Shown here: positions 1 to 39,471 of the stretch, piece after piece
How the letters are laid out: the number at the start of each line of letters is the position of its first letter
Position numbering within the stretch: the stretch's first letter is position 1
NCBI GenBank assembly: GCA_028691315.1
Contig: JAQUZN010000007.1
Span: 5,157-44,627, forward strand
Origin: Candidatus Izemoplasmatales bacterium
Lineage (GTDB): Bacteria; Bacillota_I; Bacilli_A; Izemoplasmatales; Hujiaoplasmataceae
DNA: 39,471 nucleotides
Direction of reading: 5' to 3'
The notes under the pieces: model-generated
What the model saw: the letters and a program-made list of their open reading frames with translations, nothing else
The model's database searches: none
What the model was told of the DNA's origin: nothing
Program-made: the position numbers and the translations under genes

Positions 1-911
1 AGGCTTGGTAGTGACAACGCTGTTACAGCCATCATAAAGGAAAGAACTGTTCCTAATCCTACGCCTTTTAAAACAAGTGCTTCTGCAATCGGAAGTGTAC
101 CAAATATATCCGCATACATTGGGATTCCAAGGACGGTTGCGATAATCACTGAGAAAGGATTATTACTTCCAAGAGCTGTTTCAACCCATGTTTGTGGTAT
201 AAATCCATGAATTACTGAACCAATGCCAACACCGATTAACACGTATAGCCAAACCTTAGAAACAATTTCTTTTACTTGATCAATCGAATATTTTCTTCTT
301 TCTTTTTTTGATGGAACATATTCTTCTAATTCATCTAAATTTTGGTTAAAAACTTGATCAACTTTTGCATAAACAAAATCTTCAACATATCGTTCCATTT
401 TAAATAAGGTTATTAATGTACCGCCAACGACCGCTAAGATAATTCCAACTGCCACATAGATTAATGCGATTTTCCAACTAAAAATTGATGCAAGCAAGAC
501 GACACTTGCTAAATCAACAAGTGGCGAAGAGATTAAAAATGAAAAAGTAACCCCTATTGGTAATCCCGCCTTTGTGAATCCGATAAAAATTGGAATCGAT
601 GAACAAGAACAAAATGGTGTTACCGTTCCTAATAATGCCCCAATAATATTCCCAGGAATGCCCTTTACTTTTGACAAAATCTTTTTTGTTTTTTCTGGTG
701 AAAAATAAGACTGAATATAACTTGATAAATAGATTAAAACTGATAATAAGATAAAGATTTTAACAACATCATAAAAAAAGAATGTTAAAGCCTTATATAA
801 TAAAGAAGTTATGTCCATCTTAAATAAAGTTCCAAATATCCATTTTACAATTTGATCAAGCCATAACATCTTTAAAAGTTGATCATTTAACCACCCAAAA
901 ATGATTCCCAT
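1..911 (-). CDS. DUF318/YraQ-type permease, 3' end outside window
   Basis: The reading frame is open from ATG at 911 to the window edge (303 codons visible, no stop). RBS GGGTGA precedes the ATG. The protein is an integral membrane protein with several hydrophobic segments. It carries the family signature around residues 90-105: TPFCSCSSIPIF, a Cys-x-Cys motif in a membrane loop, found in the DUF318 permease family (YraQ/ArsP). A charged cytoplasmic stretch lies near residues 165-205, followed by a second membrane half with a GxPMYAD motif, the duplicated-half pattern of the family. Family members include organoarsenical efflux permeases, but many have no known substrate, so none is assigned. 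It has its own strong promoter and an operator-like palindrome, suggesting inducible expression. Confidence 0.85.
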   Translation of the reverse strand, partial: MGIIFGWLNDQLLKMLWLDQIVKWIFGTLFKMDITSLLYKALTFFFYDVVKIFILLSVLIYLSSYIQSYFSPEKTKKILSKVKGIPGNIIGALLGTVTPFCSCSSIPIFIGFTKAGLPIGVTFSFLISSPLVDLASVVLLASIFSWKIALIYVAVGIILAVVGGTLITLFKMERYVEDFVYAKVDQVFNQNLDELEEYVPSKKERRKYSIDQVKEIVSKVWLYVLIGVGIGSVIHGFIPQTWVETALGSNNPFSVIIATVLGIPMYADIFGTLPIAEALVLKGVGLGTVLSFMMAVTALSLPS

Positions 912-950
912 AATTTCACCCGCAATACATCCATATTGATACTCATCTAT

Positions 951-979
951 ATTATACGGATTATTGACTCATAAGTCAA
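951..979 (-). promoter_or_regulatory. Promoter of the DUF318 permease with palindrome over the -35 box
   Basis: Read on the minus strand, TTGACT (974-979), a 17-bp spacer and TATAAT (951-956) form a near-consensus sigma-A promoter about 40 bp before the permease ATG. The -35 box is one arm of a perfect palindrome, TTGACT-CATA-AGTCAA (964-979), so a repressor bound there would block RNA polymerase. The binding protein is not in the window and cannot be identified from the site. Confidence 0.7.
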
Positions 980-986
980 ATGATAT

Positions 987-1015
987 AAAAAAAGAAATCG
1001 CTATCTTACGATTTC
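987..1015 (-). terminator. Rho-independent terminator of exoA
   Basis: Downstream of the exoA stop on the minus strand: 7-bp stem GAAATCG/CGATTTC (994-1000 and 1009-1015), 8-nt loop, then seven Ts (987-993 on the plus strand as As). It separates exoA from the permease promoter. Confidence 0.75.
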
Positions 1016-1028
1016 TTTACATAACGAA

Positions 1029-1781
1029 TCAAATATTGATATCAATAACGACAGGACAGTGGTCACTGCCCTCAATTGACATCAATATTAGCGCATCATT
1101 AATTAAATTTTGAATTCTATTTGAAACCACAAAATAATCAATTCTCCATCCAACATTGTTCATTCGAGAATTAAACATATAGCTCCACCACGTATATTCA
1201 ATTTTATCAGGATACTTAAAACGGTATGTGTCAGTAAACCCATTTTCAAGTAACGCGGTCATTTTTGTTCGCTCATGAACGGTAAAACCAGCAGAAAGGA
1301 CATTTTGTTTGGCATTTCTAATGTCAATCTCTTGATGAGCAACATTTAGATCACCACAATAAATCACTGGCTTCGATGCATCTAAACGTTTTAAATACGA
1401 AAGCATCTGATCTTCAAAATCCATTCTATATGGAATTCTTGATAAATCCTGTTTTGAATTTGGTACATATGCTGTTACGAAAAAATATTTATCAAATTCT
1501 AAAGTAATAATTCTTCCTTCATCATTATACGCTTCACCATCAATACCATATATGACATTAAGTGGCAACGTTTTTGTATATACCAAAGTACCAGAATAAC
1601 CAGCTTTATCCGCACTATTCCAGTATTCATAATATCCTGGAAATGCAAAATCTTTTTGATTTTCTTTCATTTTAGTTTCTTGAATAGCAAAAATATCAGC
1701 ATTCATTAGTTCAAAGAACTCTTTGAATCCTTTTTTCATTGCGGCTCTTAATCCATTCACATTCCATGAAACAGCAAGCAT
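1029..1781 (-). CDS. exoA: Exodeoxyribonuclease III / AP endonuclease
   Basis: A 250-aa exonuclease III-like base-excision repair enzyme that cuts the DNA backbone at abasic sites. Visible motifs of the exonuclease-endonuclease-phosphatase fold, in order: SWNVNGLRA (residues 5-13), IQETK with metal-ligand Glu35, YCGDLNVAH (Asp/Asn pair), GWRIDYF, and the terminal SDHCPV with the catalytic His. Length matches the family (about 250-265 aa). The ATG at 1781 is preceded by GAGGTGAT. It stands as a single gene between uraA and the permease and ends at a clear terminator. No signal peptide, so it is cytoplasmic. Confidence 0.96.
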   Translation of the reverse strand: MLAVSWNVNGLRAAMKKGFKEFFELMNADIFAIQETKMKENQKDFAFPGYYEYWNSADKAGYSGTLVYTKTLPLNVIYGIDGEAYNDEGRIITLEFDKYFFVTAYVPNSKQDLSRIPYRMDFEDQMLSYLKRLDASKPVIYCGDLNVAHQEIDIRNAKQNVLSAGFTVHERTKMTALLENGFTDTYRFKYPDKIEYTWWSYMFNSRMNNVGWRIDYFVVSNRIQNLINDALILMSIEGSDHCPVVIDINI

Positions 1782-1840
1782 ATCATCACCTCATTCCATA
1801 TTATATTATCATAAAAATATCAAATTTGCATTTCATTTGC

Positions 1841-3133
1841 CTAAATTTTAATCGTGTTTATGTCTTCTGTTTGTTCTTTTTGAGGATTCAAAATAACTGT
1901 TAAGAGAATTCCTACTAATGCCGCTAAACTCATTCCACTGAGCGATACACTACTGTTTAGCTGAATTGCGGCTCCACCTAATCCAATCACAAGCATTGCC
2001 CCAACAATTATTAGATTCTTCATGTTCGATAAATTCACTTTTTCTTCGACTAACACTTTGACTCCATTTGCAGCAATTAATCCATATAAAACAATAGTCA
2101 TCCCACCTAATACACCATTTGGAATGCTTAGAATGAACGCTTGAATATATCCAAAGAAACCTAATATAATCGCTATTATCGCCGCAAGGCCAGTCACCCA
2201 AACACTAGCAACTTTTGTCATCGCAACAACCCCTGTGTTTTCTCCATAAGTCGTGTTAGCTGGTCCACCAATAGCAGCACTAACAAATGTTGCAATTCCA
2301 TCTCCTAGAAGCGTATTATCAAGCCCAGGATCTTTAACTAAGTCTCTGCCGATAATTTGGCCTAAAACAGTATGATTTCCGATATGTTCTGCTATTGTCA
2401 CAAACGCAATTGGGCTAAACATTAACACGGCTGATAAATTCATTTTGTATGTCCCAACAAAAGTAAAGTCAGGCAGTGAAAAAAAAGAAACTCCATCAAA
2501 TACATTATGTAGTGAAACCACATTTAGCAAAACAGAAGATATGTACCCCACCACAATCGCAATTAAGAAAGGTATAATTTTCAGAATCCCTTTCGCATAA
2601 ATACTGATAATAACTACTGTAACAAATGTAATTAAAGCAATAATTGGTGCTTCGAATCCGGAAGCACCATCCAAGCCAGCATTACTAATCGCTACTGGAG
2701 CTAGTACTAGACCAATAATCATAATCATAGGTCCTACAACAACAGGCGGTAATAACCTTTTTATCCAGTTTGATCCGACAAATTTGATAATGATTCCTAC
2801 AACAACATATATAATCCCTACAGCCATCAATCCAAAATAGGCTGCACTAAAATCTTTTGAACCATCGAGGTTTGTAATAGTTACAGCTTTAATTGCAAGA
2901 ATAAACGCAAAACTGCTTCCTAAGAAAACAGGTGACTTTGCTTTGGTAAAAACAATATAGATTAATGTTCCAATACCACTTGCGACTAATGTAACACCTA
3001 CTGGTAATCCAGTTAAAATTGGGACTAAAACGGTTGCCCCAAACATGGCAAAAACATGTTGCAAACTCATAAAGATCCACGCCAAAACATTTTTAGGCTT
3101 TTCGTGAACATCAAGACGTAACTGTTGATTCAT
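1841..3133 (-). CDS. uraA: NCS2-family uracil permease (UraA/PyrP type)
   Basis: The start is placed at ATG 3133 (protein MNQQLRLDV...) because GGAGGT sits directly upstream; the frame extends further upstream without an RBS. The resulting 430-aa protein is a multi-pass nucleobase:cation symporter. UraA hallmarks are present: QHVFAMFGATVLVP in the first helix, GSSFAFI in the third, AEHIGNH (substrate-binding Glu of TM8) and NTTYGENTGVVAMTK (TM10). The ENxGVxAxT motif matches uracil carriers rather than the QNNGV type of xanthine carriers. It is divergent from the guanine deaminase gene, and the purine operon lies nearby, so a purine substrate cannot be fully excluded. No PyrR site or purine riboswitch is visible in the leader. 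Confidence 0.9.
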   Translation of the reverse strand: MNQQLRLDVHEKPKNVLAWIFMSLQHVFAMFGATVLVPILTGLPVGVTLVASGIGTLIYIVFTKAKSPVFLGSSFAFILAIKAVTITNLDGSKDFSAAYFGLMAVGIIYVVVGIIIKFVGSNWIKRLLPPVVVGPMIMIIGLVLAPVAISNAGLDGASGFEAPIIALITFVTVVIISIYAKGILKIIPFLIAIVVGYISSVLLNVVSLHNVFDGVSFFSLPDFTFVGTYKMNLSAVLMFSPIAFVTIAEHIGNHTVLGQIIGRDLVKDPGLDNTLLGDGIATFVSAAIGGPANTTYGENTGVVAMTKVASVWVTGLAAIIAIILGFFGYIQAFILSIPNGVLGGMTIVLYGLIAANGVKVLVEEKVNLSNMKNLIIVGAMLVIGLGGAAIQLNSSVSLSGMSLAALVGILLTVILNPQKEQTEDINTIKI

Positions 3134-3188
3134 AATAACCTCCAACATACTTTTTTTAGAAACAAGCGAATTTTTCATTTTTAAGGCA

Positions 3189-3203
3189 GTATAATGATTA
3201 TAC
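3189..3203 (-). promoter_or_regulatory. uraA -10 region inside a perfect palindrome
   Basis: GTATAAT-G-ATTATAC is a perfect 7-bp-arm palindrome containing TATAAT for the minus strand (3197-3202), about 65 bp upstream of the uraA ATG. No good -35 box is seen at 16-18 bp, so this is a moderate-quality promoter call. The symmetry may be an operator or may only reflect the self-similar TATA sequence. Confidence 0.4.
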
Positions 3204-3272
3204 ACTATTTAAACATATTCGAAAAGCGTTTTTTAAAGGCGTTTTAATTTCTCATAAAAAACGTAGAATGAA

Positions 3273-3307
3273 TTTACAAACGCTTACAAAAGTTCTATAA
3301 TAGAACT
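3273..3307 (+). promoter_or_regulatory. guaD promoter with palindrome over the -10 box
   Basis: TTTACA (3273-3278), a 17-bp spacer and TATAAT (3296-3301) lie about 43 bp before the guaD ATG. The -10 box is the centre of a perfect inverted repeat, AGTTCTA-TAA-TAGAACT (3291-3307), a candidate repressor site. It does not share a sequence with the uraA palindrome, so a common regulator is not indicated. Confidence 0.65.
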
Positions 3308-3343
3308 ACTCTAAAAAAACATCTTAGAAAGGATTTATTACTT

Positions 3344-3829
3344 ATGGAAAAACACGATGAGTCGCTTCGTCTAATGAACCTTGCGGTTCTAGAAGCAAAG
3401 AAAACAATGAACGAAAATATTGGCGGACCATTCGGCGCATTAATAACTGATTTTAACGGCAGAGTTATTTCTATATCTTCTAATTCCGTATTAAAAGACC
3501 ACGATCCAACCGCTCATGCGGAAATGAATGCTATCAGAAAAGCAAGTGAAGCACTGGGCACTCATGATTTATCAGGATGCACGCTTTACACTACTGCTTA
3601 TCCTTGTCCAATGTGCTTAGGGGCGATTATATGGGCAAATATTAAAAAGGTAGTATATGGGTGCCGCGCTGAAGACGCTGACAAAATTGGATTTAGAGAT
3701 GACTTTATTTACAAATTTATTGAAGATGGAAAAACGGATATCGAGGTTTTAAACATTGAAGAAAAGCACCGTAATGAGTGTTTAGCATTATTTAAAGAAT
3801 ATTCCAAGAAAGAAAAACAATTGTATTAG
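3344..3829 (+). CDS. guaD: Guanine deaminase, cytidine-deaminase fold
   Basis: A 161-aa zinc deaminase resembling B. subtilis GuaD, which converts guanine to xanthine plus ammonia. The zinc site is complete: HAE at residues 58-60 (ligand His, proton-shuttle Glu) and PCPMC with ligands Cys88 and Cys91. GGPFGALI near residue 27 and the C-terminal GFRDDFIYK segment are typical of GuaD rather than of TadA, the tRNA adenosine deaminase, which remains the main alternative. Xanthine made here would be substrate for the molybdenum hydroxylases encoded by the large operon nearby. It is monocistronic, with its own promoter and terminator, RBS AAAGGA. Confidence 0.85.
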   Translation: MEKHDESLRLMNLAVLEAKKTMNENIGGPFGALITDFNGRVISISSNSVLKDHDPTAHAEMNAIRKASEALGTHDLSGCTLYTTAYPCPMCLGAIIWANIKKVVYGCRAEDADKIGFRDDFIYKFIEDGKTDIEVLNIEEKHRNECLALFKEYSKKEKQLY

Positions 3830-3861
3830 AAAAAGGGAACTGGATTTCAGTTCCTTTTTTA
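3830..3861 (+). terminator. guaD terminator
   Basis: Stem GGAACTG/CAGTTCC (3836-3842 and 3848-3854) with a 5-nt loop, preceded by As and followed by six Ts. The flanking A and T runs could let it work in both directions between guaD and the convergent thpR. Confidence 0.85.
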
Positions 3862-3898
3862 TTTTATCAAATACCTTGTATAGATGTTTCTATTACTT

Positions 3899-4432
3899 TT
3901 ATTCAAATAGTTGATAGTCAATTTCTCTGTAAACTAGTTTATCATCAATACGAAGTGATTCCATTAATGAGAGCTTTGTCATTAAAAATTTTGAGCCTTG
4001 ATTTTGAAGATTTATGGTATCAAGATTCTTGATATCTTTCACATTTCTGGCAAGTGTAATGTGGCTTATATAAGGCTTATCTTGGAATGAAATATTACAG
4101 TTTCTAAGATAACTTCTTAATAGTTTGTTACACTCAAATAATTGTTCATTTCGCTTCAGTCCTAAAAAAAGGATTTGTTTACTACTCTTATTAGAGAAGT
4201 AATCAAGTTTCACTGGTTCTAGAACAAATTTACGATAGGAAAAAGAATGAAGAATTGTCTTTAGTTCTGATAAAGTAGTTTCATCTACATCACCAATAAA
4301 TTCAACAGTAACATGTAAATTTTCCTTTAATGTGTAATTCCCCATAGGGAAAAATGCTCTAGCATTTATTATTTCTTCATAAATTAATGAAGAATCAAAA
4401 TCTTTAAATAGACATGCAAAAAACACTCTCAA
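3899..4432 (-). CDS. thpR: RNA 2',3'-cyclic phosphodiesterase ThpR (LigT family)
   Basis: A 177-aa two-histidine phosphoesterase. Both HxTx catalytic motifs are visible: HVTV at residues 40-43 and HITL at 124-127, at the spacing expected for the family. Members open 2',3'-cyclic RNA ends; the physiological role in bacteria is unclear. The start is TTG at 4432, supported by GCGAGGTG five bases upstream and by the typical N-terminus MRVFFAC; there is no better ATG. It lies just beyond the hairpin that ends the purine operon, so it may be read only by leak-through from it. Confidence 0.88.
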   Translation of the reverse strand: MRVFFACLFKDFDSSLIYEEIINARAFFPMGNYTLKENLHVTVEFIGDVDETTLSELKTILHSFSYRKFVLEPVKLDYFSNKSSKQILFLGLKRNEQLFECNKLLRSYLRNCNISFQDKPYISHITLARNVKDIKNLDTINLQNQGSKFLMTKLSLMESLRIDDKLVYREIDYQLFE

Positions 4433-4453
4433 AGTATCACCTCGCTAAGAACG

Positions 4454-4478
4454 AAAAAGGCAAAGTAAATTTGCCTTT
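4454..4478 (-). terminator. Terminator at the end of the purine operon
   Basis: Nine-bp perfect stem AAAGGCAAA/TTTGCCTTT (4456-4464 and 4470-4478) with a 5-nt loop and a short T run on the minus strand, directly after ygeW. The thpR start codon lies 22 bp beyond it. Confidence 0.75.
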
Positions 4479-4486
4479 ATCAATTA

Positions 4487-5470
4487 CTATTTATTTCCCA
4501 TTGTTAAAGCCATTACAGCCTTGGCTGTATGAAGACGATTTTCCGCTTCTTGATAAACGATGGAATGAGGACCATCAATAACTGAATCCACAACTTCATT
4601 TCCTCTGTCAGCAGGTAGTGCATGCATATATTTAACATCAGGTGAAGCTAGTTTTATCATTTCTTCAGTACATTTCCAAGATTTATAACTCTCTAATAAT
4701 TCATCAACAACTGCATTTGACTGATTATTAACCCAGCTTCCCCAGTTCTTAGGAATGACAATGTCTGCACCAGTAAATGCTTCTTCCATATTATGAGTAA
4801 TTTTAAAAGTTCCACCATTGTCTAAAGCATTTTTCTTCGCTTTTTCAATAGCCCAAACAGGTAAGTCATATCCTTCAGGATAAGCTAAGGTTACATCCAT
4901 TCCGTAACGTGGGAATAATAAAATTTGTGTTAACGGAACGCTAATTGGTTTTTTATGAGTTGTTGCATAAGCCCAGATAATCGATACTTTCAAGTGTTTT
5001 GTCGTTTTCGATACTTCTTGAATGGTCATTAAATCGGCTAATCCTTGCATAGGATGATATAAATCATCTTGTAAGTTCATAATTGGTACAGTAGAATTCG
5101 CCGCTAACTCTCTTAAATATTTATTTCCAACTTCCCAAAAACAATTACGACAAGCAATACCGTGTCCATATGAAGATAAAATGACAGCTGTATCTTTTGC
5201 GGATTCACCATGCGAAATTTGCATTTTCGATGTGTCTAAGAAAACGCCATGTCCGCCAAGATGAGCAAGACCAGCTTCCATTGAATTTCTGGTTCTTGTG
5301 GATTGCTCAAAGAACATCAAAAAAGCTGTTTTGTTCGTTAGAAATGGAGTCTCTACGTTGTTTAAAAAATCATGTTTCATTTGAAACGAAACTTCAAGCA
5401 ACTTATCTATTTCGGTTTTCGTCCATTCTTCAAGTGTAATAAAATGTCTTCCTTTAAAAAGTGGTTCCAT
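4487..5470 (-). CDS. ygeW: Knotted carbamoyltransferase, YgeW type
   Basis: A 327-aa transcarbamylase. The carbamoyl-phosphate site is intact (FFEQSTRTR at residues 53-61; YHPMQ at 138-142 with LADLMTI following). The segment MDVTLAYPEGYDLP and the C-terminal MHALPADR and EAENRLHTAKA motifs place it with the YgeW branch of aspartate/ornithine carbamoyltransferase-like proteins. YgeW is linked to anaerobic purine breakdown, where a carbamoyl group is thought to be transferred to phosphate to give carbamoyl phosphate for ATP synthesis. It is somewhat shorter than E. coli YgeW (396 aa). RBS AAAGGAG. It is the last gene of the operon, 15 bp after ygeY. The carbamate kinase needed to harvest ATP is not in the window. 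Confidence 0.85.
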   Translation of the reverse strand: MEPLFKGRHFITLEEWTKTEIDKLLEVSFQMKHDFLNNVETPFLTNKTAFLMFFEQSTRTRNSMEAGLAHLGGHGVFLDTSKMQISHGESAKDTAVILSSYGHGIACRNCFWEVGNKYLRELAANSTVPIMNLQDDLYHPMQGLADLMTIQEVSKTTKHLKVSIIWAYATTHKKPISVPLTQILLFPRYGMDVTLAYPEGYDLPVWAIEKAKKNALDNGGTFKITHNMEEAFTGADIVIPKNWGSWVNNQSNAVVDELLESYKSWKCTEEMIKLASPDVKYMHALPADRGNEVVDSVIDGPHSIVYQEAENRLHTAKAVMALTMGNK

Positions 5471-5485
5471 ATATTTTCTCCTTTA

Positions 5486-6694
5486 TTATTTTTTTAGTTG
5501 TTCTAAATATACTAGTGGTAAAGCCGCATACATTGCGCAAGCTTTGACAAGTTCTGATTTAAACGTTTTTTCATTTGGAGCGTGTGCTTCTTCTTCATGC
5601 CCTGGTCCAAAACCGATACAAGGAATTTTATGGCGTCCCATAATTGAAACAGCGTTGGTTGAAAATGTCCACTTATCAACGATTGGTTTTGAGTTAAATA
5701 GCCCTTCAAAACTCTTTACCGCAGACTGAGTGACAACATGTTCAAGTGGTAAAACCCAGGTAGGAAAATAAGACTCTGTTGGATAAACTAGTCCAGTATA
5801 AGCTGGTCTTGCATAATCATACATTTCTACTACTGCATTTGCTTTTTTTACTGAAGTTAATGCTCTGATTTCTTCAAGTGCACTTAAATAGGTTTCTCCA
5901 TCTGTAAGACGGCGGTCTATCGATATAACACATCCATCAGCAACAGCACATCTAGAAGGCGATGAATAAAAAATCTCACTAACAGTTAAAGAGCCTTTTC
6001 CTAAGAATGCATTGTCAAGTAAATGTTTATGTAACTCTTGTAATTCAAGCAAAATTGGTGCCATTTTAAAAATAGCATTATCTCCACGTTCAGGCGCAGA
6101 ACCATGACAAGAAATTCCTGAAACGGATACTTTGATTTCCATTCTGCCTCGATGTCCACGATATATTCTACAACTTGTTGGTTCGGTTATAACAACAAAC
6201 TCTGGCTTGATTTTATCTTCTTCAATTATATATTGCCAACAAAGACCATCACAGTCTTCTTCTTGAACTGTACCAGTAACTAATAATGTATAGTCACCTT
6301 CTAAGTGCAAGTCTTTAATGATTTTTCCTGCATATACCATTGAAGCCATTCCACCTTCTTGATCAGAACTGCCTCTACCGTAAATAATTTCTTCATCTTC
6401 AAAGCCAAGATAAGGATCAAACTTCCAGTTTTTGATTTCACCGATGCCAACTGTATCAATGTGAGCATCCATTGCGATTAAATGCGAGCCATGACCAATT
6501 CGGCCAACAATATTTCCCATTGGGTCAATCATAATTTCATCAAATCCAACTTTTTCCATCTCTAGTTTTATACGTTGAATTACAAGTTTCTCATCGCAAG
6601 ATTCAGAAGGGATGGCAATCATATCTCTTAAAAAATTAGTGATATCTTGTTTATATTTTTCTGCTAACAAACTTATTTCTTTAAATGGTATCAT
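5486..6694 (-). CDS. ygeY: YgeY-type M20 metallohydrolase
   Basis: A 402-aa M20-family amidohydrolase/peptidase. The di-zinc site is readable: AHIDTVG (His78, Asp80), [10 protein letters not shown] (Asp111), EED with catalytic Glu145 and neighbouring Glu146, ITEPTS (ligand acid) and [10 protein letters not shown] with the final His. The dimerisation insert [12 protein letters not shown] lies mid-protein. The wording of these motifs fits the YgeY branch, which occurs with YgeW and molybdenum hydroxylases in purine-degradation clusters and is inferred to cleave an amide or ureido bond of an opened purine ring. The start ATG at 6694 follows AAAGGATT and is 2 bp from the previous stop, indicating translational coupling. 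Confidence 0.85.
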
Positions 6695-6696
6695 GA

Positions 6697-8067
6697 TTAA
6701 TCCTTTCTCATTGCTTTGATTAACTCATCATAATGATGGATTTTATCATATTCTTTATCCCAAAAATCAAGGTTTTTCATAGAGTCTAAATATTCCTTAG
6801 AATATCCAAATTTTATCCAATCATTTTCTTTTTGTTTAAATAATTTATCTTTTTGTTCTTTTGAACGATAATCAAAGATATCTTCAGTTCCAATTCTTCT
6901 AAAAACATCCACAAACCATCTCTCAAGTACATTATCAGAAGTTTCCAAATATCGACGTTCTAAATCTTTAATAACAGAGTCATAACGATCATATCCATCA
7001 GTCGCGATGGTAACAATATTGTCATTTGGTCCTAAGCGTAAATATTTAGCCATTTTAATGGCGCCGATAATATTACAAATCCCTGATACCCCAAATAATT
7101 CAGTCATTGATTTAGCGACAGACTCATCTACGCCATTTTCAACTAATATTTTTGCGCCATCGTGTAATAGTTTAAGTCCTCTTACAGAATCATCATCTTT
7201 TATTAATGCGATAAAATCAGTATTTAAAACATTATGAATTAATGTACACATTTTATCGCCAATACCTTCAATACGATGTTGACCTCTGCCACCACTTGAT
7301 AATGTAGGACACTCATATGGTTCTAGTGCGACAACTTTCGCTTCAGGAAACACTGCTTTGATTTGATCGCCTGCCGCAAGGGTACCAGCACTACCAGGAG
7401 CAGACGTGAAACAAGCAATTCTAGAATTACCGATGCCTTTTACTGCTTCAACGCAACTATTACCAGTCACATGGCGATGAAAACGGTAATTAGGAAGTAA
7501 TTCAAATTGAGCTAAAGACCTGTTGTTTGGATTTTTCTTTAGTTCGTTATTTCTTTCTAAAGTCAAGATAACATCTGATTCTGTTCCTGGCGTCAAATCA
7601 AGTTTTGCACCATATCGTTTTATTCGGTCATATCTTTCTTTTGACATATTGTCTGGCATAATAACAATAGCTTCATATTTCATTAAGTTACAAATGTAAG
7701 ATACTCCAATGCCAAAATTACCAGTGGATGGGCCAAGTATTGTATGCTTACCTGCGAGAATTTCTCCATCTACTGACCCCTCTATAAGTGTCGAATATGC
7801 TGGCCCTACTTTATGAGACCCAGATGGAAAATAAGTGCCTAGTAAAACAACAATATTAGCATCTACACCAGTTAATGCTTTTGGTAAAACAATTTTGTTT
7901 ACTTCGTTTTTGTCGTTTTTCCATGTAATGTTAAATAAATTAAATGGATCTAATTCGTTTTTTTCTTTTGCTTGTAATGCTTTTTCTCTTACTTCTTTGT
8001 CGATTATAGAAGGATGTAACATCTCTTCATATGTCGGTCCAAATGGAATCTTTCGCAATTTAATCAC
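6697..8067 (-). CDS. Fold-type II PLP enzyme, cysteine-synthase-like; function unknown
   Basis: A 456-aa PLP enzyme of the cysteine synthase/tryptophan synthase beta superfamily. The Schiff-base lysine is probably Lys86 in SGSHKVGPA, the STGNFG loop matches the substrate-carboxylate loop, and [13 protein letters not shown] the PLP-phosphate loop. The C-terminal 100 residues are extra relative to cysteine synthase. It overlaps the upstream threonine-synthase-like gene by 4 bp (GTGA); GTG at 8067 is the first start, but TTG at 8058 is better spaced from AAGGTGATT. The position in the operon corresponds to ygeX (2,3-diaminopropionate ammonia-lyase), but the active-site sequence is not that of classical YgeX. 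A lyase or beta-replacement acting on an amino acid product of purine degradation is inference. Confidence 0.75.
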
Positions 8068-9305
8068 CTTATATTTTCTTTCAAATAGATTTGTAAATCT
8101 TCTAAATTTGGTAAAACATTTCTTTCTTCTTTAAATGCAGATAAAGCACTTGTAGTATCTTTTAACCCATTGCCTGTAATAATCACTGTTACAGTCTCGC
8201 TTTTCAAAATAAAGCCTTTTTGTATTGCTTTTAAATATCCAGCAAAAGATGCACTTGCGGCTGGTTCTGCAAATATCCCTTCTTTTGCGCCAAGTTCTTT
8301 TAGTGCAGACAAAATTTCTTCATCTGTTACAGATATCATCATTCCTGATGATTTTGTTATTGCGTTTATCGCTTTAACGGGGTTTCTTGGAATCCCCACA
8401 GCAATACTATCAGCAATCGTGTCCTCTTTTGATTCTTTTAAAGAACAAGAATCATTAAATGCTTTGACAAATGGAGAGCACCCTTTTGCTTGAATGCCAA
8501 GAAGTTTAGGGATTTTCGCAATAAGGCCTAACTGAAATAAGTCATAAAATCCTTTATAAACCGAAGCGATTGTACAACCATCACCAACAGAAACACATAC
8601 CCAATCACAAACATTAAATTCGAGTTGTTCGGCTATTTCTAGAGCAACAGTTTTCTTTCCTTCAACCAAATGTGGATTGATCGCTGCATTGCGATTATAC
8701 CACCCATACTTGTTTATAGCAAGTTTTGACAAGGTGAATGCAGCTTTATAATCGCCATCGACTTTTACAAGAGTAGTGCCAAATGCTTTTAATTGAGCTA
8801 GTTTTCCAAGAGGTGCTCTTTTTGGAACAAATATCACAGTTTTTAAACCGCATTTAGCGGCATTTCCAGCAAGGCTTGAAGCAGCATTACCTGTTGATGA
8901 ACATGCTATCGTATCATATCCCAACTCTTTTGCCTTCATTACTGCAACAATAGATGCCCTGTCTTTTAACGAGGAAGTTGGATTTTGTCCATCGTCCTTG
9001 AAGTATAGTTTATTAACTCCCAGTGTTTTTTCAAAATAAGATGAACTGTAAAGGGGACTCCATCCTACGCTTAGTGTTGATTTTGGGTCGACAGAGGTCA
9101 CTGTCAAAAAAGGAAGATATCGCCAAATGGAATATTCTTGATTGTTTTTAAAATAGTCAAGATTTACTTCTTTTTTCATTTGTTCGTAATCAAACCTAAT
9201 ATCCAAAATTCCTAATTCACCACACTCAGGACATGTCATATATGTGGATGTTTTAGGAAAAGTTTTGTGACAAAGTGTACATTCATAATCTTTTACATAT
9301 TTCAT
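8064..9305 (-). CDS. Threonine-synthase-like PLP enzyme with N-terminal zinc ribbon
   Basis: A 413-aa fold-type II PLP enzyme. Residues 9-28 form a CxxC...CxxC ribbon (Cys9, 12, 25, 28), as in some threonine synthases. The PLP lysine is Lys114 in NPTSSLKDRA; SSTGNAASSLAGNAA is the substrate loop; VSVGDGCTIASV the phosphate loop. By family it would be called ThrC (O-phosphohomoserine to threonine), but there is no homoserine dehydrogenase or kinase nearby and it sits 1 bp after adenine deaminase inside a purine operon, overlapping a second PLP enzyme. A role in deaminating a diamino or hydroxy-amino acid from purine breakdown is therefore as likely. RBS GAGG lies within the end of ade. Confidence 0.7.
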   Translation of the reverse strand: MKYVKDYECTLCHKTFPKTSTYMTCPECGELGILDIRFDYEQMKKEVNLDYFKNNQEYSIWRYLPFLTVTSVDPKSTLSVGWSPLYSSSYFEKTLGVNKLYFKDDGQNPTSSLKDRASIVAVMKAKELGYDTIACSSTGNAASSLAGNAAKCGLKTVIFVPKRAPLGKLAQLKAFGTTLVKVDGDYKAAFTLSKLAINKYGWYNRNAAINPHLVEGKKTVALEIAEQLEFNVCDWVCVSVGDGCTIASVYKGFYDLFQLGLIAKIPKLLGIQAKGCSPFVKAFNDSCSLKESKEDTIADSIAVGIPRNPVKAINAITKSSGMMISVTDEEILSALKELGAKEGIFAEPAASASFAGYLKAIQKGFILKSETVTVIITGNGLKDTTSALSAFKEERNVLPNLEDLQIYLKENIR

Positions 9306-9306
9306 A

Positions 9307-11025
9307 TTAAGCCTCGTCTACTTCTAACGGAATCAATTTGAATGCTTCCACATCGAATAGTCCAAAATCAGTCACTTTTAATTTTGGAATGACGGGAAGT
9401 GATAAAAATGCTAAATTTAAGAAAGGATCGTCAATGTCATTTGATACACCAAGTTTTCTTGCATGCGAATTCATTAGGTTTAGCCTATCACATACATGTG
9501 TATAGTCTTTTTGCGTCATCAATCCAGCAACTTCAAGTTCTAAAGAAGAAAGAACTTTCCCTTGACTGACAATAGCGATTCCGCCCTTGATTCGGTTAAT
9601 CTCATGAAGTGCGACCATCATGTCTTCATCAGAATCACCGATAATAACAAGATTATGTGAATCATGAGCAATTGTCATTGCGATTGCGCCGTTTTGAAGG
9701 CCATATCCTTCAATTAATGCCAAACCAACATTACCAGAAAAATGATGTCTTTCAACAATCGCTAGTTTCAAAATGTTGCGATGTTTTTCTTGAATGTATA
9801 AGCCATTTTCAACAAGGACTTCTCGAACAAGATTAGTAGTTGTTACATTATTTTTCTCAAAGCCAATAACGTGTACGATATTTGATTTTAATGGAATTTT
9901 AAAGGAGATTTTGGGAATATCAATATGAACAGATTCAAATACGTTATTATTTTCATAGATAAATTGATTCGCCAAATATTTTTTACCGTCTGCGACAAGT
10001 TCTCCTTTTTTATACACTATTGTTGGTTCAATGTTATATAAGTCGTTAAACACAACTATATCAGCAAAGTAGCCTGGCGCAATTGCCCCATATTTTTCAA
10101 GATGATAAGCAGTTGCAGTGTTAATCGTTGCCATTTGGATAGCAGTTATCGGATCAAGTCCAAGCAAAATGGCTTTATTAATATTAAAATTTATGTGTCC
10201 TTCTTTTACAATGTCTTTTGGATGTTTATCATCAGTACAAAATAATAGACGATGACTAAACTTTTCACTAATAAATGGAGTTAGTGCTTCTACATTTCTT
10301 GTAGCTGAACCTTCTCTCAGCATTACATACATGCCTTTTTCAACTTTTTCTAGCATTTCTTCTTTCGTAGAGGATTCATGGTCTGTTTTAATTCCAGAAA
10401 GAAGATAACTGTTTAATTCAAGACCCGTTATAAAAGGTGCATGTCCATCCTTCACTCGATCTGAAAAGAGGTCGATTTTATCATAAATATCCTTACCACC
10501 AGATATCACATTTGGATAGTCCATCACTTCGCCAAGTCCAAAGCATTTTTTTGTTTTTTCAAAATCAATGATTTCTGTTTTTCCTATCTTTTTTCCAGTT
10601 GTTTCATAGATTGTAGATGGAACACAGGAAGGCATCATCATAAAAACATCTAGAGGTGAAAGTTTTGCCGAAGACATCATAAAGTCAATTCCTTCTACGC
10701 CACACACATTTCCGATTTCATGAGGATCCGCAATAATTGATGTTGTTCCTTTTGGCATAACAAGTTTCGCAAATTGACTTGGAACAAGCATACTTGACTC
10801 AATATGAACGTGGGCATCAAAAAACCCAGGAGCGACAAATTTTCCTTCAAGGTCAACTTCCTTTTCTCCATTAAATGAACCGATTCCTAATATAAGGGAA
10901 CCTGCAATAGCAATGTCCCCTTTTTGTAACGAATGGGTAAAAACATTTACGATTGTCGCGTTTTTAAGAACCAACGGTGCTTTTTCTTTTCCTAAAGCCA
11001 TTTTTGAAAGTTGTGCTTGATTCAT
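9307..11025 (-). CDS. ade: Adenine deaminase
   Basis: A 572-aa amidohydrolase of the AdeC family, converting adenine to hypoxanthine and ammonia. Characteristic segments: FFDAHVHIESSML (residues 68-80, metal-binding His-x-His), TTSIIADPHEIGN, the FCTDDKHP segment and the C-terminal AHDSHNLVIIGDSDEDM and KGGIAIVSQGK motifs. Length is normal for the family (about 570-600 aa). ATG at 11025 follows GAGGTGAATTC. It sits between the FAD subunit of the second molybdenum hydroxylase and the PLP enzymes, feeding hypoxanthine to the hydroxylases. Cytoplasmic. Confidence 0.95.
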   Translation of the reverse strand: MNQAQLSKMALGKEKAPLVLKNATIVNVFTHSLQKGDIAIAGSLILGIGSFNGEKEVDLEGKFVAPGFFDAHVHIESSMLVPSQFAKLVMPKGTTSIIADPHEIGNVCGVEGIDFMMSSAKLSPLDVFMMMPSCVPSTIYETTGKKIGKTEIIDFEKTKKCFGLGEVMDYPNVISGGKDIYDKIDLFSDRVKDGHAPFITGLELNSYLLSGIKTDHESSTKEEMLEKVEKGMYVMLREGSATRNVEALTPFISEKFSHRLLFCTDDKHPKDIVKEGHINFNINKAILLGLDPITAIQMATINTATAYHLEKYGAIAPGYFADIVVFNDLYNIEPTIVYKKGELVADGKKYLANQFIYENNNVFESVHIDIPKISFKIPLKSNIVHVIGFEKNNVTTTNLVREVLVENGLYIQEKHRNILKLAIVERHHFSGNVGLALIEGYGLQNGAIAMTIAHDSHNLVIIGDSDEDMMVALHEINRIKGGIAIVSQGKVLSSLELEVAGLMTQKDYTHVCDRLNLMNSHARKLGVSNDIDDPFLNLAFLSLPVIPKLKVTDFGLFDVEAFKLIPLEVDEA

Positions 11026-11040
11026 GAATTCACCTCAAAT

Positions 11041-11889
11041 TTATATTAATTTCATACTGTCTATAAATGCACCAATCATGTTTTTTGCAACTTGTAGGCG
11101 GTATTTTTTATTTGATCTTTGATCATCAATTGGTTGAATAAAAGGTGTGTACCTTGAAATGATTTCTTCTCTTTTTGAACGAATTGTACAAACTGATAAT
11201 CCAGTATATTCTTTTTCCAATTCTTTTCTTCTTAGGACAGTTTGATAGATTGCGCCAAGTGCAATTCTGAAATCTGTTACAATACCATTTTCAACAGTAT
11301 ATGCTCCAGCAAAAGAAACTTTAGAAATAGCATCTGCCTTACGGCCGCCAACCTTCACGAAAGAAGTAAATGAAAATGATTTTTTTGGAATAATTATTTC
11401 TGTAATCAGCTCATTATCCTTTAGTAAAGTTTTTCTAACACCAGTAATAAAGTTTTCTATTGGAATAATACGCTTTTGATGAAGGCTTTCCACTTTGACT
11501 GAAGCATCTAATAAATAAAGCGTTACAAGTGAATCACCAGCAGGAGACGCGTTCCCAATATTGCCGGCAATCGTCGCTACATTTCTTATTCCAGGAGAAG
11601 CCATTTCATGAATAGTATCTTTTAATAACTGCGGTACAAATTCATGATGAGACAAAGTTTCAAGTGAAGTCAGGCTACCGATATATACATTCTCATTGTC
11701 AAATTTAACATACTTACATTCACTTAAATTTGAAATGTATAAAATATCTTTCTTAAAGTCGACCGGTGTCTCACTAACTGCCCGGTTTTGAATCATTAAA
11801 TCAGTCCCTCCAGCAAGTAGTAAGAATGGTTTTTCATTCAAGTACATAAGCGCTTCTTCTAGCGATTTAACGATAATTTGATCTACCAT
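11041..11889 (-). CDS. Molybdenum hydroxylase FAD subunit (XdhB type)
   Basis: A 282-aa FAD-binding subunit of the xanthine dehydrogenase/CO dehydrogenase family, which passes electrons from the 2Fe-2S clusters to an acceptor. The two flavin loops are readable: LLAGGTDLM (residues 24-32) and PGIRNVATIAGNIG followed by ASPAGDS (about 93-117). The CO-dehydrogenase-type C-terminal domain is also present. Size matches E. coli XdhB (292 aa). It overlaps the 2Fe-2S gene by 7 bp and is followed by adenine deaminase 16 bp later. It belongs to the downstream hydroxylase, whose gene order is Moco, Fe-S, FAD. Confidence 0.9.
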   Translation of the reverse strand: MVDQIIVKSLEEALMYLNEKPFLLLAGGTDLMIQNRAVSETPVDFKKDILYISNLSECKYVKFDNENVYIGSLTSLETLSHHEFVPQLLKDTIHEMASPGIRNVATIAGNIGNASPAGDSLVTLYLLDASVKVESLHQKRIIPIENFITGVRKTLLKDNELITEIIIPKKSFSFTSFVKVGGRKADAISKVSFAGAYTVENGIVTDFRIALGAIYQTVLRRKELEKEYTGLSVCTIRSKREEIISRYTPFIQPIDDQRSNKKYRLQVAKNMIGAFIDSMKLI

Positions 11890-12356
11890 AAACCATCACC
11901 ATCTTTGGATGCTTTTTGTATTGCCTCAATAATCATTTGATAGCCTGTACAGCGACACAAATTACCAGATAACCCAATTTTAATTTCCTCATCAGATGGT
12001 GTAGGATTTTCATTTAATAACGATTCACTCGCAATAATCATTCCCGGCGTACAAAAACCACACTGTACACCACCAGTTTGTTCAAAGCTATCTTTAATAA
12101 CGCTGTATCTTTTGGTTTCACTAAACCCTTCGATGGTTATGACTTCTAATCCATCTACATTTGCAAGTGGAACACTACAAGAATTGACAATCTTATGATT
12201 TAGAAGAACTGAACAAGCACCACATTCACCTTCACCACATCCTTCTTTAACGCCAGTGAGGTGGTATTCATTGCGAAGAACATCTAGTAGTCTTAATCCA
12301 GGGTTTCCAACGTATGTAACTTTTTTTCCATTCAGAATGAACTTAATCGTTGCCAT
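11883..12356 (-). CDS. Molybdenum hydroxylase 2Fe-2S subunit (XdhC/CoxS type)
   Basis: A 157-aa electron-transfer subunit with two [2Fe-2S] clusters. The plant-ferredoxin-like cluster ligands are Cys40, 45, 48 and 60 (KEGCGEGECGAC...NSC); the helical C-terminal cluster uses Cys99, 102, 134 and 136 (QCGFCTPG and NLCRCTG). All eight cysteines are present. ATG 12356 overlaps the Moco gene by 14 bp. The name XdhC here follows E. coli XdhABC and should not be confused with the XdhC-type maturation factor at 18588-19430. Confidence 0.93.
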   Translation of the reverse strand: MATIKFILNGKKVTYVGNPGLRLLDVLRNEYHLTGVKEGCGEGECGACSVLLNHKIVNSCSVPLANVDGLEVITIEGFSETKRYSVIKDSFEQTGGVQCGFCTPGMIIASESLLNENPTPSDEEIKIGLSGNLCRCTGYQMIIEAIQKASKDGDGLW

Positions 12357-14436
12357 TATTCATCAACTCCATAATCTTTTCTGGCGTCATTGGGATTGAA
12401 AATACTTTTCGTTTAATTGCCATTTCTATCGCTTTTGCGACGGCTGGCGCGCCTCCCACTAGCGTTAATTCACCAACACCTTTTGCGCCATATGGTCCAA
12501 GAGGATATGGATTATCCATAATGATGGTTTCCATTTTAGAAATATCTTTTGAAGTTGGAATGATATAATCAGTGAAGTTTTTTTGCATTATTTTACCTAG
12601 AGAATGTTCCATAACTTCAAGATATCCATAAGCAATGCCTTGGGTAATTCCTCCATCAGCTTGTCCCATAACGATTCTCTCATCAATTGCTTTACCTAAG
12701 TCATATACACTCCAAACACCTTCTATCGTTGTTTGATATGTGATTGGATTAACACTGACTTCAACGATATTTACTCCCCATGAGTATGCGGGGTAAGCGT
12801 CTCCTGTAAAAGTGGATTCATCCCACTTAATATATGATGGTTGAACGTAATTTTCTTCTAAAGTTATTTCTTCTTCATTTATATGATCTTTTAATTTTAA
12901 TGCACATCTTGCGACTAAACCGCCCACAATCATGATAGTTCTTGATGCGACAGTAGGTCCAGAATCTGGCACAAAATCAGTATCAGGTAAGTTATAGATT
13001 ATTTTTTCGATGGGCAACTTTAAGATATCAGACACGATTTTTTTCATTGTCGTTCTAACGCCTTGACCCATATCTACAGCTGCAATTAAAATTTCAATAA
13101 ATCCATCTTTATTTTTTTTAAGTTTGACTTTAGCTTTAATATGAGATGCTTCTCCACTTCCAGTAAATCCACATCCATGTAAAAACCAACTCATCCCAAT
13201 TCCTTTATAGAGATTATTCTTTGAGTATTCGTTTGCTTTATCTTTATAATTGGAAAGAGCCATCGCTTTTTCAATCATCTGAGGCATAATGATTGGGTCT
13301 CGGAAAAGACCACTCGTTGAAGTATGATCGTTTTGTTTTGCAAGATACTTTAATCGAAGTGCTAACGGGTCAATATTTAGTGTTTTGACGATATGTTCAA
13401 TAAACATTTCTATCGCAAACAACATTTGTGGAGCTCCAAATCCTCGAAATGCGCCGTTTGGTACAGTATTCGTAATATACACGTCACCAGTGACATCTAA
13501 GTGCTCTATCGTATAAGCTCCAGTACAAGCAATCAATGCTCTTGACAAAACCACACCACTTAAACCAATATTGGCACCAGCATCAATTCCTACAATCGCT
13601 TTTAATCCTGTGATTTCATTTGATTCATTAACTGAAGCAATCATTTTTATCTTGGAAGGATGTCTTTTCGTTGTCGAAATCATATCTTCTTCACGTTCAT
13701 AAATCATTTTAATCGGTTTATTGACTTTCTTTAACGCGACCGCAAGTTGACACGCAAGTAAAGAAGGAAACTCTTCTTTTCCTCCAAATGCGCCACCAAC
13801 TGTTGCTTGGATAACTCTGATATTTTCGGGTTTTGAGTTCAGAGCTAATATGAGGGCGTTTTTTACATAATATGGACACTGAATTGACCCGATCAGAGTC
13901 ACTTTTTCGCCTTCTGTATATCCAATAAATCCTTGAGGCTCGATATAAGCTTGTTCTTGATAGGATGTCGCATAATCGAATTCTATTAGTTTATTCGCTT
14001 TTGAAAAAGAATTTTCTAATGATCCTTTTGAAAAATGGTAATGGACTTTAGAATCTGTCCATTCAAAGATAGGCTCTTCTTCAACATAATGTACTTTGAT
14101 CGATTTTAAAATTGATTCAACTTTTGCTTTGTCTGGCCCAACTACTAGTAGAATGGGTTCACCCAAATAGGTTACTTTATTTTCAGGGAAAATGACTTGG
14201 TCATCAAAAATAATTTTAACCACATTTTTACCAGGAATATCGTGATAATCAACGATAAAATATCCATCTTCTAAAGTTGGAATATCAATCAATGAAATCG
14301 TTCCTTTGGCAATTATAGAACGAAGGGTTCTAGCGTATTGCATATCTTCAAAAAAATAGTCACTAGCATACAATGCTTTTCCACTACATTTTTCTTCATG
14401 ATCAACTTTTTTAATTGATGTCGAAATGTCTTTCAT
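12343..14436 (-). CDS. Molybdenum hydroxylase Moco subunit (XdhA type), probable purine hydroxylase
   Basis: A 697-aa catalytic subunit binding the molybdopterin cofactor. Key loops: VGGAFGGKEE (residues 213-222), GAFRGFGAPQ with the active-site-type Arg331, DMGQGV, and GPYGAKGVGE whose last Glu656 corresponds to the invariant catalytic Glu of xanthine oxidoreductases. EREEDM (about 247-252) aligns with the region that holds the substrate-binding Glu of xanthine oxidase, followed by RHP. These fit a purine hydroxylase, with hypoxanthine or xanthine as likely substrates, but substrate cannot be fixed by eye. RBS AAAGGAGGAG. Selenium dependence of such clusters is known elsewhere but leaves no direct mark in this protein. 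Confidence 0.88.
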   Translation of the reverse strand: MKDISTSIKKVDHEEKCSGKALYASDYFFEDMQYARTLRSIIAKGTISLIDIPTLEDGYFIVDYHDIPGKNVVKIIFDDQVIFPENKVTYLGEPILLVVGPDKAKVESILKSIKVHYVEEEPIFEWTDSKVHYHFSKGSLENSFSKANKLIEFDYATSYQEQAYIEPQGFIGYTEGEKVTLIGSIQCPYYVKNALILALNSKPENIRVIQATVGGAFGGKEEFPSLLACQLAVALKKVNKPIKMIYEREEDMISTTKRHPSKIKMIASVNESNEITGLKAIVGIDAGANIGLSGVVLSRALIACTGAYTIEHLDVTGDVYITNTVPNGAFRGFGAPQMLFAIEMFIEHIVKTLNIDPLALRLKYLAKQNDHTSTSGLFRDPIIMPQMIEKAMALSNYKDKANEYSKNNLYKGIGMSWFLHGCGFTGSGEASHIKAKVKLKKNKDGFIEILIAAVDMGQGVRTTMKKIVSDILKLPIEKIIYNLPDTDFVPDSGPTVASRTIMIVGGLVARCALKLKDHINEEEITLEENYVQPSYIKWDESTFTGDAYPAYSWGVNIVEVSVNPITYQTTIEGVWSVYDLGKAIDERIVMGQADGGITQGIAYGYLEVMEHSLGKIMQKNFTDYIIPTSKDISKMETIIMDNPYPLGPYGAKGVGELTLVGGAPAVAKAIEMAIKRKVFSIPMTPEKIMELMNNGND

Positions 14437-14450
14437 TTGTGCTCCTCCTT

Positions 14451-15527
14451 TTATTTAGAGTTGATCGCCTTCACCGGACATTTTGAGATGCACAAACCGC
14501 ATCTAAAACACATGTCTTTATTAAAAGTAATTTTGTCAGTAAAATCAATTGCAAAATAAGGACAAATATTCATACAAAGCATACATTTTATGCATTTATC
14601 TTCGTTTAATGTTGGAACATTTCCAACATACTCAACGTCTTTATTTAATTTAGTTTTCTTTACTTCTTCGATGCTTGAAAAACCATATTTTTCTAAAGTT
14701 GCTGGCAAATCCAATATGATTTTAGAATATAAGTCTTTCCCTTTAAGTAACGCACCTGACAACATTTGAACTGCAGACGCACCTGCGAGCATGAATTCAA
14801 TTACATCATCCGCTGACTTTATTCCACCTACGCCAATGATGGTTAGTTCTGGAACTGCAGACTTAATTTTATAAATCGTCGCAAGAGCAATCGGTTTAAT
14901 TGATGGTCCGCTTGTCCATACAAAGCCAGAATCACTTCCGTAGACGATTTTTCTAGAAGCGATATCTATTTTAAGGGATGGTCCTAAAGAATTAATAGCG
15001 ACAATTCCAGATGCTCCAGCATCGTATATCACTCTAGCGAACTCTTCTGGATTTGGAATATGAGGACTAATCTTCATATACAGTGGTTTCTTAGTGTATT
15101 TTTTAATGGTTAAAACCGTATCTTTAATAACATTCAAGTCTTTTCCTACATAATGAGTCGATACTTCAAACATATCCGCAAATGGTTCTAATAGTGGAAT
15201 TAAAACTTCCATATCTTCTTTAGAGTATCCCACACTAATAATTAGTGGTCGATCTTTGATTTTCTGAAATGATGGTAAAAATTCATTAACCCAAGTTAAG
15301 TACGAATACTCACTCCAAAGTTCAGAATTCATTACAAATTCCTTATCTCCATAAATACATGGCTTTGGAATGTGCGGCTCTTTGGTCGAAATAGTTTTTG
15401 TCACGACTGCGCCACAGTCTTGATGAATCATAAATTCAAGTTTTTTTGCATCACCAACCAAAGGTCCACTTGCGGGCATTAATGGATTTTTAAGGGTGAT
15501 TCCATCAAATGTTGTTTGTAAATTCAT
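14451..15527 (-). CDS. PreA-like dihydroorotate-dehydrogenase-fold protein with two 4Fe-4S clusters
   Basis: A 358-aa protein: an FMN-binding TIM barrel (residues 1-300; PLMPASGPL near 15-23, IGVGGIKSADD and a following GASAVQM phosphate loop) fused to a C-terminal 2[4Fe-4S] ferredoxin (CIKCMLCMNICP and CFRCGLCISKCP). This is the layout of PreA, the pyrimidine-reducing subunit of bacterial dihydropyrimidine dehydrogenase, and resembles parts of the larger YgfK found in E. coli purine clusters. No PreT/NAD(P)H subunit is present. The usual cysteine- or serine-bearing catalytic loop is replaced by a short segment around FEVSTHYVG (120-128). It starts directly after the ssnA stop (RBS AGAAGGA). 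Reductive or oxidative chemistry on a ring intermediate is inferred. Confidence 0.8.
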   Translation of the reverse strand: MNLQTTFDGITLKNPLMPASGPLVGDAKKLEFMIHQDCGAVVTKTISTKEPHIPKPCIYGDKEFVMNSELWSEYSYLTWVNEFLPSFQKIKDRPLIISVGYSKEDMEVLIPLLEPFADMFEVSTHYVGKDLNVIKDTVLTIKKYTKKPLYMKISPHIPNPEEFARVIYDAGASGIVAINSLGPSLKIDIASRKIVYGSDSGFVWTSGPSIKPIALATIYKIKSAVPELTIIGVGGIKSADDVIEFMLAGASAVQMLSGALLKGKDLYSKIILDLPATLEKYGFSSIEEVKKTKLNKDVEYVGNVPTLNEDKCIKCMLCMNICPYFAIDFTDKITFNKDMCFRCGLCISKCPVKAINSK

Positions 15528-16823
15528 CTAGATTCCTTCTTTCTGAAGTTTCTTCCAACAAGCTTTGGAAACTGACTTTCCAGTATTAATCGCTTTTGAT
15601 AGATCTTTTGATACTTTATAATTTGATACTTCGATATTTCCAGCTATAATCACAGTTTCAGGCTTGAAGCTGTTGAAAAGTCCGTAAAATAGATGCCCAA
15701 AGATATTAGATTTATTTACCTCTGTAATACTCTCATATGGCAAAATTAACATATCTGCGACGTAATGTTTTTTTATTTGACCTAGCGGCATTTTAAGTAA
15801 ATGCGATGTGTAATCATATGTATTAATGATTATTTGCAAAACATCATCTAATGTAAATAAATTAGGACTTTTGGATTGCAAATGCATTGCATAGTATAGA
15901 CTTAAATATTCATTTGCCATGGATGGAGATAATCCATCATTACCAATAATCACATTGATACCTTTTTCTAAGAATTTACATACTGGAGCGAGCCCAACAC
16001 CGTTGTTCATATTTGATGAGACATTCACACATACTGTCACATCATTTTTCTTAATCAAATTCAGTTCTTGTTCGTTAAGAAAGATTCCATGAACAAATAA
16101 GCTTTCTTTTCTTAGCAATCCAAAGTCATTCAGTCTATTTACAATACGTTTATGATACTTGGCGATGGAATCATCTTGATCCATCATACTTTCAGCAACA
16201 TGAATGTGGATTGGTGCTGTTGTCTCTTTAGATACTCTTTGTAAAGTATCATCTGAAAGCGTCATAGATGCATGTAGTCCAAACAATCCACTTGTAAATT
16301 CATTATGATTGTTATTGATAAAATGATTGTTTTCATCAATACATTTTGATGTATCAAATCTATCACTTGTTTCAAAACAAAAGATTCCTCTTAAATGGGC
16401 CGTGTCGACGACTGCCTTTTTTAGTTGTTCTAAAGAACCAGTAATTTCACCAGATGCATGATGATCAATAATCGTTGTTACACCATTTTTTAGAAAATCA
16501 CTAGCAAAGGCAATTCCACTGTAATATACCATTTCTAAATCTAAAGACCTATCTAACTTCCACCACAACTGATCAAGAATTTCTTGAAAATTCCTTGGCG
16601 AAAACGGTAGGCTTAATCCTCTAGCAAAAGCAGAATATAAATGTGTGTGTCCACAAACTAGTCCTGGCAAGACAATTTTACCTGTTCCGTCAATTATTTC
16701 GCAATCAAATTTTGGCATGTTACCCATAAGACCAACTTCGTGAATAACATCCGAAAAAAGAATATATCCATCTTCTATATAGGTCACAAAGTCATAGATT
16801 CTTGCATGCACGATACATTTCAT
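15528..16823 (-). CDS. ssnA: SsnA-like amidohydrolase
   Basis: A 431-aa metal-dependent amidohydrolase of the SsnA/chlorohydrolase group. Metal ligands: His59 and His61 in GHTHLYSAFARGL, the later HIHVAES and NDGLSPSMANE with the catalytic Asp. IDHHASGE is characteristic of SsnA. SsnA is a fixed member of ygeW/ygeY/ygfK purine-degradation clusters and is thought to hydrolyse an imine or amide of a ring intermediate; guanine-deaminase-like activity is an alternative. Its ATG overlaps the hydantoinase stop by one base (TAATG), indicating coupled translation. Confidence 0.85.
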   Translation of the reverse strand: MKCIVHARIYDFVTYIEDGYILFSDVIHEVGLMGNMPKFDCEIIDGTGKIVLPGLVCGHTHLYSAFARGLSLPFSPRNFQEILDQLWWKLDRSLDLEMVYYSGIAFASDFLKNGVTTIIDHHASGEITGSLEQLKKAVVDTAHLRGIFCFETSDRFDTSKCIDENNHFINNNHNEFTSGLFGLHASMTLSDDTLQRVSKETTAPIHIHVAESMMDQDDSIAKYHKRIVNRLNDFGLLRKESLFVHGIFLNEQELNLIKKNDVTVCVNVSSNMNNGVGLAPVCKFLEKGINVIIGNDGLSPSMANEYLSLYYAMHLQSKSPNLFTLDDVLQIIINTYDYTSHLLKMPLGQIKKHYVADMLILPYESITEVNKSNIFGHLFYGLFNSFKPETVIIAGNIEVSNYKVSKDLSKAINTGKSVSKACWKKLQKEGI

Positions 16824-18127
16824 TAGTAATCCTCACTTTTTATAAATTGGCCCTCAATAAGCATATTATTTTGGTCTTCGATAATAATATTTCCTCTTAA
16901 TAAAACAAATTTAATGATTTCATCTGTTGGATACCCTTGATATACAGAGTAATCGCATTTTGAATGAAGTTTTTCAATTGCACTATTCGCTAATTCATAT
17001 ATAACTAAATCAGCATCATATCCTTCTTCAATTTTTCCTTTTTTACCTAAGAGATGATGAATAGATGCGGGATTCAATGTCATTTTATCTATTGCTTGTA
17101 CATTAAATAAGTGATACATCAAATGAAAACTGCTTTCAATTCCGCCAATGCCAAGCGGAATATCTTTTAACAACAAATGATTTTTCTCTTTCTTCATAAA
17201 TGAGCAATGATCGGTTCCAATTGTATATACATCCGAAAATAGTGAAACCAACTTAACTAATTCTTCTTTTCTACGAATTGGTGGAGCCATTGTATAAAGA
17301 TATCCATTTTCTTGTTTTAATAGGTCATTAGACAGATTAAAATATTGTGGACAACTTTCTACAAAGAATTTTTTGTTTAAAATATCGGAATACTGTTCTT
17401 TTAGTTTTTGGAGTGTTTCTCCAGAACTAAGGTGAACCATATATAAATACCCACCATATTTTTTGACAAAAGAAGCCAGCTTTAGCGCTTCTTTTGTTTC
17501 GCTAATACTTGGCCTCGAAATCGGAAGATCTTGATACGTAAAATCTGGATTCAAATCAATTAAATCATCATTTTCAATGTGAGCTAAAATTAAAATATGA
17601 TGAATTTGGGATAATTTAAGTAATTCAATAATATCTGCATCATAAGTCCTTCGGTTAGAATTTGAATACGTTGTAAATAGTTTTATTGAAGTTAACCCTA
17701 GTTCCTTCACTTTAAGAACATATTCTTCTAAAGAACCAGTAGGGTTTTTAATTGTCGCATGGAATTTATAATCACAGTGACAATCTTTTGCTTCATTAAG
17801 TCGAGAATAAAAACTTTTTTCGAGGTCACTAGCACAGGATGTTGGTTCTAAAAAATCAATAATTGTTGTAACCCCACCATAAAGGCCAGATATACTACCC
17901 GAGGCAAAATCATCGACAGAATGAATTGTTTTCAAATCTAAAGCCATATGAGTATGTGGATCAATGAGGCCAGGAATAATCATTTTATGATTAGCGTCAA
18001 TGACTTGTTTAGATGCGTAAATTTCATCTGAAATTTTCGCAATCTTTTCGTCTTGAAGATAGATATTCGTTTTAATAAAAGCATGATTGATATAAACTTT
18101 GCCATTGATAATACTTTTATCAAACAT
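16823..18127 (-). CDS. hydA: Hydantoinase/dihydropyrimidinase-like ring-opening amidohydrolase
   Basis: A 434-aa cyclic amidohydrolase. The start is taken as ATG 18127 (MFDKSIINGK) because AAGGAG lies about 9 bp upstream; an in-frame ATG at 18145 overlaps that RBS. Metal-binding residues: HTH at 58-60, Lys149 (carboxylated bridging lysine, in IKLFTTYS), His183 in LAHIEND, a later VHLSSGET His, and TDHCSF with the catalytic Asp. Family members open hydantoin or dihydropyrimidine rings. In this operon it corresponds to HyuA/YgeZ, inferred to open a ring derived from urate or xanthine. Confidence 0.85.
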   Translation of the reverse strand: MFDKSIINGKVYINHAFIKTNIYLQDEKIAKISDEIYASKQVIDANHKMIIPGLIDPHTHMALDLKTIHSVDDFASGSISGLYGGVTTIIDFLEPTSCASDLEKSFYSRLNEAKDCHCDYKFHATIKNPTGSLEEYVLKVKELGLTSIKLFTTYSNSNRRTYDADIIELLKLSQIHHILILAHIENDDLIDLNPDFTYQDLPISRPSISETKEALKLASFVKKYGGYLYMVHLSSGETLQKLKEQYSDILNKKFFVESCPQYFNLSNDLLKQENGYLYTMAPPIRRKEELVKLVSLFSDVYTIGTDHCSFMKKEKNHLLLKDIPLGIGGIESSFHLMYHLFNVQAIDKMTLNPASIHHLLGKKGKIEEGYDADLVIYELANSAIEKLHSKCDYSVYQGYPTDEIIKFVLLRGNIIIEDQNNMLIEGQFIKSEDY

Positions 18128-18145
18128 TTTACACATCTCCTTCAC

Positions 18146-18616
18146 TTACTCGCAAATAATTAGTACATCTTTCAAATTATATTTATGAATGATTTGCTCT
18201 ACTAAATCAGTTCGAATGGAAATCACTAGTTCAAGATTACTCTCCACCATTTTTTTTAGGATATTCGAAAAACCCAAATCATCAAGCTCTAATAATCCAA
18301 TTTCATCTAAGTAAATTGGTTCTACTTTGTTTTCAATCATTTTGATAATCGAAGATTCAATCCATTTCATACCTTCTTCAAGAAATAAATAAGGTCCAAT
18401 TTGACATTGAATTACTTCCTTATCAAAATCTTCTTCTTTGATCACAAGTAAAGCGTCTTTGTTTGTCGAAAGTTGAAAAGCATCATACCTTTTTACTTGG
18501 CTTCCTTCCATCGTTTTTAAACTTAAAAAACCATCTCCTTTTAAATTCGTTAGATAGTGTTTTAACATAAACGATGTCTTGCCAGAATTAATCTTCCCAG
18601 TAACGATACTTACCAT
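18146..18616 (-). CDS. Small THEP1-like P-loop NTPase
   Basis: A 156-aa P-loop protein: Walker A GKINSGKTS (residues 7-15), Walker B YLDEIGLLEL (102-111, acidic pair Asp104-Glu105). The DEIGxLEL form is the signature of the THEP1/NTPase_1 family of nucleoside triphosphatases. Its start lies inside the end of the XdhC-type gene (29-bp overlap; GAGAGA upstream), implying co-production. Substrate is unknown. Given its partner, a chaperone or GTPase-type role in Moco or selenium maturation of the hydroxylases is inference; YqeC, the accessory P-loop protein of selenium-dependent hydroxylases, is longer and has a different Walker A context. Confidence 0.65.
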   Translation of the reverse strand: MVSIVTGKINSGKTSFMLKHYLTNLKGDGFLSLKTMEGSQVKRYDAFQLSTNKDALLVIKEEDFDKEVIQCQIGPYLFLEEGMKWIESSIIKMIENKVEPIYLDEIGLLELDDLGFSNILKKMVESNLELVISIRTDLVEQIIHKYNLKDVLIICE

Positions 18617-19430
18617 GGTTAGTCTCTCTCATATGTGAATGATTTTGTTTGTGATTCGAAATTGCTAGAATTTCAGAAGTAATCGAAATAGCGATATCTT
18701 CGGGTTTGTTTCCACCTAAATCAAGACCAATTGGTGCATAAAAATGTTTTAAATTTACATTTTTCCCAAAAGTCTCATATGTTTTATCCAAATAGTCGTT
18801 TAGCTTAACTGGTGAACAAAGCATCCCTAAATATTTTGGCTTTAGTCCAAGTTCAAGCACTTTGTTGATGACATGATAATCATATTCGTGGGAAGGAGTA
18901 CATACCACAACAAAACTATCTTCTTTAATTCCAACATTTTCAATAAAATCAACAAATCCTTGATTATATAACATATCAGCATTTTGAAAAGCATCAATGA
19001 TTTGTTTTCGTTCATCAATTACTTTCACATGAAAATTCATTGTCTTCAAAATATTCGCTAGCGCTTGACCAACATGCCCAGCTCCAAAAATATATACATC
19101 TTCTTTTGATCCTAAATATTCATAAAACAAAGTGACTACTCCTCCACATACCATCGGTAATGTAAGTGCATTTGGAATAATCTCTGATTCAGTTAGGGCA
19201 TATCTTTCTAATAATGGCTTTCTTGACCTAAATAATGATGCACATTTATTGATGGCATAATATTCTAACTTTCCACCACCAACAGTACCAAAGTACTCTT
19301 TAGTATCTGTTACGATCATCTTTTTACCAACTTCTACTGGTCCTGCGCCTTCTTTTTCAACTGCGGTCACTAAAATCATTGGTATTCCTTTTTTTTGATA
19401 TTCTAGGATTTTCTCATAGATTATGTCCAT
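18588..19430 (-). CDS. XdhC/CoxI-type molybdenum hydroxylase maturation factor
   Basis: A 280-aa protein with the two XdhC domains: an N-terminal segment with GTVGGGKLE (residues 48-56), and a C-terminal Rossmann fold with FGAGHVGQA (114-122), followed by CTPSHEYD, KYLGMLCS and IGLDLGGNKPEDIAISI. XdhC proteins bind the molybdenum cofactor, promote its sulfuration and insert it into xanthine dehydrogenase; they are not part of the enzyme. It would serve both hydroxylases of the operon. RBS AGGTGAAAAT. YqeB-like selenium accessory proteins are the closest alternative. Confidence 0.85.
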   Translation of the reverse strand: MDIIYEKILEYQKKGIPMILVTAVEKEGAGPVEVGKKMIVTDTKEYFGTVGGGKLEYYAINKCASLFRSRKPLLERYALTESEIIPNALTLPMVCGGVVTLFYEYLGSKEDVYIFGAGHVGQALANILKTMNFHVKVIDERKQIIDAFQNADMLYNQGFVDFIENVGIKEDSFVVVCTPSHEYDYHVINKVLELGLKPKYLGMLCSPVKLNDYLDKTYETFGKNVNLKHFYAPIGLDLGGNKPEDIAISITSEILAISNHKQNHSHMRETNHGKYRYWED

Positions 19431-19456
19431 ATTTTCACCTCAAAAACTTTAAATAG

Positions 19457-20086
19457 CTATAAAACAATCGTTAATACAATAGCTAAAGCAAGCAAAGGTA
19501 ATGCAAGAATTGGTTGCTTTTTAAATTGAAATTTAATTTGTTTATCCCATAAAAGGTTTAGATAAAATAAAGCAGTTGCAATAAACCCGCTAATAACTCC
19601 ATAGTATAGAGCAAAATTTGCCATTGAACCAAAAGATGTTATCTGAGGTGCACTAAATCCAGTTAATAGTGATTGAATAGCTAGCGTGCCTAGAAAGACA
19701 CCTCTCCATCCAATACTTGCGATTGGAAGGGCAACAACTTTTGCAACATGGTTGTTCTTATCAAGTAATGATATAACAGCAAGTACAAATAGTGATTCTA
19801 CTACGATAGAAATCATTGGATTAATTGTTTTCCAAATCGATATCGATGGCATAAAGAAATTAACCGACTTGATAACTGCCGCAATAAACCCAACACCTAG
19901 TAAAGCTACTTTTGAGTTTAGTGCTTTGTAACTACGATACAAGATTACTGATGCTATCGGAAACATAATCGTTCCTGAGATTAAAGCGGGAACAAAATGA
20001 AGGACATATCCTAAAGAAGCTTCTAAGATGCCCCAAATGACTCCAAAGTACAGTATAGTTGTTAATTTTACAAGTTTATTTTTCAT
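19457..20086 (-). CDS. Polytopic membrane protein of unknown function in the hydroxylase operon
   Basis: A 209-aa very hydrophobic protein with about six predicted membrane segments (roughly residues 8-30, 33-52, 60-78, 90-107, 116-138, 150-172, and a C-terminal 190-209 segment), short loops and a few lysines. No enzymatic motif is seen. Size and small-residue-rich helices recall ECF-transporter S components, but no EcfT or ATPase lies nearby, so this is only a resemblance. Its ATG overlaps the end of the Moco subunit gene by 11 bp and it precedes the maturation factor. Uptake of a purine, molybdate or a selenium compound is possible but not shown. Confidence 0.6.
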   Translation of the reverse strand: MKNKLVKLTTILYFGVIWGILEASLGYVLHFVPALISGTIMFPIASVILYRSYKALNSKVALLGVGFIAAVIKSVNFFMPSISIWKTINPMISIVVESLFVLAVISLLDKNNHVAKVVALPIASIGWRGVFLGTLAIQSLLTGFSAPQITSFGSMANFALYYGVISGFIATALFYLNLLWDKQIKFQFKKQPILALPLLALAIVLTIVL

Positions 20087-22403
20087 TTTTAATTTTCTCC
20101 TTTATATTAAGTGCATTTCTAATCTTCTCTGGTGTCATAGGTAACTGGGTGAGGCGAACTCCGAGTGCATTTTCAATCGCATTAGCTAGTGCTGCAGGTG
20201 GAGTATCAATACCAATTTCTCCAACTGATTTTGCGCCAAAAGGGCCACTTTCTTCATAACTTTTCGCAAATTCAGTTGTCAAATTTTTAATTTCCAAACG
20301 AGTAGGAACTTTATAGTTTAATAAATCAGAAGTGATATTTTTTCCCTTGGAAGTGATAACGACATTTTCGTATAATGCCATTCCAAGTCCTTGGACAATT
20401 CCGCCTTCTACTTGACCTTTAGCCAGTTTAGGATTAATGGTTGTTCCGCAATCAACGACAGAAACATAATTCACAATCTCAATTTCACAAGTTTCTTTAT
20501 CAATCAAGATTTCAATAAATCCCGCCATAAATGGTGGTGGTGATTTATGGCCAACATAACTTGAAGTTGCGACTAATTGTTGTTGATCTTCGTTATATGT
20601 CAAACGATTACTTAAATCCACAAGGGTAATGCTTGATTTGTTTGATTTATTTGTGAAAATAATTCCATCATAAATTATGTCAATATCTTCGCAATTAAGG
20701 ACTTTACTTGCTTCTTCAAAAAGCATTGATTTCATTTTTTTCGCTGCTCTTAAAACCGCGTTTCCAGAAACATATGTTGTGGAAGATGCATAAGCACCCG
20801 TGTCAAAAGGTGTCAAATCAGTATCTGATGAATAAACAATGATTTTATCTAGAGAAGTTTGTAACTCTTCTGCAGCAATTTGTGCTAAAACAGTATCAGA
20901 ACCTTGCCCAATATCGGTTGCGCCAATCATTAAATTATAAAATCCACCATCATTTAATTTGATTGTAGCACTTCCCATATCAATGTATGGAATACCACTT
21001 CCTTGCATAGCGATTGCCATACCAACGCTACGGATTTTTTGTTCGTTTTCAACTTTGCACGGATAAATATTATCCCATCCAATTAGTTCTTTTCCCCTTT
21101 TCACACAAAACTCAAGTTTACAAGAGTCCATATTCATTGCGGTACCTTCTGTACCTTCACCCATAATCGCAAAAATTGGGGATGTTTCATTTTCCTTTAT
21201 CATATTCTTTTGACGGAATAATATCGGATCGATTTCAAGTTTATGGCATAACATATCGATTGCTGATTCAAGGGCATAATTTCCTTGAATAGCTCCATAA
21301 CCTCGATATGCTCCAGCGGATGTATGATTGGTATATACGACATGCCCATGAAAACGGACAGAATCTACTTTATTATACAAAGGCAATACTTTAGATCCTG
21401 CGACCATAAAAACAGTTAACGCATGTTCTCCATAGGCTCCAGTATCTGATAATACATAACAATCAATTGCCTTTAGAATTCCATCTTTCGTTGAACCAAG
21501 AGTAATATCCAAACGCATCGGATGTCTTGTATAACTTGATTCAAACACTTCTTTTCTCGAGTAAATCATTTTTGATGGTTTTCCAGTAGTGTAGGTTATA
21601 TAGCTAACAAACATTTCACCATGTAAAGCTTGTTTACCACCAAATCCACCACCAACGCGTGGCTTAATAACTCTGATTTTACTTAAAGGAATTGATAAAG
21701 TTTGGCTTAATATTCTTCGAACATGGAAAGGAGTTTGAGTCGAAGAATATAACACAAGACGATTTTGATAATCGATTCTTGCATTCACTGTATGAGGTTC
21801 TAACATTACATGTGCTTGTGCTTGGGTATAAAATGACTGTTTAATCACTACTTCAGAATTCTTAATGGTTTCTTCTACATCACCCACGTGCATTGCATAA
21901 CTTGCAGCGATGTTTCTAAGTGGCTCAAACCCAATAGGAAACATATCATGAATTTCTGGTTCAGGATGTATAACACTTAAATTATCCATGGCTTTTTCAA
22001 AATCTAAGACTGGTTCTAATAATTCATATTCAACATCTATCATGGATAGGGCTTCATCACATATAGCATCAGTAGATGCTGCAACAACGCATACTTCATC
22101 CCCAATATATCTCACAAACTCGTCTAAGATAAACTTATCATGCGGTGAAGGTTCTGGATATCCTTGTCCCGCTCTTGTGAAAGGAATTCTTGGAAAATCT
22201 TGGTAAGTTAATACACATTCAACACCTTCCAGTTTCTTTGCTTTTGAAGTATCAATTTTCGATATTTTCGCATAAGGATGAGGGCTTCTTAATACTTTAA
22301 CAATCAAAGACTGGTCCATAGCATAATCATCAGAATATGCTGTTCTGCCCATCATAATTCCCTTACCATCAACAGATGGATTTATATTATTAACTACCTT
22401 CAC
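20076..22403 (-). CDS. Molybdenum hydroxylase Moco subunit, second enzyme (XdhD-like)
   Basis: A 775-aa Moco-binding subunit. Loops: VGGGFGGKQ (residues 250-258), AGAYRGYGAIQ with the conserved Arg, ATDIGQGSD, and GPFGAKSVGE with the catalytic Glu729. It is longer than the first Moco subunit, and the two differ in most loops, so they are not recent duplicates. With its small 2Fe-2S partner (150 aa) it adds up to about the size of E. coli XdhD (956 aa), in which the two are fused; the order mocA-FAD-FeS-Moco also recalls E. coli ygfJ...ygfM-xdhD. Start is GTG at 22403, overlapping the previous stop (GTGA), RBS GGGTGATT. Substrate is not known; a purine or urate-derived ring is inferred. Confidence 0.87.
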   Translation of the reverse strand: MKVVNNINPSVDGKGIMMGRTAYSDDYAMDQSLIVKVLRSPHPYAKISKIDTSKAKKLEGVECVLTYQDFPRIPFTRAGQGYPEPSPHDKFILDEFVRYIGDEVCVVAASTDAICDEALSMIDVEYELLEPVLDFEKAMDNLSVIHPEPEIHDMFPIGFEPLRNIAASYAMHVGDVEETIKNSEVVIKQSFYTQAQAHVMLEPHTVNARIDYQNRLVLYSSTQTPFHVRRILSQTLSIPLSKIRVIKPRVGGGFGGKQALHGEMFVSYITYTTGKPSKMIYSRKEVFESSYTRHPMRLDITLGSTKDGILKAIDCYVLSDTGAYGEHALTVFMVAGSKVLPLYNKVDSVRFHGHVVYTNHTSAGAYRGYGAIQGNYALESAIDMLCHKLEIDPILFRQKNMIKENETSPIFAIMGEGTEGTAMNMDSCKLEFCVKRGKELIGWDNIYPCKVENEQKIRSVGMAIAMQGSGIPYIDMGSATIKLNDGGFYNLMIGATDIGQGSDTVLAQIAAEELQTSLDKIIVYSSDTDLTPFDTGAYASSTTYVSGNAVLRAAKKMKSMLFEEASKVLNCEDIDIIYDGIIFTNKSNKSSITLVDLSNRLTYNEDQQQLVATSSYVGHKSPPPFMAGFIEILIDKETCEIEIVNYVSVVDCGTTINPKLAKGQVEGGIVQGLGMALYENVVITSKGKNITSDLLNYKVPTRLEIKNLTTEFAKSYEESGPFGAKSVGEIGIDTPPAALANAIENALGVRLTQLPMTPEKIRNALNIKEKIKNEK

Positions 22404-22852
22404 TTTGAATCACCCATATACTTTTTAATGGCCTCATGTTGGGAAATATATCCTGTGCATCTGCAAAGATTCCCGACCAAATATTTTTTAATTTCCTCAT
22501 CAGTAGGATGTATCAGTTCTTTTTTCATTGCATATAAAGTAAGCGCCATTGATGGATTGCAAAACCCACATTGGTCAGCTCCTTCTTCGCCAAAATAATC
22601 ACTGATTATATCTGCTTCTTTTTGAATACCTTCAACAGTCGTAATTTCATGTCCATCTGTCCGAACTGCTAACAACGAACACGAAGGAACTGGCTTTCCA
22701 TCAAATAAAACAGTGCAAACACCACAACTAGTATTATCACACCCTTTTCTAACAGAGATGTAATGATTTTTCCTTAATGTGTCAAGTAGATATTCGCCAA
22801 TTTCAACATCAAAAACTTTATTTTCATTGTTCACTTTCACATTTATTCTCAA
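22400..22852 (-). CDS. Molybdenum hydroxylase 2Fe-2S subunit, second enzyme
   Basis: A 150-aa subunit with both cluster motifs complete: Cys38, 43, 46 and 58 in the ferredoxin-like half, Cys95, 98, 130 and 132 in the helical half. The second cluster motif reads CGFCNPS rather than the common CGFCTPG. The start is TTG at 22852, overlapping the FAD-subunit stop (TTGA), with AGGAGGTG upstream; no ATG gives a full N-terminus. Confidence 0.9.
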   Translation of the reverse strand: MRINVKVNNENKVFDVEIGEYLLDTLRKNHYISVRKGCDNTSCGVCTVLFDGKPVPSCSLLAVRTDGHEITTVEGIQKEADIISDYFGEEGADQCGFCNPSMALTLYAMKKELIHPTDEEIKKYLVGNLCRCTGYISQHEAIKKYMGDSK

Positions 22853-23646
22853 AAATTTTGCACCTCCTTTATTCCACGCTTCGTATAAACATAAGCTAAG
22901 TGTTTTCGATACTCTTTTGTAGCTCGAACATTACTTGAAAAGCTACATTCGTTAGAACAAGCCACTGCGACTTCTTCTATTAGTTCTGGAGTTACTGTTT
23001 TACTGTTATTTAATAAACTCATTGCATCTGTCGCAAATACTGCATTTCCTGGACGACTACCTATGACAATAGAATATTTTCCATCTTGTTTGGAAATAGC
23101 TACGTTTAATATAGCAAAATCAAGAGCAGTAATTTTAACTTTTTTAAAGTAACAAGAATGACTTGATTTTGGAATTTTGATATTAACTAATATGTCGCGT
23201 TTAATATCCGATGAAGACAAATAATCATTTAATAAAATCTCTCCATATTTATAAAAAACTAATGTTGGATTAAGTAACATTAACACGGGTAATATATCTG
23301 AAAACCCAAACTTTGAAACAATACTACCACCAATCGTCGCAATATTTCTTAACGCAATTCCCATAATTTGTTCTATTGTTTGCTTAATAATCCCTCCACT
23401 TACCGATAAAATCAGTGCGGAGGATTCCATTTGATGAAGCGTGACCATACTTCCAATAACAATATGATTATCCACTTCTTTTATCTCATCTAAGTGTAAA
23501 TCATCAAGAGATATTAAAGTGTCCAGTTTTTTTACTGAAAGTTTCATCCAAGCTCCGCCCGCAATAATTTGAGATTGTAGGTTTGATTGAAGTGTAGCGT
23601 ACGCTTCTTCTAAAGTAGTTGCTTTTAAGTAATGATTAATTTTCAT
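22849..23646 (-). CDS. Molybdenum hydroxylase FAD subunit, second enzyme (YgfM-like)
   Basis: A 265-aa FAD-binding subunit, close in size to E. coli YgfM (259 aa). Flavin loops are diverged: IIAGGAWMKL replaces the common LAGGTDL, and LRNIATIGGSI is followed by SKFGFSD instead of ASPxSD, though the Asp and Gly framework is kept. It may therefore bind FAD differently or more weakly. It is the first structural gene of the operon, 4 bp after mocA. Confidence 0.82.
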   Translation of the reverse strand: MKINHYLKATTLEEAYATLQSNLQSQIIAGGAWMKLSVKKLDTLISLDDLHLDEIKEVDNHIVIGSMVTLHQMESSALILSVSGGIIKQTIEQIMGIALRNIATIGGSIVSKFGFSDILPVLMLLNPTLVFYKYGEILLNDYLSSSDIKRDILVNIKIPKSSHSCYFKKVKITALDFAILNVAISKQDGKYSIVIGSRPGNAVFATDAMSLLNNSKTVTPELIEEVAVACSNECSFSSNVRATKEYRKHLAYVYTKRGIKEVQNF

Positions 23647-23650
23647 CTGA

Positions 23651-24214
23651 TCATTCCTTCCTTTTTTGTTTTAAAACTTCATAATCCTGTATTGTATCTA
23701 TATCTTGTAATATGCCTTCATCATCGGTGTCGATTACTTCAAGAAAATGTCGGTCACGAAATGCCTTTAAATTGGACTCGATTGGTTCTTTCATCAGTGC
23801 TTCTTTAAGTGACAAAGAAAGCAATAATGGATGTCCTTTGATTCCCTTATAAGATGGGACTAACATTGTATGTAACTGACTAATCATCAGTTTATATGTC
23901 TTATGTTGAATCAAAGGATAATCTCCTGGAACAATAAAAAAATCTTCAGATATATGTTTAACACCGCACAGTACTGAGCTAAACATTCCTAACATGTACT
24001 CCTCGTTTTTTACGATTTCAATTTTTGAAATCCCAACCAGTAGTTGAGTTATTTCATCATGATAATGTCCAGTAACGACAACAACCTTTGATACATATGG
24101 CAAAACACTATTAATAGTATTCAATATTAATGGTTCACCGTGAAAAGGTAAGCTCATTTTATTCATTCCAGTCCGTATTGACAGACCACCTGCAAGAACA
24201 ATCGCTTGTGTCAT
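23651..24214 (-). CDS. MocA/YgfJ-like molybdopterin nucleotidyltransferase
   Basis: A 187-aa MobA-like nucleotidyltransferase. The N-terminus IVLAGGLSIRTGMNK (residues 5-19) is the nucleotide-binding signature, and VPGDYPLI (about 95-102) holds the metal-binding Asp. MocA forms molybdopterin cytosine dinucleotide; E. coli YgfJ is a paralogue in the purine cluster. CTP versus GTP choice is not readable with certainty, but hydroxylases usually take the cytosine form. First gene of the operon, strong RBS AGGAGG 3 bp before ATG 24214. The cofactor it makes is expected to serve both hydroxylases. Confidence 0.85.
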   Translation of the reverse strand: MTQAIVLAGGLSIRTGMNKMSLPFHGEPLILNTINSVLPYVSKVVVVTGHYHDEITQLLVGISKIEIVKNEEYMLGMFSSVLCGVKHISEDFFIVPGDYPLIQHKTYKLMISQLHTMLVPSYKGIKGHPLLLSLSLKEALMKEPIESNLKAFRDRHFLEVIDTDDEGILQDIDTIQDYEVLKQKRKE

Positions 24215-24224
24215 AATCCTCCTA

Positions 24225-24238
24225 ATAAAACGCTTTCA
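24225..24238 (-). promoter_or_regulatory. cre-like site in the operon leader
   Basis: Minus strand TGAAAGCGTTTTAT matches the CcpA consensus TGWAANCGNTNWCA at all fixed positions except the last two. It lies between the predicted transcription start and the mocA RBS, where bound CcpA would act as a roadblock. Carbon catabolite repression of purine breakdown is inferred. Confidence 0.4.
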
Positions 24239-24285
24239 TTAGCTAGATAAAAAAAATTCATTTTGCCTTAAAAACGGTGTATCGC

Positions 24286-24331
24286 AATAAATGGTAACAT
24301 TTATTATAACATTTTTTGACATCTTAATCTA
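24286..24331 (-). promoter_or_regulatory. Putative promoter and operator of the purine operon
   Basis: On the minus strand TATAAT (24303-24308) lies about 90 bp before the mocA ATG. At 17 bp upstream the -35 box is poor (TAGATT, 24326-24331), as at many activator-dependent promoters. A perfect inverted repeat AATAAATG-GTAA-CATTTATT (24286-24305) overlaps the -10 box and the expected start point, a typical repressor position. No purine riboswitch is seen in the leader. Confidence 0.55.
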
Positions 24332-24356
24332 TTCTTTTTTTGTGAAAATGCTGAAA

Positions 24357-24386
24357 AGAAAAAGGGGAAAATAGCACTTTTCCCCT
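24357..24386 (-). terminator. Terminator of the 5'-nucleotidase/PfkB unit
   Basis: Nine-bp stem AGGGGAAAA/TTTTCCCCT (24363-24371 and 24378-24386) with a 6-nt loop, followed on the minus strand by a T-rich tail. It overlaps the nucleotidase stop codon and isolates the purine operon from upstream transcription. Confidence 0.85.
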
Positions 24387-25944
24387 AAAATTCGACTTTA
24401 ATATTTTGAATATCTTGTATCCTGAGCGTTTTTCTGGTGCGAATAAATTCAACCATCAATTCAGAAATGTCTAATTGGATTTCCTTTACTAATTCTAAAT
24501 GTTGATACATTTCAAACTCGCCACCACCACTTGCTCGGTAATTATTTAAGACAAGAGTAAAAACGTCGTTATCTTTTACGGCAAATCCTCCATATTTTAA
24601 ACTAGTAATTCTTGAAGATACTGGTCTTGTTACATCAATCGTGTAATAGATGCCATCAAACATATCGTAATTATAATGTTCCATTTTTGGATAAGAATAT
24701 TTTGGAGAAAAAGTTACCTCACCATCAACGATGGTAAAATATTCCGCATTTCTTTCAAGCGCGAATCGCAAGTTCAGACCATCGATTTTAAGAACAGTAA
24801 GGGTATTCGGATATACATAAGTTGATAGCACATTTCGAATGGTAATATTTTCATTAAAACCAGTAATGTCATTTCCAAGTGAAGTCGCAGAAATCATCGC
24901 TTTTGACGCTTCTAACTGAACTTCATTTATAAAAGTAACAATTTTATGTTTTTGAAGTCTTGCTAAAAAAAGATTAGTAACTTGCAAATCATTATTTGGT
25001 ACAGTTCCAATCGGTTCATCTAGAAAAATATTACATGGCTCATGAACGTCTTTTATTAACTCATAAATCTTTGAATCAGCAACTACATCTTTAGCGGGAA
25101 GTAAAAACTCATTTGTTTTTGAAATTTTCCAGTCGTTGTCATGAAACATAAAGTGCAAATCAATAACCCCTAATACTCTTCCGTTTGAAGCAGGTTGGAT
25201 TATTGAAGTATCTCGAACTTTTTTGGAAATTGATCGATGTTGATGCCCAGTTAACAAACAATTAATTTGCGGAAACATCTCAAGCATTTTAGATCCAACA
25301 TTTTCACCGGTATCTTGGACATAAGGTAAAAATGTATCTAAATCTTTTTCAAAACCGCCGTGATATACAACTACTATTGCATGAACTTTTACTTTCTTTA
25401 TCTCTTCTAGTATTAGTTCAAGTTTTTTGATTGGACTTATAAACTGTAAGCCTTCAATATTTAGTGGTCGTTCCCAATTTGGAATATAATCGGTGGTTAA
25501 TCCGATTACAGCAATTTGAATACCATTTGAAAATGAATGAATTGCATATTCCTTATCAAATGTCAAAAGTTTTTCAGAATCGACAATATTTGCGCACAAA
25601 GAGGTAGCATTCAACTGATTTGTGAAACTCTCTAGGTAGGATTTCCCGTAATTGAAATCATGATTTCCAGGTATAAAGTAATCATATTTTAAATGATTAA
25701 AAACTGTTGAAACAGGATTTTCATACTTTTCTCTATTTAGCTGATGAAAATACATTAATGGCGAACCTTGAATTGTATCACCACAATCGATTAAAACAGA
25801 GTTTTCTGTTCGATTTTCTTTTATCAGTGTAGAAATCAAAGACATCCCATATCCAGTAGTTTCATTATTTGCGTAATTCACGTTTAAAAGGGATCCATGT
25901 GTGTCGCTAGTTGTTAATATTCGAATATCAGTTTCACTAGTCAT
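24385..25944 (-). CDS. 5'-nucleotidase-like metallophosphatase (UshA/YunD type), cytoplasmic
   Basis: A 519-aa two-domain phosphatase. N-terminal metallophosphatase motifs: SDTHG (Asp14, His16), CGDTIQGS, GNHDFNYG, VVYHGG and LTGHQH. The C-terminal 5'-nucleotidase domain carries the ATSLGNDI region and ASGGGEFEMY, the substrate-binding loop of the family. It hydrolyses nucleoside monophosphates, 2',3'-cyclic nucleotides or related esters. Unlike UshA it has no signal peptide, so it is intracellular, as with B. subtilis YunD. It follows the PfkB kinase gene by 23 bp in the same direction and ends in a strong terminator. Together they suggest nucleoside turnover feeding the neighbouring purine operon. 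Confidence 0.88.
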   Translation of the reverse strand: MTSETDIRILTTSDTHGSLLNVNYANNETTGYGMSLISTLIKENRTENSVLIDCGDTIQGSPLMYFHQLNREKYENPVSTVFNHLKYDYFIPGNHDFNYGKSYLESFTNQLNATSLCANIVDSEKLLTFDKEYAIHSFSNGIQIAVIGLTTDYIPNWERPLNIEGLQFISPIKKLELILEEIKKVKVHAIVVVYHGGFEKDLDTFLPYVQDTGENVGSKMLEMFPQINCLLTGHQHRSISKKVRDTSIIQPASNGRVLGVIDLHFMFHDNDWKISKTNEFLLPAKDVVADSKIYELIKDVHEPCNIFLDEPIGTVPNNDLQVTNLFLARLQKHKIVTFINEVQLEASKAMISATSLGNDITGFNENITIRNVLSTYVYPNTLTVLKIDGLNLRFALERNAEYFTIVDGEVTFSPKYSYPKMEHYNYDMFDGIYYTIDVTRPVSSRITSLKYGGFAVKDNDVFTLVLNNYRASGGGEFEMYQHLELVKEIQLDISELMVEFIRTRKTLRIQDIQNIKVEF

Positions 25945-25967
25945 GATTTCATCTCTTTCCAGTTTTT

Positions 25968-26843
25968 TTATAAAAGTTTATCTAACCAATTTGTATTCAA
26001 TAAAGGACTAACAATTTCTAAATGTTCTACACACTTTTTCGCGACCTGTGCACCCGAATATAAGCATTTTTCATAAGATTTCCCCATTGTATATGCATAT
26101 AAAAAACCAGCAAAAAAGTTATCTCCAGCACCATTCGTGTCAACAACTCTTGTGCCAGGAATACTGTCTTGATATAGCCATTTTTTGTCCTTTGTCAGAA
26201 GTGAAGACCCATGTTTTCCATGAGTACAAACGACAAGTTCTTTTCCTAATGAAATTTGTTCTGACATAAACTCTTTATAATTTGGCAAAAGATCACTACT
26301 TAAGAACAAATAATCAGCTGCCTCAATAAAATCTTGGTAGTAAGAATTTTGGCCATCATAATCATGAATGTCTACCCAAATTTTCTTGTTTAAAGTCTTA
26401 ATAAGTGGAATAAATTTTCGACAGTAATTCATGATGTTTAAAACAATAATATCCGCTTTTTTAATTTGATTTTCAATCAAATATTGATTAACAGTAGGTT
26501 CAAAAGATGTACTATTTGTGAATATAGAAATTCTATTTCCATCTTCGCTCATTAGATTTGTATGTGTTTCAGTCCCTAAAAAATCAATATCACTTATAAA
26601 ACGCACATTATGATTTCTTAAGGTATTTTCAATTATTTTTCCGGAGTTGTCGTCGCCAATTACGCCATGTAAAGTTACCTTAAACCCCAGTTTTTTTAAA
26701 GCAATGGCTTTTCCTGCACCAGTAGATCCTACAACCTGATATATGTTTTTCGCAAAAATAGTTTTAGCGAATCCATCTGGTAATTTATCAAGTTGAATAA
26801 TTGTATCATACGATACTCCACCAAGAACAAATACTTCATCCAT
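25968..26843 (-). CDS. PfkB-family sugar/nucleoside kinase
   Basis: A 291-aa ribokinase-fold kinase. The C-terminal PfkB signature DTNGAGDNFFAGF starts at residue 235, with catalytic base Asp241. The N-terminal GGxSxDxI segment (residues 8-15) is present, but the usual GGSGAN glycine pair is VGSTGAGKA, so the substrate pocket differs from ribokinase. Adenosine, inosine, cytidine or a sugar are possible substrates; pairing with a 5'-nucleotidase favours a nucleoside, without proof. ATG 26843 follows AAGGGGTG. First gene of a two-gene unit. Confidence 0.8.
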   Translation of the reverse strand: MDEVFVLGGVSYDTIIQLDKLPDGFAKTIFAKNIYQVVGSTGAGKAIALKKLGFKVTLHGVIGDDNSGKIIENTLRNHNVRFISDIDFLGTETHTNLMSEDGNRISIFTNSTSFEPTVNQYLIENQIKKADIIVLNIMNYCRKFIPLIKTLNKKIWVDIHDYDGQNSYYQDFIEAADYLFLSSDLLPNYKEFMSEQISLGKELVVCTHGKHGSSLLTKDKKWLYQDSIPGTRVVDTNGAGDNFFAGFLYAYTMGKSYEKCLYSGAQVAKKCVEHLEIVSPLLNTNWLDKLL

Positions 26844-26872
26844 ATGGCAACACCCCTTACTTTAGTGATATC

Positions 26873-26902
26873 ATTATACAATAAGTATATCATGTTTGAC
26901 AA
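26873..26902 (-). promoter_or_regulatory. Promoter of the PfkB/nucleotidase unit
   Basis: Minus strand TTGTCA (26897-26902), 18-bp spacer, TATAAT (26873-26878), about 30 bp before the PfkB ATG. Confidence 0.65.
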
Positions 26903-27083
26903 TGACTTCACACTTAATCACTATGAATAAGAAATGATAGAAATTTTTTCAAGACACATAATCGCCAGAAATTTGTCCCTCTACTCATAATCATCAACTA
27001 ATTTTCCAAAGGTATCATTTACATTACTTTATTTATATTTTTAGTATTCCGTTGGTTCTTGACTGTTTGAAGTAACATATAAA
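26903..27083 (+). other. Non-coding stretch
   Basis: Part of a 311-bp gap (26844-27154) between the PfkB unit and the APH-like gene. Besides the promoter and terminator listed separately, I see only AT-rich sequence with stops in all frames, no RNA gene, repeat or recognisable gene remnant. Strand is nominal. Confidence 0.5.
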
Positions 27084-27110
27084 AATTAAAAAAAGGGGAT
27101 TTCTCCCTTT
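27084..27110 (-). terminator. Terminator of the APH-like gene
   Basis: Minus strand stem AAAGGG/CCCTTT (27105-27110 and 27092-27097), 7-nt loop, then a T-rich run, about 45 bp after the stop of the 27155-28108 gene. Confidence 0.7.
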
Positions 27111-27154
27111 AAACAAGCCTTAAGCTATTAATATATAATAGTACTAATGTTGCC

Positions 27155-28108
27155 TCATAACAACTCAGCCTTCTTCAGTTCATTTCTTAAAGAATTATAC
27201 ACAAAGTTTAAAAGAAACTCTAAAGTAAACCCCGAAAGGATATAACACAAAAGTTCATTTACATAAGCATAGTAAGCGCACTTCAAGTGAGTTTTAGAAG
27301 AAAGTTTGACTGTATTCTCGTAAGTCCTAAATAAGAAAAATCTTTTCCCTGTCAAATTATTTAGTTGAAATAGGTCGTAATCGCGGTCAGCCCACATTGA
27401 ATTAAAAGGATCAATAAACGCAACAAGTTCAAGCTTTTTAGGATTGACGAGCATATTCATCACATTTAAATCTCCATGAATTAGCGTTGCATCTTCGATA
27501 AACTCATCAAATACCTGTTCAAAGATTGACGTAATATAATCCATCATTTTAGCGTATTTTGGTTTTATCTTCTTCTCTATTAATAACTGTTGAGTCCCCG
27601 TTTGCACAAAAGCAACAATGGTTAAATAAAATTCTTGCCACGTATCATAAGTAGGGCTTTCAACATATCCAAATTTATCATTTTTTGCCATATGGATTTG
27701 GACCATCCCATCAACAACTGATCTAGCAAATGCTTTCCTTGTTGATGAACTTTTTAAAAGTAGTGATGGCGTCGTGAAGCCATCAACCCCATCAATATAT
27801 TCCATAATAATTGCATCAAAAGGTACATCTTCCGAGTGGTCAAAAACATGATAAATTTCAGGCATTTTTACTGATGTATTTTTACTTAATAATTCAGTTT
27901 GGAATTTTTCTGTTTTATGCATTCCGTTAACTCGATAGCCTTTAACAACAACTGGTTTATAACTTTTTTCAAAAGTAACTTTATAGACAAACCCGTATGA
28001 TCCTCCGCCAAGGTATAGTACAGATAAGATTGGTTCTTTATAATATTTCTTGATTACTTCGATTATGAATGGAATTCTTAAGCCTGATTCACTTTTTGTT
28101 TTTCTCAT
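27155..28108 (-). CDS. APH/choline-kinase-like phosphotransferase
   Basis: A 317-aa kinase of the aminoglycoside phosphotransferase fold. The glycine-rich loop LGGGSYGFVYKV (residues 33-44), VVVKGY with the ATP-binding Lys, catalytic loop IHGDLNVMN (His211, Asp213) and metal-binding FIDPFNS (Asp233) are intact. The family includes antibiotic kinases, fructosamine kinases and choline or homoserine kinases; nothing here fixes the substrate, so it should not be read as a resistance gene. It is downstream of an MFS gene on the same strand (67-bp gap), possibly co-transcribed. Cytoplasmic. Confidence 0.75.
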   Translation of the reverse strand: MRKTKSESGLRIPFIIEVIKKYYKEPILSVLYLGGGSYGFVYKVTFEKSYKPVVVKGYRVNGMHKTEKFQTELLSKNTSVKMPEIYHVFDHSEDVPFDAIIMEYIDGVDGFTTPSLLLKSSSTRKAFARSVVDGMVQIHMAKNDKFGYVESPTYDTWQEFYLTIVAFVQTGTQQLLIEKKIKPKYAKMMDYITSIFEQVFDEFIEDATLIHGDLNVMNMLVNPKKLELVAFIDPFNSMWADRDYDLFQLNNLTGKRFFLFRTYENTVKLSSKTHLKCAYYAYVNELLCYILSGFTLEFLLNFVYNSLRNELKKAELL

Positions 28109-28175
28109 AAGGTGTCCTCTACTTTTTTATTTAAACTTACAACTTACATCATACATGAAAAATTAGTTTGTGTAT

Positions 28176-29402
28176 TTAATCCACATTTTCAGTAATTGAA
28201 GAACTTACTTGTTTGCGCTTTTTTATTTTCAAAAAAACAATCAAAAATAAGACAAATCCAATCAAAAACATGATAGCTGACAGGTCAAATACGTAGATTG
28301 GATTTACTTCGTATAAGTATCCCGCAATGACTGGTCCTAAAATCATTCCAATTGACAAGAAAGATTGTCTGATGCCCATAATAGTTCCAATAGAGCCATC
28401 TTCAGCATATTCGGAAATAAAGTTTTGTTCATATGGCAAATAAATGGCACGGAGGATAACATAAATCATATAAATAGTATACATTGCAATAAGAAACTGA
28501 CTTTGTCGAAACGCAATAAAAACGATTATAGCACTGGCAATTTGAATAATAATCATTACGGTTAATTCTCTTTTATACTTTATGACTAATGGCACTAGAA
28601 ACAAACTAGAAAGGACAGAGATAATCCCTGTTACAAGAACAAAAGATCCAAGGTCATTTGGTGAATAACCAAGTTGATTAAAATAAACATCAATATACTT
28701 GCTTAAATTAATTGCGCCAATTGAAATAAACGCAATCGCGAATAGAAAAATCAAAAACGAGGAATCAAGATCCTTTAATTTTCGAAATGAAGAAAACCAT
28801 ACCGAATGATTTTTAGATGATTTGACTTTATCAGGCTCTTTAAGAAAAAATAAAACAAGAAAAGCAAACCCGATATTTAATACGCCTTGAATCACGAAAA
28901 TATTCGAATAGATGTCCGTTCTTAATAGTGAGACAAAAAAAGGATTCCCATTCAAAAAGCCGCCAAGTTTATAGCCAATACCCGCAAACAAAGTAATTGT
29001 TGCCGCAAGCAAAGCAAGATTTTTAGCTCGTTTATCTTTTTCTGAAATTTCAATCACATAACTCACAAATAAGGTGACAATACCCGCAACACCTAATCCT
29101 GAAACAACACGAAAGAAAGTCATTAAATACATATTTTCTACAAGTCCAAATGAAGCTTGACCAACACTATATACAATGAGTCCCCAAAAAATTAGTTTGT
29201 TTTTTTGAAACTTGTCACCTAAAGTTCCAAAAATCGGTCCTCCAATCATTAATCCAAGGGACATTGCCGCAAAAAAAACACCAAACATTTTGTCAGGGAT
29301 GCCTATACTAGTCACTAATGCTGGCGTTACTGGATGACCGATATTATGAATAAGTCCTTGTAGTGCCGCAAGAACGAGCACGATTATTAATGATTTTTTC
29401 AT
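28176..29402 (-). CDS. MFS transporter
   Basis: A 408-aa major facilitator protein with about 12 membrane segments split by a charged central loop (around residues 190-215). Motif A reads GTLGDKFQKNK in the loop between TM2 and TM3, and a second-half counterpart is weak. The pattern fits drug:proton antiporters of the DHA1 type, but the substrate cannot be predicted. ATG 29402 has AAGGGAAA upstream. A TATAAT box lies at 29432-29437 on the minus strand, with three adjoining palindromes further upstream (29461-29503). Confidence 0.85.
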   Translation of the reverse strand: MKKSLIIVLVLAALQGLIHNIGHPVTPALVTSIGIPDKMFGVFFAAMSLGLMIGGPIFGTLGDKFQKNKLIFWGLIVYSVGQASFGLVENMYLMTFFRVVSGLGVAGIVTLFVSYVIEISEKDKRAKNLALLAATITLFAGIGYKLGGFLNGNPFFVSLLRTDIYSNIFVIQGVLNIGFAFLVLFFLKEPDKVKSSKNHSVWFSSFRKLKDLDSSFLIFLFAIAFISIGAINLSKYIDVYFNQLGYSPNDLGSFVLVTGIISVLSSLFLVPLVIKYKRELTVMIIIQIASAIIVFIAFRQSQFLIAMYTIYMIYVILRAIYLPYEQNFISEYAEDGSIGTIMGIRQSFLSIGMILGPVIAGYLYEVNPIYVFDLSAIMFLIGFVLFLIVFLKIKKRKQVSSSITENVD

Positions 29403-29460
29403 GTGTTTTTCCCTTACTGATAGATATATACATTATACTAGACTTTATATTATAACCATA

Positions 29461-29503
29461 GTGTAGTACACTTTTTCCAGGAAAAAGCACTCTATAAGTG
29501 TTT
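29461..29503. repeat. Three consecutive palindromes between MFS and metallophosphatase genes
   Basis: GTGTA-G-TACAC (29461-29471), CTTTTTCC-A-GGAAAAAG (29471-29487) and AAGCACT-CTATA-AGTGTTT (29485-29503, one G-U pair) follow each other with almost no gap. Read on the minus strand, the third followed by TTTTT is a plausible terminator for the metallophosphatase gene; the other two sit upstream of the MFS -10 box and could be operators. Confidence 0.55.
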
Positions 29504-29524
29504 CTAAACAGCTAATATACTCGA

Positions 29525-30418
29525 TTATACTTCGGATTCTAAGATAATTGATGTAACAAACGATCCATCTTCTTTGATTTTAATCAAACGTCCACCTTTT
29601 TCATATGGAATGTTTCCATATTCATAGTATCCTGAAACCCTGCCAAAAGCTAACGTAATTCTTTCTTTTTCGAATGCAAAATCATTGTAATGATCATGCC
29701 CAACAAAAACACCTTTTGTACTGCCAAGTAATTTCATTTCGTTAAAAAATCCTGTGTTATATTTAGAACAAGAAATTGGTTCGTTAAAAAAACCAGAATA
29801 CTCTTTTTTGGACAGATTCTCAATTTCCTTAAATTCTCGTAATGGGATGTGAAAGAAAGTTAAGCTAGGCACTATTTTTTCATGCAGCTTCACTTGCTTT
29901 TTTATTTCTTGTTTGTACCAGTCAATTTGATCTGGATATATATAATCATAACTCCATATTTCAGAATCATTTTCAAAGTCTATTCTTGTCTCATTTGAGT
30001 CAAGAAAAAACAAATTCATAACTGGTTCTTCTTTTCGATTATGTACAATATAACTATAATTACCAATACCATGAATGGATAAATCTCCAACTTCAAAAAG
30101 ACAATGTTGAAACTTACTCATCACATTTACAAGTTCCTCTTTTGAAACGCCACCTTCAGTGTCATGATTTCCAAACACAAATGTCCAGAAAATTTTAAAT
30201 TCCTCAAGAAATGCACCTAGCAAATCATATAACTTTCTACTTGATGAATGCATTGTCAAATCTCCTGTAATCACGATAAGATCTGGTTGTGTCTTTCTTA
30301 CAAGATTAGTTATTAACAATAATGTTTTCGCATTCAATGCATTATTCATAAGATGTAAATCTGTCAATTGTAATATATTAAACTCAAAATCATCATTTAC
30401 ATATAATTTTTGTTTCAT
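29525..30418 (-). CDS. Calcineurin-like metallophosphoesterase
   Basis: A 297-aa metallophosphatase. Di-metal motifs: TDLHL (Asp20, His22), TGDLT (Asp53), GNHDTEGG (Asn84, His85, Asp86), FFHIPL and GHDHYN. It resembles the phosphatase domain of purple-acid-phosphatase-like and phospholipid-related bacterial proteins (YkuE/Dcr2-like). No signal peptide or membrane segment, so cytoplasmic. Substrate unknown. It is transcribed alone, divergent from the PadR gene at 30561. Confidence 0.82.
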   Translation of the reverse strand: MKQKLYVNDDFEFNILQLTDLHLMNNALNAKTLLLITNLVRKTQPDLIVITGDLTMHSSSRKLYDLLGAFLEEFKIFWTFVFGNHDTEGGVSKEELVNVMSKFQHCLFEVGDLSIHGIGNYSYIVHNRKEEPVMNLFFLDSNETRIDFENDSEIWSYDYIYPDQIDWYKQEIKKQVKLHEKIVPSLTFFHIPLREFKEIENLSKKEYSGFFNEPISCSKYNTGFFNEMKLLGSTKGVFVGHDHYNDFAFEKERITLAFGRVSGYYEYGNIPYEKGGRLIKIKEDGSFVTSIILESEV

Positions 30419-30499
30419 GTGTCATAGTCCTCGCCATATATTATATAAAGTATTATACACAATATCTAAAATAAAATGAATAAAAATTAAAAAAAGTCA

Positions 30500-30550
30500 T
30501 TGACGTATTAAAGGAATGAATGTTATCATATATATATCTTTTAGATATAT
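30500..30550 (+). promoter_or_regulatory. padR-napH-like promoter and probable PadR operator
   Basis: TTGACG (30500-30505), 18-bp spacer, TATCAT (30524-30529). Immediately downstream a perfect inverted repeat ATATATCT-TTT-AGATATAT (30532-30550) covers the expected start point, just ahead of the RBS GAGGT. Autorepression by the encoded PadR protein is inferred. Confidence 0.6.
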
Positions 30551-30560
30551 GAGGTTTAGC

Positions 30561-31109
30561 ATGTCTACAAATAAAACAGTTTATGTAATATTAGGATTAT
30601 TATCTGAACAACCACTCTCAGGATATGAAATCAAAAAGCTAATAAAACTTCGGTTTCAATTTTTTTGGAGTGAAAGTTATGGGCAGTTATATCCGACGCT
30701 AAAGTCTCTTGTTAAGGACAACCTTATTCAAGTGTTCCCTTTAGAAAAACAATCTAGTCGGAATGAAATAAAATATTACATAACTGATTTAGGCAAAGAA
30801 AAGCTTAAAGAATGGTTGTTCGTTTCGCCAGAGAAAGAAACAATTCGCTTAGAAATTCTCTTGAAAATGTATTTTTCACTAAACACCCCGGAAGTGCCAA
30901 TGATTGAGTATTTATCTGCTTTTAAAGACAATTACTCAGATGCAATTAACACTTTAAATCTTTTTCAAAAGGAATTAGAACAAATTGCTTTCGAAGATAA
31001 TCACGAGGATATATTACACATCATTGATTTTGGTCAAAAAGTATATAAAGCATATATTGAATGGTCAGAGGAAACAATCAAATATTTCAAAAGGAAAAAC
31101 ACAAAATGA
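30561..31109 (+). CDS. PadR-family transcriptional regulator
   Basis: The start is placed at ATG 30561 (MSTNKTVYVILG), preceded by GAGGT; the frame extends upstream through the promoter, where translation is not credible. The 182-aa protein has the PadR winged helix: VILGLLSEQPLSGYEIKKLI, a recognition region around GQLYPTLKSLVKDNLI, a wing with KYYITDLGKEKL, and a long C-terminal PadR_C-type dimerisation helix region. It overlaps the next gene by the four bases ATGA. The regulator is likely specific to the downstream Fe-S membrane protein and to itself. Confidence 0.88.
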   Translation: MSTNKTVYVILGLLSEQPLSGYEIKKLIKLRFQFFWSESYGQLYPTLKSLVKDNLIQVFPLEKQSSRNEIKYYITDLGKEKLKEWLFVSPEKETIRLEILLKMYFSLNTPEVPMIEYLSAFKDNYSDAINTLNLFQKELEQIAFEDNHEDILHIIDFGQKVYKAYIEWSEETIKYFKRKNTK

Positions 31110-31837
31110 GACAAAAAACTAGAAAAACCATTACTTTTATCAGTTTTATTTTATTTCCAGTGACAATGAATTTTTTTTCTCCTTATGTATCAATAGACGG
31201 CGCAATATCCGGTGTTATAACAGGTAGTGTCATTGTCTTTTTCATTATGTTTCTATCTGGTATTATCTTTGGAAGAAGTTGGTGTTCTTATGTATGTCCG
31301 ATGGCAACACTCAGTGAAATTTCAGAGAATATAAATTCCAAAAATCCAAACGTTAAAAAACTTACAACAATTAGATATACAATCTTTGGAGTTTGGTTTA
31401 GTGTTCTGGTTAGTGGTTTTATTTTGGCAGGAGGAATTAATGGTTTTGATCCATTAAGACTGACGAAAAACTTTGTGTCTGTTGACATGCCTATAAAGTA
31501 TATAACTTACTATTTAGTTCTTGGATTGTTTTTTATACTTTCAGTTGCTCTTGGGAAGAGAGGCGCTTGCCATAGCGTATGCTGGATGTCACCATTCTTA
31601 GTTGCTGGTTTTGAAGTATCGAAATTGTTAAAAATACCACATCTTCGAATTACTAGTGATAAAAGCAAGTGCATCAGTTGTCATCGTTGTGATAAGGAAT
31701 GTCCAATGTCAATTGAAGTCGAAAAAAGCGCATTAAGGGGAATCATTAGTACCTCTAACTGTATTTTGTGTGGAAAATGTATTGATGTTTGCCCAAAAAA
31801 TGTATTAGGTTATGCGTTTACAAAGAAAACAAAATAG
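31106..31837 (+). CDS. NapH-like membrane polyferredoxin
   Basis: A 243-aa membrane protein of the NapH/CcoG-like 4Fe-4S group, start at ATG 31106 in ATGA overlap with padR. About four membrane helices (residues 8-24, 34-56, 90-109, 131-150). Cytoplasm-facing cysteine pairs WCSYVCP (Cys60, 64) and CHSVCW (Cys155, 159) are typical of NapH, followed by two 4Fe-4S ferredoxin motifs, CISCHRCDKECP (189-200) and CILCGKCIDVCP (219-230). NapH passes electrons from quinol to partner reductases, but no nap gene is present. The partner is unknown; a PadR-controlled redox response is inferred. Confidence 0.85.
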   Translation: MRQKTRKTITFISFILFPVTMNFFSPYVSIDGAISGVITGSVIVFFIMFLSGIIFGRSWCSYVCPMATLSEISENINSKNPNVKKLTTIRYTIFGVWFSVLVSGFILAGGINGFDPLRLTKNFVSVDMPIKYITYYLVLGLFFILSVALGKRGACHSVCWMSPFLVAGFEVSKLLKIPHLRITSDKSKCISCHRCDKECPMSIEVEKSALRGIISTSNCILCGKCIDVCPKNVLGYAFTKKTK

Positions 31838-31847
31838 TCAAAATAAT

Positions 31848-31873
31848 AAAGGCATTGATATGCCTTTTATTTT
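31848..31873. terminator. Bidirectional terminator between convergent genes
   Basis: Stem AAAGGCAT/ATGCCTTT (31848-31855 and 31860-31867) with a TGAT loop, followed by TATTTTT for the plus strand. It overlaps the stop codon of the convergent gene at 31867. Confidence 0.75.
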
Positions 31874-32670
31874 TGCTTGATTTGGATAGAACGTTTTTTT
31901 GCATTCTCTTTAACTTTATCTTTTTTTTCTAAATCTACAAATATCTTCTCGATTGCATAATTTAAATTAGGTTCATCCTTCAAAAAAGAAACGCTCATTT
32001 TGACAATTTTTTCTTCAAACAATACTAATGATAAATATAATAAAAAAATAATTAGCGTTATAAAAAACCACAATTCAAAAATGGCACTATGTCCAAGCAA
32101 AACAAGAGATAATACTCCTCCTGCCCAAATAATAATAAGCCAAACTCTAGTTATAATAACAAGTCTAGGATTTTCTCTTGCAATAAAGTTCACAAATGGA
32201 ACAAATGACAATGATAGGAATAATGCATGTAGTCCTGCAAAAACGGTATGAATTAAATGCCAAAATGGATATAGTTCTTTTAGTGCTGGAATTAATGCGG
32301 TTAAAATAAGAAATATTACTGCCAAAACGACAAACCAGTATTTTGTTTTAGGAACATATTCTTCTAACTTAAACAATGCGACGATACTAGATTGAATGGC
32401 AATTCCAGTAATGATTGCCCATATGATAAAAAACAACCTGTAATCAAAAAAATTACCAATATTACTTAGCGTATATTCTAATGGATTTTCCAGCGTCCCA
32501 TATACTACAGTCACAAGTAAAGCTGCTAATAGAACACTCATTACAAACATCCTAATTCTTCTTTGTCGTAATAGGTCCTTTTGCATATCAAAAAGATTTT
32601 TTTCAATGTAATCCGCTTTTACTTTTTCTTTATCAATTTCAATTGATGAAACCACGAACATCCCCCCCAT
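31867..32670 (-). CDS. Six-helix membrane protein of unknown function
   Basis: A 267-aa protein with a charged N-terminal region (residues 1-40), about six membrane segments (about 41-60, 76-99, 110-130, 136-162, 170-190, 195-215) and a lysine-rich cytoplasmic tail. The SNIG plus RLFF segment at the second helix recalls DUF998-like proteins, but the match is not strong. Start is uncertain: ATG 32670 is first, ATG 32661 follows a run of Gs too closely, and GTG 32655 is best spaced from that run. No motif indicates a function and the neighbours do not help. Confidence 0.6.
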   Translation of the reverse strand: MGGMFVVSSIEIDKEKVKADYIEKNLFDMQKDLLRQRRIRMFVMSVLLAALLVTVVYGTLENPLEYTLSNIGNFFDYRLFFIIWAIITGIAIQSSIVALFKLEEYVPKTKYWFVVLAVIFLILTALIPALKELYPFWHLIHTVFAGLHALFLSLSFVPFVNFIARENPRLVIITRVWLIIIWAGGVLSLVLLGHSAIFELWFFITLIIFLLYLSLVLFEEKIVKMSVSFLKDEPNLNYAIEKIFVDLEKKDKVKENAKKRSIQIKQK

Positions 32671-32795
32671 GACAAAAATCTTTTTTATTATACCTAAAAA
32701 AATAGTGTTAGTAAATATATTTATAAAAAAATACTAGCAGGCTAATATTTTATTTATCAATATATGATAATATATATAAAAAGGAAGTGATTCAC

Positions 32796-33362
32796 TTGAA
32801 CATTAAAATTGAAAGACTGAATATCACAAATCAAAATAGTTTATTTTCCTTGTTCGAAAATTCTCATTACGAACATTCTCCCTCATGGAAAACTTGCTAC
32901 TGCAGATTTTACCATACTACTTGTTCAATGGATGAATGGATTACAAGAAGTAAAGACACAAATCGGAATGAAGCTATGAAGGAAATTAAAAGCGGTAAGA
33001 TGCAAGGCTTTTTAGCAATGGATAATGACAAATGTGTGGGATGGGTGAATGCTGCACCGATTCTAAACTATCCAAGATTAGAGAATCATCTAGATTCTTC
33101 TTTTAAAAACCCAAAAACAGCTTTAACAATATGTTTTGTTATTGATGAAGCATACCGGGGACTAAAAATATCTTCAATGCTTCTAGATACAGCGATAGAT
33201 TTCTTTAAAACAAATGGTTATGAGCGAATGATTGCTTTACCAGTTCATAGTGATGTTTTAGAAAAAATGTATCGTGGCATCAAACAAATGTACTTAAACA
33301 GAGGATATGTTGAAATATCTTGTGAAAATGATTTATCGGTAATGGCACTTGATTTAGTATAA
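32796..33362 (+). CDS. GNAT-family acetyltransferase with N-terminal Cys/His motif
   Basis: A 188-aa acetyltransferase. TTG at 32796 is chosen because AAGGAAGTG is well spaced from it; GTG at 32787 abuts the RBS. The acetyl-CoA loop lies in ICFVIDEAYRGLKISSML (the V-x-x-x-x-R-G-x type A motif), followed by a C-terminal MYLNRGYVEI segment. The N-terminus has WKTCYCRFYHTTC with three Cys and one His, a pattern seen in a subset of GNAT proteins and possibly metal-binding. Substrate unknown. Monocistronic. Confidence 0.75.
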   Translation: MNIKIERLNITNQNSLFSLFENSHYEHSPSWKTCYCRFYHTTCSMDEWITRSKDTNRNEAMKEIKSGKMQGFLAMDNDKCVGWVNAAPILNYPRLENHLDSSFKNPKTALTICFVIDEAYRGLKISSMLLDTAIDFFKTNGYERMIALPVHSDVLEKMYRGIKQMYLNRGYVEISCENDLSVMALDLV

Positions 33363-33396
33363 AAAAATATCACTTCATTATGATATGATATTTTTT
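33362..33396. terminator. Bidirectional AT-rich terminator
   Basis: Eleven-bp inverted repeat AAAAAATATCA/TGATATTTTTT (33362-33372 and 33386-33396) between the convergent acetyltransferase genes, with T runs in both directions. Confidence 0.65.
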
Positions 33397-33934
33397 ACTT
33401 ATTAACGTAAATTCTGAATATATGCATATGAAAAACATGTGCTTTATTATATCCTATCTCTTCAATGGTATCTACGTACTTAAACCCACACTTTTTTAGA
33501 AATTCAATTGAAGGAATATTTTTTTCTTCAGTAAAAGCACTAATATACTTAAAAGGCATCATACCAAATGCATACTTTGTAACTGCTTGAATCGCTTCTG
33601 ACATCAAACCGCGTCTTTGATATGATGGTAAGATTCCATAGCCAAGTTCACAAGAAAGTGGATCCTCATGAAAATTCCATAACGAAATAGTGCCAATGAG
33701 TTTGGAACTCTCATTATCAACTATACCCCATATCAGCCACTTAGAGTCTATTATGCCAAAATTCATTGTTTCTATATATTTTTTGGTTTGTTCAATGTTT
33801 GTGTCTGTGACATTGTCGATGTATAGATTCATCTCTTCATTACTTCTAATAATAAATAGTTCTTCGACGTCCTCAGTTAATAATTTTCGTAAGGTCAATC
33901 GACTAGTATTTAGATTTTGAAATATTAATTTCAT
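33395..33934 (-). CDS. GNAT-family acetyltransferase, RimJ/RimL type
   Basis: A 179-aa GNAT protein; start at ATG 33934 because GAAGGTG lies directly upstream (an earlier in-frame ATG at 33955 lacks this). Hallmarks: LTLRKLLTEDVEEL near the N-terminus, CELGYGILPSYQRRGLMSEA with the acetyl-CoA QRRG loop, and SIEFLKKCGFKYV near the C-terminus, the standard form of ribosomal-protein or amine acetyltransferases. The substrate is unknown. It is the only gene of its unit. Confidence 0.85.
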   Translation of the reverse strand: MKLIFQNLNTSRLTLRKLLTEDVEELFIIRSNEEMNLYIDNVTDTNIEQTKKYIETMNFGIIDSKWLIWGIVDNESSKLIGTISLWNFHEDPLSCELGYGILPSYQRRGLMSEAIQAVTKYAFGMMPFKYISAFTEEKNIPSIEFLKKCGFKYVDTIEEIGYNKAHVFHMHIFRIYVNK

Positions 33935-34024
33935 CAAATCACCTTCAAGTATCATTTCTCTATCTTAATTATACTTAAAAAATAATAAACTATCAAATAT
34001 TTTAAAAAAAGATGAAAATAGATA

Positions 34025-34071
34025 TTGTGTTTCACACAGTATTGTGGTATTCTCTTAGTGTGCAATGCACA
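34025..34071 (+). promoter_or_regulatory. padR-HAAS promoter with two TGTG/CACA palindromes
   Basis: TTGTGT (34025-34030), 17-bp spacer, TATTCT (34048-34053). TGTG-TTT-CACA (34026-34036) overlaps the -35 box, and TGTGC-AAT-GCACA (34059-34071) covers the expected start point. Two related operators flanking a promoter fit autorepression by the PadR protein encoded next. Confidence 0.55.
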
Positions 34072-34085
34072 GTAAGGAGAACAAT

Positions 34086-34403
34086 ATGAACTCACAATTC
34101 AAAAAAGGAATCATTGAAATGTGCGTAATGAGCCTTATTTCAGAGAAAGATATGTACGGATTTGAAGTGATAGAAACTTTAGCAAAGGAAATTGACGTCA
34201 ATGAGAACACGGTATATCCGATTCTTAGAAGATTGACAGTTCAAGGCTTCTTTAGTACTTATCTCTCCTCGACAGGAATCGCCGCACCAAGAAAATACTA
34301 TAAAATTACTGCAACCGGTTCAGAGAAAGTAAAAGAATATCAAGAGGAATGGAGCACATTCCTAAAAGCTGTTTTCAATATATTAGGGGGGAACAAAAGA
34401 TGA
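34086..34403 (+). CDS. PadR-family transcriptional regulator, short form
   Basis: A 105-aa PadR-s1-type repressor consisting of a winged helix only. ATG 34086 follows AAGGAG; the open frame upstream lies in the operator. Motifs: CVMSLISEKDMYGFEVIETL (first helices), NENTVYPILRRLTVQGF (recognition helix), and PRKYYKITATG (wing). It overlaps the next gene by ATGA. In Bacillota this short PadR type is commonly paired with a HAAS/DUF1700 membrane protein, as here. Confidence 0.92.
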   Translation: MNSQFKKGIIEMCVMSLISEKDMYGFEVIETLAKEIDVNENTVYPILRRLTVQGFFSTYLSSTGIAAPRKYYKITATGSEKVKEYQEEWSTFLKAVFNILGGNKR

Positions 34404-35347
34404 AAAATAAGTATTTACGCGAAATTAAAGAAAAATTGCTTGCATATGAAATTACAACTACAGAATTAAACGATATCTTATCTGATTACGATCAAATGTT
34501 TGATGATGGGCTTGAAAAAGGGTTATCCGATCAAGAAGTAATCGACTTTTTAGGAAATCCAGAAAAAGTTGTCAGAGAACTTTCTGAGAGTTATATCTTA
34601 AAATCCGAAAACAAACATCGTTACTCGAATAAAATTGTTGCGTTAATGCCTTTTCTTACAACGGTTACCTACGTTATTCTAGGGTTATATTTTGATTTAT
34701 GGCACCCTATGTGGCTTATATTCTTACTAATTCCAGTAGTTGCTATCATATCGAATGCAAGAACTAATATCATTCAAACTTTAACCGCATTGTCACCATT
34801 TATTGCGACTGTCACTTTTATACTTTTAGGTACCTATCTTAATGCATGGAATCCTGCTTGGTTGGTTTTTCTTATCATACCAGTTCTTGGGGTTCTTAAT
34901 AGCAAAGACTTTTGGAAGTCATTTGGATTTATTGTAACAATCCTTATGGCCTGTTTCATATATTTGTATGCTGGGTACGCTTACAACGCTTGGGGACAAG
35001 GTGCCTTAGCATTCTTTTTACCCTTTGCATATGGAATCTTAACAAATGACATCAAAGTTTCATTTGGTAAAGGTCTACTTGTAAAAATTACCGTTGTATT
35101 ATCGCTTATAATCTATTTTGTCTTTGGTTTCTTCTTTAACACTTGGGGATACTTATGGATGATTTTCTTAGCTATTCCGATGGTTTCAATTATCAGGTAT
35201 TCTGGTAAAAATGCAAGACTAGTCGCATTAATGCCTTTTATTTCTACCATTATCTTCTTTTGTTTAGGATATTTTTTCGGGCTATGGGCTATTTCCTGGA
35301 TTGCGTTCCTTCTTATTCCAGTTGTCGCAATCATTAAAAACGCTTAA
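34400..35347 (+). CDS. HAAS-domain membrane protein with five-fold internal repeat
   Basis: A 315-aa protein. Residues 1-70 form a HAAS (DUF1700-like) helical domain: MKNKYLREIKEKL...GLSDQEVIDFLGNPEKVV. Residues 80-312 are five tandem hairpins of 47-52 residues, each two hydrophobic segments joined by a turn with a Trp (101, 150, 198, 249, 296) and ending in F/L-x-x-P (Pro112, 161, 208, 260, 307). It starts in ATGA overlap with padR (ATG 34400). Such PadR-HAAS pairs are common but their function is unclear; a role in sensing membrane stress is inference. Confidence 0.85.
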   Translation: MKNKYLREIKEKLLAYEITTTELNDILSDYDQMFDDGLEKGLSDQEVIDFLGNPEKVVRELSESYILKSENKHRYSNKIVALMPFLTTVTYVILGLYFDLWHPMWLIFLLIPVVAIISNARTNIIQTLTALSPFIATVTFILLGTYLNAWNPAWLVFLIIPVLGVLNSKDFWKSFGFIVTILMACFIYLYAGYAYNAWGQGALAFFLPFAYGILTNDIKVSFGKGLLVKITVVLSLIIYFVFGFFFNTWGYLWMIFLAIPMVSIIRYSGKNARLVALMPFISTIIFFCLGYFFGLWAISWIAFLLIPVVAIIKNA

Positions 35348-35352
35348 TTCAA

Positions 35353-35387
35353 AAACAGAAACTTTCAAATAGTTTCTGTTTTTTTAT
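35353..35387. terminator. Terminator between padR-HAAS and azlCD
   Basis: Eleven-bp perfect stem AAACAGAAACT/AGTTTCTGTTT (35353-35363 and 35371-35381), 7-nt loop, T run to 35386. A-rich upstream flank may allow use from the other side. Confidence 0.85.
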
Positions 35388-35394
35388 TATATGT

Positions 35395-35712
35395 TTAGAT
35401 AAGTATAAAATTCATGAGAATGATGTAAACAAAAGTTGGCCCAAAAATACTTAACAAAATATTATTGAACTTCAATTGGAGTAAAATGACAAGTCCAAGA
35501 CAAATTACTTCAGGAATACCATATGGACTACTTACAAAGGATAAATGTTGTAAAGAATACACAACAAGTAGCCCAAATGAAGCCATTGGTAGTACTTTCG
35601 ATAAATAATCTAACCACTTTGTTTTTTTAAACACTTCGTTTAATACCAATGGCAAAAACCTTGTAAGCATTGTTGCAAGAGTCGCGGTGACGACAATCCA
35701 AAATGATATCAT
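35395..35712 (-). CDS. azlD: AzlD-family branched-chain amino acid exporter subunit
   Basis: A 105-aa protein with four membrane segments and the AzlD signature TMLTRFLPLVL near residue 14. AzlD works with AzlC to export branched-chain or related amino acids. It overlaps azlC by 4 bp, indicating coupled translation and a stoichiometric complex. Confidence 0.88.
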   Translation of the reverse strand: MISFWIVVTATLATMLTRFLPLVLNEVFKKTKWLDYLSKVLPMASFGLLVVYSLQHLSFVSSPYGIPEVICLGLVILLQLKFNNILLSIFGPTFVYIILMNFILI

Positions 35713-36404
35713 AGTATCTTTGCCTTACTTACATATTTTTTTTCATACAAGATTAAAAATAGGACTATAAGTACCATTGCTGGGACAATAAACTGGTCTT
35801 TAAATATAAGAACCATTCCAAGTGAAATAAAAAAGCCAACCCATCCTGGAATTTTAACTTTGGATTTTTTCATTTGAGAAACTAAAACACTCACAAAAAG
35901 AGCAGTCAAAATAAAATCAAGTCCAACAATTTCAAATGGTAAGATACTTCCTAGAATGCCTCCTAGGACACTTCCTGTCACCCAGTATATATGATGTAAC
36001 AACGTAACAGTTAAGTAATACTTCTTCTTATTAAGAATATTAGACAAGTCATGACTGTTTAGTACGGTAAATGTTTCATCTGTTAATCCAAAATATAAGT
36101 ACCACTTACTATTTAGACATTTGCTATATTTTTCATTCATGGAGATTCCATAAAAAATATGTCTTGCATTTATTATGAAGATGATAAAAAATACGTAAAT
36201 TGGATGAATTTGCAATGATAAAAAAGATACCATTGCAAATTGAGCAGATCCAGCAAACGTAAATAAACTAATAAAAAATGACCATATAAAATTGTATCCA
36301 TTATGCTCCATAACCATGCCATATCCAATGCCTAAAAACAAAAAGGCAATCATAACTGGTATGGTATGGATAAACGCTTTTTTAAATGTTTGATTCAAAA
36401 TCAT
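35709..36404 (-). CDS. azlC: AzlC-family branched-chain amino acid exporter
   Basis: The start is placed at ATG 36404 (MILNQTFKKAF), next to AGAGGAA; TTG 36398 is an alternative with better spacing, and an earlier ATG at 36437 has no RBS. The 231-aa protein has multiple membrane segments and AzlC landmarks: LGIGYGMVME, FTFAGSAQFAMV, NARHIFYGIS and GLTDETF. With AzlD it forms an amino acid exporter; the exported amino acid is not shown by sequence. No Lrp/AzlB regulator is adjacent. Confidence 0.9.
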   Translation of the reverse strand: MILNQTFKKAFIHTIPVMIAFLFLGIGYGMVMEHNGYNFIWSFFISLFTFAGSAQFAMVSFLSLQIHPIYVFFIIFIINARHIFYGISMNEKYSKCLNSKWYLYFGLTDETFTVLNSHDLSNILNKKKYYLTVTLLHHIYWVTGSVLGGILGSILPFEIVGLDFILTALFVSVLVSQMKKSKVKIPGWVGFFISLGMVLIFKDQFIVPAMVLIVLFLILYEKKYVSKAKIL

Positions 36405-36558
36405 TTCCTCTTTTACCGTTATTTTTTTGTATTTCAAACATTATATCACATCTTTTTTTAAAAAATACATTGTTTTATGTAAAATAACTCATTCTAAATT
36501 TGAATATACTTAAGAAAGCTCTTTTCCTTGAAAAATCATATCTTTTGTGGGAAAATGA

Positions 36559-36594
36559 TATAATAGATATTATTATTTGTTGAACTATGGTTCA
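36559..36594 (+). promoter_or_regulatory. -10 box and palindrome upstream of the chromate-transporter genes
   Basis: TATAAT at 36559-36564 without a good -35 partner, and an inverted repeat TGAAC-TATG-GTTCA at 36581-36594, about 24 bp before the first chr ATG. Candidate operator only. Confidence 0.4.
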
Positions 36595-36617
36595 TGAGGA
36601 AGAAAGCGAGGAAAACA

Positions 36618-37169
36618 ATGGTTGGTTTATTTCAAATATTTCTAGTTTTTCTTAAAATTGGCGCTTTCACATTTGGTGGCGGTCTAGCAATGATTCCAGT
36701 TATTAAACGGGAAATTGTTGCGAAAGGTTGGATCAACGATGATGAACTAGCTGATTATATTTCGGTGTCTCAAACTGCACCTGGAATGATTGCAATCAAT
36801 ATTGCAACCCTTGTTGGTCTTCACTTAAGAGGTAGGAAGGGTGCACTTATGGCGGTATTAGGTGTTGTGTTACCATCCATAATCGTTATTATATTAATTG
36901 CAACGGGTTTAAGACATTTTTCTGAAATTCCTCTTATAGTAAGTGCTCTAAATGGAATAAACCTTGTCGTAATCGTTCTTTTGGTTTATGCAATTTTTGA
37001 TATTGGAAAAAATGCGATTAAAGATATGTTTACGTTGGTTTATGCAATCTTGTGTTTTGCACTAATTTATTTTCTTGACGTGCCTACATATCTTGTTATC
37101 TTATTATCTTTTTTACTCGGAACATTATTAACTCTTTATCATATCTACAAAAGGAGGGTACAAAAATGA
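36618..37169 (+). CDS. Chromate transporter family protein, first half
   Basis: A 183-aa short-chain ChrA-type (CHR domain) membrane protein with about five to six helices. ATG 36618 is preceded by GCGAGG; upstream in-frame codons overlap that RBS. Signature: FTFGGGLAMIPVIKREIV near residue 16 followed by SVSQTAPGMIAIN. Short CHR proteins are usually encoded as pairs and act as a heterodimer equivalent to full-length ChrA. Some export chromate; many have unknown anion substrates. It overlaps the next gene by 4 bp. Confidence 0.88.
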   Translation: MVGLFQIFLVFLKIGAFTFGGGLAMIPVIKREIVAKGWINDDELADYISVSQTAPGMIAINIATLVGLHLRGRKGALMAVLGVVLPSIIVIILIATGLRHFSEIPLIVSALNGINLVVIVLLVYAIFDIGKNAIKDMFTLVYAILCFALIYFLDVPTYLVILLSFLLGTLLTLYHIYKRRVQK

Positions 37170-37699
37170 TTGAACTCTTCTTTGTCTTTATATACGTAGG
37201 ATTATTTACCATTGGTGGTGGAATGGCAGCTATTCCATTAATCCAACAAGCAGTTGTCTTAAGAGGGTGGTTAACCTTAGCCGATTTTACTTCTATGGTG
37301 GGAATTGCTCAATCTACCCCAGGTCCAATAGGAATCAATGTTGCGACTTATGTTGGATTCGAACAAGCAGGTATCTTAGGCGCTATTGTTGCGTCAATTG
37401 GTTTTATATTACCCTCATTTGTTATTGTTTCTTTTCTAGCTAGTTTACTAAGAAAATACCGAAAATCAGAACTAGTTGTAAATTGGTTTTATTTTATTAA
37501 GGCATCTATTATTGGACTAATCGGCTATGCACTTGTGTCCATAACATTAAATTCAGTCTTAAGTTTTAATTCTATCCATGATATTCCTTATATTGCTTTT
37601 ATCATCCTTATCGCATTGTTCGTGATTTTTAAAATCCTTAAAAAATATCCTTGGTTAGTAATCTTAATTGGTGCTGGGCTAGGCATGTTATTCTTATAA
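37166..37699 (+). CDS. Chromate transporter family protein, second half
   Basis: A 177-aa CHR-domain protein, the partner of the previous gene (ATGA overlap, RBS GGAGGG). Signature: FTIGGGMAAIPLIQQAVV followed by GIAQSTPGPIGINVATYVG. The two CHR proteins share layout but not close sequence, as expected for the oppositely oriented halves. It is followed after 12 bp by a gamma-glutamyltranspeptidase-like gene, an unusual partner that leaves the anion uncertain. Confidence 0.88.
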   Translation: MIELFFVFIYVGLFTIGGGMAAIPLIQQAVVLRGWLTLADFTSMVGIAQSTPGPIGINVATYVGFEQAGILGAIVASIGFILPSFVIVSFLASLLRKYRKSELVVNWFYFIKASIIGLIGYALVSITLNSVLSFNSIHDIPYIAFIILIALFVIFKILKKYPWLVILIGAGLGMLFL

Positions 37700-37711
37700 C
37701 GAGGTGCATTC

Positions 37712-39325
37712 ATGTTTGAATATTTTAGTAAAGATTATCCTTTTCCATCTAAAAGAAATGTTGTTTATGCCCAAAATGGAATGATAGCTACAAGTCAACC
37801 ATTAGCTAGTCAGGCAGGATTAGATATTTTAAAAAAAGGTGGTAATGCTGTTGATGCCGCTATTGCTGTTGCTGCATGTTTAACTGTTGTCGAACCGACT
37901 TCTAATGGAATCGGCGGCGATGCCTTTGCGATTGTTTGGATGAAAGATCACATTTATGGACTCAATGCAAGCGGCGTCTCGCCCAAAAAAATATCAATCG
38001 AGGCATTAAAAAATCTAGGAGTGAAAGAAATTCCTAGATTTGGTTTTATTCCCGTGACTGTTCCAGGTATTCCTTCTGCTTGGGCAAGTCTCTCAAAGAG
38101 ATTTGGAAAATTAACATTGCTTGAATGTCTTACTCCGGCTATTGAATACGCAAAAAATGGATATCCAATTAGCCCAACATTGGCTACTAGTTGGAACAAT
38201 GCTTTTAAGATATATTCTAAAAACTTACATGGGAAAGAATTTGACTCGTGGTTTGATACCTTTACTATTAACCATAAAGCGCCTATGGAAGGTGAAGTTT
38301 GGTCTTCAATTGATCATGCAAATACGCTTGAATTAATTGGTATTACAAATGCAGAAGCTTTTTACAAAGGTGTTCTTTCCGATAAAATTGACGCATACTC
38401 TAAAAAGTTTGATGGTTTTATCCGAAAAAGTGATTTAGAAGATTATGAACCCATATGGGTCGAACCCATAAAAGTTTCATATAAAGGATTTGATGTTTGG
38501 GAAATACCACCGAATGGTCAAGGTTTAGTTGCACTTGTTGCCTTGAAAATCATGGAAGGATTTGACATTTCTTCAAAATCGAGGCTAGAAATAATGCATT
38601 TGCAAATTGAATCGATGAAGCTTGCTTTTTCAGATGGAAATGCATATATCTGTGATCCTTCAAATCAAGCAGTTACACCAAGTGATTTGCTAAATCCCAG
38701 TTATATTGAAAATAGACGAAAGTTAATTAAGGAAATCGCTAGTATTTTTAGCGTCGGAAAACCAAGTGGTGGTGGAACAGTATATTTGGCTACTGCCGAT
38801 AAAGATGGTAATATGGTTTCCTATATCCAAAGTAATTATATGGGATTTGGTTCAGGGCTAGTCGTACCTGGCACAGGAATTGCCCTTCAAAACAGAGGGC
38901 ATAATTTTACTTTAGACATACATCATCCAAATCATTTGATGCCAGGAATTAGACCATACCATACGATTATTCCAGGTTTTTTAACAAAAGGGCAAAAAGC
39001 CATCGGACCATTTGGGGTAATGGGCGGTTTTATGCAACCTCAAGGACATATGCAGGTTGTTATGAATATAGTAGATTTTGAATTTAATCCCCAAAGTGCG
39101 ATTGATGCACCTCGTTGGCAGTGGCTTGAAGGAAAAAAAATTGCTTTAGAAAAATCTATACCACAATCAATAATTCAAGGTTTAATAAAGCTTGGCCATG
39201 ATGTTGTTGTATTAGAAGATAGTTCTAGTTTTGGCCGAGGAGAGATTATTTTTAGAGATTCAGAGTCGGGTGTTTTAGTTGGTGGCTGTGAACCTAGGTG
39301 TGATGCCTCTATCTCAGCGTGGTAG
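37712..39325 (+). CDS. Gamma-glutamyltranspeptidase-like Ntn hydrolase (YwrD type), cytoplasmic
   Basis: A 537-aa Ntn-hydrolase proenzyme. GMIATSQPLASQAGLDIL and KGGNAVDAAIA are the N-terminal signatures. The self-cleaving nucleophile is Thr356 in GGGTVYLATAD, followed by GNMVSYIQSNYMGFGSG. The C-terminal GGFMQPQGHMQ and DAPRW segments are also standard. There is no signal peptide, which separates it from secreted Ggt and matches B. subtilis YwrD (525 aa). It hydrolyses or transfers a gamma-glutamyl or related amide; the real substrate is unknown. Last gene of a three-gene unit with the CHR pair (RBS GAGGTG). Confidence 0.88.
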   Translation: MFEYFSKDYPFPSKRNVVYAQNGMIATSQPLASQAGLDILKKGGNAVDAAIAVAACLTVVEPTSNGIGGDAFAIVWMKDHIYGLNASGVSPKKISIEALKNLGVKEIPRFGFIPVTVPGIPSAWASLSKRFGKLTLLECLTPAIEYAKNGYPISPTLATSWNNAFKIYSKNLHGKEFDSWFDTFTINHKAPMEGEVWSSIDHANTLELIGITNAEAFYKGVLSDKIDAYSKKFDGFIRKSDLEDYEPIWVEPIKVSYKGFDVWEIPPNGQGLVALVALKIMEGFDISSKSRLEIMHLQIESMKLAFSDGNAYICDPSNQAVTPSDLLNPSYIENRRKLIKEIASIFSVGKPSGGGTVYLATADKDGNMVSYIQSNYMGFGSGLVVPGTGIALQNRGHNFTLDIHHPNHLMPGIRPYHTIIPGFLTKGQKAIGPFGVMGGFMQPQGHMQVVMNIVDFEFNPQSAIDAPRWQWLEGKKIALEKSIPQSIIQGLIKLGHDVVVLEDSSSFGRGEIIFRDSESGVLVGGCEPRCDASISAW

Positions 39326-39344
39326 TAAATTTCAATAAAAAAAT

Positions 39345-39380
39345 AGGCCGATTACATTTGTAATTGGTCTTATATTTTCT
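39345..39380 (+). terminator. Terminator after the ggt-like gene
   Basis: Eleven-bp stem with two G-U pairs, AGGCCGATTAC/GTAATTGGTCT (39345-39355 and 39360-39370), ATTT loop, then a T-rich tail. It lies between convergent genes. Confidence 0.7.
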
Positions 39381-39471
39381 ATAGATAATAATGCTTTATT
39401 GGAAGATCTAATAGTTCATTATACTCATAAATAAGGGGTTTACCTGTAGGCAACTCGATATTCATAATCTC
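39379..39471 (-). CDS. gpmA: C-terminus of 2,3-bisphosphoglycerate-dependent phosphoglycerate mutase
   Basis: Only the last 30 codons are inside the window, ending TAG at 39379. The peptide contains NIELPTGKPLIYEYNE followed by LPIKHYYL, which matches the conserved C-terminal strand of GpmA (NIPTGVPLVYEF...LKRYYL in E. coli), interconverting 3- and 2-phosphoglycerate in glycolysis. The catalytic histidine region lies outside, so activity cannot be judged. Confidence 0.75.
   Translation of the reverse strand, partial: EIMNIELPTGKPLIYEYNELLDLPIKHYYL

What the first reader, a model, noticed from the sequence alone, without database searches (positions are those of the whole stretch)
6697..9305. 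Tandem of two unlike PLP enzymes in the place of YgeX
Classical clusters carry one diaminopropionate ammonia-lyase (YgeX). Here two overlapping genes encode a cysteine-synthase-like protein (PLP Lys86 in GSHKVG) and a threonine-synthase-like protein with a zinc ribbon (Lys114). Neither has the YgeX active-site wording and no threonine pathway genes are near. They may split the final deamination into two steps, form a hetero-oligomer, or produce a different amino acid end product.
Basis: partly seen in the sequence, partly recalled or inferred. Interest (0 to 1): 0.65.

Follow-up and report, generated by a model that had tools for sequence, protein, structure and literature searches.

The report
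Two odd enzymes ending urate breakdown
In this anaerobe's uric-acid-degrading gene cluster the expected last enzyme (YgeX) is missing and two other vitamin-B6 enzymes sit there: one, a former threonine synthase that has lost its phosphate-binding site, appears to have taken over the job, and the other is an overlooked companion, found across many bacterial phyla, that may make serine.

Summary
At 6697-9305 (minus strand) two PLP genes overlap by 4 bp inside a reductive urate cluster (split XdhD, UacX, SsnA, HyuA, carbamoyltransferase, YgeY), and the genome has no YgeX. "Two genes in place of YgeX" is only half right. In 395 genomes of the class the threonine-synthase-like gene (THRCL) and YgeX are never found together, and together they account for every YgeY genome except one cut by a contig end: THRCL looks like YgeX's replacement. 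The cysteine-synthase-like gene (PALPA) accompanies both: 56 genomes with THRCL, 3 with YgeX. THRCL is not threonine synthase. It has lost T88, S155, R160 and N188 of ThrC in all 27 aligned members, 35 of 41 THRCL genomes lack homoserine dehydrogenase, and a same-genus genome carries a separate full Thr operon with a classical ThrC. PALPA is a divergent cysteine-synthase fold. Its invariant Asp271 aligns with Asp232 of F. nucleatum cysteine hydroxyl-lyase (Cys + H2O -> Ser + H2S), suggesting 2,3-diaminopropionate + H2O -> serine + NH3. PALPA has at least 587 relatives in Chloroflexota, Thermodesulfobacteriota, Actinomycetota, Halanaerobium and others, usually near THRCL. A published survey scored "YgeX" as PF00291, which both proteins match. 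No enzyme activity is shown.

The parts
8064..9305 (-). THRCL: zinc-ribbon threonine-synthase-fold PLP protein (413 aa), proposed terminal lyase in place of YgeX; PLP Lys114
6697..8067 (-). PALPA: cysteine-synthase-fold PLP protein (456 aa), PLP Lys86, invariant Asp271 at the Fn1055 Asp232 position; proposed beta-substituting companion enzyme
5486..6694 (-). YgeY (TIGR03526, 685 bits, cut-off 321.5)
4487..5470 (-). OTC-type carbamoyltransferase (327 aa) in the place of knotted YgeW (185 bits against YgeW cut-off 453)
9307..11025 (-). adenine deaminase (TIGR01178 over cut-off)
11041..14436 (-). XdhD-like molybdenum hydroxylase split into FAD (11041-11889), Fe-S (11883-12356) and Mo (12343-14436) subunits
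14451..15527 (-). dihydroorotate-dehydrogenase/PydA-like flavoprotein with ferredoxin tail, UacX type
   Evidence: gene type named in PMC12507026
15528..16823 (-). SsnA-like aminohydrolase (363 bits, below the SsnA cut-off of 444)
16823..18145 (-). HyuA-like hydantoinase (best model D-hydantoinase)

Best explanation
The window is a reductive urate-degradation cluster in which YgeX, the 2,3-diaminopropionate (DAP) ammonia-lyase, has been displaced by THRCL. THRCL is a threonine-synthase-fold PLP enzyme whose substrate-phosphate pocket is gone; I infer that it eliminates ammonia from DAP (or a close beta-amino/hydroxy alanine) to give pyruvate. PALPA is not half of YgeX but a second conserved enzyme at the same node, used with either lyase. 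It has a cysteine-synthase active site with an acid (Asp271) at the leaving-group/nucleophile position. I infer that it exchanges the 3-amino group of DAP for water, giving serine + NH3 (a branch to serine/one-carbon metabolism). Shown: gene content, displacement pattern, pocket loss, Asp alignment, cross-phylum coupling. Inferred: both reactions. Separate odds: THRCL is not ThrC, about 0.95; THRCL takes YgeX's step, about 0.7; PALPA is an independent companion, about 0.75; PALPA makes serine, about 0.35.
For: Displacement: of 395 class genomes, 60 carry PALPA, 58 THRCL, 6 true YgeX and 63 YgeY. THRCL and YgeX are never in the same genome, and every YgeY genome has one of them except G187, whose contig is cut 200 bp from PALPA. 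PALPA plus YgeX are adjacent in G002, G015 (two copies) and G038. Outside the class, 20 PALPA genomes were searched: 16 have THRCL, 3 have YgeX (one of them has both), 2 have neither. THRCL versus ThrC: T88, S155, R160 and N188 of T. thermophilus ThrC, identical in five solved ThrCs, are A, A, L/M and D in 27/27 THRCL; in 52 further THRCL, mostly from other phyla, T88 is always A, S155 is G/A and R160 never R. 35 of 41 THRCL genomes lack homoserine dehydrogenase, and ThrB agrees. A same-genus genome has LysC-Asd-Hom-ThrB plus a separate 485-aa ThrC (L104). ThrC, including housekeeping copies, forms a clade apart from THRCL (SH-aLRT 97). PALPA: model pLDDT 88.5, nearest solved folds CysK and beta-cyanoalanine synthase. 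Asp271 is invariant in 30 PALPA, EGIGD is in 80/80 long forms, and it aligns with Fn1055 Asp232, with the D232N entry showing N in that column. Fn1055 is a cysteine hydroxyl-lyase (PMC12940168). In Synergistaceae L186 the order is YgeY, YgeY, THRCL, serine hydroxymethyltransferase, PALPA.
Against: No activity data exist. Displacement in the class is largely sorted by family, so independent events are few (family f5, plus Desulfuromonadales G455 outside the class); G458 carries both THRCL and YgeX. The Asp match rests on a short alignment between distant proteins, and such an Asp could also bind the beta-amino group in a lyase or racemase. The serine hydroxymethyltransferase neighbour is a single clear case. 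E. coli runs the pathway without PALPA (published gene table), so its step is not indispensable. That T88, S155, R160 and N188 bind the substrate phosphate is from memory of the T. thermophilus ThrC structure; the computed part is that they are invariant in ThrC and lost here.
Confidence: 0.5

Rival explanations
1. Relay: PALPA turns DAP + H2O into serine + NH3, and THRCL then deaminates serine to pyruvate + NH3, so the YgeX step is split in two.
For: Asp271 matches the water-using Fn1055. After threonine synthases and a cysteate synthase-like entry (CapA2), THRCL's nearest folds are serine/threonine deaminases and serine racemases. The genes overlap and the pair is linked across phyla (29 of 36 loci with at least 8 kb on both sides). 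Threonine synthases can have a deaminase side activity (PMC12172450).
Against: PALPA is also kept next to YgeX, which needs no serine intermediate. THRCL and YgeX exclude each other as if they did the same reaction.
Confidence: 0.24
2. PALPA is a DAP (or albizziin) racemase or the lyase for the other enantiomer: HyuA is D-specific and THRCL may take only one isomer.
For: The R (D) configuration of the pathway intermediates is proposed and unresolved (PMC12990295). Racemases of this fold type exist.
Against: PALPA is kept beside YgeX, and E. coli YgeX already takes both isomers (PMC12507026). The nearest folds are beta-substituting CysK-type enzymes, not racemases.
Confidence: 0.1
3. PALPA is a sulfide-dependent cysteine synthase that uses DAP in place of O-acetylserine.
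For: Nearest solved relatives are CysK.
Against: An ordinary CysK is already in the genome (C60). Asp271 replaces the Ala of the CysK GIGAG loop.
Confidence: 0.07
4. THRCL and PALPA form an obligate hetero-oligomer, one subunit perhaps regulatory.
For: Overlapping, co-conserved genes of the same fold superfamily.
Against: Both keep the PLP lysine. PALPA also occurs with YgeX instead of THRCL. In many Chloroflexota loci the two genes are separated by about 1 kb or lie on different contigs. No complex prediction was available.
Confidence: 0.06
5. THRCL is the housekeeping threonine synthase.
For: It passes the broad thrC model (209 bits, cut-off 167) and is the only ThrC-like protein in this incomplete genome.
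Against: The four substrate-site residues are lost. 35 of 41 THRCL genomes have no Hom. A same-genus genome has a separate ThrC in a full Thr operon; this genome's own LysC-Asd-Hom contig (C48, 3.3 kb) breaks just before the place of ThrB-ThrC.
Confidence: 0.03

Closest known systems
YgeX, 2,3-diaminopropionate ammonia-lyase (TIGR03528/NF006058)
   Same: Same cluster position, beside YgeY in the reductive urate pathway; fold type II PLP enzyme; THRCL and YgeX replace each other between genomes
   Different: Neither protein passes the YgeX models. THRCL reads STGNAA where this clade's YgeX reads SDGNHG, and it has an N-terminal zinc ribbon.
Threonine synthase ThrC, short type (6cgq, 2zsj, 2d1f, 1uim)
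   Same: Fold and PLP lysine, about 33-36% identity by structure alignment
   Different: T88, S155, R160, N188 positions changed in every member; urate-cluster context; no homoserine pathway in most hosts
Cysteine synthase CysK / cystathionine beta-synthase
   Same: PALPA fold, the Gln187 loop and the PLP lysine
   Different: 133 bits against a CysK cut-off of 351; GIGDK in place of GIGAG; extra N- and C-terminal segments; HKVG lysine motif
F. nucleatum Fn1055 cysteine hydroxyl-lyase (5b53/5b55)
   Same: Asp at the same alignment column, within the shared HRIEGI(G/S)D stretch
   Different: 340 aa; acts on cysteine; no urate cluster known for it
Reductive urate pathway of E. coli and C. difficile (PMC12507026)
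   Same: XdhD, UacX, SsnA, HyuA, carbamoyltransferase and YgeY are present
   Different: YgeX absent, THRCL and PALPA present; OTC-type enzyme in place of knotted YgeW

Membership tests
Threonine synthase (ThrC) | passes the broad thrC model TIGR00260 | tested here: met
   209.4 bits, cut-off 167.1
Threonine synthase (ThrC) | substrate-site residues T88, S155, R160, N188 (1uim numbering) | tested here: not met
   invariant in 5 solved ThrC; A, A, L/M, D in 27/27 THRCL; three of the four positions counted and also lost in 52 more
Threonine synthase (ThrC) | host has the homoserine pathway feeding it | tested here: not met
   35 of 41 THRCL genomes lack Hom; ThrB over cut-off only where Hom is present
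Threonine synthase (ThrC) | O-phosphohomoserine to threonine activity | not testable with these tools
   needs assay or complementation
YgeX / DAP ammonia-lyase | passes TIGR03528 or NF006058 | tested here: not met
   PALPA 22.3 and 29.5 bits (cut-offs 532 and 276); no NF006058 match in this genome
YgeX / DAP ammonia-lyase | SDGNHG active-site motif seen in this clade's YgeX | tested here: not met
   THRCL STGNAA, PALPA STGNF/STGNY
YgeX / DAP ammonia-lyase | DAP to pyruvate + 2 NH3 | not testable with these tools
   inferred for THRCL from mutual exclusion with YgeX
Cysteine synthase (CysK) | passes the CysK model TIGR01139 | tested here: not met
   133 bits, cut-off 351
Cysteine synthase (CysK) | CysK fold | tested here: met
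   Foldseek top hits CysK and beta-cyanoalanine synthase, TM (target) about 0.8
Cysteine hydroxyl-lyase (Fn1055 type) | Asp at the Fn1055 Asp232 position | tested here: met
   D232N entry shows N in that column; invariant in 30 PALPA and 80 long forms
Cysteine hydroxyl-lyase (Fn1055 type) | serine formed by beta-replacement with water | not testable with these tools
   needs assay
Reductive urate cluster | XdhD, YgfK/UacX, SsnA, HyuA, YgeW/UacY and YgeY homologues together | tested here: met
   (SsnA and the carbamoyltransferase are divergent, below their cut-offs)
Reductive urate cluster | YgeX | tested here: not met

The most novel reading that the evidence does not exclude
PALPA is a new enzyme, a 2,3-diaminopropionate hydroxy-lyase (DAP + H2O -> serine + NH3). 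It gives many anaerobes from at least six phyla a purine-to-serine route that E. coli lacks, coupled to a phosphate-pocket-less threonine-synthase relative that serves as DAP lyase in most of the PALPA genomes searched.
Probability: 0.27. Interest if true: 0.72.

Novelty: new variant of a known kind. Interest (0 to 1): 0.56.

Why it matters
The reductive urate pathway was worked out only in 2025 and bears on gout and gut uricolysis. The published survey scored YgeX as Pfam PF00291, a family that both proteins here match, so it could not tell YgeX from THRCL or PALPA. If the displacement is right, the end of the pathway differs in a large set of anaerobes, a family annotated 'threonine synthase' is misnamed there, and PALPA is an uncharacterised enzyme with a concrete testable reaction. 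Threonine-pathway predictions based on these THRCL genes would also be wrong.

Tried and rejected
(1) PALPA as one half of YgeX: rejected because PALPA sits beside intact YgeX. (2) THRCL as the genome's ThrC: rejected. (3) OrtB (ornithine 2-amino-4-ketopentanoate thiolase): considered because of size and fold; no OrtB model among the NCBIfam matches shown (lists for THRCL cut at 25), and no aminomutase-sized neighbours noticed in the ORF lists examined. (4) SbnA (DAP synthesis): 60 bits against 350. (5) Open-literature search for a threonine-synthase- or cysteine-synthase-like gene in urate clusters found none; three key papers (Liu 2023, Liu 2025, Kasahara 2023) are not in the library. (7) Two script errors (file paths) and one wrong-strand alignment were redone. 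(8) The G101 PALPA hit is an ordinary CysK (310 aa, no cluster) and was left out of the counts.

Full report
What is there. On the minus strand, 8064-9305 (413 aa, 'THRCL') and 6697-8067 (456 aa, 'PALPA') overlap by four bases and lie between adenine deaminase and YgeY with gaps of 1-2 bases. Neighbours by NCBIfam: an OTC-type carbamoyltransferase, YgeY, adenine deaminase, a molybdenum hydroxylase in three subunits, a PydA/UacX-type flavoprotein, SsnA-like and HyuA-like hydrolases, then a second molybdenum hydroxylase and maturation genes. This is the gene set of the reductive urate pathway (PMC12507026), whose last enzyme is YgeX. YgeX is missing: the genome has only three PALP proteins, these two and a CysK.

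Distribution. The same 395 genomes of the class were searched with PALPA, THRCL, the YgeX model and the YgeY model. PALPA occurs in 60, THRCL in 58, YgeX over its cut-off in 6, YgeY in 63. All 60 PALPA genomes have YgeY; 56 have THRCL and 3 have YgeX; none has both. The one left over (G187) has PALPA 200 bases from a contig end, and the two THRCL genomes without PALPA also end in contig breaks. Reading the neighbourhoods shows PALPA next to a true YgeX in L034, L036, L037 and L038 (identity of YgeX checked for L034, 499 bits, and by the model search in all), and next to THRCL elsewhere. Genomes with YgeX but no urate cluster around it (G008, G154, G257) lack PALPA. The pattern is that of THRCL replacing YgeX, with PALPA tied to the urate cluster whatever the lyase.

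Beyond the class. The best 80 include Chloroflexota, Thermodesulfobacteriota, Actinomycetota, Myxococcota, Pseudomonadota, Synergistota and Halanaerobium kushneri ATCC 700103. THRCL lies in the same locus in 55 of 80, and in 29 of 36 with at least 8 kb on both sides. Seventeen genomes chosen because their PALPA locus lacked a nearby lyase, plus three controls, were searched whole: 16 of the 20 have THRCL elsewhere or nearby, three have YgeX (one, G458, has both), two MAGs have neither. Many Chloroflexota loci add an OTC-type and sometimes an ATC-type carbamoyltransferase, carbamate kinase and HyuA.

THRCL is not threonine synthase. It passes the broad thrC model and folds like ThrC (pLDDT 91.5; Foldseek), but residues identical in five solved ThrCs are replaced in all 27 aligned THRCL: T88 to A141, S155 to A208, R160 to L/M213, Q164 to K217, N188 to D242 (1uim numbering). 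T88, S155 and R160 are also lost in 52 further relatives, mostly from other phyla. That T88, S155, R160 and N188 contact the substrate phosphate is recalled from the T. thermophilus structure and was not found in the library. Homoserine dehydrogenase is absent from 35 of 41 THRCL genomes, and ThrB over its cut-off follows Hom. The same-genus genome G263 has a complete LysC-Asd-Hom-ThrB operon with its own 485-aa ThrC (L104). This genome's Thr genes sit on a 3.3-kb contig that ends before ThrB-ThrC (L105), which explains why no second ThrC is seen. In a tree of 46 proteins all ThrC, long and short, are one clade (SH-aLRT 97) apart from THRCL; THRCL is one side of a branch with weak support (68, quick search only).

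PALPA. The model (pLDDT 88.5) is nearest to CysK and beta-cyanoalanine synthase, but the protein scores 133 bits against a CysK cut-off of 351. The PLP lysine (HKVG), STGN loop, Gln187 and the N1-side Ser328 are conserved (roles of these residues by analogy with CysK). Where CysK reads GIGAG, PALPA reads GIGDK; Asp271 is invariant in 30 sequences and in 80 of 80 long forms. A short phmmer alignment places it on Asp232 of F. nucleatum Fn1055, and the D232N entry 5b55 shows Asn in that column. Fn1055 turns cysteine and water into serine and H2S, and Asp232 is a key residue (PMC12940168). Hence the proposal that PALPA replaces the 3-amino group of DAP by water. One Synergistaceae locus puts serine hydroxymethyltransferase between THRCL and PALPA (L186), a hint only.

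Limits. No activity, structure or complex was measured. The displacement within the class is partly inherited by descent, so the number of independent swaps is small (at least two: family f5, and Desulfuromonadales G455). The relay model (PALPA makes serine, THRCL deaminates it) remains a live rival; PALPA's presence beside YgeX is the main argument against it. Three central papers are not in the open library, so a prior description of these genes there cannot be ruled out; none was found in the papers searched.

Noticed in passing
window 4487-5470: The carbamoyltransferase is a short OTC-type protein (327 aa), not the knotted YgeW (396 aa); it scores 185 against the YgeW cut-off of 453. No carbamate kinase gene was identified among the window genes scanned.
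   Followed up: partly
L119, L172, L183 and other Chloroflexota loci: Clusters with an ATC-like and an OTC-like carbamoyltransferase plus carbamate kinase beside THRCL and PALPA; possibly both ureido groups are recovered as carbamoyl phosphate/ATP.
   Followed up: partly
L186 2925-6941: Serine hydroxymethyltransferase lies between THRCL and PALPA, behind two YgeY homologues.
   Followed up: partly
L035 5368-11851 (G249): A genome of the same order carries the long PALPA form and a knotted YgeW, while members of its genus carry the short PALPA; the forms seem interchangeable.
   Followed up: partly
window 20076-23646: A second, differently ordered three-subunit molybdenum hydroxylase (Mo, Fe-S, FAD) with an XdhC-family maturation factor and MocA-type cytidylyltransferase.
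   Followed up: no
L112 2212-3237 and L113 5688-6716: A short YgeX-like gene (about 342 aa) paired with a divergent YgeY-like gene and no purine genes nearby; perhaps a stand-alone DAP or albizziin pathway.
   Followed up: no

What the first reader, a model, noticed from the sequence alone, without database searches (positions are those of the whole stretch)
18146..18616. THEP1-like NTPase overlapped with the XdhC-type maturation factor
A 156-aa P-loop protein with DEIGLLEL is translated from inside the end of the maturation gene. Such NTPases are not a standard part of xdh or yge clusters. The tight coupling suggests a nucleotide-driven step in cofactor sulfuration, selenation or insertion.
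Basis: partly seen in the sequence, partly recalled or inferred. Interest (0 to 1): 0.5.

Follow-up and report, generated by a model that had tools for sequence, protein, structure and literature searches.

The report
Helper NTPase of xanthine dehydrogenase operon
A small protein predicted to split ATP or GTP, from a family with no known job, is a steady partner of a molybdenum-enzyme operon in bacteria that mostly seem unable to make the molybdenum cofactor, so it is a lead on how they obtain or load that cofactor.

Summary
The gene is real: window 18146-18616, MINUS strand, 156 aa, a THEP1-type (PF03266) P-loop NTPase whose start overlaps the XdhC stop by 29 nt. In 296 genomes of the class 31 carry the NTPase, and all 31 have the orthologous XdhA. 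In 30 of 30 stretches read it directly precedes the hydantoinase-like gene; in 27 of 29 determinable ones it directly follows XdhC. It is a specialised subfamily (K34 in 61 of 61 linked rows, where both solved THEP1-type proteins have Glu). Selenation is not supported: SelD is over cut-off in 1 of 31 carriers. Two unforeseen points. (1) The third gene of the module, a 209-aa membrane protein (19457-20086) with no supported Pfam or NCBIfam match, has a predicted fold nearest to ECF vitamin-uptake S-components and is found in 37 of the 39 XdhA-ortholog genomes and none of the other 257. (2) MoaC is missing from 33 and MoeA from 34 of those 39, and one closed chromosome, searched whole, shows no cofactor pathway. 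Best reading: accessory NTPase for cofactor handling at XdhC. Boldest reading: part of a molybdenum-cofactor salvage system. Activity, transport and substrate are untested.

The parts
18146..18616 (-). THEP1-type P-loop NTPase, 156 aa, the subject of the finding
18575..18598 (-). Walker A region, residues 7-14 (GKINSGKT); second glycine (G12) kept in 41 of 61 linked homologs
18284..18313 (-). Walker B region, residues 102-111 (YLDEIGLLEL); D104 and E105 in 61 of 61
18588..18616 (-). 29-nt overlap of the XdhC end and the NTPase start
18588..19430 (-). XdhC-type maturation factor (PF02625 and PF13478, both over cut-off)
19457..20086 (-). 209-aa membrane protein; predicted fold nearest to ECF S-components; no supported Pfam or NCBIfam match
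20076..22403 (-). XdhA-like molybdopterin-binding subunit of hydroxylase 1 (PF02738, PF20256)
22400..23646 (-). 2Fe-2S-type (22400-22852) and FAD-type (22849-23646) subunits of hydroxylase 1; named by reading the sequence, not by a family search
23651..24214 (-). MocA-like cytidylyltransferase (PF12804 over cut-off; TIGR03310 136 bits, under its cut-off of 186)
16823..18145 (-). hydantoinase-like amidohydrolase, next gene after the NTPase in 30 of 30 stretches
12343..14436 (-). molybdopterin-binding subunit of hydroxylase 2 (PF02738, PF20256)

Best explanation
The protein is a dedicated accessory NTPase of the anaerobic purine-type Mo-hydroxylase operon, encoded as the last of a three-gene accessory module (membrane protein, XdhC, NTPase). 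It most likely binds and slowly hydrolyses ATP or GTP to drive one step in handling the molybdenum cofactor: getting the cofactor (Mo-molybdopterin or the cytidine form that MocA makes) onto XdhC, or off XdhC into the apo-hydroxylase. This would work like the unrelated AAA+ ATPase CoxD, which acts beside the XdhC-like CoxF in CO dehydrogenase maturation. Shown here: the gene, the predicted fold, the conserved NTP-site residues, the linkage and the joint absence of the module. Inferred: NTPase activity, partnership with XdhC, co-translation, and the exact step.
For: All 31 NTPase genomes are among the 39 XdhA-ortholog genomes of 296; it sits between XdhC and the hydantoinase-like gene (30 of 30 and 27 of 29). 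In the six readable XdhA clusters without it, membrane protein and XdhC are missing from the cluster too. In Vallitalea L076 it lies among accessory genes only: XdhC, NTPase, YqeC, MocA, YqeB. Walker A lysine and Walker B Asp-Glu are kept in 61 of 61. XdhC binds, has sulfurated and inserts the cofactor, and how insertion is controlled is called unidentified (PMC2997495, passages). ATP-driven sulfuration by CoxD has a precedent in print (PMC4240915, abstract and passages).
Against: G160 keeps the NTPase without any XdhC domain found, and several Erysipelotrichaceae-type loci have membrane protein and NTPase with no XdhC in the stretch held (L116, L121-L123, L128). Six readable XdhA clusters do without the NTPase. 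The second P-loop glycine is replaced in 20 of 61, so NTP turnover may be altered. No biochemical data.
Confidence: 0.5

Rival explanations
1. Cofactor salvage. The membrane protein is an ECF S-component that, with the shared EcfA-EcfA'-EcfT module, imports Moco or a dephosphorylated molybdopterin. The NTPase is the intracellular salvage step: a kinase restoring the phosphate that MocA needs, or an NTP-driven loader. MocA and XdhC then deliver the cofactor. Everything beyond gene presence and predicted fold is inferred.
For: MoaC is missing from 33 of 39 XdhA-ortholog genomes and MoeA from 34 of 39. The closed chromosome G119 gives no hit for MoaA, MoaB, MoaC, MoaD, MoaE, MoeA, Mog or ModA at E<=1 but has MocA, an XdhC-type protein and two hydroxylases. 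Of the 33 genomes without MoaC, 32 have the membrane protein; the other, G277, has a contig ending inside XdhA. Fold nearest to ECF S-components; EcfT and two ABC ATPases are adjacent in G119. Where the pathway exists with enough flank (G126, G229, G249) it lies beside an aldehyde:ferredoxin oxidoreductase rather than the xdh cluster.
Against: 5 of 6 MoaC-positive genomes also have the membrane protein. Five MoaC-less XdhA genomes have neither NTPase nor an in-cluster copy of the membrane protein, only a weaker match elsewhere. The S-component fold match is not significant in Foldseek, and pMMO chains reach Z 10.9. No kinase activity could be confirmed for Aquifex THEP1 (PMC1079890, abstract). 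Most genomes here are incomplete assemblies.
Confidence: 0.22
2. The membrane protein is a purine-type (substrate) transporter component, and the NTPase an operon passenger with a regulatory or nucleotide-linked role in purine breakdown, not in cofactor handling.
For: Both genes track the purine operon closely, also in MoaC-positive genomes. The NTPase is always followed by the hydantoinase-like gene in the stretches read.
Against: The window already has a xanthine/uracil-type permease (PF00860). In L076 the NTPase stands with accessory genes only. In G242 the membrane protein and XdhC moved away together.
Confidence: 0.15
3. A generic THEP1-type nucleotide-processing protein that happens to be co-transcribed with the cluster.
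For: More distant relatives have other neighbours.
Against: Linkage holds over many genera and several phyla among 64 of 80 named loci; K34 is invariant in 61 of 61 linked rows but present in 5 of 15 unlinked ones.
Confidence: 0.1
4. A selenium-cofactor factor standing in for YqeC.
For: The cluster has genes of the ssnA/yge kind known from selenium-dependent hydroxylase loci (PMC2276186, part 1 of 4 read); L076 carries YqeC and YqeB beside the NTPase.
Against: SelD over cut-off in 1 of 31 carriers. The profile comparison with YqeC gives a probability of 0.8% (YqeC side of only 2 sequences). NTPase and YqeC occur side by side in L076, so one does not replace the other there.
Confidence: 0.03

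Closest known systems
THEP1 / NTPCR family (PF03266; Aquifex 1ye8, human 2i3b)
   Same: Pfam score over cut-off; predicted fold (Z 16.1, rmsd 3.1, 146 aligned to 1ye8; Z 12.5, rmsd 3.7, 149 aligned to 2i3b); Walker B DE(I/V)G.(L)E stretch
   Different: 19% identity in the structural alignment; invariant Lys34 where both solved proteins have Glu; second P-loop Gly not kept in 20 of 61; tied to a Mo-hydroxylase operon
CoxD (AAA+ ATPase beside XdhC-like CoxF in CO dehydrogenase maturation; PMC4240915)
   Same: Proposed role: NTP-driven maturation step of a Mo hydroxylase next to an XdhC-type protein (passages)
   Different: Other P-loop family (no AAA+ MoxR-type match for the window protein); here no copper site is implied
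YqeC (TIGR03172 / PF19842), accessory protein of selenium-dependent Mo hydroxylases
   Same: Has a GxGGKT-type P-loop and the same kind of neighbourhood
   Different: No family match; hhalign probability 0.8%; coexists with the NTPase in L076
ECF transporter S-components (RibU, FolT, ThiT, PanT), for the membrane protein only
   Same: Size and predicted helix arrangement; EcfT plus two ATPases present in G119
   Different: No sequence match to a solved chain beyond chance (best E 2.3); ligand unknown; encoded inside an enzyme operon

Membership tests
THEP1-type NTPase (PF03266) | Pfam profile score over the gathering cut-off | tested here: met
   44.7 against 23.9; 60 of 61 linked homologs match at E<=0.01
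THEP1-type NTPase (PF03266) | THEP1 fold | tested here: met
   1ye8 Z 16.1, rmsd 3.1, 146 aligned; Foldseek E 2.2e-6
THEP1-type NTPase (PF03266) | Walker A lysine and Walker B Asp-Glu | tested here: met
   K13, D104, E105 in 61 of 61
THEP1-type NTPase (PF03266) | ATPase/GTPase activity | not testable with these tools
   none
NCBIfam NF010248 (THEP1-type NTPase equivalog) | Score over the curated cut-off | tested here: not met
   39.4 against 156
YqeC (TIGR03172) | Profile match | tested here: not met
   no match; hhalign probability 0.8%
MobB (PF03205) | Profile match | tested here: not met
   no match of the NTPase at E<=1; MobB itself over cut-off in 0 of 42 genomes searched
ECF S-component (membrane protein 19457-20086) | S-component fold | tested here: inconclusive
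   12 of the top 17 VIA rows are ECF S-components or CbiM, best Z 11.7 (rmsd 3.4, 161 aligned), but the other 5 are pMMO chains with Z up to 10.9 and Foldseek gives no E below 0.001
ECF S-component (membrane protein 19457-20086) | EcfA-EcfA'-EcfT module available in the genome | tested here: met
   only in G119: CbiQ 144.7 bits beside two ABC ATPases; other genomes not tested
ECF S-component (membrane protein 19457-20086) | Ligand binding and uptake | not testable with these tools
   none

The most novel reading that the evidence does not exclude
These bacteria are molybdenum-cofactor auxotrophs: the membrane protein is a dedicated ECF S-component for Moco or molybdopterin, and the THEP1-like NTPase is the intracellular salvage enzyme or loader that hands the imported cofactor to MocA and XdhC. 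That would give a bacterial THEP1 subfamily a role and explain 'orphan' molybdoenzymes.
Probability: 0.22. Interest if true: 0.88.

Novelty: new variant of a known kind. Interest (0 to 1): 0.6.

Why it matters
The THEP1 structure paper calls the protein's in vivo function unknown (PMC1079890, abstract); here one subfamily is tied to one enzyme system. The same operon exposes a puzzle acknowledged in print: molybdoenzymes in organisms without the cofactor pathway (PMC6147048, sections 5 and 11). The candidate module is small, conserved, and present in CP076020.1, a complete chromosome titled 'strain zrk2', so the question could be tested directly if that strain can be grown and manipulated.

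Tried and rejected
Selenation / YqeC replacement: disfavoured. MobB-like adaptor: no profile match; no MobB entry is among the 50 rows shown, which excludes nothing. 'The NTPase works only with XdhC': weakened by G160 and by loci lacking XdhC. 'The membrane protein occurs only where cofactor synthesis is lost': rejected, 5 of 6 MoaC-positive genomes have it. A Mo-independent form of the hydroxylases: not favoured, because the motifs around the recalled cofactor-binding and catalytic residues are kept in 36 rows of enzyme 1 (35 from clusters, window included, and 1 from E. coli) and 30 rows of enzyme 2; which residues bind the cofactor is recalled, not tested. Known RNA families: none at gathering score in 6 sources. 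No tRNA in the window.

Papers: 'xanthine dehydrogenase' with 'THEP1' gave 0 papers. 'Molybdenum cofactor' with salvage, importer, auxotroph: 120 papers hold 3 of the 4 terms, 15 listed, none of those listed is about Moco uptake by title or abstract start. Moco uptake and transporter phrases gave 1 paper, a T11SS study by its title. 'ECF transporter', 'molybdenum cofactor', 'S component' gave 1, a co-expression study by its title. XdhC with nucleoside-triphosphatase or molybdenum hydroxylase: 9 papers, none with the term nucleoside-triphosphatase. PMC12507026 was searched inside for six terms, 0 occurrences. Only openly licensed papers are in the library and no preprints, so absence from print is not shown.

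Limits: MoaE and ModA found nothing in the control contigs either, so their absence from G119 is poorly controlled; the MoaD control was weak (E 0.0025). EcfT was looked for in G119 only. Whether the 14 genomes with more distant hydroxylases (of 53) make Moco was not tested. Fisher tests (NTPase p 6e-35, membrane protein p 4e-45) are not corrected for kinship. The membrane-protein model searched was built partly from the same lineages. Many gene names in neighbourhoods are best phmmer matches to window proteins, not family assignments.

Full report
WHAT IS THERE. The ORF at 18146-18616 reads on the minus strand as a 156-aa protein starting with ATG; the plus strand is closed. The neighbouring genes on the same strand, in order of transcription, are MocA-like, FAD, FeS and Mo subunits of hydroxylase 1, a 209-aa membrane protein, XdhC, the NTPase, hydantoinase-like, SsnA-like, PreA-like, hydroxylase 2, then genes I read as adenine deaminase, threonine-synthase-like, YgeX, YgeY and YgeW types (the FAD/FeS subunits, adenine deaminase, threonine-synthase, YgeX and YgeY names are my reading, without a family search). 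XdhC and the NTPase overlap by 29 nt.

WHAT FAMILY. Pfam NTPase_1 scores 44.7 bits, cut-off 23.9. The AlphaFold2 model (mean pLDDT 95.4) matches Aquifex THEP1 (Z 16.1, rmsd 3.1, 146 aligned) and human NTPCR (Z 12.5, rmsd 3.7, 149 aligned) (Foldseek E 2.2e-6 and 9.4e-7). In 61 linked rows G7, K13, G29, K34, D104, E105, L109 and E110 are invariant. The second P-loop glycine is kept in 41 of 61. The profile alignment puts K34 on a Glu of the GF-x-T-E-E stretch of both solved proteins. K34 holds in 61 of 61 linked rows and 5 of 15 unlinked ones. For Aquifex THEP1 the in vivo function is unknown and a kinase activity could not be confirmed (PMC1079890; abstract and section 8 read).

LINKAGE. In 296 genomes sampled from the class, 31 have the NTPase and 53 have a match to the window's Mo subunit at E<=1e-20, 39 of them over 1000 bits, which I take as orthologs. 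All 31 NTPase genomes are among the 39. Around it I fetched 30 stretches, one of them (G187) cut by a contig end. The hydantoinase-like gene follows in 30 of 30; XdhC precedes in 27 of 29 determinable ones. The two exceptions are G242, where XdhC and the membrane protein lie together on another contig, and G160, where neither XdhC domain was found in the genome. Of the 8 ortholog genomes without the NTPase, G222 and G277 have a contig end at the place. Six are readable (G249, G061, G079, G102, G226, G281), and in all six membrane protein, XdhC and NTPase are absent between XdhA and the hydantoinase-like gene. By my reading, 64 hold xdh, XdhC or purine-pathway genes near the NTPase (L141 only weakly) and 16 do not; 10 of the 16 are Spirochaetes by record title. 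I read the neighbours of 11 of the 16 by eye and saw no Mo gene. On a quick tree of 76 rows the linked label needs 4 changes (13.8 in shuffles). In Vallitalea L076 the order is XdhC, NTPase, YqeC, MocA, YqeB.

SELENIUM. SelD is over its cut-off in 1 of 31 carriers (G194) and in none of 11 other genomes searched; 11 further weak matches lie below the cut-off. YqeC is not found in the own genome.

THE MEMBRANE PROTEIN. None of its 41 aligned members has a supported match in Pfam (best E 0.05) or NCBIfam (best E 0.0084, one member). The predicted fold (mean pLDDT 94.1) lies nearest to ECF S-components: 5kc0 RibU Z 11.7 (rmsd 3.4, 161 aligned), 7nnt_C of a folate-specific ECF transporter Z 11.0 (rmsd 4.1, 164), 4tkr_A ThiT Z 9.6 (rmsd 3.5, 162), 6zg3_C of ECF-PanT Z 9.6 (rmsd 4.0, 173), 5x3x_m of CbiMQO Z 8.0 (rmsd 3.8, 143). 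Twelve of the top 17 rows are of this kind; the other five are pMMO chains, Z up to 10.9. Foldseek alone is not significant, and the tool warns that helical bundles can reach about 13 by arrangement alone. The family is found in 37 of 296 genomes, all among the 39. In G061, G079, G102, G226 and G281 it is a weaker match (E 5e-23 to 3e-26) away from the cluster; in G084, G126 and G242 a full-strength copy lies on another contig. The two without it are G277 (contig end) and G249.

COFACTOR PATHWAY. MoaC is over cut-off in 6 of 47 genomes searched, which include all 39; all six are among the 39, so 33 of 39 lack it. MoeA_N is in 5 of 47, all among the 39, so 34 of 39 lack it. Of the 31 NTPase carriers 26 lack MoaC and 27 lack MoeA. 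The own genome (90% complete, 7.9% contaminated) lacks both. G119 is one contig with the length and NTPase position of CP076020.1, strain zrk2. Searched whole with E. coli proteins it gives no hit at E<=1 for MoaA, MoaB, MoaC, MoaD, MoaE, MoeA, Mog or ModA; MocA (1e-18), both hydroxylases and the XdhC-type protein are hit, as are generic ABC proteins and a MoeB/ThiF-type ORF. In relatives' contigs the same queries find MoaA, MoaB, MoaC, MoeA and Mog at 1e-19 to 1e-52, but not MoaE or ModA. With relatives' proteins as queries, MoaC, MoeA, Mog and one of two MoaA queries find nothing in G119 at E<=10; the other MoaA query hits an ORF weakly (E 3.6e-5, 20.8 bits) and MoeB hits the ThiF-type ORF. 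Relatives' aldehyde:ferredoxin oxidoreductase, MOSC and TupA-like proteins find nothing in G119 at E<=1e-3. Such an oxidoreductase lies beside the pathway in G126, G229 and G249; the contigs of G084, G132 and G284 that were read hold none, and they are short. 'Orphan' molybdoenzymes without the pathway are counted in 292 bacteria without nitrogenase and 13 with it, left unexplained, and Tenericutes/Mollicutes are said to lack Mo use (PMC6147048, sections 5 and 11 read).

MECHANISM. The safest reading is an NTP-driven step at XdhC. XdhC binds Moco, has it sulfurated and inserts it, and the control of insertion was not identified (PMC2997495, passages). For CO dehydrogenase, sulfuration uses MgATP and the AAA+ protein CoxD, with the XdhC-like CoxF in the same system (PMC4240915, abstract and passages). 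The bolder reading adds import: with no pathway found in G119, the Mo-cofactor genes left are those that act on finished cofactor (MocA, XdhC), plus an S-component-like protein and the NTPase. Against it stand the five MoaC-positive genomes that keep the membrane protein and the five MoaC-less XdhA genomes without the NTPase.

VERDICT. Observation confirmed. Interpretation partly supported: an accessory role is likely, selenation is not supported, the exact step is open. New as a subfamily and a module, not as a fold.

Noticed in passing
L118 1534-2247, L119 7441-8208, L124 7478-8191, L135 6315-7034: In WOR-3 and Neomarinimicrobiota loci one more gene stands between the membrane protein and XdhC; in L118 and L135 it is DUF4213-DUF364 ('putative heavy-metal chelation'), the other two look alike by eye.
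   Followed up: partly
L252 (G126), L253 (G249), L254 (G229): In these relatives with a molybdopterin pathway the genes lie beside an aldehyde:ferredoxin oxidoreductase and a TupA-like binding protein, not beside the xdh cluster.
   Followed up: partly
L131, L138, L139 (Spirochaetes); L110, L112-L114: Unlinked THEP1 relatives keep their own recurring neighbours (by eye: pseudouridine-glycosidase-like and PfkB-like genes in Spirochaetes; a kinase-like and a HAD-like gene in the others), which may hint at other roles.
   Followed up: no
L144 8718-11762 (G249); L154 2504-5533 (G277): Two relatives have a protein of about 1010 aa between SsnA and hydroxylase 2 in place of the PreA-like protein; by eye it resembles E. 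coli YgfK.
   Followed up: no
window 24385-26843: A 5'-nucleotidase-like and a PfkB-type kinase gene lie just upstream of the MocA-like gene; the 5'-nucleotidase is in the same place in some near relatives.
   Followed up: no
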